The notes under the pieces were generated by a model. It had not been told where the DNA came from, made no database searches, and saw nothing but the letters and a program-made list of their open reading frames with translations. DNA of 64,000 bases from Hyphomicrobium sp. Lineage in GTDB: Bacteria > Pseudomonadota > Alphaproteobacteria > Rhizobiales > Hyphomicrobiaceae. Shown piece by piece: positions 1-64,000 of this stretch. The stretch lies in assembly GCA_003987725.1 (NCBI GenBank), contig RXJH01000002.1, positions 1 through 64,000 on the forward strand, given 5' to 3'. How positions within the stretch are numbered: position 1 is the stretch's first letter; each line of letters starts with the position of its first letter. The position numbers and the translations under genes were made by a program.

Positions 1-619
1 TGGCCATGACTTCGGAGGCGACGGTGATGTCGAAGCCGTCCTCGCGCGGGAAGCCGTTGGAGACGCCGCCCAAGGAATTGACGATCGAGCGCAGCGCCCG
101 ATCGTTCATGTCGAGCACGCGCTTCCAGCCGACGCGGCGCTGGTCGATGCCGAGCGCGTTGCCCCAGTAGATGTGGTTGTCGATCAGCGCCGAGAGCAGG
201 TTATGGGCGCTGGTGATGGCGTGGAAGTCGCCGGTGAAGTGGAGGTTGATGTCTTCCATCGGCACGACCTGGGCGTAACCGCCGCCGGCCGCGCCGCCCT
301 TGACGCCGAAGCAGGGCCCGAGCGACGGCTCGCGCAGCGCCGCGATCGCCTTCTTGCCGATGTAGTTGAGGCCGTCCGAGAGGCCGACCGTCGTCGTCGT
401 CTTGCCCTCACCCGCCGGCGTCGGGCTGATCGCCGTAACGAGGATCAGCTTGCCGTCGCTGAAGCCCTGAATTTCGTTGAGATAGTCGAACGAAATTTTC
501 GCCTTGGTCCACCCGTATGGAATGAGCGCGTGCGCGGGCACGCCGACCTTGGCTGCGACTTCAGCGATGGGCTTTATCTTGGCTTCACGAGCAATTTCGA
601 TATCGGACTTGACGGACAT
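1..619 (-). CDS. fhs: Formate-tetrahydrofolate ligase, N-terminal part (cut by window edge)
   Basis: Encodes the first 206 residues of 10-formyl-THF synthetase, which joins formate to tetrahydrofolate with ATP; in methylotrophs it feeds C1 units to the serine cycle. The nucleotide-binding segment [14 protein letters not shown] is at residues 67-80, followed by the conserved stretch [20 protein letters not shown]. The ATG at 619 is preceded by GAGGGAGAA at good spacing. The frame is open to base 1, so roughly 350 residues of the usual ~555 lie outside the window. The 250 bases upstream (620-870) hold no gene and must carry its promoter; I could not pick out one. Confidence 0.95.
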
Positions 620-870
620 GCGGACGTTCTCCCTCAGGACGCGGCAACACGTGTCAATCCGCGCGGGCGAAGGCCCGCTGTCCGTGATTGGCGGTGATGT
701 TCGCGACTTTTCTTTTGGGGAAGTGTACTACCACGAAACTTTCGTTCTCGCCAAGCAACATTCGACACAGGACTGAATATTCCCGATTTTCTGCGCCGCG
801 CGGCGGCGCATCCCGCGGCCCGAATGGAGGGCCTGAGACCTTCGACATCTGAAAATCGGAATTGCTGACG

Positions 871-1734
871 TTAGGCGGAACCGGAAAGAACGGCCGTTCC
901 GAATGCGATCGACGCCACGGCGAGCCACTGCTGGGGGCTGACGGGCTCCTTCAGGACAAACCTCGCCAAAACGACGGTGAACACGCTGAAGGTCGACGCG
1001 ACAACCATCGTGATGTGGGGGCTAGCCGTCGTCGAGCCGCCGAGAAACGCCATGTAGCCGAGCGTATCGAGAAGTCCCTGCGCGGCCACGAAAGGGATCC
1101 AGCTCCGGGGAATGGCGATGCCACGACGCTGGAACGCCAGCAAGCCACCGACTAGCACAAAGCCGCACATCCGTCCGAGCCATAGCGTCTGCAGCTCTCC
1201 GATCCGCTGCGCTGCCGCCTGCCCCGTCGTGACGAGGACGACATAGGCGAGGCATGCCCCGAGCGCGATGACGATCGTCGTCCGCAGCTCGCTGCCATCG
1301 GTCGCCGCAAACTGCGGATGCTTTTCAGCACTGCGCGCGATGAGGATGCCGCCCAAAATGATCACCGCCATCGCCACCCATTGATAGGCAGTGGGCCGAA
1401 GACCCAACGCAACGTCGACGACGAGCACGAACGCCGGATGCGCTGCAACAATGGGAGCAACGATCGCCACGGGACCGCGCGCCAATCCCGCGTAGAGAAG
1501 CAGGCACATGGCGGCAACGCTCACGCCATGCACCATCGCGAGCCCACATCCGCTGGTTGACCAGACGAGCTCCTCGCCACTCACGACGATCCAGACTGTC
1601 GATGCGATCACCCCGATCAGCAGCACGCCGGCGTACGTTAGTGTCGGTCCGATAGCGCGCGAACTGAAGCGAGCCATGAAATCTGCAAGCCCGAGACTTG
1701 CTGCGCTGGCCAAGCCGAATAAAACTGAGTTCAT
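871..1734 (-). CDS. DMT-superfamily (EamA) transporter
   Basis: A 287-residue inner-membrane protein made almost wholly of hydrophobic helices, about ten, in two homologous EamA halves. This is the usual length and plan of drug/metabolite exporters of the RhaT/YdcZ type. The second half carries the family-typical LKEPVSPQQWLAVASI stretch, followed by a short GTAVLSGSA tail. Its start at 1734 faces the LysR gene, with only about 100 bases between the two start codons, so the regulator probably controls it. The substrate cannot be inferred. Confidence 0.88.
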   Translation of the reverse strand: MNSVLFGLASAASLGLADFMARFSSRAIGPTLTYAGVLLIGVIASTVWIVVSGEELVWSTSGCGLAMVHGVSVAAMCLLLYAGLARGPVAIVAPIVAAHPAFVLVVDVALGLRPTAYQWVAMAVIILGGILIARSAEKHPQFAATDGSELRTTIVIALGACLAYVVLVTTGQAAAQRIGELQTLWLGRMCGFVLVGGLLAFQRRGIAIPRSWIPFVAAQGLLDTLGYMAFLGGSTTASPHITMVVASTFSVFTVVLARFVLKEPVSPQQWLAVASIAFGTAVLSGSA

Positions 1735-1835
1735 CGAATGCCGGGCACCATATCATCACGACCACCGCACCAGCCCGAGCGGCGCGCATCCTGCGTGCCG
1801 CCGATCTGCATCTTCCCCGGATTGAGGAACCAGCC

Positions 1836-2753
1836 ATGGCCAAGAACATCGCTTCCTTCTCGCGAAATCTCGATTGGAACCTCCTGAAGACGTTCCATGA
1901 GATCGCGCGGTGCGGCGGCATCAGCCGTGCGAGCCGGACGCTCAGCCGCAAGCAGCCGGCCCTGAGCCAAGCGCTCCAGCGGCTCGAATCCCAGCTTGGC
2001 GTCAAGCTCTGCGAACGGGGCCCTCGCGGCTTCGCGCTGACTGACGAAGGCATGCTTGTTGCGGACACTTGCGGATCGCTCAATGGGTTGGTGCAGCAGT
2101 TGCCCAAAAAGGTCGCCAATGTCACCGACGATGTCGCCGGACGCGTCTCCATTCAGGTCGTGTCCTGCCTCGTGTGCGATCACCTCGACAGCGCCATTTC
2201 GCGCTTCCACGGCAGCCACCCCAAAGCCGAGATCATCATCGATATCAAGACGTGGGAGCAGGTTGCGGGCGCGCTCCTGCGCGACGAGATCGACATCGGC
2301 GTGGCGCCCGCGAGCGCGCTCCGCAGCGATCTCAAATACGACTTTCTGTTCGAAGAGGTGCATCGGCCATACGTGGGCTCGGCACACCGCCTGTTCGGCC
2401 GCACCTTCGACGATCCGGGCGCCCTTGCGGGAGAAGCTTTCATTTTGACCGGCGCCGACGAGCCCGGCGCATTGACTGAGTACAGAACCCGTCATGGTCT
2501 TGGCCGCGTTGTTGCCGGCCTGTCCGAGCACCTCGATGGCGCAAAGCGGCTGACCATGCTGAATGTCGGCATTTGCTTCCTACCCGAAAGATTTGCTGAG
2601 CCGGATGTCCAGGCCGGCCGCCTCTGGCCTCTGATCGAAGAGATCGAGCGGCCGTCTACGCCAGTTTTCATCATCACCAACCCGCGCGCGCCCAAAAAAC
2701 TTGCGCGCCAGTTGCTGTTGTCTGAAATCAGCGGTTCGCTCGAAAGCCATTGA
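1836..2753 (+). CDS. LysR-family transcriptional regulator
   Basis: A 305-residue LTTR. The winged helix-turn-helix is at residues ~10-70 (LLKTFHEIARCGGISRASRTL, then KQPALSQALQRLE and the wing GFALTDEG). The effector-binding periplasmic-binding-protein-like domain fills residues ~95-300. I chose the ATG at 1836, preceded by GAGGAA seven bases upstream; a longer in-frame extension from 1698 has no site and does not look like family N-termini. It is divergent from the EamA transporter, the classic arrangement for an LTTR and its target. Confidence 0.9.
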   Translation: MAKNIASFSRNLDWNLLKTFHEIARCGGISRASRTLSRKQPALSQALQRLESQLGVKLCERGPRGFALTDEGMLVADTCGSLNGLVQQLPKKVANVTDDVAGRVSIQVVSCLVCDHLDSAISRFHGSHPKAEIIIDIKTWEQVAGALLRDEIDIGVAPASALRSDLKYDFLFEEVHRPYVGSAHRLFGRTFDDPGALAGEAFILTGADEPGALTEYRTRHGLGRVVAGLSEHLDGAKRLTMLNVGICFLPERFAEPDVQAGRLWPLIEEIERPSTPVFIITNPRAPKKLARQLLLSEISGSLESH

Positions 2754-2967
2754 AACTCAATGCATCATTGCGTGCCCGGGCGGACCGCAGGTTTGTCGTG
2801 CGCCGCACCATTGATCCCGGCAATGCACCGAATTGAAATTTTTGTAGGACCGCCCCGAAGGATGACGCCGGATCCTGATGCGCTGAGAGGCAGAAGAGGA
2901 TCAGAACGGCCGCAAGCTTTTTGCGGACAGGCAACCGCAGCTCAAATCCGGCTCTCCAAGTTCGAGA

Positions 2968-4635
2968 CTAGGTCACAGCGCTCATGGCCTGCTCCGACGC
3001 GAGAAACGCGTGCAAGGCGGCGACGACCTGCGCCCCTTCTCCGACCCCCGCAGCGACACGCTTGATGGACCCTGCCCGAACATCGCCTATCGCGAACACA
3101 CCCGGCACGCTCGATTCCAATGGCCTTCCGCCGTCGCGCGCATCCGTGCCCGTCAACACGAACCCTTTCGCATCGAGATCCACGCCCGATTGCGAAAGCC
3201 ATTGGGTTTCGGGATCGGCCCCGATGAAAAGAAACATGTGATGGATGTTGCGGCAAACCACGTCGCCCGAAGCGGTGCGCCAGCTGATGGCATCGAGAAC
3301 ACCATCGCTGCCTTCAAGACTGGTAACTTCTGCCCTGGTTACGACCTCGACATTTGAGAGGCCGCGAATTCGGTCCACCAGATATTGTGACATGCTCGCT
3401 GCAATATCGCCGCCGCGTGCGAGCAGCCAAACCTTGGCAGCCTGGCTCGCCAGATACACCGTCGCCTGTCCCGCCGAATTGCCGGCCCCGACGAGCACGA
3501 CTTCGCTCTTTGCGCAAAGCTTCCCTTCAAGCGGCGACGCCCAGTAATGGACGCTCCCGCCCTCGAATTCGCCCACCCTGTCGATGCCGAGACGGCGGTA
3601 GCGAACGCCGGTGGCGATTACGACCGAACGCGCGCTGACGCGCTCATCGTCAGGCAACAGCAACGTGAAGCCTTTGCCCTCGCGGCGCTCCAAGCCGACA
3701 ACTTGTGCCGGAATGGAGAATTCGGCGCCGAACTTCTCCGCCTGATTGAACGCGCGCGCCATCAAGGCCATTCCGGTAATGCCCGTTGGAAAGCCCAGAT
3801 AGTTTTCGATGCGCGCCGAGGCGCCGGCCTGCCCTCCGAACGAGCGGCAATCGAGAACCAGAACGGAGAGGCCCTCGGACGCCGCGTAGACAGCAGCCGC
3901 CATCCCGGCAGGCCCCGCGCCGACGATGGCAACATCATAGACGCGGGTCGGATCGAGGGGCCCGACGAGGCCGATGCACCGAGCAAGCTTCAATTCGCTC
4001 GGGTTTTGCAGAAGCTGCCCGCCCGGACAAAGAACGATCGGCAGTGCGGTCGATGCGACGTTGAAGCGCTCGATAAGCGCCTTTGCTTCGGCGTCGCTGC
4101 GCGGGTCGAGCCGAAGATGCGGATGGCCGTTTCGAGCCAGAAAGTTTTCAAGCCGCAGTACGTCGCTGTCATCGGCGGCACCGACGATGACCGGACCGCC
4201 CCGCCCCTGCTCGAGCAAGCCTACCCGGCGCAGGATGAGCGCGCGCATGATCCGCTCGCCGAGATCGGCTTCCGCGATCAGTAACGAACGAAGCTTCTGC
4301 GGAGGGATGACGAGCGCTTCGACGGTGTTCTTTGCATGAGCATCGACCAAAGCGGGCCGGCCGGAAAGCTGCGCCAGTTCTCCCATGAACGAGCCCGGCC
4401 CATGCGTGACGATATGAATGCGACGTCGGGATTGATCTCGTTGCGTGATGTCGACGTTGCCGCTCAAAATGATGATCAAGCCCGCGCCGACTTTCCCGGT
4501 TTCTGCGAGAGCTTCGCCGGCATCGAACTGCTGGAGTTCGCCGAACCGGCGCACGCGCTCGATCTCGTGCGGTTCGAGATCCGGGAACATCTGCGCGCTG
4601 CGGCTGGCCATGATCGACTGTGAATCGGACACCAT
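2968..4635 (-). CDS. cNMP-binding-domain / thioredoxin-reductase-like FAD oxidoreductase
   Basis: A 555-residue three-domain protein. Residues ~15-130 are a cyclic-nucleotide-binding beta barrel with GSFMGELAQLSGRPALVDA. Residues ~140-220 are a small thioredoxin-like module. Residues ~240-550 are a pyridine-nucleotide disulfide oxidoreductase fold with FAD motif VGAGPAGMAAAVYAA, NADPH motif VGAGNSAGQATVYLA and the FAIGDVRAG C-terminal FAD loop. The redox CxxC of thioredoxin reductase (normally CATC just before the NADPH motif) is replaced by HYWASPLEGKLC, so it should not reduce thioredoxin in the standard way. The ATG at 4635 follows GAGGG and sits 35 bases after the upstream stop; an in-frame start at 4725 would overlap that gene. 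Substrate unknown. Confidence 0.88.
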   Translation of the reverse strand: MVSDSQSIMASRSAQMFPDLEPHEIERVRRFGELQQFDAGEALAETGKVGAGLIIILSGNVDITQRDQSRRRIHIVTHGPGSFMGELAQLSGRPALVDAHAKNTVEALVIPPQKLRSLLIAEADLGERIMRALILRRVGLLEQGRGGPVIVGAADDSDVLRLENFLARNGHPHLRLDPRSDAEAKALIERFNVASTALPIVLCPGGQLLQNPSELKLARCIGLVGPLDPTRVYDVAIVGAGPAGMAAAVYAASEGLSVLVLDCRSFGGQAGASARIENYLGFPTGITGMALMARAFNQAEKFGAEFSIPAQVVGLERREGKGFTLLLPDDERVSARSVVIATGVRYRRLGIDRVGEFEGGSVHYWASPLEGKLCAKSEVVLVGAGNSAGQATVYLASQAAKVWLLARGGDIAASMSQYLVDRIRGLSNVEVVTRAEVTSLEGSDGVLDAISWRTASGDVVCRNIHHMFLFIGADPETQWLSQSGVDLDAKGFVLTGTDARDGGRPLESSVPGVFAIGDVRAGSIKRVAAGVGEGAQVVAALHAFLASEQAMSAVT

Positions 4636-4670
4636 ATGACCCTCGCTCGTAATCAGATCCTCGAAACGCC

Positions 4671-5261
4671 TCAGTAAGGAGGTTGGCTCCGGGCGCGTTG
4701 CCCCCTGCCCGCTTCCGTCCACCATGCCAAGTCGTCGGCGAAACGAGGAAATGCTTTCTTGATCACTGCCCCGAGTTCACCGATGGGCTTGCCGTTCGCG
4801 TCGAGCGTCTGGGCGATCGGTCCGACCGCGAGAGTGCTCGATACGACGATCATACCCATTTCGGATAACGTTCCGTGCCATATGAAGCTTGATCGCGCGC
4901 CGGACAGTCGGCCTGCGGAATAACTCGCGATCGCTGCAGGCCGCCAGAACCATTCCTCGAGAAAATGATCGGTGAGATTTTTGAGGCCCGGCTGCATCCC
5001 CCAATTGTATTCACCGGTCACGAAGATAAACGCGTCGGCGGCCTTGATCTTCGTCGCCAGCGCCTCCATTGCGGGCGGCGCAGTTCCGGCCGGATACTCC
5101 TTGTACATTCGATCGAGCATCGGCAGGCCGACGGCCTTGGCATCGACGAGTTCTACGTTAGAACCCCGCGTACGCAGCTCTGAGACGATGAAGTTGGCAA
5201 GCCGGATGCCCATGCGGTCGCTTCGATACGATCCGTAGAATACGAGGATTTGATCCGCCAT
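4671..5261 (-). CDS. NADPH-dependent FMN reductase family protein
   Basis: A 196-residue flavodoxin-fold protein of the NAD(P)H:FMN reductase/chromate reductase family. The N-terminal phosphate-binding loop is FYGSYRSDRMG (near residue 8), and the family signature VTGEYNWGMQPGLKNLTDH follows at ~85-105. Start at 5261 (MADQILVFYG) is preceded by AGCAGG at suitable spacing. It lies directly upstream of the cNMP-domain flavoprotein in the same direction, so the two probably form a redox operon; the flavin link suggests the reductase supports that oxidoreductase, but this is inference. Confidence 0.85.
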   Translation of the reverse strand: MADQILVFYGSYRSDRMGIRLANFIVSELRTRGSNVELVDAKAVGLPMLDRMYKEYPAGTAPPAMEALATKIKAADAFIFVTGEYNWGMQPGLKNLTDHFLEEWFWRPAAIASYSAGRLSGARSSFIWHGTLSEMGMIVVSSTLAVGPIAQTLDANGKPIGELGAVIKKAFPRFADDLAWWTEAGRGQRARSQPPY

Positions 5262-5386
5262 CCGCAACCTGCTGAAATCCAACACGCGACCGGTACGAAA
5301 TGAATACTCGAATGTTGGACCGCACGAGTCCAGCCCTAAAGAAGTGACAGCGGCCCTTCCGCGTTATGTCGGGCGTCATTCTCTCT

Positions 5387-5899
5387 CTACTGCATATGGT
5401 CGTGCATCATTTTAGGAGCATCCGATTTCATGCTGGGGGCATCGGAGCTTTTCATGGCGCCGATATCCTCGACCTTGTAACTGACATCGACATTGCCGGC
5501 CTTTTCAAAGCTCAACGAGCCTTTGGCGTTTGCTCCCTTGGCAATAGGCTTCGTCAGGCCGAGCAACATCAGATGATAGGACCCTGGAGCAAACGTGATG
5601 GTGGCACCGGGCTTGATCTCGAGGCCGTCCGGCAACTGCCGCATCGTCATTTTGTCGCCATCCATCTTCATCTCATGAATCTGAACCTGCGCCGCGCCTT
5701 CGAACGTGCCGCCCGTCAGTTTGTCCGTATCCTTGCCCTTGTTGGTGATCGTCAAATATCCGGCACCGGCTTTTGCGCCTTCAGGTGTCGCGCGTGTCCA
5801 AGGATCACCGATGACGAGACCATCCTTTTCGAACTGATGGGATGAGACAGCGCCGCACATCGAGAGCAGCGCAATGATTGCATAGATTTCTCGCTTCAT
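5387..5899 (-). CDS. PCu(A)C-family periplasmic copper chaperone
   Basis: A 170-residue secreted protein with a signal peptide (cleavage near residues 17-20). PCu(A)C domains bind Cu(I) through a H-x-M...M...H-x-M set and deliver it to cytochrome oxidase. Here the set is IHEMKMDG, KMTMRQL and SYHLMLLGL, all conserved. The C-terminal tail is Met/His-rich and ends in MMHDHMQ, a plausible extra copper-binding stretch. A strong AGGAGGAAG precedes the ATG at 5899. It has no oxidase genes beside it; 5900-6049 upstream is non-coding. Confidence 0.92.
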   Translation of the reverse strand: MKREIYAIIALLSMCGAVSSHQFEKDGLVIGDPWTRATPEGAKAGAGYLTITNKGKDTDKLTGGTFEGAAQVQIHEMKMDGDKMTMRQLPDGLEIKPGATITFAPGSYHLMLLGLTKPIAKGANAKGSLSFEKAGNVDVSYKVEDIGAMKSSDAPSMKSDAPKMMHDHMQ

Positions 5900-6049
5900 T
5901 GTCTTCCTCCTGTTAACGCCATGAGCGCCGATCTGCCGGGATCGACGGCTGCTGTCCTCTGCATATCGTCAGCATGCAGCACTTCCGGAAGCCGCGATCA
6001 ACGGCGCCGAGAGATCCTCCCGAAGATTACGTAAAAGCCGTCACGGGAA

Positions 6050-6721
6050 CTATTGGCTTGCCCTAATCTCGCGGGCGCCTTTGCTGCGGTTGACCAGAAA
6101 CAACCCGGCCAGCGTTCCGAAACCAATGAGTCCGAGCAGCGTGAGAAGGGGATTGAAAGCGATACCCGACCACTCGGGAAATACGATCTCCGCCGTATTC
6201 AAGGTATGGACGCCGTTCCGACAAATGAGGGCACCCGTTTCTTCCCGCTGCATGTCCGATTGAATTCGGGCTGCCAGCTGATTTGCGTCCGCGGGATCGG
6301 ACGATGAGCGCTGCAGTTGCTCGAGCAGAGCTTTGCTTCCCGCAAGGTACGCATGCGCGCACCCGTTGAAGGGATTGTCTTCATTGGTGAGGGCGCCGGG
6401 AACGAGCCCCCACAGGCAATAGGCAAACTGCAGGTTGACGAAATTATAGAGCGTCCGCGTCCCGACATCGGGACGGATCTCGCGGGCGGCAAGAGCCACG
6501 ATCGACTCTTTATAGCGATCCATGACGCGCAACTGATCGTGGGAGAGATTGGCAATCGGCAGACCCGATGTGTTCAGCGGCTTGCGTGAACTATGAGCCC
6601 CGGCAGGCGCGCTGAACAACGCCGCGACCAACGAGAGGAGAACAGCCAGATTAACAGGTTTCTCGCCACCTGAGCACCGCACGCTGTGGCGCTTCGCAAA
6701 ACCAAACCATTGTGAATGCAT
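6050..6721 (-). CDS. Exported protein with C-terminal membrane anchor, function unknown
   Basis: About 223 residues and no recognised family. A signal-peptide-like hydrophobic stretch (VNLAVLLSLVAALF...APAGA) is followed by a ~150-residue mixed alpha/polar domain with at least three cysteines (YCLWG, NGCAHA, LICRNG). A second hydrophobic helix (FNPLLTLLGLIGFGTLAGLFL) is followed by a basic tail. The topology is therefore a periplasmic domain anchored at its C-terminus. The start is uncertain: ATG at 6721, an upstream ATG at 6769, or a GTG close to the hydrophobic stretch are all possible. Codon use matches its neighbours. Confidence 0.65.
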   Translation of the reverse strand: MHSQWFGFAKRHSVRCSGGEKPVNLAVLLSLVAALFSAPAGAHSSRKPLNTSGLPIANLSHDQLRVMDRYKESIVALAAREIRPDVGTRTLYNFVNLQFAYCLWGLVPGALTNEDNPFNGCAHAYLAGSKALLEQLQRSSSDPADANQLAARIQSDMQREETGALICRNGVHTLNTAEIVFPEWSGIAFNPLLTLLGLIGFGTLAGLFLVNRSKGAREIRASQ

Positions 6722-6796
6722 GAGAATACGCCGCGCCTCCCGCCGCGGCGAGAACATAACTACGTTCATGCCACGGAAGGCAAGCCAGCTGCCAGC

Positions 6797-7048
6797 TTAC
6801 CGGCGTCTGACACCCAGGTTCGGATTGACCAATCCATATTCGGCGCGTGGATTATTGTAATTTCTCAACCGTCCCGGATAGCGGGGCTCAGCCTGCGAAC
6901 CGGAAGACAGGAAACGGTCGGAACTGCTCGGAGGCATCCGAACGATAGGCGGATCCATGGCCGAGGGGTCGGCGCGCACTCTGGTCTGGGCATCCGCCGG
7001 CAAAGCCAACGCCATCGCCGGCAACAAGATCAAAACATATCTGAGCAT
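6797..7048 (-). CDS. Small exported protein, unknown
   Basis: An 83-residue protein that begins with a clear signal peptide (MLRYVLILLPAMALALPADAQ) and continues as a Pro/Ser/Arg-rich polar chain without cysteines. The ATG at 7048 has TGGAG eight bases upstream, better than an in-frame start at 7084. It lies behind the anchored protein gene in order of coordinates but is on the same strand upstream of it, so they could be co-transcribed. No family recognised. Confidence 0.6.
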   Translation of the reverse strand: MLRYVLILLPAMALALPADAQTRVRADPSAMDPPIVRMPPSSSDRFLSSGSQAEPRYPGRLRNYNNPRAEYGLVNPNLGVRRR

Positions 7049-7424
7049 CACGCTGCTCCAGTCACCCCCGTCTTCGTCCAGCATCTACATATGGTGACAT
7101 TGTCAGGATTTGGAAGTGAGCCGCACCCTGACGCCAAGCTGCGCTGCCATCGGCTTCAGGCTAATCGAGACCGCCCCGCACCTGTTCGCGTCCTGGGAAA
7201 CAACCCGGCGGACGCCCCCGTCCCGCGCGGGCTTCCAGGGAAGAGGACCGGACACGCGCTCCGGCCTACGCTCTCCACGAAGGCGACCCGCTGTCACGAT
7301 GCTTTAATCGGATGCACCGATATTGCGAATCGGCGACGGCATGCACCCTCACGGATGAAATTTTCAACGGAGTGGAACGTGCAGCGTCTTTCGACGTTGC
7401 CAAGCCGTCCTCCGGAGAATGACT
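7049..7424. other. Non-coding gap with divergent promoters
   Basis: 376 bases between a minus-strand exported-protein gene and a plus-strand 48-residue ORF. The longer open frames across it are arginine-rich shadows without start signals. It must hold the promoters of both neighbours, but I see no convincing -35/-10 pair and no strong hairpin. Confidence 0.4.
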
Positions 7425-7571
7425 ATGGGCTACGCCTTTTACGCCGTGCTGAACACGCTTCCGCAGATTGCGGTAGCAGCCTTCATCCCCGTTGCCGCCA
7501 CCTTTGCGGTGAGCTTCGTCGTCAAGTCGCTCCGCCGTCGTGCGGGTGGCCAGCCGATCGGCATCGACTGA
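7425..7571 (+). CDS. 48-residue single-span membrane protein
   Basis: A very short gene encoding MGYAFYAVLNTLPQ, a hydrophobic helix IAVAAFIPVAATFAVSFVV, then a basic cytoplasmic tail KSLRRRAGG. The ATG at 7425 is preceded by GGAG at seven bases; another ATG at 7419 is too close to that site. The profile (N-terminal aromatic patch, one helix, positive-inside tail) is that of a small membrane protein. Function unknown and not tied to neighbours. Confidence 0.5.
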   Translation: MGYAFYAVLNTLPQIAVAAFIPVAATFAVSFVVKSLRRRAGGQPIGID

Positions 7572-7818
7572 CTTAAGACAATCGGCCGTCGTTGACGCTC
7601 GCCCCTGGGCGGGCGGCCTTCTAGGACTGTCTTCAACCGAATATTTGCCCACTCTCCTGCCGCATCGGCGGGCGAACGTGGCCGTGCGACGCCTGACGCA
7701 CGCTCCCCGCCCCTTCGACAGCGAGGCGAAGAAAAAATTCCGCGATCCCGGAAGATTGAAAGACGGCTTCCGCATCACGGCTTAGAAATGGTCCCGGCTC
7801 TATTGGCAAAGGAACCCC

Positions 7819-8214
<396 letters not shown>

Positions 8215-8342
8215 CAACGGCCAAGCCTCGCTTGAGCGAACCTCACCTCTCCGACAATTTCGCGGCCTTTCTTAACGGGATCATCACACCGCGAAGCGAA
8301 GATTGGGCTCCGGACGGCCCAAAGTAAGTTGCGTGACCATCT

Positions 8343-8462
8343 ATGAGCATCCAGCAGAATTTCAAATACCATCCCGACCGCGAGAAGAAGCATCTGGGCC
8401 CGACGCTCTTCCTCATATGTCTGCTGACGTGCGCTTGGATTGTATTCGCTCTCTTCCATTGA
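8343..8462 (+). CDS. 39-residue single-span membrane protein (candidate)
   Basis: Reads MSIQQNFKYHPDREKKHLG followed by a hydrophobic helix PTLFLICLLTCAWIVFALFH and stop. A basic N-terminus plus one C-terminal helix is typical of small bacterial membrane proteins. The ribosome-binding site is weak. It ends 26 bases before the next gene on the same strand, which would allow co-transcription. Confidence 0.4.
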   Translation: MSIQQNFKYHPDREKKHLGPTLFLICLLTCAWIVFALFH

Positions 8463-8488
8463 ATGACGAAGCGGGGACCATTTCATCC

Positions 8489-8815
8489 ATGAAGACACCC
8501 ATCGTCCTGGCGGCCTTCCTGGCTGCAGGCCTCACGTCATCGTTCGCGTTGGCGGCCGACTTTGGAGGCGGCTACGCGGAGGAGGACGATGTTTATATGC
8601 AGCAAGTGCTGTCGCGCCCCGTCCTCATCGAACGCCCCTACAACGACCTCTATGAAGAGAACGGCTTCTATTACGCGCCTCCGCACCCCCTCCCCTACTT
8701 CGGCCTGTTTCCGAATTGGGGCCCGCGCTACGCGGCGCCAGAAGTCTATTTACGGACGCGTGTGGAGCACCGGCGCATATACCGCGAAACTTCGAGTGGA
8801 CGGCGTTACCGTTAA
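8489..8815 (+). CDS. Small exported Tyr/Pro-rich protein, unknown
   Basis: A 108-residue protein. The N-terminal MKTPIVLAAFLAAGLTSSFALAA is a signal peptide (ALA-A cleavage). The mature part is rich in Tyr, Pro and Arg (NGFYYAPPHPLPYFGLF), suggesting an extended envelope-associated protein, and ends RRYR. In-frame extension upstream to 8303 has no signal and overlaps the 39-residue ORF, so I take the ATG at 8489. It converges with the decarboxylase gene nine bases away. Confidence 0.65.
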   Translation: MKTPIVLAAFLAAGLTSSFALAADFGGGYAEEDDVYMQQVLSRPVLIERPYNDLYEENGFYYAPPHPLPYFGLFPNWGPRYAAPEVYLRTRVEHRRIYRETSSGRRYR

Positions 8816-8824
8816 AAGCAGCCG

Positions 8825-10255
8825 CTAGGCTCGCTTAGCCATGTCGCCGATCGCATCCATGAATAGATCGATATCGGACCGCGTCGTCCGATGGTTGAAG
8901 ATGGCGCAGCGGATCGCGTCCTCACCGTTGATCGTCGTCCAGGAAGGGGCGGCGATCCCCAACTCGTGAAGATCGAGAACGAGATCCCGGTTCACCGCCC
9001 CGCTCGCCCCCTTCACGCCGAAGCAAACGATATTGAGCGCGACCGGCGCCTTGAGTTCGAAGAGGGCGCTCTCGCGCACCCTTTCCGCGAGGTAACCCGC
9101 AAGCTCGCACGTATGCAAAATGGCGTCACCAATGCGCTCCGACCCAAGCGTCTCGAACGTCATCCACGTCTTGAGCGCGCGGAAACCGCGCGAGAGATCG
9201 GGCCCGAGATCGCAGGGCCAAGTCTCGCCTGCGGCAAGCCCCCGGTCTGAGCGCTGCAGGTAAGCAGCGGTCGAGGCAAACGCCCGCTTATGCGCCGCGC
9301 CGTCTCTCACCAGCAGGAATCCGGCGTCGTAGGGAACGTGTCCCCACTTATGGAAATCGAGCGCGATCGAATGCGAGAGCTCAATCCCCGCCGTCAGATG
9401 CTTCAGCGGCTCGGAGAAAACGGAAAGCGCACCAATCGCGCCATCGACATGAAACCAGAGACCGTCCGCGCTCGCGATCCGGGCGATATCGGAAAGCGGA
9501 TCAATCGCTCCTGTGTTCACCGTCCCCGCCGTCGCAACGACCAGGAACGGAAGAAATCCGGCATCTCTATCCGCCCTGATGGCAGCTTTTAATGTGTCGG
9601 GCCGCATTCGCCCCAAACTGTCGGTGTCGATCCTCCGCAAATGCTCGGAACCGATGCCCGCGAGTTGCATCGCCTGCGCGATGCAGCTGTGCGCCTCGGC
9701 GGACGTATAAGCGGCGAGCTGGCGCTCGGTGCGCCGCAGCCCGGCTTCCCGGGTCTCAGCCCCGATCGCGTTTGTCTTGGCGACAATCACGGCCAGAAAG
9801 TTCGCCATCGACGAACCCGTCAGGAACAATCCGCTCGCACCTTGCGGATAGCCGAACGCTTCGCTCATCCAACGGACGATCTGCCGTTCGACATCGATGC
9901 CGATGTGGTCCCGCCCGCCGCAGTTCATGTTCAATCCGGCGGCGATCATTTCAGCGACCATGCCCGCGGGCGTCCCTGCCCCATGCGCCCACCCCATGAA
10001 GCGCGGATGCAGATTGCCGGTGGCGAACGGCGCGACGTGCGTACGCACATCGGCAAGAACGTCGCTCAAGTCGCGAGGACCGTGCGGCAAGGGTTGCGCG
10101 AACCGCTGCCGCGTTTCGTCCGGCGCGCGCTGCCAGACGGGCTTTTCCCGAATGGACTGCACGTGTGTGATGACCTCGTCGAGCGCCGCATGCGCGAGCC
10201 GGCGAAATTCAGACCAGTCGGCGGGATCGAGATCGCGCGGCTCTCGCGATGTCAT
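8825..10255 (-). CDS. PLP-dependent group II decarboxylase (aromatic amino-acid type)
   Basis: A 476-residue fold-type I PLP enzyme of the aromatic-L-amino-acid/glutamate decarboxylase family. Visible marks: HPRFMGWAHGAGTPAGM near the N-terminus, the phosphate-binding segment TGSSMANFLA, the Asp/His pair in WFHVDGAIGA, and the Schiff-base lysine in LDFHKWGHVPYD. The start ATG (10255) overlaps the stop of the upstream PLP gene as ATGA, so the two are translationally coupled. A much longer in-frame extension to 10450 lies within the upstream gene and is not credible. It is the last gene of a three-gene operon, expected to release CO2 from an amino acid or amino-acid conjugate. Confidence 0.9.
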   Translation of the reverse strand: MTSREPRDLDPADWSEFRRLAHAALDEVITHVQSIREKPVWQRAPDETRQRFAQPLPHGPRDLSDVLADVRTHVAPFATGNLHPRFMGWAHGAGTPAGMVAEMIAAGLNMNCGGRDHIGIDVERQIVRWMSEAFGYPQGASGLFLTGSSMANFLAVIVAKTNAIGAETREAGLRRTERQLAAYTSAEAHSCIAQAMQLAGIGSEHLRRIDTDSLGRMRPDTLKAAIRADRDAGFLPFLVVATAGTVNTGAIDPLSDIARIASADGLWFHVDGAIGALSVFSEPLKHLTAGIELSHSIALDFHKWGHVPYDAGFLLVRDGAAHKRAFASTAAYLQRSDRGLAAGETWPCDLGPDLSRGFRALKTWMTFETLGSERIGDAILHTCELAGYLAERVRESALFELKAPVALNIVCFGVKGASGAVNRDLVLDLHELGIAAPSWTTINGEDAIRCAIFNHRTTRSDIDLFMDAIGDMAKRA

Positions 10256-11799
10256 GATCTTCGGAGATGGTGTTCGACCCCGGACCACTTGGAAAAAACG
10301 GCGTCGAGGCGATCCTCTATGGGCTTGAATGCCTGATCGAGCGTCGCACCTTCCTTCATACGAGCGGCAACACCGGCAATATCGACCGCCGACGCGCCGA
10401 TCCGAAGCGCAACCCGGGGGCCGATCCGAACCGCCTGACCGAGATGGCAAACCGCTCCACCGTCCGCACTCCTCAACGCAGTCTGAATGCTCTGCGCTTC
10501 ATCAAACGTGGCGAGGTCTCCCTGACCGTTGAAAACCGTCAGCGGAATGATGCCACGCGACGACAGATATTCGCCCTCGTCATCGGGATGTAGCTGGACA
10601 CCCCTGACATCCTTCACCCGGGTCCGAACCGCCAAGACGAAACGTTGGTTGATGCGAGCCACGCTCTCCTCGTCGACCCCCGCATAGGGCGAAAGGTTGG
10701 CAAGCGCGGCCACCCATCTGAGGCTTAGCCCGATATTCATCTCAGACTTGAACTTGAAGTCGTCGCGTTCCCGAAGCCGTCGGGACCAATCCTGGACTGC
10801 CGTATATTCCGCAAGACCTGCGGGAAGCGCGCTGCACTGAGCAATTTCCTCAGCCATGGCCGCCGGAATGAGCAAAGCGCCTGCGAACGGCGGCCCCGCT
10901 ACGAACTTCGATCCTGTCACGGCCACGAGGAAACCGTCCGCAAGATCACGTCGCAGCTGACTGAGCGGACAACGAAGCTGGCACGCGTCGATCACGATAC
11001 GCACCCGGCCGGGGGCAGCACCCGCGAGCTGCCGCGCCGTCTCTCGCGAGACGCCCGTTAGCCCCGTCTTCGACGTATCGAGGACGTGCACGAGAACATC
11101 GCGTCCTCGTCTCAATTCCTGTTCGACCAGAGCGGCGACGTCGTAGTCGATCGCTTCGGGACGCCTCTGCTCTCCGGCTTCATTCCGGATCGGGACTGTA
11201 CGCACATCGATGCGGCCCGGCGACAGACCTTCAAGCAGTTCGCCGGCATCCACGGTCCGGCCGAGTGCGGTCAGATCGGAGAAATGACGGCCCGCAGCCG
11301 CAAGCGGTATGCCGTTTCCCGTTTCATCCGGCGCGATGAAAATGTTGGTGATCGGTCGCGCCGACAAACCCGCAACGAGCGAGAGCGCTAGAATTTCCGC
11401 GTCCGTTCCAGACGCAGCGAGAATGACTTCTGCCTCCGCCACACCGAGGCCCTGACGAATGCCGCCGCGCGCCTCGTCGAACCAATCGTCGTATGGGATC
11501 GGCGAAATGGAAACCGAACCGACGAGCCTTTTCAGCGCATGATCAGCCGCAGCAAAGCCCGCCGCCGAAATGTTGCTCGCCGTCGTCGACGAGAAAGATA
11601 TTTCGCCGGCGGCGGGCGCCGTCAGCGTTCCGTAGCGGTTGCGACCAGTGGCGGCATCCGCCCAAATGCGTCTATCGCCGCCGCTCGCAAGCAGCAGTGA
11701 AACTGAAGAAGGCAGCCCCTCGGAACGCGTATCCGGTGTGGTAGTGACGAAACCCGTGTTCGCCATCTCTTTGCGAACAATGCGCTGCGTTGCGACCAT
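10252..11799 (-). CDS. Aminotransferase-like fold-type I PLP protein, unknown substrate
   Basis: 515 residues, related at a distance to class V aminotransferases/cysteine desulfurases. Supporting segments: AASGTDAEILALSLV (PLP phosphate site, ~130), HVLDTSKTGLTGVSR (~245), VIDACQLRCPLSQLRRDL (the Asp that binds the pyridine N, ~280) and VTGSKFVAGPPFAGALL (probable Schiff-base Lys, ~305). It is longer than the usual ~400 residues. ATG at 11799 has GGAG six bases before it and follows the ATP-grasp stop by 25 bases; its own stop overlaps the decarboxylase start. I do not recognise a characterised homologue. Confidence 0.75.
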   Translation of the reverse strand: MVATQRIVRKEMANTGFVTTTPDTRSEGLPSSVSLLLASGGDRRIWADAATGRNRYGTLTAPAAGEISFSSTTASNISAAGFAAADHALKRLVGSVSISPIPYDDWFDEARGGIRQGLGVAEAEVILAASGTDAEILALSLVAGLSARPITNIFIAPDETGNGIPLAAAGRHFSDLTALGRTVDAGELLEGLSPGRIDVRTVPIRNEAGEQRRPEAIDYDVAALVEQELRRGRDVLVHVLDTSKTGLTGVSRETARQLAGAAPGRVRIVIDACQLRCPLSQLRRDLADGFLVAVTGSKFVAGPPFAGALLIPAAMAEEIAQCSALPAGLAEYTAVQDWSRRLRERDDFKFKSEMNIGLSLRWVAALANLSPYAGVDEESVARINQRFVLAVRTRVKDVRGVQLHPDDEGEYLSSRGIIPLTVFNGQGDLATFDEAQSIQTALRSADGGAVCHLGQAVRIGPRVALRIGASAVDIAGVAARMKEGATLDQAFKPIEDRLDAVFSKWSGVEHHLRRS

Positions 11800-11824
11800 C
11801 AAAATCTCCGAAAGCGAAAGTCGC

Positions 11825-13072
11825 TCATGCCGCGCTGATCATGGGTTCGATGCGCCGTTGCAATGCGTCCTCGAACGCACCGAACAGCTTGCGCATCGCA
11901 TGCTTTTTGTAGGGAAACGTGACGTCCGAATCCATCGAGTGAACGATCATCGCAACGTCGGCTTCGAACAGCAATAGGCGGCCGTCGGGAAGCTCCGCGC
12001 AGTCGATGGCGAAATAGTCGAGACCTAACCGGCGATGCAACGCCGCGAATGCCTGCGCGTGCCGCACGGCAAATTCGCAATCGAAATCCTGCATCCAGGT
12101 CGCTTCTTCCGCACGCCGGTCCGCATACTTCCCCATGCCGGCACTGAGGTAATGCACCATCCAGTGGTCCGAGACTGCTAAATGACTGGCGAAAGCCTTC
12201 CCGTCGATGAAGGCGATTCGCTGCTTCCGGAATTTGCCGTCTGGCCCGCTGTAGTCGATGAAGGGCGAGACATAATAGTTTGCCTCGCTGCGCGCCGTGA
12301 GATACCGGGCGAGTTCTGCCTCGTTCGATATCTTCTCCATCGAATGACCCGCATGAGTTCCGACCGGGCGAACGATGATCGGATAGTTTGCCCCGGCAAT
12401 CACCGAGCCCGGCGCCAACTCGTTCGCTGCCATTTCCGCCAACGTCTCCCGAGGCAGGCCGACGGTCGTGGGCGCCAGGATCGACGGCTCATCTGCGAAT
12501 GTTCTGGACACACCATCCCGGGTGAGCCCCGCGATTCTGAGAGGTGCATTGTTCATGATGGGGCGAGGCCACGCCGTCAAAAGCCGCTGGAGCGTCTCGA
12601 GGACTGGGCGGTTTGCCGGCGACTCACCGATCGCAACGAACGCGACGTCATGATGCGGAACGTCCGAAAGATCCGTCGTGGCGCAATCGACATAATGCAG
12701 CAGAAGGTTCGCGTCCGAGCCCTCCAGCAGAAACTCGATCGGCGTATTGGCCATGAAATCGCCGGCCGTGACGAAAACGAGAATTCTCGGCCCTGTGCCT
12801 CGCCCGTTTCGAATCCAAAAATTCCGGCCGATGTCCAGCGCCGCCGTCTGCGCCAGCGCCGCCTTTTCGGCGTGACCCAACGTATGCAAAATCGCCGAAA
12901 GATCGAGGAACGCCGCGGCATCGCTCGTGTCTGCGGACACCCGCGCCATCAGCTCGTTCCAGAGCGGCGTGATATCCCGCCCTTCGTAAAGACAGCGCAC
13001 GATCGGCGCCTTGCCGATTATGAAACCCTGCGCGCTCTCGGCTTCGCACTGGACAGTCGCTGTCTTCAGCAT
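11825..13072 (-). CDS. ATP-grasp-like protein with helical N-terminal region
   Basis: About 415 residues. Residues ~20-90 are helical and TPR-like (LHTLGHAEKAALAQTAALDIG). Residues ~110-200 resemble a pre-ATP-grasp alpha/beta domain (ILVFVTAGDFMANTPIEFLL). Residues ~215-415 carry ATP-grasp signs: YPIIVRPVGTHAGHSMEKI (nucleotide-binding strand and loop, Arg in place of the common Lys), NYYVSPFIDY, KQRIAFIDGKAF, and the metal-binding end DYFAIDCAELPDGRLLLFEAD. ATP-grasp enzymes join a carboxylate to an amine, thiol or similar via acyl phosphate. Start 13072 follows AAGG; a 56-residue upstream extension is open but lacks a good site. First gene of the operon. Confidence 0.75.
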   Translation of the reverse strand: MLKTATVQCEAESAQGFIIGKAPIVRCLYEGRDITPLWNELMARVSADTSDAAAFLDLSAILHTLGHAEKAALAQTAALDIGRNFWIRNGRGTGPRILVFVTAGDFMANTPIEFLLEGSDANLLLHYVDCATTDLSDVPHHDVAFVAIGESPANRPVLETLQRLLTAWPRPIMNNAPLRIAGLTRDGVSRTFADEPSILAPTTVGLPRETLAEMAANELAPGSVIAGANYPIIVRPVGTHAGHSMEKISNEAELARYLTARSEANYYVSPFIDYSGPDGKFRKQRIAFIDGKAFASHLAVSDHWMVHYLSAGMGKYADRRAEEATWMQDFDCEFAVRHAQAFAALHRRLGLDYFAIDCAELPDGRLLLFEADVAMIVHSMDSDVTFPYKKHAMRKLFGAFEDALQRRIEPMISAA

Positions 13073-13280
13073 GTTGTACCTTGCCACGGAGGCCAACGCC
13101 CGCCATCCCGCGCGAACGTCCAAAAATGTCGCTGCGAGCAGCCCGCAATCCGGAAGCGGAATGTCCGCGCGCGGCCTTGTGCCAATCTGACGGCAATACG
13201 GGAGATTGCGTTTTGATAGGTCGAACAGCTTCGGCGCCACACGCCGGCGCGGAGCGACTCGCCAGAACGTCGAACGGGAT

Positions 13281-14252
13281 TTATTGGGGCGCCGGTACCG
13301 GCGGCCCGATGACGACGATCGTGCGCGCCGTCTCGGCCGGAACGTTCCCAGTGCGTCGCAATTCGAGGATGGTCGGCGACGACGCCAGCACCATCACGGG
13401 TTCAATCGCATTGGGATCCGGCGTCTGCGGCGTGCCGGTCAGAGCGCTCGTAGTCAAAGCCTCCTGAAGCTCTGCCTGCCGCTTCTGATCCGTAACGCTC
13501 CGAAGCATCGAATAGAAGTCGACGGAGCTGTCCTCCAGCGTCTCCATATCCTGAGCTTTGCTGAGATTGGTCAGCGGGCTCGTGACGGTTCCGGCCACAT
13601 CGACGACATTCCTGACGGGCTCGCTGTCCTCGATGAAATCCGCGACACTCTTCGCCGACAGGAGTGACGCCGGAATAAGCGCCCCCGAATGCAACTGCGC
13701 GGCGAATTCAAGGCCGCTACCGATGGCATCTCTGACGTTCGTCGGCCCGACGATCGGCAATACGAGGTAACTGCTGTCCCGATACCCCCAGACGTACATG
13801 GTCTGACCGAAATCACCCGACTGGTGATTGAGCCCCTGAGTCGCCGCAACATCGAACAGCCCGCCGATGCCGACCGTGGAGTTGAACGCGAAACGTCCGA
13901 GCGTCGTCACCGCCGCCTGCGGCCGAAGCTGCAGAACGTCATTTACGAACACCATCGGCTCGGAAAGATTGGTCGAGAACGCTTCGACGCGATCGCGCAC
14001 CGGCTCCGGCACATTCTCGTTGTACGCCCTGGCCACGGGATAGAGGATTGCGTGGTTGAACGTCTGATTGGTTTCGAAGACCGAGCGATTGAACGCTTCG
14101 TTCGGATCCGAAATTGCCTTCGGCTCTGCGTCACTTTCCGGCGACGCGAGATGTTGCGGCGGCGGTGGAATAACCGGCGCGCCGGCACATGCGGAAAGAG
14201 CGGCAGCAAAAAGCATGCTGCCCGCAGGTTTTACGAGAGACCAGACTTTCAC
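13281..14252 (-). CDS. mlaA: MlaA-family phospholipid-transport lipoprotein
   Basis: A 323-residue outer-membrane lipoprotein. The signal peptide ends in a lipobox LSAC, and the family marks SDPNEAFNRSVFETNQ (~45-60) and SGDFGQTMYVWGY (~135-147) are intact. MlaA moves mislocalised phospholipid out of the outer leaflet, working with OmpC-type porins and the MlaBCDEF transporter; none of those is next to it here. I favour a GTG start at 14252 (GGGGGGA upstream); ATG at 14276 is also possible. The C-terminal ~70 residues are low-complexity and ordinary for alphaproteobacterial members. Confidence 0.9.
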   Translation of the reverse strand: MKVWSLVKPAGSMLFAAALSACAGAPVIPPPPQHLASPESDAEPKAISDPNEAFNRSVFETNQTFNHAILYPVARAYNENVPEPVRDRVEAFSTNLSEPMVFVNDVLQLRPQAAVTTLGRFAFNSTVGIGGLFDVAATQGLNHQSGDFGQTMYVWGYRDSSYLVLPIVGPTNVRDAIGSGLEFAAQLHSGALIPASLLSAKSVADFIEDSEPVRNVVDVAGTVTSPLTNLSKAQDMETLEDSSVDFYSMLRSVTDQKRQAELQEALTTSALTGTPQTPDPNAIEPVMVLASSPTILELRRTGNVPAETARTIVVIGPPVPAPQ

Positions 14253-14708
14253 GTCGCGAATTCCCCCTGCCCGCACCGCGGAACACAGCGAACCTATCCC
14301 GGCGACCGGCGGGATGCCAGTTTGTCATGGCCGCACACAATGAGACTCGGCGTTTTTCAACCGAGAGATTGCAACGCGACCACAGATATTCACATCGCGG
14401 CGAGCATTTCAAAATTGTATGATTGACGATCCCCCCGTCCAGCACACGGATCATCGGCAGGCAAACTCGCATTCGGCCGGAACAACAGCCCCGGGCAAAC
14501 AGAGCCTTCGGGTTTAATCTCAGGGTTGGAAAATTTGGCAAAGCTCGCATGCGGATATAATAAGCGCTGGCCCCAGCCGTGTCGAAATAGCCCACAAATG
14601 ATCGGCACTAGTTCGGATCGCCGAGGTCACATTTCGCAACTTTTCCTCTTACGCTAGCGTCCGCGAGATCCGACTCGCCCATCGACGATTGCCCAGGCAC
14701 AGAAATTG
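14253..14708. other. Divergent intergenic region
   Basis: About 456 bases between mlaA (minus) and a small exported-protein gene (plus). The open frames that cross it show no coding character. It contains one plausible plus-strand promoter (listed separately) and no strong hairpin. Confidence 0.4.
14535..14561 (+). promoter_or_regulatory. Possible sigma-70-type promoter
   Basis: TTGGCA at 14535-14540 and a perfect TATAAT at 14556-14561, with a 15-base spacer that is shorter than ideal. It would start a transcript about 140 bases before the gene at 14709. Confidence 0.3.
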
Positions 14709-15122
14709 ATGCGAACTCCCCACGGGAAAAGAGGCTTGGCGCTGACCGCCCTGACGGGCGCTGTCCTCATTTCAGGGCTCGTCTGCAATGCTGACGATGG
14801 CTGGGCGAAGCGCAACAAATCGCCGTCATCGGCTTCGAGCGACCCCTGCGCCGAACCGACCGCCTTCATAAAACAGCGTATCGATTGGATACGGGACCTC
14901 CAGAAATCGCTCGACTCCGGTTCGGACAACCTTGCCAGCTGGATACAGCACATGGAGGGCCAGAAGAGCGTCGATCAGGATAAGGTCGCCAAGATTGCCG
15001 AACTCCGCCACGACGCGGACAGCGTGAACAATCTTCTTCGAGCGGGTGGCTGCCCGGCTGTCGATATCGATCATGAGTTGAGCACATCCGCCGCGGCCGG
15101 CACCGCCTCGCCTTCCAAATGA
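14709..15122 (+). CDS. Small exported protein, unknown
   Basis: 137 residues: a basic N-terminus (MRTPHGKRG), a hydrophobic export segment (LALTALTGAVLISGLVC) and a mature helical domain with two cysteines (DPCAEPTAFIKQRIDWI ... RAGGCPAVDID) that could form a disulfide. The C-terminus is Ala/Ser/Thr-rich. A lipoprotein reading of the Cys after SGLV is possible but the following residues (NADD) fit the lipobox poorly. ATG at 14709; no recognised family. Confidence 0.6.
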   Translation: MRTPHGKRGLALTALTGAVLISGLVCNADDGWAKRNKSPSSASSDPCAEPTAFIKQRIDWIRDLQKSLDSGSDNLASWIQHMEGQKSVDQDKVAKIAELRHDADSVNNLLRAGGCPAVDIDHELSTSAAAGTASPSK

Positions 15123-15293
15123 CGAGCCAAGGGCCCGCGGACCCCAGTTGCAACCTTCTGCATCCGGTCGCTAGCAGAACGTTAGTTTTTGAATGACATA
15201 GAATCTCCCTGCGAGACAGCGGGCTGGCATTCAATGTGCAACCTTCGGGTGGCGCGGTTCGCTGCGTCGTGTCCCTTCGGCCCGGAATTACTC

Positions 15294-16433
15294 GTGACCG
15301 CTTCCATCAATCCAAATTTCTCCGTCGAAATCGCCTCGACATGGAGCGCCGTTTCCGATCGCTGGCAGGCCCTCGGGCGGCACGCGTTCGCGTCGCCGTT
15401 TCAAACGGCGCATTGGATTGGAAATTGGTACGAAGCCTTCACGCCAACGGGCATCGAACCCGTCATCGTCAGCGTTGTAGAGCGAAGTTCCGGCCGCGAC
15501 CTTATGATGATCCCGCTCATGCGGCATTCGCAGAACGGGGTCAGGCGGATAGAATTCGCGGATCTATGGATCACGGATTACAACGCGCCCCTCGTGCGCT
15601 CGGACTATAACTTTCAGGACTTTGCGCGAGAAGTCTGGCCGGCCATTCTGCAGGCGCTTCCACCCGCCGACGTTCTGACACTGCAAAAAATGCCGTTGTC
15701 GCTCGGCCCCAACGTGAACCCCCTGACGACGCTTTCGAGCATCGAACAGAGTGATCTCAGCGGCCATATCGTTGCTCTCGGCGATAATTGGGACGAATAC
15801 CTGTCGACGCTCAGCAAATCGGCGCGCCGGGAACTGCGCCGCCGCTCGACCAAGTTCGTCAACGAGAACGGGGGCCGGCTGCGGCGCATCGCAAATAGCG
15901 ATGAGGCGCTGGAAGCCCTGCAAGTGCTCGAAGCACAGCAAACCACGCGCCTCGCCGCCCAGGGCGCCAAGCATGTGTTCAATGATCCTGTCTACCAGGA
16001 GCTATATCGCCATCATCTTTTGCGTGGCCTCGAAAACGGCCATGCGGTGATGTTCGTGCTGACGGCCGATACCGAAATCGTCGCGACATTCTTCGCGCTG
16101 AAGAATGATGATCACACCACGCTCATACGGATAAGCCAATCGCAAGACCCCGTGTGGCGGCCGCTTGGATTGGGCAAGATGATCATTCACCAGGCCCTCG
16201 AAGCGCTTCATGCGGAAGGCTGCCGCACGTTTGACCTATCGGTCGGCTCCCACCGGTATAAAGACGAATTTCGCGTCGAACCCGTCCCGATGGCGGAACT
16301 GACAATCCCAATGAGTTTGCGCGGCACGCCCTTCATCGCCCGCAGAAAAGCCATCGCCTATATTTCTCGAAAACCGAGACTCATGGCCCTCGCACGCTCG
16401 ATTGCCGATAGGCTCCCGCGCCTCGCGTCGTAG
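15294..16433 (+). CDS. CelD/BcsL-type GNAT acetyltransferase (HfsK/FemAB-like)
   Basis: About 379 residues with the tandem-GNAT architecture of the COG5653 CelD family. Marks are the N-terminal SPFQTAHWIGNWYEAF, the basic SKSARRELRRRSTKF stretch (~165-180) and the C-terminal GLGKMIIHQALEAL ... FDLSVGSHRYKDEFRVE, where KDEF is typical. Such proteins acetylate or otherwise N-acylate surface polysaccharide; HfsK in Caulobacter is one in holdfast synthesis. GTG at 15294 (GGA upstream) is my start; ATG at 15234 or TTG at 15189 would add 20-35 residues. First gene of the polysaccharide locus. Confidence 0.82.
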   Translation: MTASINPNFSVEIASTWSAVSDRWQALGRHAFASPFQTAHWIGNWYEAFTPTGIEPVIVSVVERSSGRDLMMIPLMRHSQNGVRRIEFADLWITDYNAPLVRSDYNFQDFAREVWPAILQALPPADVLTLQKMPLSLGPNVNPLTTLSSIEQSDLSGHIVALGDNWDEYLSTLSKSARRELRRRSTKFVNENGGRLRRIANSDEALEALQVLEAQQTTRLAAQGAKHVFNDPVYQELYRHHLLRGLENGHAVMFVLTADTEIVATFFALKNDDHTTLIRISQSQDPVWRPLGLGKMIIHQALEALHAEGCRTFDLSVGSHRYKDEFRVEPVPMAELTIPMSLRGTPFIARRKAIAYISRKPRLMALARSIADRLPRLAS

Positions 16434-16813
16434 CGCCACTCCGCGTGCGCCATCCATGATGTCGATTGCGCCTCCCGCATTTAACTGAACGACGTTCCAA
16501 AACGAAACATCGTTTAGCGACGATCTCGCGGACATTTCCGATCCAGCGCAAGGACGCCGCCAACTTAGCGGAAAGCGCGCCGCATACGCCAAGCCGTGCG
16601 GCCGCTTTAACCCCCAAAATGCTGATCAATCCGGTCCATATCCGTACCGGATCACCGTGCGGATTGAATTTCGTTCAAATCGGCAAAGTTGCAACACCGC
16701 CCAATGTCCGTTTGGCGGCTTGTTTGCAACGGAGTGCCCCCATAGGCCCCAAAAACAACCATTGCCTTAAGGGAGCAGCGAAGTTGCGAAAGATCCGGTT
16801 TCATTTTGGGGCA
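16434..16813. other. Intergenic leader before glycosyltransferase
   Basis: 380 bases between two same-strand genes. The downstream frame is open through it but Arg/Pro-poor and without start signals, so I treat it as leader. It holds an imperfect dyad, ATCCGGT at 16629-16635 facing ACCGGAT at 16646-16652 (10-base spacer), which could be an operator. Confidence 0.35.
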
Positions 16814-17986
16814 ATGCGCCGGACATTTTTAAACGAAACGCTCCTGCCGGCGGGCGCCCGCGCTTATCCGGAAATCGGTCCTCCGTCGAAGAATTCGCCC
16901 CCCGCGCCCCGCAAGCGAAACCGCACCTCCGTGTTGCAGCTCGTCCATAGCAACGAGGGCGGCGGCGTCGAAGCGCTTGCTGAGATGATCTCCGACGGGC
17001 TCCAGCGGACGGGCGCTGACGTCGAGACGCGCTTCATCTATCCGGGTATCAGCGCGACCACGGCTCAGAAGCTGCGCGGCATCGCCGCCGCCATCGTGGC
17101 GATCGCGCGCAAGCGACCCGACACGCTCATCGCCTATCAGTCGACGGCTTCGGTGCTCGTCGGCGTCGTTGGAGCCGCCATCGGATGCAAGACGCGCATT
17201 GTGCACCAAACAGCGACGCCCGGTGAAATTCATCCCGCGGTCCGCGTGCTCGACACGGCTATGGGTTCGGCGGGACTCTACAGCGTCAACATCGCCAATT
17301 CGGCCGCGACGGAACAGGCATTCGGCCGTTATCCGCAACCCTACCGGAAGTATCTACGCAGGATCGATCACGGGCTCGATGCGCCCGAGGCGCGTCATCC
17401 TCGATCAGATGTCCTTGCGCGCTACGCCATTCCCGACGACGGCCTGCTGTTGCTGAATGCCGGCAGGCTTTGCGATCAGAAAGGTCAGGATCAGATCATT
17501 CGCGCATTGCCGCATGTTCGCGGCGCCCGCCTCATTCTCGCGGGTGGCGGACCGGACGAAGCCTCACTCGGGGAGCTGGCCCGGTCGCTCGGAGTTGCAG
17601 ATCGCATCCACTTCCTTGGAGTTGTATCGCGCGAAGCCCTCGGCGATCTTCTCGGCGCCGTGGATATGTTCGTATTTCCCTCCAAATGGGAGACGTTCGG
17701 ACTTGCTGCGGTGGAGGCAGCGATGGCCGGCGTGCCGATCGTCGCCGCGGATCTTGCCGTATTGCGCGAAGTCCTCTCGACCGGCCGTGAGGAACCTGTC
17801 GGCTTCGTCGACCCCACTCATCCCGAGGCCCTTGCAGCAGCGATCGAGAAGCAGCGCGCATGGAAACGGTCGAGCGAAGCCATCCGCAAGTTCGCTCAAG
17901 CCATCCAGGCCAAATATTCACGAAGCCGGATGCTCGAGTCGTATGCAGAGCTGATCAACGGCCCCGAATATCGCCACGCCAGCTGA
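16814..17986 (+). CDS. GT4-family glycosyltransferase
   Basis: 390 residues, GT-B fold. The N-terminal acceptor half starts with VLQLVHSNEGGGVEALAEMI (~40-58). The C-terminal donor half contains NAGRLCDQKGQDQIIRAL, the nucleotide-binding AGGGPDEASLGEL, and the EX7E signature in WETFGLAAVEAAMAGVP, all typical of retaining GT4 enzymes. ATG at 16814 has only a weak GGGG upstream; the frame is open to 16466, so the start is uncertain. Probably adds one sugar of the repeat unit on the cytoplasmic face. Confidence 0.88.
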   Translation: MRRTFLNETLLPAGARAYPEIGPPSKNSPPAPRKRNRTSVLQLVHSNEGGGVEALAEMISDGLQRTGADVETRFIYPGISATTAQKLRGIAAAIVAIARKRPDTLIAYQSTASVLVGVVGAAIGCKTRIVHQTATPGEIHPAVRVLDTAMGSAGLYSVNIANSAATEQAFGRYPQPYRKYLRRIDHGLDAPEARHPRSDVLARYAIPDDGLLLLNAGRLCDQKGQDQIIRALPHVRGARLILAGGGPDEASLGELARSLGVADRIHFLGVVSREALGDLLGAVDMFVFPSKWETFGLAAVEAAMAGVPIVAADLAVLREVLSTGREEPVGFVDPTHPEALAAAIEKQRAWKRSSEAIRKFAQAIQAKYSRSRMLESYAELINGPEYRHAS

Positions 17987-18002
17987 TGAACCGCTTAACC
18001 GG

Positions 18003-19424
18003 CTAGGCGGCGAGTTTCTGAAACGCCAGCTTCCGCATCCACAATCCAAGGCCGAAGATGTCATAGGCCTTGACGATCAGGCAGGCTCCGAGGCCGATCA
18101 CACTGAACTTCAGCGCCATCGATGTCAGGTAGCCGAGCGGTAGCAAATCGGCGGCATCGGCTAGGAATTCGGCGACGATCGCGGCACCGGCTATGCCGCA
18201 GAGATCGAGAACGGGAAGCGGCATCGCCTTCCACCGTCTCGCCGCCAGGGCGGCAATGAGACAACCCGCTGCCTGCGCAGCCACCATCGCCAGAGCCGCG
18301 CCGGTCGCGCCATAAGATGGGATAAGCAACAGCGCCGTGACGGCACCCGCAAGGGCCGTTCCCGTTGAAGCGTAAAGTTCCGCAGACGCGCTCTCCAAAA
18401 AGTAGATCGCCTGGCCGAAGTAGAACGCACGAAAAACGTAAAGAGCCGTCGCCAGCGTAAAGTACGGCACCAGGGACGCCGCTGCGTCCGCGTAATGTAC
18501 GCCGAAGAGAATGCGCACGGCGTCCGGCGCAAAGCACAGGATAAACGCGGATCCGAACGCCGTTATGAAGGCATAGGCGCGGAACGCTTCGGAGAGAATG
18601 GTCCGCGTTTGCGCATCGTCGCCGCCGCTTGCCGCCCGTTTCGCATGCGGCATGTACGATCCCGCGACCGCCTCGGATACGACGACAAGGCTTTGCTTGA
18701 TGAGGTCGCCGACGGCACCATAAGGCCCAACTGCGCCGACGCTGTCCAATCGTGCCAGCAGCAATCGGTCGCCGCTTTGGCCGACTGCGTTGATTCCGAA
18801 AGCCAGGATCAGCGGTGACCCGTATTTCAAATATTGGCGCGCAATCCCGGCGGAATACTGCGCCCTGATGCCCGACCAGCCTTCACGGATCAACGGAGCG
18901 GCGGCGAGAATGTGAGCCGCTGCAACGCCCGCCGCAAGTCCTGTCGCCGTTCCCGTTAACGCGAATGCGACCGCGCCGCCGAGCGGCACCAAAACCGCCC
19001 GGAGCAGCACTGCGAAGCCGATCAGCTCCACCTTCAGTCGCGCACGCGAAATCTCGTAGAACGTCTCGAATACGGCGAGCCCGATCGTCGGCAAGATGGT
19101 ACCGGCAACGGCATCGCGGCTGTAAAACCCGACCCAGACCGTTAACGCCGCGATGGCGACGACCACGCCGACAAACAAGCAAACCGCGCGAATAAACGTC
19201 CCGACAATGGAGGCCGAGGTATCCGCGCTATAGAGCGCGAAGAACGACATCCGCAGCCATTGAATGGCGAAGCCGTAAATGATGTACGCCGACGCGAGGT
19301 AAAGCAGGTAGGCGCCAAAGGTCTCCGGTCCCGCGAGGCGCGCGAAGAGCGCCACCGAAAAGAGGTTCAGCGCAGCCGCGAACACCCGCGAGCCGATATA
19401 GATCGCAGCGTGGCGCAAAATCAT
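18003..19424 (-). CDS. Wzx-type polysaccharide flippase (MOP/PST family)
   Basis: 473 residues with about 12-14 hydrophobic helices and the N-terminal pattern of PST exporters (AAIYIGSRVFAAALNLFSVALFARLAGPETFGAYLL). The central YLKYGSPLILAFGINAVGQSGDRLLLARL region matches the second half of the family. Wzx proteins flip undecaprenyl-linked repeat units across the inner membrane. It is transcribed opposite to the glycosyltransferases on both sides, ending 16 bases from the first. Equivalent to HfsF if this is a holdfast locus. Confidence 0.87.
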   Translation of the reverse strand: MILRHAAIYIGSRVFAAALNLFSVALFARLAGPETFGAYLLYLASAYIIYGFAIQWLRMSFFALYSADTSASIVGTFIRAVCLFVGVVVAIAALTVWVGFYSRDAVAGTILPTIGLAVFETFYEISRARLKVELIGFAVLLRAVLVPLGGAVAFALTGTATGLAAGVAAAHILAAAPLIREGWSGIRAQYSAGIARQYLKYGSPLILAFGINAVGQSGDRLLLARLDSVGAVGPYGAVGDLIKQSLVVVSEAVAGSYMPHAKRAASGGDDAQTRTILSEAFRAYAFITAFGSAFILCFAPDAVRILFGVHYADAAASLVPYFTLATALYVFRAFYFGQAIYFLESASAELYASTGTALAGAVTALLLIPSYGATGAALAMVAAQAAGCLIAALAARRWKAMPLPVLDLCGIAGAAIVAEFLADAADLLPLGYLTSMALKFSVIGLGACLIVKAYDIFGLGLWMRKLAFQKLAA

Positions 19425-19519
19425 TCCGGGAAAACCTTACTCACGCTGCATTGCTCGATTTTGGGACGCGTTTCAGTCTCGATTAAACAAGAAGGCTGCG
19501 GGACGGTGCCGATCTAGGC

Positions 19520-20746
19520 ATGCTTTTGGCATGTACCGTCCGCATGATGCTTCACGAGACAAACCTGAAATCCACTTTCCATGCCAATCCGGACGGCTCC
19601 TCCATCCGCGCGGCGGACATCGCACGGAACGGCGCGGCAGAGGCTCAACCGCACGTCGCATTCTTCATCCGCGCCCTCGATGGCGGAGGCGCCCAGCGAG
19701 ACGCCATCTTGCTGGCGAACAGTCTGTCCGAGACCGGAATAAAGGTCAGCATTCTCACGCTTCTGCCCGAAGGCAGGCTGAGACGCCTCGTGGCCGACGG
19801 CGTAGCCGTTTATCACGTGCGGGCGAAGCGCCTGGCAACGGCCGTCATCGCTCTGCGCAAGGCTATACGCGAACTCAAACCGGCAGTGCTCTTCAGCTCC
19901 GAAGCCGCCGCGAACCTCGCAGCCTTCGCCGCTGTCCAATTGCTGACTGAGAAAACACGCCCGCGTCTCGTTTTGCGAGAGGTGACGGCGCCATCGATCG
20001 CGAAGGGACTGGACCCCTACCTGCAAAATCGCCTCGCGTTCCGCCTCGCCGGATATGTCTACAGCCGGGCAGACCGAGTCCTCACGCTGACGGACGGTGC
20101 CCGTCGTGATCTCATTGTGAACTTCGGTGTTCCGGCCGAACGCATCAGCGTCATGACGTCGAACGCCGTCATCGATCCGCAGACCGTCGCGCGCCTCGCG
20201 CTCGATGAAACAGCCACCGATATTCGCGAGAAAGGCTTACTCGTCGCCATCGGACGCCTGTCGCCTGAGAAAGATCATCTGACGTTGATCGAGGCGTTCG
20301 CGGGGCTTCACATCCGCACGCCTGCCCGGCTCGTCATCGTCGGTGAAGGGCCGATGCGTCCGGCACTCGAAGCAGCCATCGCGCGTTTCGGTCTCGAAGA
20401 TCGCGTCACCCTGGCCGGCGCGACGAACGATCCCTTCGAATGGCTGTTGAAAGCCGAGGTGCTCGTCAGTTCGTCGAAGTTCGAAGGCCTCGGCAACGTG
20501 CTGATCGAAGCGCTCGCCTGCGGCACCGCCGTCGTCTCCACCGATTGTCCCTACGGACCTCGTGAAGTTTTGGAAGGCGGGCGCTTGGGCCGGCTTGTTC
20601 CCGTCGGCAACCCAAAGGCCCTCTCCGATGCAATCGCATTGGCGCTGACGACGCCAACAGACCGCGCCACGCTGAGGCGCGCTGCCGAAAAGCATACAGC
20701 GAGGCAAGCAGCGCGCTGCCTCATAACCAACCTGCAACTTGGGTGA
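19520..20746 (+). CDS. GT4-family glycosyltransferase
   Basis: 408 residues. The N-terminal half opens with HVAFFIRALDGGGAQRDAILLANSL (~45-68), the Gly-rich acceptor loop of GT4. The donor half shows AIGRLSPEKDHLTLIEAF, IVGEGPMRPALEAAI and the EX7E segment in SKFEGLGNVLIEALACG. Start at ATG 19520 has a weak AGG; another ATG at 19544 is possible. Stop (20744-20746) is five bases before the deacetylase start, so the two are one transcript. Confidence 0.88.
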   Translation: MLLACTVRMMLHETNLKSTFHANPDGSSIRAADIARNGAAEAQPHVAFFIRALDGGGAQRDAILLANSLSETGIKVSILTLLPEGRLRRLVADGVAVYHVRAKRLATAVIALRKAIRELKPAVLFSSEAAANLAAFAAVQLLTEKTRPRLVLREVTAPSIAKGLDPYLQNRLAFRLAGYVYSRADRVLTLTDGARRDLIVNFGVPAERISVMTSNAVIDPQTVARLALDETATDIREKGLLVAIGRLSPEKDHLTLIEAFAGLHIRTPARLVIVGEGPMRPALEAAIARFGLEDRVTLAGATNDPFEWLLKAEVLVSSSKFEGLGNVLIEALACGTAVVSTDCPYGPREVLEGGRLGRLVPVGNPKALSDAIALALTTPTDRATLRRAAEKHTARQAARCLITNLQLG

Positions 20747-20750
20747 GACC

Positions 20751-21563
20751 ATGAACGGCATCACGGCGATCGGTGGATGGGTGGGCTCACGGAGCGCGGA
20801 ACGGCGACCCAAACAATTGACAGGGCTCTGCGCCAGCGGCTCTCGCTATCTCGCTCGTATCGTCCCGACCAAACCCTTCCGGGCGAAAAATTCCGGACCG
20901 ATCGTAAGCTTCACCTTCGACGATGTGCCGGACTCTGCACTGACGAACGGCGCCCGAATCCTGGACCGGCACGACGTCCGTGGCACATTCTACGTCGCGC
21001 CCGGCACCTGCGGGACAGAAGACGAGTATTGGACCGTCATCGACAAGCGCGGCGTCGCCGACCTCGCCCACGCCGGACATGAGATCGGCTGCCATACCTA
21101 CAGTCACGTGAAAGTACAGTCGCTCAGCTCTGCGGACCTCGCACGCGAAACACAACGATGCTTCGAAGCACTTCGCGACATCGGCGGCAACGCCGTAAGC
21201 AAGAACTTCGCTTATCCCTTCGGCAACGTCTCGTTCCCGAAAAAATTTCAGCTCGATCGGCAGCTCACCAGCTGCCGCAGCATCTATACCGGGCTGAACT
21301 CAGGCCTGATTGATCTCGCGATGTTGCGCTCGGTCGAGCTTTACGACCGCACGAGCACCGAACAATCGATCAACGCCACGCTCGATCAGGCAATCGCAAC
21401 GAACGCATGGGTGATTTTCTACACGCATGACGTAACACCAAACCCGAGTTGGATCGGCTGCTCACCCACGCATCTCGAAATGGCGGTGAAGGCTGCCAAG
21501 GCGCGCGGAATTCCGTGCCTCGCTGTCGACGAAGCACTCGCCGCAATAGGAGTTCGCGCTTAA
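20751..21563 (+). CDS. NodB-type polysaccharide deacetylase
   Basis: 270 residues of the carbohydrate esterase 4 family. Motif 1 is in VSFTFDDVPDSA (catalytic base Asp and metal Asp), motif 2 in HEIGCHTYSHVKVQSL (metal His pair) and motif 3 in NFAYPFGNVS. There is no signal peptide, so it probably acts in the cytoplasm on lipid-linked or nucleotide-linked sugars, as proposed for HfsH. GGGTGAG precedes ATG 20751. Its stop overlaps the stop of the convergent polymerase gene by four bases. Confidence 0.9.
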   Translation: MNGITAIGGWVGSRSAERRPKQLTGLCASGSRYLARIVPTKPFRAKNSGPIVSFTFDDVPDSALTNGARILDRHDVRGTFYVAPGTCGTEDEYWTVIDKRGVADLAHAGHEIGCHTYSHVKVQSLSSADLARETQRCFEALRDIGGNAVSKNFAYPFGNVSFPKKFQLDRQLTSCRSIYTGLNSGLIDLAMLRSVELYDRTSTEQSINATLDQAIATNAWVIFYTHDVTPNPSWIGCSPTHLEMAVKAAKARGIPCLAVDEALAAIGVRA

Positions 21564-22900
21564 GCGGCGCGATCTTCTTCGGCGACTGGGAACCGCGCCA
21601 GAAGGTGCATCCCGAAAATCGCCATCAACGCCATGAACCAGACCGGATTGTTGCGCGAAACCAGCACCGTTTCCAGCGACGCCGTGTAGAGCACATAGAT
21701 CCACAGTCGCAGGAAATAGCGCAAAAGTGCCGGATTGTTCGACACCCGCAGCGCCGTTCCGAAGTCGCGCATCGGCTGATAGATCACGGCAAGCAGAAGC
21801 AGAACGAGCCCGGGAATGCCGAACTGCAGCGCCGCTTCAAGATAGCTGTTGTGGGAATCCGTCCCGAGCTCTTCCACCCACCCGGAAATGTCCTCGGGCT
21901 CCGCTGGAAGCTTGTCGCGATACATGAGTTCGTTCGTTCGCCACGGCCCCGTCAGCCCGTATCCGAAAACCGGATGCTCGGCCGTCTGCTCCATTGAGAA
22001 CCGCCACAGATCCGTTCGTCCCGTGAATGTCGCGTCGGGCAAGACCGAGGCGACGATCGAACGAACCGGCCCCGGCCAACTCGACCCGACCGTCGCGACG
22101 TTGAGAAGAACGAGTGGCAGAAGAATAAAGATCGCCCTGAGCCAGCCGCTGCGCGTCCTATAGACCAGTGCCGCCAACGTCAGGATGAACGGCACGAGCG
22201 CAATCGACGTCTTGGACACCGAGAACAACAGAAACACCGATGCCAGGCCGACAATCAGCCACCCCGCCCACCGCTGTCCCGCATCCTTGATGAACAAGCC
22301 GGTGAAGATCAGGGCGACCATCATCGCGCCCGCTTCATTCTTATGACTGAAGAAGCCGCGCCAGTTGCCCGCGAGTTCTTTCTCCAGCGTATCGCCGGTG
22401 GAATGAATGGAAAGCGACGGCAGGAACGCAACGCCGAAGTAGCAAAGTACGAGCACGGCCAATGCCGCAATCGCCAACAGATTTGCGAACTGCCGCGGAC
22501 TCTGCGGCAGCCCCACGGCAATCGCCGCAATCGTCACCGAAATGATTTCGAACAAGCCGCGCTTCAGACCCGTTGCGGGGTCCCCCGAAACGACATTCGT
22601 GATCAGCAGCCAAACGATGAAAGCCACGAACGGGAAGGCCGCGACATTGAGAAAATACTTAGGCTTCGTCACCAGCGTGAAGCCGACGAGAACCACCCAA
22701 AGCAACGGGAATGCGATCTGGTTGGCGATGTTGCCGCCCTCGAGTGGCCCCGCGAGATCGGCGCCGGAGCGGTCATGAAACGGCTCGAACGAAATCCAAT
22801 AGACCAGCAGCACGATCAGCAGCAGAAACGGACGAACGACGCTCGCGAGATCGCTCACCTGCGCCCCAGCGGCTTCGCCTGTTGCTTTTACGGACGTCAT
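21560..22900 (-). CDS. O-antigen ligase/Wzy-type polymerase
   Basis: 446 residues with roughly 11-12 membrane spans and one large periplasmic loop (~residues 285-360: TGRTDLWRFSMEQTAEHPVFGYG ... DSHNSYLEAALQFG split here). The E-x-P-x-x-G-x-G...H-N element is the hallmark of the Wzy/WaaL superfamily (PF04932). ATG at 22900 is preceded by GAAGG and lies 16 bases after the GH5 stop. In a flippase-containing locus it most likely polymerises repeat units in the periplasm. Confidence 0.87.
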   Translation of the reverse strand: MTSVKATGEAAGAQVSDLASVVRPFLLLIVLLVYWISFEPFHDRSGADLAGPLEGGNIANQIAFPLLWVVLVGFTLVTKPKYFLNVAAFPFVAFIVWLLITNVVSGDPATGLKRGLFEIISVTIAAIAVGLPQSPRQFANLLAIAALAVLVLCYFGVAFLPSLSIHSTGDTLEKELAGNWRGFFSHKNEAGAMMVALIFTGLFIKDAGQRWAGWLIVGLASVFLLFSVSKTSIALVPFILTLAALVYRTRSGWLRAIFILLPLVLLNVATVGSSWPGPVRSIVASVLPDATFTGRTDLWRFSMEQTAEHPVFGYGLTGPWRTNELMYRDKLPAEPEDISGWVEELGTDSHNSYLEAALQFGIPGLVLLLLAVIYQPMRDFGTALRVSNNPALLRYFLRLWIYVLYTASLETVLVSRNNPVWFMALMAIFGMHLLARFPVAEEDRAA

Positions 22901-22916
22901 GATCGCCGACCTTCGG

Positions 22917-23963
22917 TTACGTCTCAGGCCGCCACGAATGTGCCAGATAGTCTTTAACGAACGCGCCATACTCGGACGGCGATACGCCGTCCGAGTATGG
23001 CGCGAGCAATCGCGGTGTTGCCCCGGAACTGAAGCACCACGCCATTGAGTGAAGCTTGAGCGGTTCTAAAATCTCGCGGGTGAACGGAATGCCGAAGTCT
23101 TCCGGCGTCCCTCGGATAGCATCGTCGCCATCCCTGCTGAAGCCCCATTCGGTGACGACCACGGGCTTGAGGGCTGGAAGCCCCCCGAGACTGTCGGGCC
23201 AGCGCGAAGCGACGCCACGGTCTTCGTTGGGATAGCAATGCCAGGAATAGATGACGCGCGGATCGTCGATCAGGTCTTTCGCTGCGCCGTTGAGATCGTG
23301 CGCCCAGCGACCGCCAGCGGCGATGATGATCGCATCCGACCGCAATCTGATTTCCGCGATCAGGCGAAGCCAGAGGGCCTTGAGGAACGGCCAATGCTCG
23401 CCCGTGCTCCGCCACAGCTTGCCGTCGTAAACCGGCTCATTCCAGAGTTCGAAAAGAATTCCGGTATCGCCGCCGAAACGCGCCGAGACCGTGCGCCAGA
23501 AGTCGAGCGCTAGTGGCTCATCGGAGGCGAAGGCGTCGAGCGGCAGCCCCCAGCTCGGATCCACAGGCTCCGCATATCGGCCGGGAAAGCCGATCGCGTG
23601 CCAATCGATGATGACGAAGAGACCCGCAGCCCGCGCTGCCGAAACATCGCGCTCCAGCAGCGCCAAGGTGCGTTCCGCGTCCTGACGCCAATGCCCCGGA
23701 TGGACGCTGATGCGCACCGCTGAACACTGCCATTCGTCCGCGAGCAGCGCGTAATCGCTGAGCGGACGTTCGCCGCGAACGTAGACGGGATCGCCGACAC
23801 CGACGCCCATCAACCGGATCGGACGGCCGCCAAACCGAAGCTCGTTGCCGATAACCTCGAATTTCAGCCGCTCGCCGGCGCTGACGCCGCGCTTCGAGGC
23901 AAGCAACACCCCGGCAGCGGCTGTTGCTGTGAGAAAGTTCCTGCGGTTGACGTCAGACGGCAT
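22917..23963 (-). CDS. GH5-like glycoside hydrolase with Tat signal
   Basis: 348 residues. The N-terminus MPSDVNRRNFLTATAAAGVLLA is a twin-arginine signal (RRNFL), so the enzyme is exported folded. The TIM-barrel marks of clan GH-A are present: FVIIDWHAIG, the acid/base Glu in ELWNEP, HCYPNEDR, and the nucleophile Glu in VVTEWGFSRDG. It would cleave beta-linked glycan, either trimming polymer or clearing failed export. Its start overlaps the Wzz gene stop by 11 bases. The last ~40 codons contain a 19-bp perfect inverted repeat. Confidence 0.88.
   Translation of the reverse strand: MPSDVNRRNFLTATAAAGVLLASKRGVSAGERLKFEVIGNELRFGGRPIRLMGVGVGDPVYVRGERPLSDYALLADEWQCSAVRISVHPGHWRQDAERTLALLERDVSAARAAGLFVIIDWHAIGFPGRYAEPVDPSWGLPLDAFASDEPLALDFWRTVSARFGGDTGILFELWNEPVYDGKLWRSTGEHWPFLKALWLRLIAEIRLRSDAIIIAAGGRWAHDLNGAAKDLIDDPRVIYSWHCYPNEDRGVASRWPDSLGGLPALKPVVVTEWGFSRDGDDAIRGTPEDFGIPFTREILEPLKLHSMAWCFSSGATPRLLAPYSDGVSPSEYGAFVKDYLAHSWRPET
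22962..23004. repeat. 19-bp perfect inverted repeat within GH5 gene
   Basis: Bases 22962-22980 and 22986-23004 are exact reverse complements with a 5-base loop (GATAC). It lies inside coding sequence 45 bases before the GH5 stop and encodes PYSDGVSPSEYGA on the minus strand. No T-run follows, so it is not a standard terminator. Confidence 0.9.
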
Positions 23964-26253
23964 GGGCAGCGACTGCCGCAGTCGAACGCGCAACGCCTTT
24001 TGCCGTCAGGATGGTCCCGCAAAGACGCGGAATGTCTCTCGTTGCAGCGTCGGCGCCGAGATCAGCGACGGGCTCATTCGCCCGGTGCGATGAAACGAAG
24101 AGAACCGAATTCATCCCATCAAGATCCGGTGAAAGCGCATCGACCCGCGCATCGACCACGATGACGTCATAGGATTTCTTCGCATCCTCAAGCGCCTCAA
24201 GGATTGCTGCGGCCTTGGGATCGCTGACGATCAGCACGTCGAGATTCTGCTCTTGCGTCTTGCTGATCCGTCCCTTCGCCTCCAGCGCAACGCGCGCCGT
24301 CACCTGATTATCCGCGACCAGTAACCGCGTGAGACCGGCCGTCCGCACATCGCCGTCGAAAATCAGAACACGTTTGCCTTCAGCGGCGATCGTATGCGCA
24401 AGGGCCAGCGCAATAACCGGCTTGACCGGGACCGCCTGATTAGACACGAACCAGACTGTCCGCGCGGCATGACCGGCCTTCGCGCCGCTGCTCACAGCGG
24501 CTTGCAGCGACCGGATATGATCGGCAAACGCGGTATCCGACGATGTCGCAGCGTTCCGCGCGAGCGTTCCCATCGCGGACGTTCCCTCGCGAAGCCAGAG
24601 TGTCTGTGCCGCGCGCGAAGCCGCGCGCATGTCGCAGACCAACCGGCGCGACCCCAGTGGAATGACCGCGCTCTGTTTCGATGTCGCGGTGCTAGGCGTG
24701 TCGGTTCGCATGGCCTTTTCCGAATTAGGCGACGTAGCGATCTCGACCGGCATTTCGTGGGCGTCCGTGCGAACAGGTTGGCTTGCGGCCTGAGTTCCGA
24801 TTAACCGGCGAATAAGCGGAAGCACAGTCGCCGCCGCGCCGATGGCCAGCCCGATCAGAAAGCCGAGCGCGGCCAGGATGACGCCGCGAGGCGGAAACAC
24901 GCGCGCCGGAAGCGGCATCGCCGAAGAGATGATGCGCACGTTCGTCGTATTCAGGCGCGACTGCTCGCGCGTCTCACGCGACCGCACGACCGACTGCTGG
25001 TAAAGCGTCTGCGTGACCTCGAGATTGCGCTCCAGTTCCCGCAATTCGATTTGCGCCTTGGCCGCCTCGTTCATTTCGCCGTTAAGCCGCTGCACCGAGT
25101 CGGACAATGATTGCTCGTTCGCTTTCGCGCGTTCGTAATCGTGACGGATGCTTTCGAGAACGCGAAGGATTTCGCGATCCAACTCCGAGCGGACAGCGCT
25201 TTCCTGTTGCGCCATCGTCACCATGACCGGATGCTTCGGCATCAATTGCGCGGCAAATCTGGCGCGTTCGGCGGCAACCGCTGCGAGCTGCTTCTTCAGA
25301 TTGATCAACGTCGGTGACGCCATGATCTCCGGCATGGATTCCGGCGCCCCACGCGATCTTTCGATATCGTCGATCTGCGCTTTGATGCGCTCCGTTGCGG
25401 CACGCGCGAGAGCTAGTTGATTGTTCGCATCGGTGAGCTGCTGCTCGACGACGAGCTTGCCGCCCGCAAGTCCGAGGTTGTGCAGAGCCTTGTAGGCCGC
25501 GATGTTCTCCTCGGCGGAGTTGACCTGATCCTGCATGGCCTTGAGACCGGAATCGAGCGCCTCAGCCGCACCCTCGTTGCTCGATGACCGGAATTGCGCT
25601 TGATCTTCGAGATACGCAGCGATGATGGCATCGCCGATACGCACCGATTTCTCCGGATCGTTCGAGCTGACGGACAACTCGATGACGAAGGTGCGCTCCG
25701 GTCTCTTGACACCGATGCGCTGTTGCAGCGTTTGCAGCGCCGCCAATTCCAAATCACCTGTCTGTTTCGAACTCGAAAGCCCGGTCAGGCGCGATATCGC
25801 GGCCGCCAACGGGCTGCTCTCCGTCCCGTTGAAATCCGGATCGTTTTGGAGCCCCAATTTTTGGATGGCTCGTTTTAGAACACTGTTCGAAGACAGCACC
25901 TGAACCTGACTCTCGACGACCGTGATGCCGGAATCGGACTCTCCGGCACGCGGCGTCACCTCTTTGTCGAGCAGGCGAAGATCTCTCGGATCGACGAGCA
26001 ATTGGGCCGTGGCGACGTACCGATGCGGAACGAACTTGGCGAGCGTGACGAGAAGCCCAGCGCCCAAAAGGCCACAAATCAGCAGGAAAAACTTACGCCG
26101 CCAGAGAGCCGCAATAACCGCCCCCGCATCTAAGGCGAAGGGAACGGGCGAAGGAGCAGCGCGGTTCTGCGCCGCCTCCGCGTGGGGATGATCCAAAAAC
26201 ACGTCTGTCTCCGAGCGCATCTCGATGGAAAAAAGCGAAGCCCCAAACGCCAT
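23953..26253 (-). CDS. Wzz/GumC-type chain-length protein fused to degenerate BY-kinase-like domain
   Basis: 766 residues. Two membrane helices (FFLLICGLLGAGLLVTLA at ~55-72; VILAALGFLIGLAIGAAATV at ~455-475, shown in part) flank a periplasmic coiled-coil region typical of polysaccharide co-polymerases. The C-terminal ~170 residues align with BY-kinases: Walker A' survives as VLIFDGDVR and Walker B as DVIVVDAR, but the P-loop position reads SNQAVPVKPV, with no GK[ST], and the tail has no tyrosine cluster. It should not bind ATP or autophosphorylate normally. ATG at 26253 or 26220; neither has a strong ribosome site. First of a three-gene transcript. Confidence 0.88.
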   Translation of the reverse strand: MAFGASLFSIEMRSETDVFLDHPHAEAAQNRAAPSPVPFALDAGAVIAALWRRKFFLLICGLLGAGLLVTLAKFVPHRYVATAQLLVDPRDLRLLDKEVTPRAGESDSGITVVESQVQVLSSNSVLKRAIQKLGLQNDPDFNGTESSPLAAAISRLTGLSSSKQTGDLELAALQTLQQRIGVKRPERTFVIELSVSSNDPEKSVRIGDAIIAAYLEDQAQFRSSSNEGAAEALDSGLKAMQDQVNSAEENIAAYKALHNLGLAGGKLVVEQQLTDANNQLALARAATERIKAQIDDIERSRGAPESMPEIMASPTLINLKKQLAAVAAERARFAAQLMPKHPVMVTMAQQESAVRSELDREILRVLESIRHDYERAKANEQSLSDSVQRLNGEMNEAAKAQIELRELERNLEVTQTLYQQSVVRSRETREQSRLNTTNVRIISSAMPLPARVFPPRGVILAALGFLIGLAIGAAATVLPLIRRLIGTQAASQPVRTDAHEMPVEIATSPNSEKAMRTDTPSTATSKQSAVIPLGSRRLVCDMRAASRAAQTLWLREGTSAMGTLARNAATSSDTAFADHIRSLQAAVSSGAKAGHAARTVWFVSNQAVPVKPVIALALAHTIAAEGKRVLIFDGDVRTAGLTRLLVADNQVTARVALEAKGRISKTQEQNLDVLIVSDPKAAAILEALEDAKKSYDVIVVDARVDALSPDLDGMNSVLFVSSHRANEPVADLGADAATRDIPRLCGTILTAKGVARSTAAVAAHAV

Positions 26254-26335
26254 CGGGCGAAAGGGTGATCGCTCTCCACGAGCAAACGATGTGCCAGCCG
26301 CGTTCTTGGTTAATTTGGATCGATACTTGTATGTA

Positions 26336-26370
26336 ATTATAAAAAAAGGCCCCGGAATTCGGGGCCTTTA
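26336..26370 (-). terminator. Rho-independent terminator of the small gene at 26376
   Basis: GGCCCC at 26348-26353 pairs with GGGGCC at 26361-26366; flanking A/T bases extend the stem. In minus-strand direction the stem is followed by seven T. It sits just after the stop of the 99-residue gene and insulates it from the Wzz gene. Confidence 0.85.
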
Positions 26371-26375
26371 ATGCA

Positions 26376-26675
26376 CTATTTTTCGGTGTCGCCGGGTTTC
26401 TTGTCGGAAGGGCCATTCGTGCTGTCTTGAGCGCCCTCGACGCCGGTCGCGTCCTGCGAGGGTGACATGCCTTGATCGCCTGTGCTTGCGCCGCTATTCG
26501 CAGCGGGATCGTTTGCATCCATGGCAGGACCGTTCGTACTGCCCGGTGCGCCCTTCACTCCGGGTCCGGAACTCGTGTCCGAAGGCGGCTGATTGTCGTT
26601 CGACATTTCGGCGGCGAAGACAGGCGCCGCACCGAACAGGGCTGCGATGGCGCAGGCCGCAATCATCTTCCTCAT
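26376..26675 (-). CDS. Small exported low-complexity protein with internal repeat
   Basis: 99 residues. Signal peptide MRKMIAACAIAALFGAAPVFA-AE, then a Gly/Ser/Pro/Asp-rich disordered chain. A duplicated unit is visible: GVKGAPGSTNGPAMD (~40-54) and GVEGAQDSTNGPSDK (~80-94). AAGGATGG precedes ATG 26675, and a clear terminator follows the stop. Such proteins are common in Hyphomicrobiales envelopes; function unknown. Confidence 0.68.
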   Translation of the reverse strand: MRKMIAACAIAALFGAAPVFAAEMSNDNQPPSDTSSGPGVKGAPGSTNGPAMDANDPAANSGASTGDQGMSPSQDATGVEGAQDSTNGPSDKKPGDTEK

Positions 26676-26779
26676 GGCGTATCCATCCTTGTTTGCTTCA
26701 TTGACAATGCAAGGTTGGAACGCATCCGTTGCTTGCAGCGTTCCGCCATGACAGCACACGCTTAGATCACATTCGCGGA

Positions 26780-27091
26780 TCAGCGCATTCCGCGCAGCAG
26801 CATCATTGCGCCGCGATATAGAAACCAAACGGCGAAGAACGGAGAGGCAACGAGAAGGATCAGCAGATCCGACGTCAAGCCAACGCCACGCCGAAAAAGT
26901 GCGAACGATTTGGATTTCGGCGGTTCGGGAAACTCACCCGGAATGCATGAGCGAACGTGATGAGGCGTCTTCGCCGGAAGCTCAACGCTGCGCAGCGTTA
27001 CTCGGCGTTGCACCCACGCACGGCGCCGATAACGATCAATCTTACGGGCCCGATCTGGCCCACGAAATACTACTGACTTTGTCTGACGCAT
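26780..27091 (-). CDS. Hypothetical protein with C-terminal membrane helix
   Basis: 103 residues: a highly basic N-terminal half (RARKIDRYRRRAWVQRR), a Pro-rich linker and a C-terminal helix DLLILLVASPFFAVWFLYRGA. GGGAG precedes the ATG at 27091. The upstream in-frame start at 27148 is poorer. Tail-anchored topology with the basic part in the cytoplasm is likely. No family recognised. Confidence 0.5.
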   Translation of the reverse strand: MRQTKSVVFRGPDRARKIDRYRRRAWVQRRVTLRSVELPAKTPHHVRSCIPGEFPEPPKSKSFALFRRGVGLTSDLLILLVASPFFAVWFLYRGAMMLLRGMR

Positions 27092-27239
27092 AACACTCCC
27101 GCTTATACGCCCGGAACGCGGCGGAAAGGTGTAGCGTTCCGGCGTCACAATACCGCGACGTGGTGTTATAAAAATCCAACAATGGCCATATTCGACTGGC
27201 GTTTCGACCAGCGCGTCGGCCTTTGATGGTTGAGCTGCG

Positions 27240-28818
<1,579 letters not shown>

Positions 28819-29541
28819 GTGACGGAATCGTCTGCACTTGTACTCTTTTCGGGTGGCCAGGACTCGACTGTCTGTCTGGCCTGGGCCCTTGACCGCTATG
28901 ACCGCGTCGAAACGGTCGGCTTCAGCTATGGCCAACGCCACGGCGTCGAACTCGAGCAGCGTGAGGTCATCCGCTCGAAACTCGCGCGCCGCGGTCCCAA
29001 CGGACACCGGCTCGGCGGCGATACCGTCCTCGACTTGCCCGCGCTCCAAAGCATCAGCGATACGGCCCTGACGCGCGAGACCGAGATCACGTTCGCCGCG
29101 ACCGGCCTGCCGACAACGTTCGTCCCGGGACGCAATCTTCTCTTCCTCACCTACGCGGCGGCGCTCGCCTACCGGCGCGGCATCGGCACGCTCGTCGGCG
29201 GCATGTGCGAGACGGATTTTTCGGGTTATCCCGACTGCCGCAACGATACGATCCAGGCGATGGCGCAGGCCCTGTCCCTCGGCTTGGCATCGCCCGTCGC
29301 CATCGAAACACCGCTGATGTTCATCGACAAGGCCGCAACCTGGGAACTGGCCTCAGAACTCGGCGGCAAAGAGCTCATCCAAATCATTCTCGAAGATACC
29401 CACACCTGCTACATGGGCGACCGCACCCACCGCCACGCGTGGGGTTACGGCTGCGGCACGTGCCCCGCCTGCGATCTTCGCGCCAAAGGTTGGGCCGAAT
29501 GGCATACGCGCACCGGCAATATAGCTGAGGCCGGAACTTAA
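28819..29541 (+). CDS. queC: 7-cyano-7-deazaguanine synthase QueC
   Basis: 240 residues. Converts 7-carboxy-7-deazaguanine to preQ0 with ATP and ammonia. PP-loop [17 protein letters not shown] is at residues 8-24, the family signature [18 protein letters not shown] at ~105-122, and the zinc-binding cysteines at the C-terminus in CYMGDRTH ... [14 protein letters not shown]. Start is GTG 28819 (no ATG close by; AGGAAAG lies upstream). First of the que genes; queE, queD and queF follow 0.7 kb downstream on the same strand. Confidence 0.96.
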
Positions 29542-29566
29542 ATTGCGAGCTGAGGCCTGCACGCCC

Positions 29567-30052
29567 CTAAAACGGGAAGATCAGACACGTCGTCGTTGCG
29601 TGCGCGATCAGCTTGCCTCTGTGATCCGTCAATCGTCCTTCCGCCGTCGCCCCGCGCCGCCCACGGGAAAGAATTGTCCCTTCGGCGCGCACGAGCCCAG
29701 TGTCCTTCGTCATCGGCCTGAGCAACGAAACCTTGAATTCCATCGTCGTGAAGCCCGTGCCCTTGGGCAATGTCGAAAGCACCGCGCAAGCCATGCAGGA
29801 ATCGAGCAGCGTCGCGGTATAACCCGCATGCACTGTCCGGATCGGATTGTAGTATTCTTCGCGCGGCTCGGAGACGAACACGGACCGTCCCTCATCGACC
29901 TCGGTCATGTGGAAGCCGAGCGTCTTGGCGATCGGCGGCCCAGGCAGCTCTCCCCGCAACATGGCGTTGAGGAACTCGAGCCCGCTCATTGACGTCAGCG
30001 TCTCGAGATCGACAATGCCGACATTGTCGGATGCGGGTGAGCCAGGCTGCAT
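29567..30052 (-). CDS. PaaI-family acyl-CoA thioesterase (hotdog fold)
   Basis: 161 residues. The 4HBT/PaaI core is visible: NPIRTVHAGYTATLLDSCMACAVLS (~68-92, shown in part as HAGYTATLLDSCMA), then the strands FTTMEFKVSLLRPM and AEGRLTDHRGKLIAHATT. Hotdog thioesterases of this group hydrolyse aryl- or acyl-CoA. It is transcribed against the que genes and placed between queC and queE, 15 bases downstream of a 37-residue ORF with which it may be coupled. No obvious role in queuosine synthesis. Confidence 0.87.
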   Translation of the reverse strand: MQPGSPASDNVGIVDLETLTSMSGLEFLNAMLRGELPGPPIAKTLGFHMTEVDEGRSVFVSEPREEYYNPIRTVHAGYTATLLDSCMACAVLSTLPKGTGFTTMEFKVSLLRPMTKDTGLVRAEGTILSRGRRGATAEGRLTDHRGKLIAHATTTCLIFPF

Positions 30053-30067
30053 GGTGGGTCCGCCTCA

Positions 30068-30181
30068 TCAGGCTTCTAGCGTGAACGGATTGCAATTCGT
30101 CGTACGGCCGAAATAGTCCTCATATTCAGGCAGAACCACTTCAAGGCCGAAATTGCGATAAGACCGCGCGCCGGTCACCAT
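30068..30181 (-). CDS. 37-residue ORF upstream of thioesterase (candidate gene)
   Basis: Encodes MVTGARSYRNFGLEVVLPEY, then EDYFGRTTNCNPFTLEA and TGA. Codon choice is like that of neighbouring genes (mostly C/G third positions) and the composition is balanced, unlike antisense shadows. GGGGGG lies just before the ATG. The thioesterase ATG follows its stop by 15 bases with TGAGGCGG between, fitting a two-gene unit. No family recognised. Confidence 0.42.
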   Translation of the reverse strand: MVTGARSYRNFGLEVVLPEYEDYFGRTTNCNPFTLEA

Positions 30182-30231
30182 GGCCCCCCGTCGGACTTGA
30201 CTTGGCCACCGCGCTTCGTAGGTATCCCGGC

Positions 30232-30861
30232 ATGTACGCGATCAAGGAGATTTTCTACACGCTTCAAGGCGAAGGCGCGAATGCCGGCACGCCTGCGGTG
30301 TTCTGCCGTTTTGCGGGCTGCAACCTTTGGAGCGGCCGCGAACAGGATCGTGCCAAGGCGATTTGCCAGTTTTGCGACACCGATTTCGTCGGCGTCGACG
30401 GCGAAGGCGGCGGCCGCTTCGAGACGGCGGATGCGCTGGCCGATGCCTGCCGTGCCGCAGCGCCCCAATCTCATCAGTCAGTGCTCATCGTTCTGACCGG
30501 CGGCGAGCCGATGCTGCAGGTCGATCAGGAACTGGTCGATGCCCTGCACGCGCGTGGCTTTCGCATCGCCATCGAAACCAACGGAACATTGCCGGTTCTG
30601 GACACCATCGATTGGATCTGCGTCTCGCCGAAGGCCGGAGCCGACCTCAAGCAGCGCCACGGCAACGAGCTGAAGCTCGTGTTTCCGCAAGCGGGCAGCG
30701 ACCCGGCCGGTTATCTCGAACTCGACTTCGACGAACGCTTCCTGCAGCCGATGGACGGGCCCGAGCAGCACGCCAATACGCTTGCGGCCATCGCCTATTG
30801 CAAGGCCAATCCGGCCTGGCGTCTGTCCGTCCAAACTCATAAAATTCTCGGAATCCCTTAA
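30232..30861 (+). CDS. queE: 7-carboxy-7-deazaguanine synthase QueE
   Basis: 209 residues, a radical-SAM enzyme that contracts 6-carboxy-tetrahydropterin to 7-carboxy-7-deazaguanine. The N-terminal MYAIKEIFYTLQGEGANAG is family-typical. The cluster-binding cysteines follow the QueE CX14CX2C pattern (GCNLW ... ICQFCDTDF, residues ~31-49). LTGGEPMLQ is the SAM-binding GGE motif. Start ATG 30232; the frame is open 10 codons upstream to a TTG. Next gene queD begins 86 bases after the stop. Confidence 0.95.
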   Translation: MYAIKEIFYTLQGEGANAGTPAVFCRFAGCNLWSGREQDRAKAICQFCDTDFVGVDGEGGGRFETADALADACRAAAPQSHQSVLIVLTGGEPMLQVDQELVDALHARGFRIAIETNGTLPVLDTIDWICVSPKAGADLKQRHGNELKLVFPQAGSDPAGYLELDFDERFLQPMDGPEQHANTLAAIAYCKANPAWRLSVQTHKILGIP

Positions 30862-30947
30862 CGAACAGGCCTTCCGCGCCGGTTTGGCGCGGTTAGAGCC
30901 CCCGAGCGGGGGTGGCGCCTCGGGGCGAAATCCCGTATGGAGCGGCC

Positions 30948-31337
30948 ATGCAAATTTACAAGGAATTCAGGTTCGAGGCGGCCCATTTCCTGCCGTCGGC
31001 AGCCCCCGGCACACCGAATGCGCGTGTGCACGGACACTCGTTTCGCGCGCGCATCGTCGTCGAAGGCGAACCGGGCGCCGATACGGGCTACATCTTCCAT
31101 TTCGATGAATTGTCGGCAGCGCTCCGCGAAACGGAAGACGCGCTCGATCACCGCATGCTCAACGACATCGATGGCCTTTCCGCGCCGACCCTCGAGCGCA
31201 TCTCGATGTGGATTTGGAACCGTCTGTCGAACCGCATCCCGGGCCTTGTCCAGGTCGAGGTCCACCGCGACAGCTGCAGCGAAGGTTGTATCTATCGCGG
31301 GCCTTCCCCGGCAGATCGCCGCTTAGCTGCGGAGTAG
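30948..31337 (+). CDS. queD: 6-pyruvoyl-tetrahydropterin synthase/QueD family, altered active site
   Basis: 129 residues of COG0720, expected to make 6-carboxy-tetrahydropterin from dihydroneopterin triphosphate. Zinc ligands are kept: His13 (FEAAHFLP), His28 and His30 (VHGHSF). The Asp67-His68 pair (ALDHRMLND) also remains. However, the catalytic cysteine, four residues before the HGH motif in E. coli QueD (Cys27), is Asn24 here (PNARVHGHS), and the pterin-binding Glu110 equivalent is Asp108 (HRDSCSEGC). GGAG precedes ATG 30948. Context (queE before, queF six bases after) still argues for QueD. Confidence 0.88.
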   Translation: MQIYKEFRFEAAHFLPSAAPGTPNARVHGHSFRARIVVEGEPGADTGYIFHFDELSAALRETEDALDHRMLNDIDGLSAPTLERISMWIWNRLSNRIPGLVQVEVHRDSCSEGCIYRGPSPADRRLAAE

Positions 31338-31343
31338 CGTGCG

Positions 31344-31805
31344 ATGGCCGCGGAACAGCCGGGTCCGAGTCAGCTCGGCAAACAAGTCGGAATACCGGAA
31401 AGTCCCGAGGCGGCTCAGCTCGACCGCGTCGCCAATCCGCACGTCGATACCGACTATGTCGCCCGCTTCACGGCGCCTGAGTTCACATCACTCTGTCCCG
31501 TGACTGGCCAGCCCGATTTCGCGCACCTCGTGATCGATTACGTTCCGGGCGGATGGCTGCTCGAAAGCAAATCGCTGAAGCTTTATCTCGCGTCGTTCCG
31601 CAATCATGGCGCCTTCCACGAAGATTGCACCGTGGCGATCGGCAAACGCATTGCCGGCCTTATCGAGCCGAAATTCCTCCGGATCGGCGGCTATTGGTAT
31701 CCGCGCGGCGGCATACCGATCGACGTCTTCTGGCAAACGGGAACGCTACCCAAGGACGTCTGGATTCCGGATCAGGGCGTGCAGCCGTACAGAGGCCGAG
31801 GCTGA
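31344..31805 (+). CDS. queF: NADPH-dependent preQ0 reductase QueF (unimodular)
   Basis: 153 residues, the short type of QueF. Reduces the nitrile of preQ0 to the aminomethyl group of preQ1. The nucleophile Cys is in [14 protein letters not shown] (~50), and the QueF signature [21 protein letters not shown] at ~76-95 is intact (quoted in part), as are the C-terminal [18 protein letters not shown] residues. It starts six bases after queD stops, so both are one transcript. Completes the preQ1 pathway with queC, queE and queD. Confidence 0.95.
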
Positions 31806-31854
31806 ACCCCGTCCTCTGTAATGGTATCAGGTCAACCTAGACGGGTTGATCGAA

Positions 31855-32145
31855 CTACCAGCGGCGGTGGTGCCGCCAGTGACGGTGATGGCGATAATAA
31901 GGCCGATAATACGGGCGATAATTCCCATATCCATAATACGGACGGTAGGAACGCGGTCCGTAATAGTACCGGTGGTGACGATGACGCCAACGGCGATAGT
32001 GCGTCTTCTCTACGACACTGTTGCCACTCTTTGCAGCCGACCCAACAGCCGCAAGATCACCACCCCCGATTGCTGCAGCCTGAGCGCCGGTCGCGGCGAA
32101 GCCGATCCCGAGTCCCAGCGCCAACGCCAAAAGAAGATTTCGCAT
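31855..32145 (-). CDS. Small exported Tyr/His/Arg-rich protein
   Basis: 96 residues: signal peptide MRNLLLALALGLGIGFAATGAQA, a short linker, then about 50 residues dominated by Tyr, Arg and His (RRWRHRHHRYYYGPRSYRP, PYYRPYYRHHRHW). This composition is a recurrent type in Hyphomicrobiales envelopes and could bind metal or polyanion. GGGAGA precedes the ATG at 32145. The stop is 49 bases from the convergent queF stop. No enzymatic domain. Confidence 0.7.
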   Translation of the reverse strand: MRNLLLALALGLGIGFAATGAQAAAIGGGDLAAVGSAAKSGNSVVEKTHYRRWRHRHHRYYYGPRSYRPYYGYGNYRPYYRPYYRHHRHWRHHRRW

Positions 32146-32298
32146 TTCGGTCTCCCAAGCTTATTGCCTTCCAGCAATTCGCAATCGCAATTGCTGGTTC
32201 CGGCTTTTGGACATTAGGAGTCGAAGACTGAACGGCAGCTGTACGGCGCGCTCAATCTCAGGTGGCAAATTGGAATGAATTGCGGCGCAAATCAGAGA

Positions 32299-33222
32299 TC
32301 AGCGATTTTCGGGCAACGGAATAAATTCCGTTTCATCACCGGGCACGATCGAAAAGCGGCCTTGACGCCAATCTTCTTTGGCGCTGTCAATTCGCTCTTG
32401 TGAGCTCGATACGAAGTTCCACCAGATGTGACGCGGTCCGTCCATCGGCTCGCCACCGAGCAACATCAATCGCGCATTCGTTTCCGCGAGAATGGAAATG
32501 CGATCGCCAGGCTTGAAAACCAGAAGCTGGCCGCCTTCGAAGGTTTGTCCCGCGATGTCGATGCGGCCGGAAGCCAGATAAATCGCCCGCTCATCATAGT
32601 CCGGATCGAGAGGCAGCACGGCGCCGGGAGCGAGAACGGCCTCAGCGTAGAAGCAGTCATGCGGGAACACAGCCGGCGATGTCTCGCCGTAAAGACGCCC
32701 CGTGATAATCCGAACGCGCTTGCCTTCACCCTCGAGCCTCGGCAACGCGCTCACGTCGTAATGCGCAAAACCCGGAGCGCTTTCTTCATGCGACTTCGGA
32801 AGCGCCATCCACGCCTGGATGCCGAACATTTCCTGACCGGACGCGCGCATTTCCGGACCCGTACGCTCCGAATGAACGATGCCGCGGCCCGCCGTCATCA
32901 AATTGACCTCGCCCGGCCGGATCGCGAGCGCCGACCCGAGACTATCTCGATGCATCATCTCGCCTTGAAAGAGATAGGTGACCGTCGCAAGCCCGATGTG
33001 TGGATGCGGCCGCACGTCGATGCCTTGTCCCGATAGAAACTGCGCAGGCCCCATCTGATCGAAAAAGATGAATGGCCCGATCATCTGCCGCTGCGCAGAC
33101 GGCAGAGCCCGACGCACCTCGAACCCGCCAAGATCGCGCGCTCTGGGCACGATCACCTGCTCGATCGCATCACAAGATTGGCGATCGCCCGGAATGGGAT
33201 CGTTGTCCTTGAGCCAACTCAT
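32299..33222 (-). CDS. Pirin-family bicupin
   Basis: 307 residues. The N-terminal cupin carries the metal set in RPHPHIGLATVTYLF, MMHRDSLGS and GIVHSERTGPE, and the C-terminal cupin is the regular pirin extension (YDERAIYLASGRIDI ... LMLLGGEPMD). Pirins bind Fe and some are quercetinases or redox regulators; no prediction is safe. ATG at 33222 has GAGGAGG upstream, better than ATG 33249. Probably co-transcribed with the DCC-family gene upstream (58-base gap). Confidence 0.9.
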   Translation of the reverse strand: MSWLKDNDPIPGDRQSCDAIEQVIVPRARDLGGFEVRRALPSAQRQMIGPFIFFDQMGPAQFLSGQGIDVRPHPHIGLATVTYLFQGEMMHRDSLGSALAIRPGEVNLMTAGRGIVHSERTGPEMRASGQEMFGIQAWMALPKSHEESAPGFAHYDVSALPRLEGEGKRVRIITGRLYGETSPAVFPHDCFYAEAVLAPGAVLPLDPDYDERAIYLASGRIDIAGQTFEGGQLLVFKPGDRISILAETNARLMLLGGEPMDGPRHIWWNFVSSSQERIDSAKEDWRQGRFSIVPGDETEFIPLPENR

Positions 33223-33280
33223 CGCGCGCCTCCTCGCTTGTTGAGACATGGGGGGTGGCCATCACCTGCCACAGACAGCA

Positions 33281-33739
33281 TCAGATAATCAGAAATCGCG
33301 ACGCCTCAAGTGCACTGGGACGCCGGCAGGCATCGCGATGGCCAAACCATTTGAACCGATTGCGCTGAACCCAGTCGTAAATCCTGTCACCGATCGCACC
33401 TGGAACGATGTGGCCAACATGCCCTAGCCCCCGCCAAGGTTGCGGCATCGTCTCCGCTGCAGCCATCACGCCCGCCCATCGCGTGTACGGCAACCCATCA
33501 CGCAAAACCATGAAAGTATCGAACGCATCGGCATCGAGACCATAGTGCGCGTAAAGGGCTTTCGGCAGCGGATCCTGAATGACCGCGAACTGACTCCGCC
33601 CCACCGGGTCACGATCGAGCATCCATTGCACGCCGCCCGAACAGAGAACGCAAAGACCGTCGAAAATGATCAGCGGCCGCGTATCATCGAATTTCGGAAC
33701 CGCCGCATCATCGCGATAGCTATAAGCTTTAAACGGCAT
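33281..33739 (-). CDS. DCC-family thiol-disulfide oxidoreductase-like protein (DUF393)
   Basis: 152 residues with the defining motif LIIFDGLCVLCSGGVQWMLDRD (~23-44; key residues D27, C30 and C33). The rest (FAVIQDPLPKALYAHYGLD, VLRDGLPYTRWAGVMAAAE, RIYDWVQRNRFKWFG) matches the family along its whole length. Proposed to act as small dithiol proteins; substrates unknown. GGAAGAG precedes ATG 33739. Sits upstream of pirin in the same direction. Confidence 0.88.
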   Translation of the reverse strand: MPFKAYSYRDDAAVPKFDDTRPLIIFDGLCVLCSGGVQWMLDRDPVGRSQFAVIQDPLPKALYAHYGLDADAFDTFMVLRDGLPYTRWAGVMAAAETMPQPWRGLGHVGHIVPGAIGDRIYDWVQRNRFKWFGHRDACRRPSALEASRFLII

Positions 33740-33853
33740 AATTTCTCTTCCGTCCGAATTCCGGATTATTCCGGATAAAGCCTACCCGCCGGAACAGACA
33801 ACGCGTAGAAACTTTCATACGTCATGTCGCAGCGCCTCTTGGAGTTCCCGCCG

Positions 33854-34279
33854 ATGCCCCGCCGTGTAGCGCACGTCCCCTGCCTTCTCCTTACACTCGG
33901 CCTCGCAAGCCTATGGACCACCACCGGACCCGCCCTCGCCGCAATCGATTGCGCCAACGCCGAAACGACGGTCGAGCTGAACTTCTGCGCCGACAAGGAC
34001 TATCAGGCAGCCGATAAGGCCCTCAACACCGCCTATGCGGATGCTGTGGCCTATAACCGGACGCGCGACATGGACAATCCGTCCGACAAGACGAAGCTCG
34101 AGGCGGCGATGCGCAGCGCCCAACGCGCCTGGGTTACCTACCGCGATGCGGACTGCAAAGATCTGGTAGCACTGGAATGGTCGGGCGGCACCGGCGCCAC
34201 GGCGGCAATCCTCGGATGCATGACCGAAAAGACCATCCAGCGGACCAAAGAGCTGAAAGAGCGATACGCCGAACATTGA
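33854..34279 (+). CDS. LprI/DUF1311-family exported protein
   Basis: 141 residues. Signal peptide (CLLLTLGLASLW...GPALA-AI), then the DUF1311 pattern: IDCANAETTVELNFCADKDY, LNTAYADAV, AAMRSAQRAWVTYRDADCKD and the C-terminal GCMTEKTIQRTKEL. The four spaced cysteines form the family's disulfides. Relatives include the lysozyme-inhibitor LprI. GGAG lies nine bases before ATG 33854. Confidence 0.87.
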   Translation: MPRRVAHVPCLLLTLGLASLWTTTGPALAAIDCANAETTVELNFCADKDYQAADKALNTAYADAVAYNRTRDMDNPSDKTKLEAAMRSAQRAWVTYRDADCKDLVALEWSGGTGATAAILGCMTEKTIQRTKELKERYAEH

Positions 34280-34457
34280 ACGGCGCATTCGTCCCCGAGT
34301 TAACCTTTCCCCCCGAATGATTGCCACCGAACTGTCGTTTTGGGGAATTAGATCCCGCATCGACACGCAGTTGGAACTCCACGAAATTGCCGAGCCGTTC
34401 TGGCCGTGTACGCGTCCGGATATGACCGCGCGCGAAGCCGACGTCAGGAGAGAACAC

Positions 34458-34955
34458 ATGATTACGTCACGCCTTGGCATCCGTGTATTGGCCGGATGCG
34501 CCGTCGTCGCCGCGGCAGCCGCTGCGCAAATCGCCCCCTCTATGGCCGATACGCCGAAAATCGCCGTCGGCACTTTGACGTGCCACGGCAAGGGCACAGT
34601 CGGCTACATTTTTGGGTCGAAGCAGAACCTCCGTTGCAACTTCGAAACGCCCGTCAGCGGACGCTCCTATCGCTATGCCGCAACGATCACCAAGGTCGGC
34701 CTCGACATCGGCATCAAGGGCGATAGCACGATGATCTGGACAGTGCTCGGACCGACGACAAACATCCCGAGCGAAGCACTCGAAGGAAATTACGGTGGCG
34801 TCACCGCCGGCGCGGCCGTGGGCATCGGCGGCAACGCCAATGCGCTGATTGGCGGCTCCAGCCAATCCATTATTTTGCAGCCCGTGAGCGTCGAAGGCCA
34901 GACGGGACTCAACGTCTCGGCAGGCGTCGCAGGACTGACGATTTTCGCACCTTAA
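34458..34955 (+). CDS. DUF992-family exported protein
   Basis: 165 residues. A signal peptide (VLAGCAVVAAAAAAQIAPSMA) precedes the DUF992 beta domain: VGTLTCHGKGTVGYIFGSKQ, LRCNFETP, YAATITKVGLDIGI and GNYGGVTAGAAVGIGGNANALIGG. DUF992 proteins are confined largely to Hyphomicrobiales and have no known function. AGGAG sits before ATG 34458. A very strong hairpin follows the stop. Confidence 0.9.
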   Translation: MITSRLGIRVLAGCAVVAAAAAAQIAPSMADTPKIAVGTLTCHGKGTVGYIFGSKQNLRCNFETPVSGRSYRYAATITKVGLDIGIKGDSTMIWTVLGPTTNIPSEALEGNYGGVTAGAAVGIGGNANALIGGSSQSIILQPVSVEGQTGLNVSAGVAGLTIFAP

Positions 34956-34969
34956 ACCGCGAACGAAAT

Positions 34970-35011
34970 GAGAGTGGCGCGCTGCGAATAGAAATGCAGC
35001 GCGCCACTCTC
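34970..35011 (+). terminator. 16-bp hairpin after DUF992 gene
   Basis: 34970-34985 (GAGAGTGGCGCGCTGC) pairs perfectly with 34996-35011 across a 10-base loop, then TTCTTC. The T-run is short but the stem is exceptionally stable, so termination or 3'-end protection is likely. Confidence 0.75.
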
Positions 35012-35162
35012 TTCTTCGATTTCATCAGCAAACGAATATTTCTTATCCATCGATTTCTTCTCGCTCTACGCGCCGCTTAGCGCATATTCCGAGCATAACG
35101 GCATCACTTTTTGGCCATGAGAATCGCACGCTATTGACGCTCTAGCCGCGAGGAGAAAAATC

Positions 35163-35549
35163 ATGGCCGCACTATCAAAAAACGTCGAAGAAATGCTCAT
35201 TCGCCTTGCGGAAAATGCGCGTACCGAACAGGACTTCGTCCTGACGCTTTCCGACGCCATCCGCAGGGTCGACGAACAGCTGCTTCGTGATGTCCGCAAC
35301 GTCGCGCTCCAGCACGAGCTGAGGCGCGAAGCGATCCTCGGAGAGCTCCAGGATCTCGCGAGCCGGCTATGCGCACTTCCTGCGCGCGTTCCCGCTCAAC
35401 CCGTTGCCGCGATCGATCAGCAGCAGGTCAATCCGACACGCGCTGAAATCGACGCCGCCATGAACGGCCAGGCCGGCGACTGGCGCCAGGCCGCGCAGAA
35501 CATGCACGACGAGTTCGAGTTCACGTTCAACGGCCAGCCACGGCACTAG
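35163..35549 (+). CDS. Hypothetical coiled-coil-rich cytoplasmic protein
   Basis: 128 residues, no signal peptide. The first 75 residues are a continuous amphipathic helix (VEEMLIRLAENARTEQDFVL ... LRREAILGELQDLASRL) with heptad spacing. A Pro-rich linker and an acidic/aromatic tail (NMHDEFEFTFNG) follow. GAGGAG precedes ATG 35163. Unknown function; converges with the ParB-like gene 14 bases on. Confidence 0.7.
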   Translation: MAALSKNVEEMLIRLAENARTEQDFVLTLSDAIRRVDEQLLRDVRNVALQHELRREAILGELQDLASRLCALPARVPAQPVAAIDQQQVNPTRAEIDAAMNGQAGDWRQAAQNMHDEFEFTFNGQPRH

Positions 35550-35563
35550 CAAAGTCTGCGCGA

Positions 35564-36256
35564 TTACCGCCCGATATATCCGGGCATCCGCACCGCATCC
35601 TGCGAGCGGGCAAGCCACATGGCGCGATCATGCGCGTATTCGAAATCCCGACGCACAGTCGATCGGGGAATACGCGCCCGGAAGTAATTCGCCCAACGAA
35701 ATTCCGCAAACGGTCTGCCAGATTTCACGAAGCCGCCAGCTTCGCGAACTGACCAGGCGAGATCGCGATAGGGATCGGACCGCAAATCCTTCAAGGTCTC
35801 GGGCAGTTTGGTCGGACAGACCGGCTGCCCGTGTCCATCAAACGCGTGCAGCAGACCGAGCGTGCCCATCCGGCGAAGAAATCGCTTGCGTGGCAGATGC
35901 GAAAGATCGGCAACGACGTTGACGAAGACTTCCTCCACATCACTCTTCAGCAGCGCCAGGCTCAGGTGATGATGGTCGATGATGAAGAAGTCATCGTCTG
36001 GCCCAAGCACGGCCGGTACCGGACGCGCTTCGAGGTAGCGTCTGAGCCTCCGCCTGCTGCGCACGCGCCGTTCGACTTTTTCACGCTTGGCCGCGACGGC
36101 GCGCATACCGACCGCCATTTGTGTGGGACGTAAATCTTCGAGCGGAACGGATTCGAGTTTTTGCGGCTCGAAAATACGAAACCGCATAGGTGGCGGATTA
36201 GGGCCGGTAAAAATGAAACCGGCCACCGGCTCACGCCAGACTTCTAGTAGCGGCAT
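35564..36256 (-). CDS. ParB-like protein (ParBc_2 type nuclease domain)
   Basis: 230 residues. Early segment VPLEDLRPTQMAVGMRAVAA and the FIIDHHHLSLAL motif (~95-105) mark the ParBc_2/ParB-like nuclease family, where DxHH forms the active-site region. The remainder (LPRKRFLRRMGTLGLLHAFD, DPYRDLAWSVREAGGF) fits the family. Not the segregation ParB: no HTH and no parA nearby. ATG at 36256 has GGAAG very near; ATG at 36187 would remove 23 residues. Confidence 0.75.
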   Translation of the reverse strand: MPLLEVWREPVAGFIFTGPNPPPMRFRIFEPQKLESVPLEDLRPTQMAVGMRAVAAKREKVERRVRSRRRLRRYLEARPVPAVLGPDDDFFIIDHHHLSLALLKSDVEEVFVNVVADLSHLPRKRFLRRMGTLGLLHAFDGHGQPVCPTKLPETLKDLRSDPYRDLAWSVREAGGFVKSGRPFAEFRWANYFRARIPRSTVRRDFEYAHDRAMWLARSQDAVRMPGYIGR

Positions 36257-36346
36257 GACTTCCCATAAAGCGAATTGAACACCGCTTAACGATCTCGCCT
36301 TTATGGTTAAAATTACGTTTACCGTGATCCGGGCGGCGGGGAAAAC

Positions 36347-36658
36347 TTACTTCGCCGCCGTCATCGAACCGCCCCGGTGGCGCGAAACTTCAGCAGCCGA
36401 AACTTCGCCTGCAGCCACCAAGGCATCGACGCACCCTTTCGAGAGACCAACGCCGACGGACCGCATGCAGGACCGCACCTCTCGGCTGGTCGGGCTGTAG
36501 GCGCTGCAGTGCGCATAGTAATCGGCCGCACACGCAATCTGGACGCGCAGGCTGACGGCCGAAGCGTTGCCCGCCATTAGCGTGACGCCGGCGAGAACGA
36601 GGGCCGGAGCGAAAATGGCGCGGGAAGCATTCCGGTGGATCTCAACAAATCTGGTCAT
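36347..36658 (-). CDS. Small exported Cys-containing protein
   Basis: 103 residues: signal peptide (AIFAPALVLAGVTLMAGNASA), then a compact domain with four cysteines (QIACAADYYAHCSAYSP, VRSCMRSVG, SKGCVDALV) spaced as two disulfides. The CxxDYxxHC...C...C pattern recurs in small Hyphomicrobiales exported proteins. GGAGA precedes ATG 36658. Function unknown. Confidence 0.68.
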   Translation of the reverse strand: MTRFVEIHRNASRAIFAPALVLAGVTLMAGNASAVSLRVQIACAADYYAHCSAYSPTSREVRSCMRSVGVGLSKGCVDALVAAGEVSAAEVSRHRGGSMTAAK

Positions 36659-36785
36659 TGCAGGTCTCCATCTCTTCTGGCGATGCAAGCCCGTCGGGGG
36701 CGGTTGTGGCCGAAAGAGATAGCGTGCTCCGGATGCCTCCCGCTGTTCCGCGAGGAACTGGCCTTTGACATGCCGAAGGTTGCAG

Positions 36786-37817
36786 CTACTGCGCAGCGTT
36801 GCGTGCCAGAGACTTACCCGGCACCGGATAGGAAATCGCCCGCGCACCGTGCATCCGCGCGAAACGGCAGGCCTCCTCATAGACGACCGTCGCGGCCGCA
36901 AGCGCGGTGATGCCCGCCTGATCGTAGGCAGGCGCCACTTCGACGACATCGCAGCCAACGATCCGGAGGCCGTCAAGACCACGCAGCATCGCCAGCAACT
37001 CGCGCGGCGTCAGTCCACCCATCACCGGCGTCCCGGTCCCCGGCGCAAAAGCCGGATCGAGACAATCGATATCGACCGTCAGGTAGCAAGGTGCATCGCC
37101 CGCAAGCGCCTTCACCATGGCGACGATCTGATCGGGGCCCTTTGCCGCGACGGCCATGCTGTCGAAAATATTCATGCCCATTGGATCATCCACCCACGTC
37201 CGGATACCAATCTGCGACGACCGGCTTGGATCGATCAGCCCATCGTGAATGGCTTGGGCGAACATCGTGCCGTGATTGATCTCGACCTCGCCGCCGGGTC
37301 CGGTGCGCGGCGTCCACGTATCGGGATGCGCATCGAAATGGATGAGCGCCAGCTGCCCATACTTTCGCGCGTGCGCTTTGAGCAGCGGATAGCTGATGAA
37401 ATGATCGCCGCCGAGCGCGCACAAGAACGCCCCAGCTGAAACGACGTTGAACGCGGCCTCTTCGATCGCGGCTGGAATTGTGTGCGGAAAGCCGAAGTCG
37501 AGCAGCGCATCGCCGAGATCGACGATCCTCACATGCGAAAGCGGATCGAAACCTCCGGGATAGGATTTTAGCTCCGCAAGTTGCGCCGAAGCCGACCTCA
37601 CCGCGTCGGGTCCGAGCCGCGCTCCCGGCCGGTTCGACGTCGCAATGTCGAGCGGCACGCCGAGAACCGCAAAATCGCCGGCCCCGGCATGGTCAGCGTG
37701 CGGCACTCGCAAAAAAGTATGCGCACGCGAGTAGGTCTGTTCGGAAGCGATGGAAGCGGGAGACAGCGCACCGCAATTGTATTGCGCATGGACGCCGGTT
37801 GTGATGCCGGAAATCAT
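36786..37817 (-). CDS. speB: Agmatinase/arginase-family ureohydrolase
   Basis: 343 residues. Expected to cleave agmatine (or another guanidino compound) to urea and an amine. All binuclear Mn motifs are present: ALGGDHFISYP (~135), LIHFDAHPDTW (~158) and TVDIDCLDPAFAPGTGTPV (~245). The TGTPxxGGLTPRE and VEVAPAYD segments favour the agmatinase branch over arginase. The N-terminal ~35 residues extend beyond SpeB of E. coli, as in related alphaproteobacteria. No other polyamine gene beside it, so the substrate is not certain. Confidence 0.9.
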   Translation of the reverse strand: MISGITTGVHAQYNCGALSPASIASEQTYSRAHTFLRVPHADHAGAGDFAVLGVPLDIATSNRPGARLGPDAVRSASAQLAELKSYPGGFDPLSHVRIVDLGDALLDFGFPHTIPAAIEEAAFNVVSAGAFLCALGGDHFISYPLLKAHARKYGQLALIHFDAHPDTWTPRTGPGGEVEINHGTMFAQAIHDGLIDPSRSSQIGIRTWVDDPMGMNIFDSMAVAAKGPDQIVAMVKALAGDAPCYLTVDIDCLDPAFAPGTGTPVMGGLTPRELLAMLRGLDGLRIVGCDVVEVAPAYDQAGITALAAATVVYEEACRFARMHGARAISYPVPGKSLARNAAQ

Positions 37818-38010
37818 GACGACCTCGATTGTTGCGATGTCGTCCGGCCGACACCTTCACAATCAAACCGGGTGATCCCGGCGCCTCCGTTTCGCGGCTG
37901 CTTAGAGGATGCCTATCCCATTGCGACAGTCAAGCCCCGGATGGAGCCGCGGTGAACCCTAGCCCTTTCAGCGCGTTACCAAACGCGACGCTCACGAACT
38001 GGTTAGAACC

Positions 38011-38304
38011 ATGTCAAACCTTGTAAAACTCGCGACTGAAAAGGCGGCCCGCTCAGAAAGGGAGGCCGAGCTTCTTCGCGAAGACTTATTGCAAAAATGC
38101 ACCGACGCCCTTGCAGTACTGGGCGACAACCTTGCCGGATATGCGCTCGTGGTTTGGGGCAAGGATGGCGAAATGAGAACGGCCTACAATGCCGCTCAAG
38201 GTCCAATCGGACCGGCGCTAGTTCCTACCCTCGCAGCCGATGCATTGAACCGGCATGTCGCGGTGATGCTGGCAAAAAAGGAAGATGCCGACGCCCCCGG
38301 CTGA
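38011..38304 (+). CDS. Hypothetical cytoplasmic protein
   Basis: 97 residues. Helical N-terminus (KAARSEREAELLREDLLQKC) and an alpha/beta part (GYALVVWGKDGEMRTAYNA). No signal peptide or membrane span. ATG 38011 has a weak upstream site. Followed by a hairpin that can act as a terminator in both directions. No family recognised. Confidence 0.65.
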   Translation: MSNLVKLATEKAARSEREAELLREDLLQKCTDALAVLGDNLAGYALVVWGKDGEMRTAYNAAQGPIGPALVPTLAADALNRHVAVMLAKKEDADAPG

Positions 38305-38324
38305 TCGAGCATCGCGTGGCAAGA

Positions 38325-38352
38325 AAAAACCCAGAGCTGAAGCTCTGGGTTT
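38325..38352 (-). terminator. Bidirectional Rho-independent terminator
   Basis: CCCAGAGCT (38330-38338) and AGCTCTGGG (38341-38349) form a 9-bp stem with loop GA, extended by flanking A/T pairs. Minus-strand reading gives GGGTTTTTTC, so it mainly ends the 27-residue gene's transcript; plus-strand reading gives TTTGTGTTTG after the 97-residue gene. Confidence 0.85.
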
Positions 38353-38367
38353 GTGTTTGCGTTTGAG

Positions 38368-38451
38368 TTAATGCAAGAAGCCGAACAGATGCAGGCCGAT
38401 GATCACGACCAGCGGAACACCTGCCAGCCAAAGAATTAAATCGCGTGCCAT
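38368..38451 (-). CDS. 27-residue hydrophobic membrane peptide
   Basis: Encodes MARDLILWLAGVPLVVIIG followed by LHLFGFLH and TAA: one charged N-terminal turn and a single membrane helix. AGGAGAAG lies six bases before the ATG, one of the best ribosome sites in the window, and a T-run terminator follows the stop. These two signals on an 84-base ORF are strong evidence for a real gene. It follows an 81-residue gene with its ribosome site adjoining that gene's stop. Function unknown. Confidence 0.72.
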   Translation of the reverse strand: MARDLILWLAGVPLVVIIGLHLFGFLH

Positions 38452-38464
38452 GATGCTCTTCTCC

Positions 38465-38710
38465 TCAATGTTTGATCTGTGGCGGAATATCGTCGTCGGC
38501 TGACGAGGCGGAATCGGGCTCGATTGCTCCATCGTGCGATCGGACCAAGCTCAGCAAGTCATCGAGATGCTGTCGCGCCTCAGCCAAATGTTTCTTGGCT
38601 TCCTCGCGCCGGAGAACGACGCTGTTCTGTGCTGCACCACGTAATTCGTTCTCAAGATCCCAAAGGGTCTTTAAAACCTTCGGCACCGTCTCTTTGATGT
38701 CGTCCGGCAT
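38465..38710 (-). CDS. Small helical hypothetical protein
   Basis: 81 residues, starting MPDDIKETVPKVLKTLWDLE. Amphipathic helices with basic middle (RREEAKKHLAEARQHLDDLL) and an acidic tail (DSASSADDDIPP). GAGG precedes ATG 38710; a further upstream ATG at 38767 is less likely. It shares a transcript with the 27-residue membrane peptide, so they may work as a pair. Confidence 0.6.
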   Translation of the reverse strand: MPDDIKETVPKVLKTLWDLENELRGAAQNSVVLRREEAKKHLAEARQHLDDLLSLVRSHDGAIEPDSASSADDDIPPQIKH

Positions 38711-38849
38711 CCGAGCCTCACTAGTTGAACTGCTCCGTGAACGCATGCCGCTGATTTCCGGTTCCACTTTTGCGTTTTGCCGGTGCTACCAGATTTATGG
38801 GAGCGGCGTTATCGTCGTCGAACGCAACCAGATCGGACCCCAAAGCCAC

Positions 38850-39197
38850 ATGATTCCACAACCATTGCTGCCCATCGTCCTCCTGACTATGTCGAACGTG
38901 TTCATGACATTCGCCTGGTACGGCCACCTCAAATTCACCAACAAGCCGCTTTGGCTCGTCGTTATCGTCAGTTGGGGAATTGCCTTTTTCGAATATTGCC
39001 TGGCGGTTCCGGCAAATCGCTACGGCGTCGCGGTCTATTCGCCGGCTGAATTGAAGACGATGCAGGAAGTCATAACGCTATCGGTCTTCGCAATTTTTTC
39101 CGCGACGTATCTTGGTGAACCGCTCACCCTCAACCAAGTCGTCGGGTTCGCCTTTATCGCGCTCGGGGCATTTTTCGTTTTCAAGGCGCCGCTGTAA
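38850..39197 (+). CDS. DMT-like small membrane protein (DUF486)
   Basis: 115 residues with four membrane helices. The family pattern is clear: SNVFMTFAWYGHLKF, WGIAFFEYCLAVPANRYG, the polar turn SPAELKTMQEVITLSVFA and GEPLTLNQVVGFAFIALGAFFVF. DUF486 proteins resemble half-size EamA/SMR transporters and probably work as dimers. ATG 38850; a longer open frame upstream is antisense to the small minus-strand genes. Substrate unknown. Confidence 0.88.
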   Translation: MIPQPLLPIVLLTMSNVFMTFAWYGHLKFTNKPLWLVVIVSWGIAFFEYCLAVPANRYGVAVYSPAELKTMQEVITLSVFAIFSATYLGEPLTLNQVVGFAFIALGAFFVFKAPL

Positions 39198-39212
39198 AGA
39201 CGGGCGCCATTC

Positions 39213-40211
39213 TCACCTGATCGGAACGCTCAGCTGAAATTTGCTGCTCAAGCTCTGCGGCTCTGTTGACGCGCCGAGATTGTCGACGTCGGCCGTCACG
39301 CTCAGCGAATAGGCATCGGGCTTGGTGTAGGTGACGCCCGCCCCTGCCGATGTCGTATCGAATGACGAGTCCGTCATTTCCTTGTGGCTCGCCGACAAGT
39401 CGAATGCCCGCTTGTAGGTGACGAATGGCTCGAGCGTCGAGCCGCCATCGAGCGAGAACGAATGATTGATCTTCGGCGCGAAAATAACCGCGCTCTTTTC
39501 GGCAGTGCCCGTGCTCGATGCGGAGCCGCCGTTCGCTTCCCATTCCGTGCGCGCGTCGATACTGAACATCGGCGCAGCCTGCAGCGTGACGTACGCCGCT
39601 GCTTTCTGATCCTGCGCGATACCGGGTGTCGCGGACGATCGCGCTTCGCCTCTTTCGAGCACGAGCCCGACGCTCGCCTTCCTGCTGATCTTGTAATCCG
39701 CGCCGAAGCCGATGCGGCTCGATTGACTGGAAGCGTTGTTCAAGCCACTGAGATCGATATTGCTCCAGACATCCACCGGAGCATTGGGCGCAGCCGCGGA
39801 TTTCGGCAGCTTCAGTGTAGAGGGATCGGCGGCATATTCCGGCTGCTGCGCGGACACGGTCCGCAAATTGTAATCGCGCAAGGTGCCGAGGCTCGTGCGA
39901 ACCGACACGTTGCCATCGGTGGCGTTGAACTTCGAAGGCACCGTGCCTTTGCTGAGAGCGATCCACGGCAGGCCATCCGTGGAAGCGCCCGTTGCAGCCG
40001 GCAACATTGTCTGCTCCGCAAGCGCCGCCTCCAAGTCGAACTCGATGGCCTGCTCGCAATTCATGAAGTCGGGCTCGGACGTATTTGACTGCACGTCCAC
40101 ACAATCCTCCGCCCGGCCCCCCGAAGCGGCGCCGAACAGCACGGTCAAACTGGCAATAATCGCGTACGCGACGCCGCGATCGCGGATGAAACAAATTTTT
40201 TGAATGATCAT
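39213..40211 (-). CDS. Outer-membrane beta-barrel-like exported protein
   Basis: 332 residues. Hydrophobic export segment (AYAIIASLTVLFGAASGGRA) then an N-terminal polar region with two cysteines, and from ~residue 155 an alternating pattern of ~10-residue amphipathic strands (RIGFGADYKISRKASVGLVLE; EPFVTYKRAFDLSAS; SAGAGVTYTKPDAYSLSVTAD). The chain ends SSKFQLSVPIR, a hydrophobic C-terminus suited to BAM recognition though lacking terminal Phe. Resembles autotransporter-type or Porin_6-like barrels but has no passenger. Converges with the DUF486 gene 15 bases away. Confidence 0.7.
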   Translation of the reverse strand: MIIQKICFIRDRGVAYAIIASLTVLFGAASGGRAEDCVDVQSNTSEPDFMNCEQAIEFDLEAALAEQTMLPAATGASTDGLPWIALSKGTVPSKFNATDGNVSVRTSLGTLRDYNLRTVSAQQPEYAADPSTLKLPKSAAAPNAPVDVWSNIDLSGLNNASSQSSRIGFGADYKISRKASVGLVLERGEARSSATPGIAQDQKAAAYVTLQAAPMFSIDARTEWEANGGSASSTGTAEKSAVIFAPKINHSFSLDGGSTLEPFVTYKRAFDLSASHKEMTDSSFDTTSAGAGVTYTKPDAYSLSVTADVDNLGASTEPQSLSSKFQLSVPIR

Positions 40212-40464
40212 AAGTGCCTGTTAGCCCTGAACTTTGATCATCATGTGGCGATTGCCTGAATCGGTCAAAGGGTAACCCCACCTGTACGGTTGGGCCAATA
40301 CGTCAATTCATGCCTGATTTACGGCATTGTCGCAGAAGCCTAGTATCCCTTCACCCTAGCTCGCGCGAACGCTGGACATCGGCTGACAAAGTTTGTGCAA
40401 CGTGGGTGACGCCCGCAACGTCAATGCGACCGATGGCGAACCTGAACTGGAGAAAGGGCAGAAC

Positions 40465-40845
40465 ATGAGCTGGAGCGATGCACTCAAGGGGGTCGTTGGG
40501 AACCTCGTCGGTCAAGCCGAGCAGGGAGCCTTGCCGGATCTTCTGAAGGGGGTTCTCGGAACCGAAGGCCTGCAGGCCATTCTCGGCAAACTTCAGGACG
40601 CGGGTTTCGGCGCGCAGGTCTCTTCGTGGCTCGACAAGAACAAGAACAATCTGCCGATCACGCCTGAGCAGATCCAATCCGCGCTTGGCGACGAACACGT
40701 TCAGCAGATCGCCAAATCACTCGGCATTCCGGTGGACACCATTCTCGCCTCGTTGGCGAGCGCGCTTCCTCAGGTGGCGAGCGCCGCTGGCCCAGCCGCC
40801 GATCCTCAGAACGCTTCGCCGCTTCCCGGTCCTAAGTCCGGCTGA
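40465..40845 (+). CDS. YidB-family (DUF937) protein
   Basis: 126 residues. The DUF937 helices are evident: WSDALKGVVGNLVGQAEQG, LQAILGKLQDAGFGAQVSSWL, NNLPITPEQIQSALGDEHVQQIAKSLGIP, with a Pro/Ala-rich tail. No signal peptide. AAAGGG precedes ATG 40465. Widespread but poorly understood family, sometimes linked to stress or extracellular release. Confidence 0.88.
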   Translation: MSWSDALKGVVGNLVGQAEQGALPDLLKGVLGTEGLQAILGKLQDAGFGAQVSSWLDKNKNNLPITPEQIQSALGDEHVQQIAKSLGIPVDTILASLASALPQVASAAGPAADPQNASPLPGPKSG

Positions 40846-40872
40846 CCGCCAGACGTCCGGGATCGAAGCCTC

Positions 40873-42495
40873 TCAATTCACGGCTGGCGCGGCGCGATCG
40901 ATGATCGCCCGCACGTTCGTCCCCGCGGGAAGCAGTCCAAAAGCGCCACCATCGCCCGATAGTCGTGTCGCCGAAAACGCATCGGCGACATCCGCCGTTG
41001 CATGGCGGATCAACAGCGCGGCTTGCAACCCGACGACGAGATCCCGCACGAACGAACGCGCCTGACCTTCATCGAGTTGTCGTGATCTCTCCTGCAGTTT
41101 CACAACGTGAGCTCTGAGGCGCCCGTCAGCATTGCAAGCCTCATGCATCTCGCCCAAAAGCATATCGATCGCCGCAGGCGTACGCGCCAACGCCCTGAGA
41201 ACGTCAAGGCACATGACGTTGCCGGAACCCTCCCAAATCGAATTCAGCGGCATTTCCCTGTAAATGCGCGCGAGATTGAACTCTTCCACGTAACCGTTGC
41301 CACCGAGCACCTCCATGGCTTCAGCTGCGAACGCCGGGCCCCGTTTGCAGATCCAGAATTTCGCAGCCGGCGTCACGACCCGCCGATACGCAAGCGCGGC
41401 CTCGTCCTCCTCGTCATAGGCGCGCGCGAGGCGCATGGCCAAAACCGTCGCCGCCTCGGATTCGATGGCGAGATCGGCAAGAACGTTTGCCATCAGGGCC
41501 TGATCGATCAGCAGCTTTTGAAAGGCACGGCGATGCCGCGCATGATGGACGGCCTGCGCCAGTCCCTGACGCATCAACCCCGCAGTGCCGATGGCGCAAT
41601 CGAGACGCGTATAATTTCCCATCTCGATGATGGTTGGAATGCCGCGTCCTTCTTCGCCGATGAGCTCACCTAGCGCGCCTTCGAGCTCCACCTCGCTCGA
41701 CGCGTTGGAACGGTTGCCGAGCTTGTCCTTCAGACGGCGGATGTGAATGGCATTTCTTGTCCCCTCCTCTGTCCATCTCGGAACAAGGAAGCACGTCGGT
41801 CCGGCCGCCGTCTGCGCCAGCATCAGAAACGCATCGCACATCGGCGCCGACATGAACCATTTATGCCCATGGATTCGGTAAAAACGGCGCCCGCCGGATT
41901 CGGCGAATGGCTCGGCGCGCGAGACATTGGCCCTTAAATCCGATCCGCCCTGATTTTCCGTCATACCCATGCCGATCAGCGCCGACGTCTTTTGCTCGGC
42001 CGGCTTGAAACTCGGATCGTACGCACGCGAATAAATGCGCGGCAGCCACTCGGCAACGGCCCCTGGCGCATGCTTGAGCGTCGCGACCGCTGCGTATGTC
42101 ATCGAAACCGGGCAGTAGACCCCGCTTTCGATCTGCGCCAGCATGAAGCAGCCACCCGCCCGCGCGACGTGCGCGCCTTTCCGCGGCTTCACCCACGGAC
42201 CGCTGTGGAGACCGTTCGCCAACGCCAGCCCGAGCAGCGCGTGCCAGCTGTCGTGAAACGTCACCTCGTCGATCCTGTGGCCGTATCGATCGAATGATTT
42301 GAGGACGGGCGGATTGCGATTGGCCTCCGCACCGGCGGCGATCATCTCGGCCGTCCCGAGTTTCCGTCCGAGCGCACGAAGGTCTTCCAGCGCAAAATTC
42401 GCTCCTTCGCGCACCAGCGCTTCACTAAGGATGGGGTCGCTCGACAGCAGATTATAATTCTCGAGCGGCGGCGGCTGATTGCTGACTTCGATCAT
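40873..42495 (-). CDS. AidB-type acyl-CoA dehydrogenase
   Basis: 540 residues, the length of AidB/isovaleryl-CoA-dehydrogenase-like proteins. Visible: ALIGMGMTENQGGSDLRAN (FAD-binding MTE-x-x-GS), GHKWFMSAPMCDAFLML, RIHIRRLKDKLG, and near the C-terminus EVLGGNGYVEEFNLARIYREMPLNSIWEGSGNV (in part), where the catalytic base of acyl-CoA dehydrogenases lies in the same region. AidB binds DNA and is induced by alkylating agents in E. coli; here no ada/alk genes adjoin. The start at 42495 faces a small exported-protein gene. Confidence 0.92.
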   Translation of the reverse strand: MIEVSNQPPPLENYNLLSSDPILSEALVREGANFALEDLRALGRKLGTAEMIAAGAEANRNPPVLKSFDRYGHRIDEVTFHDSWHALLGLALANGLHSGPWVKPRKGAHVARAGGCFMLAQIESGVYCPVSMTYAAVATLKHAPGAVAEWLPRIYSRAYDPSFKPAEQKTSALIGMGMTENQGGSDLRANVSRAEPFAESGGRRFYRIHGHKWFMSAPMCDAFLMLAQTAAGPTCFLVPRWTEEGTRNAIHIRRLKDKLGNRSNASSEVELEGALGELIGEEGRGIPTIIEMGNYTRLDCAIGTAGLMRQGLAQAVHHARHRRAFQKLLIDQALMANVLADLAIESEAATVLAMRLARAYDEEDEAALAYRRVVTPAAKFWICKRGPAFAAEAMEVLGGNGYVEEFNLARIYREMPLNSIWEGSGNVMCLDVLRALARTPAAIDMLLGEMHEACNADGRLRAHVVKLQERSRQLDEGQARSFVRDLVVGLQAALLIRHATADVADAFSATRLSGDGGAFGLLPAGTNVRAIIDRAAPAVN

Positions 42496-42690
42496 CGGCG
42501 CGCCTTTTTAAAAATGCGTGCAGCGGGACCGCGCCCGTGGCACCGCATTCCAGGTCTTACATTTGTTGGCTCAATCTCCGATGATTTCAAGCGTCAGCGC
42601 GAGAACAGAACCGAAAGTCGTGGCCGACCTGGAATAAAATTCGCTGCTGCCGTGTCTCCACCGTTGACAACACGGTCACGAGAGGACGCG

Positions 42691-42963
42691 ATGATGAAGA
42701 ATTTACGACTCTGCATGCTGGCCGCCGCGCTAGCTCTGCCCGCGCCGGCCAACGCACACATTCTCTGCAATGGCACGTTCCAGGTGTTGCCAACCGGTCA
42801 ACTTTCTACGCCGTACTGCCAAGATGAGGACTTGGCGCAACGAGCACGCAGCCAAGGCGTGGCGGTCACGGGCGATGCTGTTCGTCGGCACCCGGGCCTG
42901 AAGGCGAGCCTTTGTGCAGGATCGCAGGACTTATCAGCGTGTGCGAGTTCCGCCAATGATTGA
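42691..42963 (+). CDS. Small exported Cys-containing protein
   Basis: 90 residues: signal peptide MMKNLRLCMLAAALALPAPANA-HI, then a mature part with LCNGTFQVLPTG, PYCQDEDLAQRAR, and two further cysteines near the end (LKASLCAGSQDLSACAS). AGAGGA precedes ATG 42691. The pattern resembles short periplasmic proteins of unknown function in this order. Confidence 0.65.
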   Translation: MMKNLRLCMLAAALALPAPANAHILCNGTFQVLPTGQLSTPYCQDEDLAQRARSQGVAVTGDAVRRHPGLKASLCAGSQDLSACASSAND

Positions 42964-43022
42964 GCGCACCCGAAATATCGAAGAGGGGCAGGAACATGTT
43001 GCACAAAAGCTCACGGAAAATT

Positions 43023-43083
43023 GCCCCCGCAGGGGCGATGAGTGTGCGTGTTGTTCTAAATGTGCGAGCGCAACGCTCGCACA
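43023..43083. repeat. Two adjacent hairpins downstream of small exported gene
   Basis: First stem GCCCC/GGGGC at 43023-43036 with loop CGCA. Second stem TGTGCGAGCG (43061-43070) pairs perfectly with 43074-43083 across a CAA loop. Neither has a T-run. They lie in a 230-base gap between convergent genes. Confidence 0.8.
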
Positions 43084-43196
43084 ACTCCAGACGCAGATCG
43101 ATGAGGAGTTGGCCGAGCCAAGACGAAATCTCCGCTCAGACACGCATCGGACGACGGACGCTTTCATCTCGTGACATGAATTAGGTAACGGCCGAT

Positions 43197-43823
43197 CTAT
43201 TTTACACAAGGCGGCGGCTTGCATTGTTGACCGGCCGGAATGCGAATGACCGTGACCGGCATTGTCGTTCCGTCGCGTTCGAACGTGCTGTGCTCGACAA
43301 ACTGCTCATCGCACTGCTGGTCATCTGACGTGGCATCGGCCGTAATCTCCGCGAGGCAATCGATGACAAATTCGCATTTGTCGCTTTCCTGGCCTGGGCA
43401 TACGTCTGAAGGACACGAAAGCAGGCAATCTTCGCCCGAGCAGGTTTGGTGTGCGGCGTCCGTGATGTCGCATTCACCGCTGTTGCCATTCGCCGAGCTA
43501 TGAGCAGCAAGCAAAGGCGAATTTGCCTGAGGCGCGTCCTGGTTGTCGTTCTCGCCGTTGGCAGGCGAAGGCGCCGGGGCCGCGGCGGACGGAGAGGCAT
43601 TGACGTTTGGAGCTTCTATGGAGGGTGCCGGACTGGGAGCCGATAGCATCGGACTGGTCGTGAGCTGGCCAGGACTTGTCACGACCCCACCCGCACCCCC
43701 GATACCTCCGAGCCCTGCACTCGGTGGCGGCTCGATGCGCACAGCCTCCTGTGCAATCGCCAACGCTGCTCCGAGCAACACCAGACCAAGCGTCGCGACG
43801 ATGACTGGCACTCTTGTCGACAT
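43197..43823 (-). CDS. Exported protein with Cys-rich C-terminal domain
   Basis: 208 residues. Signal peptide VPVIVATLGLVLLGAALAIA-QE, a ~90-residue Pro/Ser/Ala/Asn-rich linker, then a compact C-terminal region with ten or more cysteines (CDITDAAHQTCSGEDCLLSC, CPGQESDKCEFVIDC, QQCDEQF, QQCKPPPC). The density indicates a disulfide-stabilised periplasmic or surface domain. GGGGG precedes ATG 43823. No known family recognised. Confidence 0.65.
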   Translation of the reverse strand: MSTRVPVIVATLGLVLLGAALAIAQEAVRIEPPPSAGLGGIGGAGGVVTSPGQLTTSPMLSAPSPAPSIEAPNVNASPSAAAPAPSPANGENDNQDAPQANSPLLAAHSSANGNSGECDITDAAHQTCSGEDCLLSCPSDVCPGQESDKCEFVIDCLAEITADATSDDQQCDEQFVEHSTFERDGTTMPVTVIRIPAGQQCKPPPCVK

Positions 43824-44151
43824 CGAAGCCCCCGGAGATATTCAATAGCGATGAATAATCTCGACACTGAAGAATGCGCAAATGCGGCCCGTTGCGGAAG
43901 CGATCAAAAAACTTATCCCCGCCGCTGAAACCTCCCGCATACTTCTCCCACCTCGCCTCGACGAAACGACGGACAGTCTCGAGACCGTTTGGAGATTGGG
44001 GGTGAGCGGCTGGACGAACGTTCTGGGCACAAGGGGGTAACGGCCCAAGGCCCGAACGGAGCGAACCGCCCGGTGATCAATGTGCATACGGTACCAACCG
44101 TCGGAGGACTAAGGCACCTCCCATGCCGGACCGGTCGATCAGAACCCCAGC

Positions 44152-44217
44152 TACGGAGCGCGCCAAGGCGCTGTTCTTTCTTCGGATCGACGGCACCGGG
44201 TGCCGGCGCGCTCCGTA
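44152..44217. repeat. 13-bp perfect inverted repeat with nested hairpin
   Basis: TACGGAGCGCGCC at 44152-44164 is the reverse complement of 44205-44217. The 40-base loop ends in a GGCAC-CGG-GTGCC hairpin directly abutting the outer arm. Confidence 0.85.
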
Positions 44218-44305
44218 CTCCGACTTTCCACGCCGGTGCCCCCGCACGCGGCGGTAAGCGCGCACCCCCCGGGTCCTGGAGCCAGACGCGGGAAAGAGTG
44301 TCCCG

Positions 44306-44334
44306 TTGACAGCGGCACACCGACCCACAATGGT
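44306..44334 (+). promoter_or_regulatory. Possible promoter of CoA-ester lyase gene
   Basis: Perfect TTGACA at 44306-44311, 17-base spacer, then AATGGT at 44329-44334 as a weak -10. A transcript would begin about 30 bases before the ATG at 44373. Confidence 0.3.
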
Positions 44335-44372
44335 GGCGCCTTCATCCAAGCCTTTGAACAGGATAGTTACCG

Positions 44373-45434
44373 ATGGCTTCGACGCGCACGCCCGCCAAGC
44401 ATTTCTCGCCCCTCGCCATCGGCGCCCCGGAACCCTATCGGGCACTTCCCGTCAAGCTCGAGCGCATGATCCACTTCGTGCCGCCGCATAACGAAAAGAT
44501 CCGCGCCAAGATCAAGGATTTGGCCGCCCAGGTCGACGTTGTCCTCGGCAACCTCGAAGACGCCGTGCCCCTCGACCAGAAGGAAAACGCCCGCAAAGGC
44601 TTCATCCAGATGGTCCGCGAAAATGACTTCGGATCGACCGGCGTCTGGACACGCATCAACTGCCTCAATTCGCCCTGGGTGCTCGACGACGTCACCGAAA
44701 TCGTCGCGAACATCGGCAACAAGCTCGACGTCATCATGCTGCCGAAGGTCGAAGGCCCGTGGGACATCCACTATCTCGATCAGCTGCTGGCTCAGCTCGA
44801 AGCCAAGCACGGCGTCAAGAAGCCGATCCTGATCCACGCCATTCTCGAGACCGCCGAAGGCGTCAACAATGTCGAGGCGATTGCAGCGGCCTCCCCGCGC
44901 ATGCACGGCATGAGCCTCGGACCGGCCGACCTCGCTGCCTCCAGAGGCATGAAGACGACGCGCGTCGGCGGCGGTCACCCCGACTATGGCGTCCTCGCAG
45001 ACGCGCAGAAGGATAACGCCGCCACGGCCCGCGCCTTCTATCAGCAGGACCTCTGGCACTACACCGTCGGCAAGATGGTCGATGCCTGCCTTGCATACGG
45101 TTTGAAGCCGTTCTACGGCCCGTTTGGCGACTTTTCGGACCTTGCCGCGTGCGAGGCTCAGTTCCGCAACGCCTTCCTCCAGGGATGCCTCGGCGCCTGG
45201 TCGCTGCATCCGACGCAGATTGAAATCGCCAAGCGCGTGTTCTCGCCCGACCCGGCGGAGGTCAAATTCGCGAAGCGCATTCTCGATGCCATGCCGGACG
45301 GCACCGGCGCCGTCATGCTCGATGGCAAGATGCAGGACGACGCGACCTGGAAGCAGGCCAAGGTCATCGTCGACCTTGCGAAGATCGTCGCCTCGAAGGA
45401 TGCCGAGCGTGCGGCCCTCTACGGCGAACTCTAA
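44373..45434 (+). CDS. HpcH/HpaI-CitE family CoA-ester lyase (malyl-CoA-lyase-like)
   Basis: 353 residues. Family marks: [18 protein letters not shown] (usually LDLEDAV), [10 protein letters not shown] (substrate Arg), [28 protein letters not shown] (Mg-ligand Glu), [14 protein letters not shown] (Mg-ligand Asp) and [17 protein letters not shown]. Such enzymes cleave or form beta-hydroxyacyl-CoA esters; in serine-cycle organisms malyl-CoA lyase yields glyoxylate and acetyl-CoA. It is longer than classical MclA (~320) and several motifs differ, so it may be a paralogue with another CoA ester. Isolated, without mtkAB. Confidence 0.85.
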
Positions 45435-45481
45435 TCGCCGCCGGGCTTGCACCTCTGAATGGGCCGACACACATTAACGCC

Positions 45482-45814
45482 ATGAGCGACATCAAACACG
45501 CCAAGTTCGCGATTGGTCAGGTTGTCCGGCACCGGCTTTATCCGTTTCGCGGACTGATCTTCGATATCGACCCGGAGTTCGCGAATACCGAGGAATGGTG
45601 GCTGTCCATTCCCGAAGAGGTGAGGCCCCGGAAAGAGCAGCCCTATTACCATCTCTACGCAGAAAATGCGGAGACGACGTATGTCGCCTACGTCTCGGAG
45701 CAGAACCTGCTTCCGGACGATACGGCCACGCCGCTTCGCCACCCGGATATTTCCGAGCGCTTCCTGAAAGACGGAAACGGCGGTTACCGGCTGCGTCCCG
45801 GCTCGGCCAACTGA
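45482..45814 (+). CDS. hspQ: Heat shock protein HspQ
   Basis: 110 residues. Full YccV/HspQ pattern: KFAIGQVVRHRLYPFRGLIFDIDPEF, WWLSIPEEVRPRKEQPYYHLYAEN (in part), YVAYVSEQNLLPD and HPDISERFL. HspQ is a hemimethylated-DNA-binding-fold protein that is a Lon substrate and specificity enhancer. ATG 45482 has a poor ribosome site. It starts 47 bases after the lyase stop; co-transcription is possible. Confidence 0.93.
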   Translation: MSDIKHAKFAIGQVVRHRLYPFRGLIFDIDPEFANTEEWWLSIPEEVRPRKEQPYYHLYAENAETTYVAYVSEQNLLPDDTATPLRHPDISERFLKDGNGGYRLRPGSAN

Positions 45815-45833
45815 TCCGCGCAACGCCGAATGA

Positions 45834-45866
45834 AAAAAGCCCCGGATTTTACAATCCGGGGCTCTT
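45834..45866 (-). terminator. Rho-independent terminator (bidirectional, between hspQ and ialB)
   Basis: AGCCCCGGATT (45838-45848) pairs over 11 bp with 45853-45863, loop TTAC. In minus direction six T follow, ending the ialB-family transcript; in plus direction CTTCAAATC follows, weaker for hspQ. Confidence 0.85.
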
Positions 45867-45889
45867 CAAATCTTGAAACTGGAAGGGTG

Positions 45890-46756
45890 TTACTGCTTCG
45901 GCTTGGCGGGTGCCGCTGCCGGTGCCTTCGTCGAACCTGTCGTGGTCGGAGGCGCGCCAGGACCATCGAGCGGCAGCTGCTTCAGCTGATCTTCCTTCCA
46001 CTTCTCGGCCATCTGCTGCTGGCGCTGACGGATCTGCTGCATCAGCGCGCTGCGAGCCTCGGCATACTTCTTGTTGTCGACCGGCGGTCCAGCGGCGGCT
46101 TCATTGTAACCGTCGAGAGGAACCGGGAAGCCGATCGGCTGGGCCGCAGCATTCATGGCAAGCACCATGAGACCGCCGCCCTTCGACATCTGGTCGAGAA
46201 TTTCAGGCGTGGCTTCCGTTTCCGCCGTGCATCCGGCCGGATGGCACAACGCATACTTGAGTTCGATGGGCTTCAATGCCTTCTCATCGATCTTCTCGTT
46301 CTTGGCAGCGGCAGCCCACTGCTCCTTCGTATAGATCGCGGCACGGACACCCGGAGGGATCGCCATCCCGAGCGGAACCATGATCATCAGAGATTTCTTG
46401 TCGGAACCTTCGACTTCGCGAATGGCGGCCGAAACGAGAACCATTCCGGTATTGCCGTCGAGCCGCTCATGATGCGTGAGGCAGAGCGACTTCTCTTCCT
46501 TCACTTCCTTGCCATCCGGTCCCTTTTTTTCGATCGGGGCCTTCTCGCAAAGCTTCACCCAGGCGCTCTTGGGTGCCGCAGCAGCCGCTCCGTTGGCCGC
46601 AGGCGCTGCTGCCGGCGCAGCAGCAGCCGGAGCCGTTTTCTTCGGTGCCGCCTTCGGTGCGTCTTGTGCCCAGGCGGGAGCAGCGGACATGACTGCCGCG
46701 ACCGCCACGGCCGATACGAGGGCCTTGCCGCCCGCGCGCAATAGTGCGTTTGCCAT
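45890..46756 (-). CDS. Invasion-associated locus B (IalB) family protein
   Basis: 288 residues. Signal peptide (LVSAVAVAAVMSAAPAWA-QD), an Ala/Pro/Lys-rich linker, then the IalB domain: WVKLCEKAP, SLCLTHHERLDGNTGMVLVSAAIRE (in part), MIMVPLGMAIPPGVRAAIY, ALCHPAGCTAETEATPEIL and GGGLMVLAMNAAAQPIGFPVPL. Conserved Cys pairs fit the family. Bartonella IalB aids invasion; free-living relatives are envelope proteins of unclear role. ATG 46756 with GAGGA upstream. Gln-rich helical C-terminus. Confidence 0.92.
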   Translation of the reverse strand: MANALLRAGGKALVSAVAVAAVMSAAPAWAQDAPKAAPKKTAPAAAAPAAAPAANGAAAAAPKSAWVKLCEKAPIEKKGPDGKEVKEEKSLCLTHHERLDGNTGMVLVSAAIREVEGSDKKSLMIMVPLGMAIPPGVRAAIYTKEQWAAAAKNEKIDEKALKPIELKYALCHPAGCTAETEATPEILDQMSKGGGLMVLAMNAAAQPIGFPVPLDGYNEAAAGPPVDNKKYAEARSALMQQIRQRQQQMAEKWKEDQLKQLPLDGPGAPPTTTGSTKAPAAAPAKPKQ

Positions 46757-47098
46757 CAACGTAAAAATCCTCGCTTTGTTCGTTGTGCCGGCCTTACCGG
46801 CCCCTACCCCTCAAGTCTCTGTGCGTCAAAAGCTCGCCACCAAGCCTGCGCAGACCCGGCACACACAGCCGATCCGGCGCCGAGTAAGGCTCGGATTACG
46901 GCAATCACGTGGCCGCGGCAAAGGCCAATTGGGGGCCACAACTCAGCGCCCTCAATCGTTGCCCGTTGGCCACTGCGACAAGCTGGACAGCGCCCGCGTG
47001 CTCCCCTTAGAAGAGGCTGAGAACGGCGGCCGAATGGCGCCACACTGCCGGGATTATCGCGTGTTAACAACACGGTGAAAGCATTTTAGGTACCGGCA
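46757..47098. other. Divergent promoter region ialB/SBP
   Basis: 342 bases between two divergent start codons. An 89-residue minus-strand frame inside is Arg/Cys-rich with no start signal. No promoter pair or hairpin stands out. Confidence 0.4.
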
Positions 47099-48889
47099 AT
47101 GTCATTCGGGAAATTTATCCTCGGCTTAGTGATAGCGGCGACGGCGAGCCTTCCGGCTGCGGCGGCTCCCCAGAGCGCGATCGCGCTTCACGGCAGTCCG
47201 CTCTTCGCCGACGGCTTCACAGCTTTTCCCTATGTGAACCCGTCCGCGCCAAAAGGCGGCAAGCTGACCCTCGGAGTTCCCGGCTCCTACGAGAGCGTCA
47301 ATCCGCTCATCGTCCAAGGAACGCCCGTGTCGGGCATCAGCGATTTCGTCATAGAACCGCTGATGGCGCGCAGCCGGGACGAGCCATTCACGCTTTACGG
47401 CCTGTTGGCCGATACAATCGACGTGGCGGACGACCGCAAATCCGTGACGTTCACGATCAATCCTCTGGCCCGCTTTTCCGACCACCAGCCGGTCACACAG
47501 GACGATGTCATCAAGTCGTTCGAACTCCTGAAGGAGGAAGGCCGCCCCAACCATCGAACCTATTTCGCAAAAGTCACGAAGGCGGAAAAGATCGGTGAAC
47601 GCGGCGTCCGCTTCACATTCCAGGACGCGACCGACCGCGAACTGCCGCTCATCCTCGGCCTGATGCCGGTCTTCGCCGCGCGTACGATGACTCCCGAGCA
47701 GTTCGAAACCGGAGGAATGAAACCGCTTCTCGGATCCGGGCCCTATACCGTCTCGAACATCGATGCCGGGCGTTCTATCAGCTATCGTCGCGATCCCGAA
47801 TATTGGGGCAAGGACCTCCCGGTAAATCGCGGACGCTATAACTTCGATGAGATCCGCTTCGATTATTTTCGCGACGCATCCGTGATGTTCGAAGCCTTTA
47901 AATCCGGCAACATCGACTTGAGGCTCGAAGAAGATCCGGGCCGTTGGGCAGGCGGATACGACATTCCGGCCGTGCATGATGGCCGCCTGATCAAAACCGA
48001 GTTCGATATCGGCCTGCCCGCCGGGATGACGGCATTGGTCTTCAATACGCGCCGTCCGGTCTTTTCCGATCCGCGCGTGCGCCGCGCCTTAATGACGCTT
48101 TTCGATTTCGAATGGACCAATCGCACCCTCTACAATGGGCTCTTCAAGCGCACCGAAAGCTACTTCGAACGCTCGTACCTCGCCTCCACTGGACACCCGG
48201 CCGATGCCCGCGAGCGCGCCCTGCTTGCGCCCTTCGCCGAAGCCGTCCGCCCCGAAATACTGGAGGGCACTTACCGCTTCCCGGTGAGCGACGGCAGCGG
48301 CCAAAACCGGGCCAACCAGAAGGCGGCGTTTGCGCTGTTGACCGAAGCCGGCCTCGTTCTCAAGGACGGCCGTCTGATTGATCCCAAGACAGGTCGACAG
48401 CTCGCCTTCGAAATACTCGCCAACAGCAACGCCCAGGAAGCCCTGCTGCTGAGCTATGCCCGCAGCCTCGCGCCGCTCGGCATCTCAGCTCGGGTGCGCG
48501 TCGTCGACAGCGCCCAATATCAGCAGCGTCTGTCGAGCTTCGATTACGACATGATCCAGAACACATGGCCGTCGTCGCTTTCGCCCGGCAACGAGCAACT
48601 GTTTCGCTGGTCCGCCAAGACGGTCGACTCGAAAGGCTCATTTAATTTTGCAGGCGTAAAAGATCCCGCCGCCGACGCGATGATCGAAAGCATGCTTGCG
48701 GCCGAAAGCGAACCCGATTTCGTATCGTCCGTTCGTGCGCTCGATCGCGTGCTTTTGTCCGGCGACTACGTCGTTCCGCTCTTCTATACGCCCCGCCAAT
48801 GGGTCGCCTACTGGGCGCGGCTGAAGCATCCCGATAAAACGCCGCTGTTCGGCTATGCGGTGGATACGTGGTGGACGGAAAACAAATGA
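47099..48889 (+). CDS. Family 5 extracellular solute-binding protein (peptide/YejA-like)
   Basis: 596 residues with a signal peptide (FILGLVIAATASLPAAAA) and the SBP_bac_5 fold: HGSPLFADGFTAFPYVNP, GGKLTLGVPGSYESVNP, LLADTIDVADDRKSVTFTI, SGPYTVSNIDAGRSISYRRD, YWGKDLPVNRGRYNF and VFNTRRPVFSDPRVRRAL. The last three groups are typical of YejA-type oligopeptide binders. No permease or ATPase gene is adjacent. Its stop overlaps the acyl-CoA synthetase start (ATGA), so the pair is co-translated, an unusual partnership. Confidence 0.92.
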   Translation: MSFGKFILGLVIAATASLPAAAAPQSAIALHGSPLFADGFTAFPYVNPSAPKGGKLTLGVPGSYESVNPLIVQGTPVSGISDFVIEPLMARSRDEPFTLYGLLADTIDVADDRKSVTFTINPLARFSDHQPVTQDDVIKSFELLKEEGRPNHRTYFAKVTKAEKIGERGVRFTFQDATDRELPLILGLMPVFAARTMTPEQFETGGMKPLLGSGPYTVSNIDAGRSISYRRDPEYWGKDLPVNRGRYNFDEIRFDYFRDASVMFEAFKSGNIDLRLEEDPGRWAGGYDIPAVHDGRLIKTEFDIGLPAGMTALVFNTRRPVFSDPRVRRALMTLFDFEWTNRTLYNGLFKRTESYFERSYLASTGHPADARERALLAPFAEAVRPEILEGTYRFPVSDGSGQNRANQKAAFALLTEAGLVLKDGRLIDPKTGRQLAFEILANSNAQEALLLSYARSLAPLGISARVRVVDSAQYQQRLSSFDYDMIQNTWPSSLSPGNEQLFRWSAKTVDSKGSFNFAGVKDPAADAMIESMLAAESEPDFVSSVRALDRVLLSGDYVVPLFYTPRQWVAYWARLKHPDKTPLFGYAVDTWWTENK

Positions 48890-50421
48890 CGCCGGTTGCA
48901 AATGAACCGTTCAACATGGCGCAATACGCCGTCGGCGCCGCCGCGGAGCGTTCACCATCGAAGACCGCTCTCCTTGTCTACGACACGCAAACACCCGCGC
49001 GCCCATCGGAGACGTGGTCGTTCGCCGAGCTGGAAGACGCGATCCTTCGCCTCGCCGCCGGACTGGGCGAACGCGGCCTGAAGCGCGGCGATCGCGTGGC
49101 GATCCGCCTGGGCAATTCCAGCCAATCGGCGCTTTTGTTTTTCGCGGCGATCGCCGGAGGCTTCGTCGCGTTGCCGCTGTCCGATCAGCTGACGGCACCC
49201 GAACTCAAGACGCTCCTCGACGATAGCAGCGCATCGGCAATCGCGACGTTCGAACCATTGCCCGAAGACATCGCCTCCGGCGTCATGGTCCTCTCGCCCT
49301 CGGACATTGCGTCTCTCATGCGCACGCCCAAGCGGGCCGATTACGCGCCGGTGAGCGCAAACGATCCGGCCTTCCTGATCTACACCTCCGGCACCACGGC
49401 AAAGCCGAAAGGCGTCCTCCACGCCCATCGTTCCGCGCTCGGACGGCGGCCGATGTATCAGGGCTGGTACGGCATCGACGCCAGCGATCGGATGCTTCAC
49501 GCCGGCGCCTTCAATTGGACCTTCACGCTCGGCGTCGGCCTCACTGATCCGTGGGCGAACGGCGCGACCGCAATCGTCTGCACCGGCGAGAAATCGCCCG
49601 AACTTTGGCCCGGACTCATTGCAGCGACCGGCGCCACGCTCTTCGCGGCCGTTCCCGGCGTCTACCGCCAAATCCTGAAATACGCGCGGCCCACGCCTGG
49701 CGCGCTCGGCAATCTTCGCCATGGCCTCATGGCCGGAGAAACGCCCCCACCCGGTCTTGTCGAAGATTGGTCCGCCGCAACGGGCCTGCCGCTCTACGAA
49801 GCCCTCGGGATGAGCGAAATTTCAACCTACATCTCAACCGGACCCGATGTCCCGTATCGCCCCGGCACCGTCGGCAAGCCTCAAGCCGGACGCCGCATCG
49901 CAATCCTCTCAACGGACGATCAAGCCGAACCGCTGCCTGCCGGAAGCGAGGGCCTGATCGCGGTCCATCGGTCCGACCCGGGCCTGATGCTTGGCTATTG
50001 GAACCGCCAAGAGGAAGAAACGGAAGTCTTCCGCGGCGACTGGTTCACCGGCGGCGATCTCGGCTCATGCGACGCCGACGGCTACATCACGCACCTCGGC
50101 CGCGTGAACGAATTGATGAACGCCGGCGGCTATCGCGTCTCACCGCTCGAGATCGAGGCGGCGCTCGCATCCTGCCCCGGCATCGCCGAAGTAGCCTGCA
50201 CGGAGATCCGGGTGCGGAGCGGCGTTTCAATCATCGGCGCCTTTGTCGTTCCAAACGACGCCACGAAGAAGGATGCAGATTCGATCAAGGCCTTCGCGGC
50301 CGGACGGCTCGCCGCCTACAAAGTTCCGCGCGAGATCGTCTTCATCGACAAGCTACCCCGCACCGCCAACGGCAAGATCCAGCGCAAAGCCCTCGTCGCG
50401 CTCGTTCCGGCCAGCGCCTGA
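48886..50421 (+). CDS. AMP-dependent acyl-CoA synthetase
   Basis: 511 residues of the ANL superfamily. Adenylation motifs: FLIYTSGTTAKPKGVLHAHR (P-loop, ~160-180), YEALGMSEISTYIS (A5), FTGGDLGSCDADGYITHLGR (A7/A8 hinge), ELMNAGGYRVSPLEIE and the catalytic Lys in RTANGKIQRKAL. Activates a carboxylic acid as acyl-AMP and transfers it to CoA; the chain type is unclear, benzoate-like or short/medium acids are possible. ATG 48886 overlaps the preceding stop. Converges with mfd nine bases later. Confidence 0.9.
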   Translation: MTPVANEPFNMAQYAVGAAAERSPSKTALLVYDTQTPARPSETWSFAELEDAILRLAAGLGERGLKRGDRVAIRLGNSSQSALLFFAAIAGGFVALPLSDQLTAPELKTLLDDSSASAIATFEPLPEDIASGVMVLSPSDIASLMRTPKRADYAPVSANDPAFLIYTSGTTAKPKGVLHAHRSALGRRPMYQGWYGIDASDRMLHAGAFNWTFTLGVGLTDPWANGATAIVCTGEKSPELWPGLIAATGATLFAAVPGVYRQILKYARPTPGALGNLRHGLMAGETPPPGLVEDWSAATGLPLYEALGMSEISTYISTGPDVPYRPGTVGKPQAGRRIAILSTDDQAEPLPAGSEGLIAVHRSDPGLMLGYWNRQEEETEVFRGDWFTGGDLGSCDADGYITHLGRVNELMNAGGYRVSPLEIEAALASCPGIAEVACTEIRVRSGVSIIGAFVVPNDATKKDADSIKAFAAGRLAAYKVPREIVFIDKLPRTANGKIQRKALVALVPASA

Positions 50422-50430
50422 CCGAACGCC

Positions 50431-53400
50431 TCAAGCCGCCTTTTTCGTTTTCTCGGCAATATCCGCGAACTGCTGAATGAGCGCGCGCGCGCCCTTCAAG
50501 CGCTTCTCCGGCAGATCCCAATCGGCGCGATAGACGAGACGCTGGTCGGGCTGAACCTTGAGCGCGCCGCGCGAATTTTGCACGAACGCGATAAGCCCTT
50601 CCGGATTTGCGAACTTCGCCTTGTGCAGCGTAATGACCGCGCCCTTCGGACCCGCATCGACCTTCGCGATCCCGGCCGTACGGCAGAGACCTTTGATTTC
50701 CATGACATCGAGCAGATGCTCGACCTCGGACGGCAACGGGCCGAACCGGTCTACAAGCTCCGCGGCAAAGGCATCGATATCCGATCTCTTCTCGAGACCC
50801 GAAAGACGCCGGTAAAGCCCGAGCCGAAGTTGTAGATCAGCGACATAAGTCTCCGGGATCATGATCGACGTGCCGAGCTGGATCTCCGGGCTCCACTTGT
50901 CGTCAGCTTCGAGTTCGCCGCCCTTCATCGCGGAGACCGCTTCTTCCAGCATCGATTGATAGAGCTCGAAACCAACCTCGCGGATATGACCCGACTGCTC
51001 TTCGCCCAGGAGATTGCCCGCGCCGCGAATATCGAGATCGTGCGAGGCCAGCGAGAAACCCGCGCCGAGCGTGTCGAGCGACTGCAAGACCTTCAGACGC
51101 TTCTCCGCGCCTTCGGTCAGCTTCTTATCCGGCGGCGTCGTGATGTAGGCGTAAGCCCGCGTCTTCGAACGGCCGACGCGGCCACGAAGCTGATAGAGCT
51201 GCGCGAGACCAAACATATCCGAGCGATGCACTATGAGCGTATTCGCATTCGGCACATCGAGACCGGATTCGACGATCGCCGTTGAAAGCAGAATGTCGTA
51301 CTTGCCCTCGTAGAACGCCGTCATCACGTCTTCGAGCTCGGTCGGCGACATCTGCCCCGTCGCGCGCGCGAAGACGAGATCGGGGACGGCCTCGCGCAGG
51401 AATTCGGCCATGTCGTCGAGATCGGAAATTCTGGGGGCAACGTAATACGTCTGGCCGCCGCGGAAGCGCTCGCGCCGCAGCGCCTCCTTCAGAATGACCG
51501 GATCGAATGGCGAAATGAACGTACGCACTGCCAGGCGGTCGACAGGCGGCGTCGTGATAAGCGAAAGCTCGCGCACGCCCGTTAACGCGAGTTGCAGCGT
51601 GCGCGGGATCGGCGTCGCCGACAACGTCAGCACGTGCACGTCTTCACGCATCTTCTTCAGGCGTTCCTTGTGATTGACGCCGAAGTGTTGCTCCTCGTCG
51701 ATGATGAGCAAACCGAGCCGCGCGAAATCGATCGCTTTTCCAAGCAGCGCGTGCGTCCCAACGACGATATCGACATCGCCGGATTTTAGACCCGCCTTGA
51801 CCTCCGCAAGCTCCTTCGTGCTGACCATGCGCGAGGCCTGCGCGATCTTCACGGGTAGTCCCTGGAAGCGCTGACTGAAAGTGCGGAAATGCTGGCGCGC
51901 AAGCAGCGTCGTCGGCACGACAACCGCGACCTGCAGTCCGCTCATCGCCGCAACGAACGCCGCGCGAATGGCAACTTCGGTCTTGCCGAAACCCACGTCG
52001 CCGCAGACGAGCCGGTCCATCGGCTTGCCCGACGCGAGATCGCCAAGCACCGCCTCGATACTCGCCGCCTGATCCTCGGTCTCTTCGTAGGGAAAACGCG
52101 CGACGAATTCATCATAGGCGCCCGACGGCGGCACGAGGACCGGGGCTTCCCGCAGGGCCCGCATCGCTGCGATCTTGATAAGCTCGTTCGCAATCTCGCG
52201 AAGACGCTTCTTGAGCTTCGCCTTGCGTGTCTGCCAGCCAAGGCCGCCAAGCCGGTCGAGCTGCGCATCGCCCTCGTCGGCGCCATAGCGGGACAGAAGC
52301 TCGATATTCTCGACGGGCAGAAATAGCTTGTCGCCACCCGCGTATTGAAGCTCCAGGCAGTCATGCGGAGCCCCGAGTGCAGTGATCGTCTGCAGTCCCG
52401 CGAACCGGCCGATACCGTGATCGCTGTGAACGACGAGATCCCCGACCGAAAGACTCGTCGCCTCGGTCAGGACATCGGCAGCCTTCCGCGCGCGACGGCG
52501 TTGGCGCACGAGCCTGTCGCCCAGGATGTCCTGTTCGGCGATGACGGCAAAATCAGGCGTCTCGAAACCTTCTTCGACGCCGAACACGGCAAACGCCGTC
52601 TCGCCCGGACGCAGCGCCAATACGTCCGCAAAGTTCTCGACTTTCGCGACGTTATCGAGACCGTGATCTTCGAGAAGGGTAATCAGCCGTTCTCGCGCAC
52701 CGGGCGTCCACGCCGCCAGAATGACCCGGCGGTTTTCCGAATGAATGCGCCGGATATGTGCGACGGCCGCATCGAAAACATTGGCATCGGGATTGGCGCG
52801 CTCGGCGGCAAAGGTGCGCCCGCGCTTTCCGTGCATCGAATAGACGTTGGTCTCGCCCGGGGTTTCAAAAGGCGTCAGCCGCGAAACCGTGCGCGCGTCG
52901 AGCGCGGCGGCCCAATCCTTCGGCTCGAGAAACATTTGGTCGGGCGGCACGGGCTTATAAGGCGGCGCGCCGAAGCGCTGGCCTTCGAGGGAATCGACGC
53001 GCGCTTCGTAATGCTCGCGGATCTGCTCGAACCGCTGCTCGATCGCTTCGTCGTCGAGATGATCGAAGCTGACGCCGACGCCCGGCAGATAATCGAAAAG
53101 CGTTTCGAGGTTCGGATGAAAAAACGGCAGCCACTGTTCCTGGCCGACATACCGCCGCCCGCTCGATACCGCCTCGTAGAGCGGATCGTCTCCAGTATTA
53201 CCGCCGAAAAGCGCGACGTAACGTGTGCGGAACAAAGCCGTCGCCGCATCCCCGAAGGCAACCTCGCTCACCGGCATGAGCGAGAATTTCGGCACCGCCT
53301 TCAGCGAGCGCTGCGTCTCCGCGTCGAAAGCCTTGATCGTCTCGAGCTGATCGCCGAAGAAATCGAGACGAAGAGGATTGCTGCGCCCCGGCGGATAAAG

Positions 53401-53916
53401 ATCGATGATGCCGCCGCGCTGCGCATATTCGCCCGGCTCCATGACGGTGCTTGATCGATCATAGCCATAAGCTTCGAGCCGCTTGATGAGATCGGCGGGA
53501 TCGAGCCGCTGCGCCGGAGCGATCGTCTTCACCGCGCCGCGGATGAAGCTTCGGGGCGGCACGCGCTGCAAGATCGCATTGATGGTCGTCAGCACCAATG
53601 TCGGCTTCTTCCGTCCACCGACAGCCAGCTTCCCGAGCGCCGTGATCCGCTTGGAGACAATCTCGGGATTGGGACTCGTCCGGTCATAGGGAACGGTGTC
53701 CCACGACGGAAACGGCACGATCGCGACGTCGGGTGCAAAAAACGAAACCGCCGCCTGCAGCTCTTCGAGACGGCGGTCATCCCGCGCGATGTGCAGATGC
53801 AGGCCCGGCTGATCCTCCGTGCGCGCAGCCTTCGTGATGTCGGCCACGACGCGGCCGTCGAAACCTTCCGGGACACCCGAGAATACGGCGCGAGAATTTT
53901 GAACCTTCGTTGTCAT
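50431..53916 (-). CDS. mfd: Transcription-repair coupling factor Mfd
   Basis: 1161 residues, full length. Displaces stalled RNA polymerase and recruits UvrA. Domains: UvrB-like N-terminal modules (~20-330), CarD-like RNA-polymerase-interaction domain with VGDLVVHSDHGIGRFAGLQ (~490), helicase motor with GDVGFGKTEVAIRAAF (Walker A, ~640), LLIIDEEQHFGVNHKE (motif II), LSATPIPRTLQLAL (III), and the TRG region with HDLDIRGAGNLLGEEQSG; C-terminal domain after ~1000. Follows sdhE by 10 bases on the same strand. Confidence 0.98.
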   Translation of the reverse strand: MTTKVQNSRAVFSGVPEGFDGRVVADITKAARTEDQPGLHLHIARDDRRLEELQAAVSFFAPDVAIVPFPSWDTVPYDRTSPNPEIVSKRITALGKLAVGGRKKPTLVLTTINAILQRVPPRSFIRGAVKTIAPAQRLDPADLIKRLEAYGYDRSSTVMEPGEYAQRGGIIDLYPPGRSNPLRLDFFGDQLETIKAFDAETQRSLKAVPKFSLMPVSEVAFGDAATALFRTRYVALFGGNTGDDPLYEAVSSGRRYVGQEQWLPFFHPNLETLFDYLPGVGVSFDHLDDEAIEQRFEQIREHYEARVDSLEGQRFGAPPYKPVPPDQMFLEPKDWAAALDARTVSRLTPFETPGETNVYSMHGKRGRTFAAERANPDANVFDAAVAHIRRIHSENRRVILAAWTPGARERLITLLEDHGLDNVAKVENFADVLALRPGETAFAVFGVEEGFETPDFAVIAEQDILGDRLVRQRRRARKAADVLTEATSLSVGDLVVHSDHGIGRFAGLQTITALGAPHDCLELQYAGGDKLFLPVENIELLSRYGADEGDAQLDRLGGLGWQTRKAKLKKRLREIANELIKIAAMRALREAPVLVPPSGAYDEFVARFPYEETEDQAASIEAVLGDLASGKPMDRLVCGDVGFGKTEVAIRAAFVAAMSGLQVAVVVPTTLLARQHFRTFSQRFQGLPVKIAQASRMVSTKELAEVKAGLKSGDVDIVVGTHALLGKAIDFARLGLLIIDEEQHFGVNHKERLKKMREDVHVLTLSATPIPRTLQLALTGVRELSLITTPPVDRLAVRTFISPFDPVILKEALRRERFRGGQTYYVAPRISDLDDMAEFLREAVPDLVFARATGQMSPTELEDVMTAFYEGKYDILLSTAIVESGLDVPNANTLIVHRSDMFGLAQLYQLRGRVGRSKTRAYAYITTPPDKKLTEGAEKRLKVLQSLDTLGAGFSLASHDLDIRGAGNLLGEEQSGHIREVGFELYQSMLEEAVSAMKGGELEADDKWSPEIQLGTSIMIPETYVADLQLRLGLYRRLSGLEKRSDIDAFAAELVDRFGPLPSEVEHLLDVMEIKGLCRTAGIAKVDAGPKGAVITLHKAKFANPEGLIAFVQNSRGALKVQPDQRLVYRADWDLPEKRLKGARALIQQFADIAEKTKKAA

Positions 53917-53926
53917 CTACCGTATC

Positions 53927-54202
53927 TTATTTCGCCTCGGCCCCGAGACCGTGAAAGGCGCGGATATCGTTCAACAGATCCTCGAACTCAATGCCGTTAT
54001 AGCCTTGGCCGGAAAAGATCCATTGCTGGAGAGAGGGATCGGGAATTGTCAGAAAACGTTCGAAGCGCTCTATTTGTTCGATAGTATAAGACGCCAGCCG
54101 GTCATCGGCATAGCGGCCGACCAGCACGTCCATTTCCTTGGTTCCCCGATGGTGAGCGCGGTAAGACGCACGCCGCCTCTTCGCCTCGAGATCGTCCGAC
54201 AT
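53927..54202 (-). CDS. sdhE: FAD assembly factor SdhE (succinate dehydrogenase assembly factor 2)
   Basis: 91 residues, the usual size. Helps attach FAD covalently to the succinate dehydrogenase flavoprotein. The signature RGTKEMDVLVGRYAD (RGxxE) is at residues 19-33, and the C-terminal SLQQWIFSG segment is typical. ATG 54202 has a weak GGA; ATG 54226 would add eight residues. The order recG (divergent) - sdhE - mfd is commonly seen in Hyphomicrobiales. Confidence 0.93.
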   Translation of the reverse strand: MSDDLEAKRRRASYRAHHRGTKEMDVLVGRYADDRLASYTIEQIERFERFLTIPDPSLQQWIFSGQGYNGIEFEDLLNDIRAFHGLGAEAK

Positions 54203-54403
54203 GTGCAGTCCGGGTTCTGTGGGCATAGTAAAAGCGTCGGCGGCAGCTTGACTGAGCGCCGGCCGGCCGTCACGGTGCGCCATCCGCGAAGGGTTCCTAT
54301 ACCGCCCGCCGCTGCCCGCGCCTAGCGCACAGGGCGATGCTAATTGCCGCGACCAACGGTAGCGGTGCCCGCGAGACCTGCCAACGGCGAGCCGAAGTCC
54401 ACG

Positions 54404-56518
54404 ATGCGTCCAGCTCTTCTCAACCCGCTTTTCGCGTCGGCGCAGACGCTCACCGGTATCGGCCCGCGCCTCATCCTGCTTCTGAAGAAATGTCTGGCCC
54501 TGCCGCCCGGCATCTCCGAACCGCGGGTTATCGATGTGCTGTGGCATATGCCGACGGGAGTCATAGACCGGCGAAGCCAGCCCCAGCTCACAGCCGCGGT
54601 TCCGGGAACCATTGTCACGCTCGAACTCAGGGTGCTGAAACACAAACCTTCGCCACGCGGCAATACCAAAGCCCCGTACAAGGTAACGTGCGAGGACGAC
54701 ACCGGCCGCATCGACCTCGTCTTCTTCCACGCCGAGCACAAATTCATCGAGCGCCAGCTTCCCGAGGGCGAAATCCGCTTCGTCTCCGGCCGTATCGAAC
54801 GCTATGGCGAAAAACTTCAGATGACGCATCCGGACTATATCGTCTCGCCCGAAGCGCGCGATGACATGCCGTTGCTGGAACCGGTCTATCCGCTAACCGC
54901 AGGCCTCTCGGGCAAGGTCGCGCTGAAGGCTGCGCGCCAGGCGGTCGAACGCGTTCCCGAGCTTCCCGAATGGCAGGAACCGAGCTGGCTCGAAGCCCGC
55001 TATTGGCCGAAGTTCAATGAAGCCGTCGGCAGAGTTCACCGTCCCACCGACGCCCAAGATGTTTCGATGGGCGCCTTGCCCTGGCAACGCCTCGCCTACG
55101 ACGAACTTCTCGCCGGACAGCTCGCCTTCGCGCTCGTAAGACGCAACCTCAAAACGGAACGCGGACGGCGTCTAACGGGCGACGGCAAAATCCGCGCGAA
55201 GATTGCCGATGCACTCCCATTCTCATTGACCGGATCGCAAAAAAACGCACTGACCGAAATCGCGGATGACCTTGCAGCGCCCCACCGCATGCTGCGTCTC
55301 CTGCAAGGCGACGTCGGCTCGGGCAAGACGGTGGTCGCATTGATGACCATGGCCGTCGCCGTCGAAGGCGGAGCTCAAGCTGCATTGATGGCGCCCACCG
55401 AAGTGCTCGCCCGCCAGCACATCGAGACGATCGCACCGCTTGCCGACGCTGCTGGCCTCCGCATCGCCCTGCTGACCGGACGCGAAAAAGGCAAAGCCCG
55501 TGACGCCGTGATCTCTCGCCTCGCGACGGGCGAGATCGACATCCTGATCGGCACGCACGCACTCTTTCAATCGGACGTGCAGTTCAAGGATCTGGCCGTC
55601 GCCATCATCGACGAGCAGCACCGTTTCGGCGTCCACCAGCGCATGGCGTTGCAATCCAAGGGATCGAACGGCGACACCAACGTTCTCGTCATGACGGCAA
55701 CGCCTATCCCGCGCACGCTTCTGATGACGCATTACGGCGACCTCGATGTTTCGAAACTCACCGAAAAACCCGCCGGACGCAAACCCGTCGTCACGAAGGC
55801 CGTGCCGCTCGAATTGCTCGAACGCCTGATTGATCGCATTCGCGTGCAGCTTGCCGAAGGCGCGCAGGTCTATTGGGTCTGTCCGTTGATCGAAACGTCC
55901 GAGGTGACCGATCTCGCCGCCGCGGAAGAACGCTTCGCCTACCTCCGCCAGATCTTCGGCGATACCGTCGGGCTGCTGCACGGTGGACTTTCGGGCAAGG
56001 AGAAAGACGAGACGATGGCGGCCTTCGCCGCCGGCCATCTCAAAATTCTCGTTGCGACGACCGTCATCGAAGTCGGCGTCAACGTGCCGAACGCCAATAT
56101 CATGGTGATCGAACACGCCGAGCGCTTCGGCTTGGCCCAGCTTCACCAGCTCCGGGGCCGCGTCGGCCGTGGCACCCGCGAGTCCTTCTGCATGCTTCTC
56201 TTTAAAGCTCCGCTTGGTGAGACGGCGGAAGCGCGACTGAAAATGATGGAAGAGACCGAGGACGGCTTCCGCATCGCTGAAAAAGATCTCGAGCTTCGCG
56301 GTGGCGGCGAGATCCTCGGCGCGCGCCAAAGCGGTGCCCCAGGCTTCCGCATCGCCGAAGTTCCGGGGCGCGACGCGCTGCTCGAAGCCGCCCGCGACGA
56401 CGCCGAACTCATCCTGCAAAAGGATCCGAACCTCGTTTCTGAACGCGGGCAGGCGCTCCGAACGCTTCTCTATCTTTTCGAATGCGACGAAGCCGTCCGC
56501 CTCTTCCGCGCCGCCTAG
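54404..56518 (+). CDS. recG: ATP-dependent DNA helicase RecG
   Basis: 704 residues. Remodels stalled replication forks and Holliday junctions. The wedge/OB domain (ITVTLE-type strands around TIVTLELRVLKHKPSP, ~70) precedes the motor: LTGSQKNALTEIADDL (Q-motif side), LLQGDVGSGKTVVALMTM (Walker A), VAIIDEQHRFGVHQR (DEQH), VMTATPIPRTLLM, and HQLRGRVGRGTRESFC with the TRG region (DLELRGGGEILGARQSG). ATG 54404 (MRPALLNPLF) matches family N-termini; an upstream ATG at 54344 is less likely. Ends with a 4-base overlap into the convergent VOC gene. Confidence 0.97.
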   Translation: MRPALLNPLFASAQTLTGIGPRLILLLKKCLALPPGISEPRVIDVLWHMPTGVIDRRSQPQLTAAVPGTIVTLELRVLKHKPSPRGNTKAPYKVTCEDDTGRIDLVFFHAEHKFIERQLPEGEIRFVSGRIERYGEKLQMTHPDYIVSPEARDDMPLLEPVYPLTAGLSGKVALKAARQAVERVPELPEWQEPSWLEARYWPKFNEAVGRVHRPTDAQDVSMGALPWQRLAYDELLAGQLAFALVRRNLKTERGRRLTGDGKIRAKIADALPFSLTGSQKNALTEIADDLAAPHRMLRLLQGDVGSGKTVVALMTMAVAVEGGAQAALMAPTEVLARQHIETIAPLADAAGLRIALLTGREKGKARDAVISRLATGEIDILIGTHALFQSDVQFKDLAVAIIDEQHRFGVHQRMALQSKGSNGDTNVLVMTATPIPRTLLMTHYGDLDVSKLTEKPAGRKPVVTKAVPLELLERLIDRIRVQLAEGAQVYWVCPLIETSEVTDLAAAEERFAYLRQIFGDTVGLLHGGLSGKEKDETMAAFAAGHLKILVATTVIEVGVNVPNANIMVIEHAERFGLAQLHQLRGRVGRGTRESFCMLLFKAPLGETAEARLKMMEETEDGFRIAEKDLELRGGGEILGARQSGAPGFRIAEVPGRDALLEAARDDAELILQKDPNLVSERGQALRTLLYLFECDEAVRLFRAA

Positions 56519-56895
56519 GCCGCCTGCGCGAACATCATCCGGTGCCCCTCGGGGGTCGCGACTGCCATCTCCCGCCAGCCCCACGGCTTGTCGGCGGGAC
56601 CGCAGAGGATGCGCGCTCCGCGGGCTTTGAATTCCGCGTGCAGGGCGTCCACATCGTCCGTCGCGAAGAAGCCGAAATAGCTGTGATCGCCAAGTTTGGA
56701 CGGAGCGAGCGCATCTGGACAGCGGCCGAGCATCACTCTCACTCCGCCGCGAACGAGCGCCTGCCAGTTGTCACCGTCGTTCCAGTCCTTCGCGAAACCG
56801 AGCACATCGATGAAATAGGCCGTCGAACCCTTGAGGTCGTGTACGGCGAGCACGAATGCGTGTGGCAAAAGCTTGGGTTCAGTCATGTCGGTCAA
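56515..56895 (-). CDS. VOC-superfamily (glyoxalase-like) protein
   Basis: 126 residues, two beta-alpha-beta-beta-beta units: FVLAVHDLKGSTAYFIDVLGF at ~14-34 (in part) and YFGFFATDDVDALHAEF, ending GWREMAVATPEGHRMMFAQ. This single-domain form is shared by bleomycin-resistance and dioxygenase-like proteins. Metal-binding residues are not complete enough to assign an activity. Lies between recG and the DUF502 gene. Confidence 0.87.
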   Translation of the reverse strand: MTDMTEPKLLPHAFVLAVHDLKGSTAYFIDVLGFAKDWNDGDNWQALVRGGVRVMLGRCPDALAPSKLGDHSYFGFFATDDVDALHAEFKARGARILCGPADKPWGWREMAVATPEGHRMMFAQAA

Positions 56896-56913
56896 TACCG
56901 TCAGTAACAGACA

Positions 56914-57732
56914 TCACGCAGCGGGTTTGTCACCACCGACGCGGAAACGCGAAGCTTTCTTCTGTGCCGCAGCCGCCTGTCGCTTCATCTTCTCTTCCAT
57001 ATCGGGCATCACGATGCCGCCCGACAGAATGATCTTCGCCGCTTCCTCGACGGTCATCGTCAGGAAGACGACATTCGATCGCGGCACGAAGCATATGAAG
57101 CCCGTCGGCGGCACGATGCCCGTCGGCATGAAGACCGTCAGCAGATCGTCGGTGCCGCCCGGCTTGACGTCCTTGATCTCGCCCGTCGTCTCGCCGGTGA
57201 CGAAGACGAGGCTCCAAATCTCCTTCGACGGGAATTCGATCATCCCGACCTTCTGGAAACTCGCGTTAGGTCCCGTCGTCGAGATCACGCTCTCGAAGAT
57301 CTGCTTCAGCGCACCATAGACGTTGCGAACGATCGGCGTGCGCGACAGCATGAGTTCGCCCGAGGAAACAAGCGTGCGCCCGAGCAGGTTCGCAGCGAGC
57401 GCGCCGATCAGCGTCAGTCCGACGATGGCGATGACGAGACCCAGTCCCGGCAACGGAAAGGGCAGATAGGTGTCGGGGTTGAACGTCGTCGGCAGGAGAG
57501 GCTTGATCCAGGCGTCGATCCAATGGATGACGCCCCACATCATCCAGAGCGTGATCGTGACCGGCCCGACGATGACGAGGCCGGTCAGAAAGGCGTTGCG
57601 GATACGTGATCCAAGCCGCCAGCCGGTTCTGCCGTCATCACTGACGAGCCTCTTGAGCCCGGCCGTTAACTGCGCGTCGGCACCCGAAGAGCTTCGGGGA
57701 CCGGGATCATGAGCAGGCGGTGCAGGGGCCAT
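56914..57732 (-). CDS. DUF502 membrane protein
   Basis: 272 residues with two N-terminal-half membrane helices (NAFLTGLVIVGPVTITLWMMW; LPGLGLVIAIVGLTLIGALAA, quoted in part) and a cytoplasmic beta-rich C-terminal domain: YGALKQIFESV, MIEFPSKEIWSLVFVTGET and LLTVFMPTGIVPPTGFICFV, all DUF502 marks. Conserved beside recG and glmS in this order; function unknown, related by name to the plant COV (continuous vascular ring) proteins. Confidence 0.92.
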   Translation of the reverse strand: MAPAPPAHDPGPRSSSGADAQLTAGLKRLVSDDGRTGWRLGSRIRNAFLTGLVIVGPVTITLWMMWGVIHWIDAWIKPLLPTTFNPDTYLPFPLPGLGLVIAIVGLTLIGALAANLLGRTLVSSGELMLSRTPIVRNVYGALKQIFESVISTTGPNASFQKVGMIEFPSKEIWSLVFVTGETTGEIKDVKPGGTDDLLTVFMPTGIVPPTGFICFVPRSNVVFLTMTVEEAAKIILSGGIVMPDMEEKMKRQAAAAQKKASRFRVGGDKPAA

Positions 57733-57775
57733 TCTCTCCCACTCGAGCTTCGGCCCGCCGGAGACCGGGCGAACC

Positions 57776-59065
57776 TCAGTTTGTCACGACAAGACAGTCA
57801 AGGCCACTGCTTCTGAGTTTGTTGCAGAGACCACGCGGCTCATCCTGCGAGGCATAACCGCCAATTCGCACGCGATAAAACGTCCCCATGCTGCCGATAA
57901 CGGCTTCATCGACGGTCGGAACGTGATTGGAAAGATCGGCCCCATGCTGCGCGACGAGATTTTGGGCCAGTTGCTCGGCCTCAGCGCGCGAGCGCAAAGC
58001 CGCGATGTGAATCTTGTACTTACCCTTCGTCGCGACGGGATTCGATTTGGTCTCGGCGAGCGCGACCTTGGTAGCTTTCGGCGCACCTGCCGCAACCGTC
58101 GTCGCGTTGCTCCAGCTCGATGTTTCGGGCGCGGTCGGCGCTGTTGATGCCGTCGTCACCGTTCCGCTGGCCGCAGGCGGCGGCGTAGCGGCGGACGATC
58201 CCCCCCCGAACATGTTCGAGAAGAAGCCGCTCACGTTTCCGGGAATCGCGCTGACCGTCTGGCCAAACGAGGACCCGGACGGTGCTTGTGCGGGCGCGGA
58301 CCCATCTGAAACAGTCGCGGACGCCCCCGACTGAAGGCTCGAATCGCTCTGCGCGCTGCTGGCGTCCTGGCGCGTGATCGTCGCCGACGTTCCGTCACCC
58401 GAACCGCTGCCACCCGAATTCTGCTTGCCTGCGGCCTCGGCGATCGCCGCCGCTGAAAGTCCCGCCGAACCGGCATTAGGACCGGGCGCAGGATTCGCGA
58501 CGACATTGGCACCCGTCGCAGCCGGCGCTGCAGGCGTTGCGACAACAGCCGGACGGTCGGGCGTGGTGCCCGTGTCCGCGAGACCGGCCATCCTGTAAGC
58601 TTCCGAGCGCTCGGCGGCAGCAGATTTCTGGTCACTCGGGCTAAGACCGTTTTTGAGCCAAATCGCGCTCGTGAGATCCGAGATCGCGAGCCCCGCTTTG
58701 TTGTCACGCTTGTAGGCAAGGCCGCGGGTGTAAAGGGCTTTCGCCATTTCAGAGGTCGAGAGGACGCCCGCCTTGACGGCGATGGTCAGCTGGCCAATGG
58801 CATTCTGATATCGGCCGGCGGCATATTCCTTCAGCCCGGCGTCGTAAGCCTTGTGCGCCGCTGCGGTAGCGGCCGCCTTCTGCTCGGCGTCACTGCCGTC
58901 GCCACCTTGACCGCTCTGTGGCCCCTGCGCCTGTGCTGCCTTACTGCCGGATTTCGACTTCGCAGCCTCACCGCCTGATGACCAGCCCGCGAGCCCGCCT
59001 GCAAATACGCACGTCACGATGGCAGCGAGCGCCAGTGGGCGCGCCAACACCTGGAACTGCGTCAT
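57776..59065 (-). CDS. TPR and SPOR domain envelope protein
   Basis: 429 residues. Signal peptide (LALAAIVTCVFAGGLAG), two to three TPR-like repeats (AYDAGLKEYAAGRYQNAIGQL, ALYTRGLAYKRDNKAGLAISD; ~75-155), a long Ala/Ser/Thr/Pro-rich linker, and a C-terminal SPOR domain (~355-429: YKIHIAALRSRAEAEQLAQNL, GTFYRVRIGGYASQDEPRGLC). SPOR domains bind denuded septal peptidoglycan, so a cell-division or envelope role is likely. ATG 59065 follows GGGGAAGG at eight bases. Downstream of glmS in the same direction. Confidence 0.87.
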   Translation of the reverse strand: MTQFQVLARPLALAAIVTCVFAGGLAGWSSGGEAAKSKSGSKAAQAQGPQSGQGGDGSDAEQKAAATAAAHKAYDAGLKEYAAGRYQNAIGQLTIAVKAGVLSTSEMAKALYTRGLAYKRDNKAGLAISDLTSAIWLKNGLSPSDQKSAAAERSEAYRMAGLADTGTTPDRPAVVATPAAPAATGANVVANPAPGPNAGSAGLSAAAIAEAAGKQNSGGSGSGDGTSATITRQDASSAQSDSSLQSGASATVSDGSAPAQAPSGSSFGQTVSAIPGNVSGFFSNMFGGGSSAATPPPAASGTVTTASTAPTAPETSSWSNATTVAAGAPKATKVALAETKSNPVATKGKYKIHIAALRSRAEAEQLAQNLVAQHGADLSNHVPTVDEAVIGSMGTFYRVRIGGYASQDEPRGLCNKLRSSGLDCLVVTN

Positions 59066-59183
59066 TGTCCGTACCTTCCCCAATGGTCACGTTCTAGATC
59101 GCGCAACCCTCCTCAAGGTATTGCAATCATTTGAACGAGGCAAATTGTGGGCCCCCGCCCCTCTATACCGGCTTTTTTGCCGG

Positions 59184-61004
59184 TTATTCCACGGTGACCG
59201 ACTTCGCCAGATTCCGCGGCTGGTCGACGTCCGTCCCCATCAGCACCGCCGTCTGGTAAGCGATGAGCTGAGTCGGAACAGCATAAATCATTGGCGCAAC
59301 AAAAGTGTCGACCTTCGGCATTTGGATGTGGGCAGCGAGTTTACAACCAGCTTTTTCTGGCCCCGAGTCCGAAATCAGGATGACCTGACCGCCCCGCGCC
59401 GCCACTTCCTGCAGGTTGGACACCGTCTTTTCGAAAAGCTCGTCCTCAGGGGCGACGACAACCACAGGCACGCTTTCATCGATCAGTGCGATCGGACCGT
59501 GTTTCAGCTCGCCAGCCGCATAGCCCTCGGCATGGATGTAGGAAATCTCCTTGAGCTTCAGCGCACCTTCGAGCGCGATCGGGAAGCTCGAACCCCGTCC
59601 GAGATAGAGAACGTCACGCGCTTTAGCGAGCTCGTGCGCGACGGCCACGAAGGGATCGTCGTTTCGCAGGATCGATGCGATGTGCCGAGGCACCTCCATC
59701 AGCGATTTGACGAGCGCCGTTTCCTGCTCGTCCGTAATCTTCTCCCGGGCCCGGGCAATCGCGATGGCGAGACATGCTAGAACCGAAAGCTGGCACGTGA
59801 AAGCCTTCGTCGAAGCGACGCCGATTTCAGGACCGGCGAGCGTCGGCAATGCCGCGTGCGATTCCCGCGCAATCGTCGAGGTCCGCACATTGACGATGGA
59901 AGCGATGCGCTGGCTGTTGGCCTTCGCATAACGCAGCGTCGCGAGCGTGTCGGCGGTTTCGCCGGACTGCGAGACGAACACCGCGAGGCCGTTCTCAGGC
60001 AGCGGCGTCTCGCGGTAGCGCATCTCGGACGCCACATCGATATCGACCGGCAAGCGTGCATAGCGCTCGATCCAGTACTTGGCGACGAGCCCGGCATAAT
60101 AGGCGGTGCCGCAAGCCGATATCGTCACACGGCTGATCTTCGAGAGATCGACGCCCAAATCCGGAAAGCGAACGCGCGCAGTCGTCATATCGAGGTAATT
60201 CGCCAGCGTGTGCGAAATGACCTCGGGCTGCTCGTGAATTTCCTTCGCCATGAAGTGGCGATAGTTGCCCTTGTCGATCAAAAGAGAGCTCGCAACGGCT
60301 TTGACGAGTGGCCGCTCGACGCGTTCACCGTCCAGATTGAAGATCTCGGCGCCGGAGCGGTGCAGAACCGCCCAGTCGCCCTCCTCAAGATAGGTGATAG
60401 CGTCCGTGAAAGGTGCAAGCGCGATCGCGTCGGAGCCAAGGTACATCTCACCCGAACCGTGCCCGATGGCCAGCGGAGAACCCTTGCGCGCCGCGATCAT
60501 CAGATCGTCTTGGCCCGCGAAAATGATCCCGAGCGCAAAGGCACCCTGAAGGTGCTGCAGGGCGTTGCGAACGGCCGTGATGGGTTCGGCGCCCTGATCC
60601 ATCTCGTCCGTGATCAGATGGACGACGGCCTCGGTATCGGTATCGGTTTCGAATTTGTGTCCCTTGGCCTCGAGGCCTTTCCTGAGTTCGCGGAAATTCT
60701 CGATAATGCCGTTATGGACGACGGAGACTTTTCCCGTCATGTGCGGATGCGCATTGCGCTCCGTCGGGCGGCCGTGTGTTGCCCAGCGCGTGTGGCCGAT
60801 GCCGGTGCGCCCAGCGAGCGGCTCCGCAATCAGCCGCTTTTCCAAATTCCTGAGCTTGCCCTCGGCCCGGCGGCGTTCGATCGCGCCATCCTCGACCGTC
60901 GCGATGCCAGCCGAATCATATCCGCGGTATTCGAGCCTCCGCAGAGCGTCGACCAGATTGGTCGAAACCGAAGATTTTCCGAGAATTCCGACGATCCCAC
61001 ACAT
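59184..61004 (-). CDS. glmS: Glutamine-fructose-6-phosphate aminotransferase (isomerizing)
   Basis: 606 residues. Makes glucosamine-6-phosphate, the first step to UDP-GlcNAc. N-terminal class II glutaminase domain begins MCGIVGILG (Cys after Met removal is the nucleophile; hence the start at 61004, not 61019) with HTRWATHGRPTERNAHPH. Two SIS isomerase domains follow (~290-600: VFVSQSGETADTLATLRYA, YLGRGSSFPIALEGALKLKE). C-terminus DQPRNLAKSVTVE is standard. Downstream of glmU by 140 bases on the same strand. Confidence 0.98.
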   Translation of the reverse strand: MCGIVGILGKSSVSTNLVDALRRLEYRGYDSAGIATVEDGAIERRRAEGKLRNLEKRLIAEPLAGRTGIGHTRWATHGRPTERNAHPHMTGKVSVVHNGIIENFRELRKGLEAKGHKFETDTDTEAVVHLITDEMDQGAEPITAVRNALQHLQGAFALGIIFAGQDDLMIAARKGSPLAIGHGSGEMYLGSDAIALAPFTDAITYLEEGDWAVLHRSGAEIFNLDGERVERPLVKAVASSLLIDKGNYRHFMAKEIHEQPEVISHTLANYLDMTTARVRFPDLGVDLSKISRVTISACGTAYYAGLVAKYWIERYARLPVDIDVASEMRYRETPLPENGLAVFVSQSGETADTLATLRYAKANSQRIASIVNVRTSTIARESHAALPTLAGPEIGVASTKAFTCQLSVLACLAIAIARAREKITDEQETALVKSLMEVPRHIASILRNDDPFVAVAHELAKARDVLYLGRGSSFPIALEGALKLKEISYIHAEGYAAGELKHGPIALIDESVPVVVVAPEDELFEKTVSNLQEVAARGGQVILISDSGPEKAGCKLAAHIQMPKVDTFVAPMIYAVPTQLIAYQTAVLMGTDVDQPRNLAKSVTVE

Positions 61005-61144
61005 GGATCCGTCCCCCAAAAATAGCTTCCCCCAAATCGAACGATGGGGGCGGTTAACAATCTTCTCAAATCACAGAGTGTTTCAGAACTACCGACGCAC
61101 TTTTTGGTTGAGTGGCGGCGCAACGTCCGAACTTGGTAAACGAA

Positions 61145-62512
61145 CTACTTTCTCTGCGCCGCAGCTTTCCGCCGGGACATCACCGCCCGAAACTTTTCCG
61201 CCCACCCCGGCCGCTCTTCCTGGGTGTTCCGCTCGATAGCAAGCGCGCCCGGGCTGACGTCCTTGGTGATGACACTGCCGGACCCGATATAGGCGCCTGC
61301 GCCTATTTTTATAGGCGCCACGAGCGATGTATTTGAACCGATGAACGCCCCTTCGCCGATCTCGGTCTTCGTTTTGTTGTATCCGTCATAATTGCAGAAG
61401 ATGGTCCCCGCGCCGATGTTCGCGCCGGCGCCGACGATGCCGTCTCCGAGATAGGAAAGATGATTGGCCTTCGCGCCCTCTTCGAGCGTGGTGTTCTTGA
61501 CCTCGACGAAATTGCCGATGTGGACTTTCGCCCCGATGCGGGCGCCCGGCCGAAAACGTGCGAATGGACCGATTCGTGCGCCCTTCCCGATCGTTGCGCC
61601 CTCGATGTGGCAAAATCCGAGGATCTGAGCACCCTCTTCCACTTTCACCCCGGCACCGAACACGACGTTGGGCTCGATCGATACGTCAGACGCGATTTGC
61701 GTATCGAAGTTCAACCAGACGGTCTCCGGCGCGATCATCGACACGCCGTCGCGCATGAATGCCGACCGCGCCCGCGCCTGCCAGACGGCCTCCGCCGCCG
61801 CCTGCTGCTCCCGCGTGTTGACGCCGAGAACATCGGTCTCGTCGCACTCGACGACCGCAGCTTTCAAGCCCGCGTTACGCGCGATCTCAATGGCATCGGT
61901 CAGATAGAACTCGGACTTCGCATTGGCGCTGCCGATCTGGCTGAGTAGGCCGGACAGTTTCGCAACCCGAAACGCCATAACCCCCGAATTGCATAAGCCG
62001 ATTTTCCGCTCCGCGTCCGATGCATCCTGCTCTTCGCGAATGCCCTCGAGCGATCCGTCATCGTCAAGAAGAAGCCGCCCGTAACCCGCCGGATCTTTCG
62101 GCCTGAAGCCGAGAACCGCGACACCGGCACCGCCGTCGAGCGCTGCGCGAAGCCGCTCGATCACCTCAGCGCGGACGAGCGGCGTATCGGCGAAAAGCAC
62201 AATGACGTCGCTTCCGGTCTCCTCATCGAGCGCCGACTTGGCGGCAAGTACCGCATCGGCTGTCCCGCGCTGTGCCGCCTGCTCGAAGATCCGCACGCCG
62301 GGCGCGACGCGAAGTGCCTCTGCCGAGACGGCGTCCATGCCAGGCGCCACCACGACGGCAATTTTGCCCCCGGCGATACCCGATGCCGTCGTCAATACGT
62401 GCGCAAGCATCGATTGCCCGGCGATTTTATGGAGCACCTTCGGCAGCGAGGACTTCATGCGCGTGCCCTTGCCCGCAGCGAGCACGACGAACAGACAGGG
62501 CCGGATACTCAT
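61145..62512 (-). CDS. glmU: Bifunctional UDP-GlcNAc pyrophosphorylase / glucosamine-1-P acetyltransferase
   Basis: 455 residues. N-terminal uridylyltransferase domain with LAAGKGTRMKSSLPKVLHKIAG (~11-31, in part), AAQRGTADAVLAA and CNSGVMAF. The C-terminal left-handed beta-helix has hexapeptide repeats (GVKVEEGAQILGFCHIEGA, GKGARIGPFARFRPGARIG) and the acetyl-CoA-binding end GAYIGSGSVITKDVSPGALAI. With GlmS it supplies UDP-GlcNAc to peptidoglycan, lipid A and probably the polysaccharide locus. Confidence 0.98.
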   Translation of the reverse strand: MSIRPCLFVVLAAGKGTRMKSSLPKVLHKIAGQSMLAHVLTTASGIAGGKIAVVVAPGMDAVSAEALRVAPGVRIFEQAAQRGTADAVLAAKSALDEETGSDVIVLFADTPLVRAEVIERLRAALDGGAGVAVLGFRPKDPAGYGRLLLDDDGSLEGIREEQDASDAERKIGLCNSGVMAFRVAKLSGLLSQIGSANAKSEFYLTDAIEIARNAGLKAAVVECDETDVLGVNTREQQAAAEAVWQARARSAFMRDGVSMIAPETVWLNFDTQIASDVSIEPNVVFGAGVKVEEGAQILGFCHIEGATIGKGARIGPFARFRPGARIGAKVHIGNFVEVKNTTLEEGAKANHLSYLGDGIVGAGANIGAGTIFCNYDGYNKTKTEIGEGAFIGSNTSLVAPIKIGAGAYIGSGSVITKDVSPGALAIERNTQEERPGWAEKFRAVMSRRKAAAQRK

Positions 62513-62872
62513 GGAGAACCTTGCTTTGCGTTGCGACGGAGCCGAAGGGCGAGCGATGGCTTCGTCTTCGCCCGGCGGCCCAACATGCCATAGCGCCAGC
62601 GATCCATCAGGGGCAAGTGCGGCTGGATGGATCGACGCGCATGGCAGCCGCCGGGCACCTCATGCATCGCTTTCAACCCCCCTTTGCCTAACAGTTCCCG
62701 ATGGATAGGTACTTTGCAGCATCTCTGCCTTCGTCCACAGCTTCCGTCGCCGAACGCACGCCCCGCCATTGCGGCAAACCACTCCCCGACCCAACCTCAA
62801 CCACGCAGTGAAATCGATTCGGGGGGAAAGGTCCGTACTACGGACCCCCTGACGTATTAGGACGACAGATCA
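62513..62872. other. Divergent promoter region glmU/SPOR-like gene
   Basis: 360 bases. Frames within it are Arg/Pro-rich and unsupported. Near its right end is an operator-like dyad (listed separately). No other structure seen. Confidence 0.4.
62830..62846. promoter_or_regulatory. Operator-like perfect dyad
   Basis: GGTCCGTA (62830-62837), one central C, TACGGACC (62839-62846). A 17-bp symmetric site 26 bases before the ATG at 62873, in the place expected for a repressor or for the transcription start. Confidence 0.35.
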
Positions 62873-63724
62873 ATGACCAAGTCTGCAAGCGACAAACCGA
62901 TGCGCAGGACCACCGGTGCCACGCCATATGCAGCGATATGGTTCACGCTCGGCGGCGCGGCTCTCGGATATCTGTGCGTGGCGTTTTTCGCGCCGCACCT
63001 GCTTCCCGACTTCTCGGGCGGCCGCATGAGCCTGGGCGAAACGCAGGTAATGCGCGTATCGTCCGATGTCGACGACTTGAAATCATCGCTGAATAAACTT
63101 CAGGCCGACGTCGAGAGCGTCAAGGCCGACGTAGCTGCGCAGGCGAACCAAACCCAGCAGCTCAGCACGCAACTTGCGGCCCTCGACGACAAGGTCCATG
63201 CCGCCCCGATGCAGGCATCTGCACTCGTCCAGTCGTCGCCGCCACCGACCCCGGATGTTCCGGACTTCGGCTCCGGCGCGACACAGGCGCATGTGGAAGA
63301 CTCGCCTGACGCGGCGCCGCCGACCAAGGTCATCAACGCCACCCCATCGCCCGCACCGCAAGTGGGCGCGCCAATCGTGACGGGGAGCATAAACAAGGGT
63401 ACCAAGACGGCGAGCAGCGCCGACGCCATCAGCTTCGGTCCCGCCGTCGTGAAGCCCGCGCCGAAGCCGATCGGAATTCAGATCGCCACCGACAGCTCCG
63501 TTGATGGCCTTCGCGTCACCTGGAGCGCGCTCTCCCAGACGCACGCGGATCAGCTTGGAACGCTAATTGCGCACTATGCCGATCTCGGAACGGCGGCAAA
63601 TCCAAGCTACGGTCTGATCGCAGGCCCGATCAAATCGAAAGCCGACGCCAAGAAGATCTGCAAGGAACTCGCCGCTCAATCGGTCAGCTGCAAGGTCAGC
63701 GACTTCAAGGGCTCCGTTCTCTGA
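62873..63724 (+). CDS. Membrane-anchored coiled-coil protein with SPOR-like C-terminus
   Basis: 283 residues. One N-terminal membrane helix (YAAIWFTLGGAALGYLCVAFF, ~19-39, in part), a coiled coil (MRVSSDVDDLKSSLNKLQADV through LAALDDKVHAA), a Pro/Ala/Thr linker with GAPIVTGSIN, and a C-terminal ~80-residue alpha/beta module (LRVTWSALSQTHADQLGTLIA ... YGLIAGPIKSKADAKKICKEL) resembling a SPOR repeat. Topology: anchored in the inner membrane with the SPOR part in the periplasm, similar to FtsN-type plans. Role in division or envelope is inference. Confidence 0.75.
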   Translation: MTKSASDKPMRRTTGATPYAAIWFTLGGAALGYLCVAFFAPHLLPDFSGGRMSLGETQVMRVSSDVDDLKSSLNKLQADVESVKADVAAQANQTQQLSTQLAALDDKVHAAPMQASALVQSSPPPTPDVPDFGSGATQAHVEDSPDAAPPTKVINATPSPAPQVGAPIVTGSINKGTKTASSADAISFGPAVVKPAPKPIGIQIATDSSVDGLRVTWSALSQTHADQLGTLIAHYADLGTAANPSYGLIAGPIKSKADAKKICKELAAQSVSCKVSDFKGSVL

Positions 63725-63753
63725 GCGCAATAATCTGAGCGGGAATAAAATAT

Positions 63754-63778
63754 GGGGACGGGAGTACATCCCGTCCCC
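63754..63778 (-). terminator. Hairpin between convergent genes
   Basis: GGGGACGGGA (63754-63763) pairs over 10 bp with 63769-63778, loop GTACA. In minus direction the stem is followed by ATATTTTATT, consistent with ending the metallopeptidase transcript; plus-strand T content is low. Confidence 0.75.
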
Positions 63779-63826
63779 TAAACTTGCTTTCGATACGTAT
63801 TCGTCCCGAAGAGCGTTCGTTCTCTC

Positions 63827-64000
63827 CTATGGGCTGGAGGTATTGAACGTATCGCAGGCATCCATTTTCCCGGATTCCAATCCCGTCTTGAACCATCGCA
63901 CGCGTTGCGCCGCGGTTCCGTGCGTGAATGCATCGGGCACCACCCGCCCCGTCATCTTTTTCTGAATCATGTCGTCGCCGATCTGTGACGCGGCGTTGAG
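63827..64000 (-). CDS. Neutral zinc metallopeptidase (YpfJ-type), C-terminal end
   Basis: The last 57 codons of a gene that enters from beyond the right edge. The residues [33 protein letters not shown] and the ending [17 protein letters not shown] match the C-terminus of the YpfJ/putative_zinc neutral metallopeptidase family. The HExxH catalytic motif would lie outside the window. TAG at 63827-63829. Confidence 0.88.

Follow-up and report, generated by a model that had tools for sequence, protein, structure and literature searches.

A conserved, operon-like ATP-grasp, PLP-enzyme and decarboxylase trio in Hyphomicrobium and other Rhizobiales, possibly involved in surface or flagellin modification

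We analyzed a 64,000-nucleotide stretch of DNA from Hyphomicrobium sp. (contig RXJH01000002.1, positions 1 to 64,000), hereafter the window. Positions 8825 to 13072 contain three genes, which we refer to as GRASP (the ligase), PLP (the unclassified enzyme) and DEC (the decarboxylase). In the direction of transcription, the features of the locus are:

13073-13280, minus strand: gap of 208 bases upstream of GRASP
11825-13072, minus strand: GRASP, ATG at 13072, 415 aa
11800-11824, minus strand: spacer between GRASP and PLP, 25 bases
10252-11799, minus strand: PLP, ATG at 11799, 515 aa
10252-10255, minus strand: ATGA shared by the PLP stop and the DEC start, 4 bases
8825-10255, minus strand: DEC, ATG at 10255, 476 aa

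These coordinates confirm the three co-directional genes, the 25-base gap and the ATGA overlap described in the original prediction. A TTG codon directly precedes the ATG of PLP, and one gene list begins PLP there. The nearest upstream gene is MlaA-like (13281-14276) and has the same orientation; the 208-base gap separating it from GRASP is a likely site for an operon promoter. Scanning of positions 8600-13500 yielded no sigma-70 consensus site, versus a mean of 1.2 in shuffled sequences, and seven terminator-like sites, versus 5.5 expected. The frames, spacing and order of the trio are kept at 51-92% identity in nine other genomes of the genus, with an altered order in a tenth genome. Because of this conservation, the arrangement is not due to chance. 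Among the scanned trio-flanking proteins of at least 90 aa, none was of an NRPS/carrier or lanthipeptide type. The predicted lack of an adjacent NRPS gene thus holds in the window, but not for relatives of PLP on two rhizobial plasmids (see below).

The MlaA-like gene is a second copy in the window genome. Two MlaA hits were found in 8 of the 11 trio carriers of the genus and at most one in each of the 11 trio-less genomes; in five genomes, one copy adjoins the trio. Also near the trio, at 15189-26253, is a polysaccharide locus with genes for a GNAT protein, two GT4 glycosyltransferases, a polysaccharide deacetylase, a Wzy-like ligase, a GH5 enzyme and Wzz.

DEC matched PF00282 with 196.6 bits (cut-off 27; E 7e-58). 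On this sequence evidence it is a group II PLP decarboxylase, as originally proposed, with activity predicted. Residues H189, D271, K303 and Y332 are invariant in an alignment of 16 DEC sequences. From DOPA decarboxylase, we take K303 to be the Schiff-base lysine, D271 the pyridine aspartate, H189 the stacking histidine and Y332 the loop tyrosine. In profile matching, DEC agreed best with tryptophan, DOPA and tyrosine decarboxylases (330, 297 and 282 bits, respectively), ahead of the diaminobutyrate (259 bits) and glutamate (217 bits) enzymes. Its nearest solved sequence relative is the tryptophan decarboxylase of Ruminococcus gnavus (4obu). The invariant W89 and W346 of DEC, presumably pocket positions, align with aromatic residues of tryptophan decarboxylase. 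By contrast, DEC has an insertion and the sequence NCGGRDH in the pocket region, where the tryptophan enzyme has HAGGSKL. The query in the DEC searches was 8837-10255, without the final three residues.

PLP had no Pfam match at E 0.01 and no NCBIfam match, and PF00266 matched neither the window protein nor 23 relatives (24 members). The predicted structure is that of a fold-type I, class V-like (NifS/AGT) aminotransferase. The predicted class V fold refines the initial view of PLP as an aminotransferase-like protein without a recognized family. The predicted fold is shared with the class V enzymes NifS, alanine-glyoxylate aminotransferase and the C-S lyase Egt2, although PLP is 8-18% identical to these enzymes among the matches listed and lacks a PF00266 match. 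The arrangement of D-x-x-Q and a Schiff-base lysine in PLP is presumably the class V motif. Searched against the PDB, a PLP profile of 10 sequences had no match and one of 24 sequences had two, at E 0.45-0.49.

GRASP is predicted to comprise a helical N-terminus (approximately residues 20-81) and an ATP-grasp carboxylate-amine ligase domain (approximately residues 95-404). It had no Pfam match at E 0.01 and two NCBIfam matches, both far under the cut-off. The ATP-grasp fold, and with it the ATP-grasp-like ligase first proposed, is predicted from the model together with weak profile matches. According to structure comparison, the predicted fold is closest to those of the protein-acting ligases RimK and LysX/ArgX, and it is also shared with D-Ala-D-Ala ligases. 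GRASP differs from these enzymes in sequence (8-18% identity among the matches listed), in its extra N-terminus and in having no Pfam family. D357 and E370, which are invariant in the alignment, are presumably metal ligands, and Arg235 presumably stands at the nucleotide-site position where a lysine is usual.

The original prediction gave GRASP a TPR-like N-terminus. The model has four helices at residues 21-81, and a profile of nine GRASP N-termini, from which TPR-rich paralogues had been excluded, retrieved mostly TPR proteins (YrrB, OGT, YbbN and designed TPRs) in 16 rows, at E 0.03-0.6. The N-terminus of the window protein had no TPR match in Pfam, and lower E-values came from a profile inflated by two TPR-rich paralogues. 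The TPR resemblance of the trio GRASP is weak.

Several GRASP homologues have additional parts or neighbors. An extra C-terminal domain of ∼140 aa, with the pattern DDC...GHA...DPG, occurs on six distinct homologues from Mesorhizobium, some Rhizobium and one Hyphomicrobium MAG (7 of 32 rows, of which L041 and L051 are one locus). By eye it looks papain/C39-like; it had no PDB sequence match and no Pfam name. Longer TPR-ATP-grasp paralogues are encoded at L048 (10105-11898) and L038 (9839-11704), the latter standing in for GRASP beside PLP and DEC. At L159, a TPR-sulfotransferase gene (7352-8992) directly adjoins a GRASP homologue.

To describe the distribution of the trio, we began with the genus. 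PLP was found in 11 of 22 genomes, and the strong DEC matches were in the same 11; two further genomes had marginal DEC matches (E 6e-4). Ten of the 11 carriers have a GRASP 65-100% identical to that of the window and the order GRASP-PLP-DEC. The exception, G004, instead has a 28% identical TPR-ATP-grasp gene after DEC. The neighbors of the trio are common with the window in five genomes, whereas in five others, including G004, the immediate neighbors are different; one of these, G014, has two shared gene clusters some kb off. In a sample of 60 relatives, PLP turned up in this genus and in no other. Loci with named taxa were obtained by a pattern search that used two short peptide patterns and one genome per species, and therefore reached close relatives only. 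In this set, the trio lay side by side in 20 of 20 loci, eight of which are contigs also counted among the genus genomes. The taxa are Hyphomicrobium, Mesorhizobium, Rhizobium and other Rhizobiales isolates, with three titled "Proteobacteria bacterium", and the flanks comprise several unrelated gene sets. In Rhizobium tumorigenes, the trio is on a plasmid and is annotated "tetratricopeptide repeat-containing protein", "hypothetical protein" and "pyridoxal-dependent decarboxylase".

Profile surveys covered this phylum. The PLP profile matched in 19 of 397 genomes of the order and 25 of 398 of the phylum. In the same samples, the GRASP-core profile matched 39 genomes with at least 290 bits, a table that leaves out weaker matches of 77 to 250 bits and below. 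These 39 loci are a fairer denominator than loci fetched by PLP or GRASP, although some contigs end near the genes. Within 6 kb of GRASP, 24 of the 39 have both PLP and DEC, six have DEC only and nine have neither, for a DEC total of 30. The misses include split loci: in G611, PLP is on a separate contig, and in G421 it is on a contig other than that of DEC and GRASP; G219 (locus L109, below) is a further such miss. Overall, the genes travel together (11/22 genus genomes, 20/20 named loci and 24/39 GRASP loci), so that the separate neighborhoods that would have refuted the original prediction did not appear.

The trio also keeps company through rearrangement. Among 46 trio loci fetched for a PLP or GRASP match, from which eight duplicates had been removed beforehand, the orders were GRASP-PLP-DEC (25), DEC-GRASP-PLP (11), PLP-GRASP-DEC (8) and PLP-DEC-GRASP (1). 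The remaining locus is split (L109, genome G219): DEC and PLP lie beside a different TPR-ATP-grasp gene. The trio was co-directional in 45 of the 46. This shared company is strong evidence for a functional link. The distance matrices of the three proteins were correlated (Mantel r 0.887, 0.868 and 0.948; none of 2000 permutations as high), which alone proves little because linked genes share history anyway. In the tree, branches are long, and the label PLP+DEC requires 10 changes.

Where a trio member is replaced, the same enzyme type is kept. At L117, PLP and DEC accompany a two-module ATP-grasp protein that in part resembles cyanophycin synthetase and has an acylphosphatase domain; L116 is similar without that domain. 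At L112, PLP lies beside a sugar-transfer-associated ATP-grasp gene. In two families, a GRASP homologue lies beside a SerC-type class V transaminase gene (L161, 7699-10061; L166, 7560-9939); the two genes overlap by 4 bases at L161, and the transaminases scored 567 and 550 bits on NF009112 (cut-off 563). PLP was also found without DEC or GRASP. In R. tropici and G421 it adjoins a gene for a glutathione-transferase-like protein. Two plasmids, one from Rhizobium jaguaris and one from Sinorhizobium meliloti AK21, encode relatives 30-33% identical to PLP, each immediately following very large NRPS/PKS genes:

L101, 9971-11467: NRPS/PKS-linked PLP relative
L102, 9968-11503: NRPS/PKS-linked PLP relative

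Proteins called beside PLP at L118, L119 and L121 resembled antisense shadow frames in their composition and were dropped.

A second pattern concerned flagellar genes: 14 of the 39 GRASP loci lay among them, and these 14 represent 5 of the 15 family-level groups. In the ten loci of one family, f35, which we infer to be Bradyrhizobium-like, DEC-GRASP(-PLP) lies with flagellar genes, and the longer contigs show flagellin on one side and FlgL/FlgK-type genes on the other; on a short one (L107), just a flagellin fragment and the gene for a 277-aa protein are visible. Elsewhere, DEC and GRASP are convergent among flagellar genes (G087), lie beside flagellin with flgI in the same locus (G421), or belong to a full trio after flagellin and FliD (G494), and in G137 a lone GRASP comes after the gene for a FliI-like ATPase. 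A binomial calculation gave 2.8e-7 to 1e-3 at assumed background rates of 1-5%, with phylogeny ignored and f23 split into two groups by genus. Ten of the 14 flagellar loci belong to f35 and perhaps reflect a single event. None of 11 loci with PLP but without GRASP or DEC was flagellar, and no flagellar genes lay alongside the fetched trio loci of Hyphomicrobium (including the window), Mesorhizobium and Rhizobium or in the annotation at the trio of L100. Flagellin genes themselves occurred in 31 of 32 genomes with the trio, in 9 of 11 genus genomes that lack it and in 128 of 150 genomes of the phylum, a sample that includes some carriers. Because of this base rate, flagellin presence does not discriminate, and we discarded it as support.

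The 277-aa protein (L105, 10113-10946) is encoded in the flagellar cluster of nine of the ten f35 loci. It has no Pfam match and, with a DAD motif, looks glycosyltransferase-like by eye.

Considering these data together, we are confident that the trio forms one pathway. We tentatively favor, at slightly less than even confidence, amine formation followed by amide ligation, with a surface or flagellin acceptor in several lineages. DEC would decarboxylate an L-amino acid to an amine, its aromatic-like pocket suggesting the substrate, while the class V PLP enzyme would supply or remodel an amino-acid partner, with transamination as the simplest route. GRASP would convert a carboxylate to an acyl-phosphate and then to an amide with the amine, and the N-terminus of GRASP may bind a protein partner. 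Flagellin or its glycan would most likely be the acceptor in several lineages; the clade of the window may use that acceptor or a different surface polymer. This proposal draws on the linkage, the intact catalytic residues, the predicted folds, the changed gene orders and the repeated flagellar neighborhoods; the chemistry, substrates and acceptor are our extrapolation. Counted against this proposal are the non-flagellar setting of the window clade, the near-universality of flagellin, the concentration of flagellar loci in f35, the lone GRASP of G137, the weak TPR resemblance, and the 15 GRASP loci that lack PLP, whether with DEC (6/39) or without (9/39).

The strongest alternative, and a realistic one, is a free small-molecule pathway that makes a soluble N-acyl amine or aminoacyl-amine, such as a signal, siderophore-like or stress compound, with the flagellar sites incidental. 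The several unrelated contexts of the trio in Hyphomicrobium, Rhizobium and Mesorhizobium, together with its plasmid location, are consistent with such a product, as are the PLP relatives behind NRPS/PKS genes and an ABC transporter pair after the trio at L120. However, trio loci have no constant exporter or regulator, the predicted fold of GRASP is nearest to protein-acting enzymes, and the flagellar linkage recurs in five family-level groups. We rate a free metabolite as slightly less likely than modification of flagellin or the surface. The undescribed small-molecule operon of the original prediction stands as a pathway, but the flagellar loci point at least partly to a surface role. In an unlikely variant, which would be a new form of protein decoration, GRASP would attach the DEC amine as an amide straight to carboxylates on flagellin or a different surface protein, and PLP would tailor the building block.

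It is rather more doubtful that the DEC amine is non-aromatic (its precursor being, for instance, serine, phosphoserine, cysteate or one of the acidic amino acids) and that the SerC partners mark a serine-derived pathway. In G705 the 4-base overlap couples GRASP to a SerC-type transaminase, in G424 GRASP adjoins one, and the NCGGRDH of the window DEC is charged. Nevertheless, both SerC loci lack DEC, the best profile matches of DEC are the tryptophan, DOPA and tyrosine enzymes, and W89 and W346 align with aromatics of the tryptophan enzyme.

A role as the missing methylofuran steps (MfnA, MfnD and MfnC) of methylotrophic Hyphomicrobium was rejected as highly improbable. MfnD is ATP-grasp-like. 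According to PMC8141765, in which this nature is implied by similarity to MyfA, methano/methylofuran synthesis unites a tyrosine decarboxylase (MfnA), a transaminase (MfnC) and an amine-glutamate ligase (MfnD) in one pathway, and H. zavarzinii produces tyramine-methylofuran although homologues of MfnA and MfnD are absent. The three enzyme types match those of the trio. However, DEC scored only 75.5 bits on the MfnA model (cut-off 299.4). In addition, a PF04476 search of 43 chosen genomes found MfnB in 21 of 22 genus genomes (11/11 with the trio and 10/11 without, the missing one being 71% complete) and in none of 21 carriers outside the genus. MfnB is thus independent of the trio in the genus and absent from carriers elsewhere. 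That the three genes are chance neighbors inherited together is barely credible: shared history does weaken the Mantel correlations, but adjacency survives four gene orders, many contexts and PLP identities down to ∼28%.

With methylofuran rejected, no close match to a characterized pathway was found, and no description of the trio was found in the open-license PMC literature. One conserved, operon-like and apparently undescribed pathway, as first proposed, thus agrees with the data. The trio is a widespread, mobile biosynthetic module for which we found no name, and neither Pfam nor NCBIfam includes its central PLP family. Since the carriers include cultivated rhizobia and methylotrophs, its product and role are accessible to gene deletion combined with mass spectrometry. 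Should the flagellar link prove real, the trio would point, in Bradyrhizobium-like bacteria and their relatives, to a surface modification that has not been studied.

Known systems offer partial parallels to the modification that we favor. In the available text of PMC3765264, SfmE, an ATP-grasp protein of 412 aa encoded by sfmABCDE of Shewanella oneidensis, alters flagellin mass. By description, this resembles the role suggested for GRASP, but a word search of that text found no decarboxylase or aminotransferase. A flagellin glycan of C. difficile likewise requires an ATP-grasp gene. Finally, PMC7591256 describes an N-terminal TPR region in Caulobacter FlmG that binds flagellins. FlmG carries this region on a modifying enzyme, a glycosyltransferase, whereas GRASP is a predicted ATP-grasp protein whose N-terminus weakly resembles TPRs.
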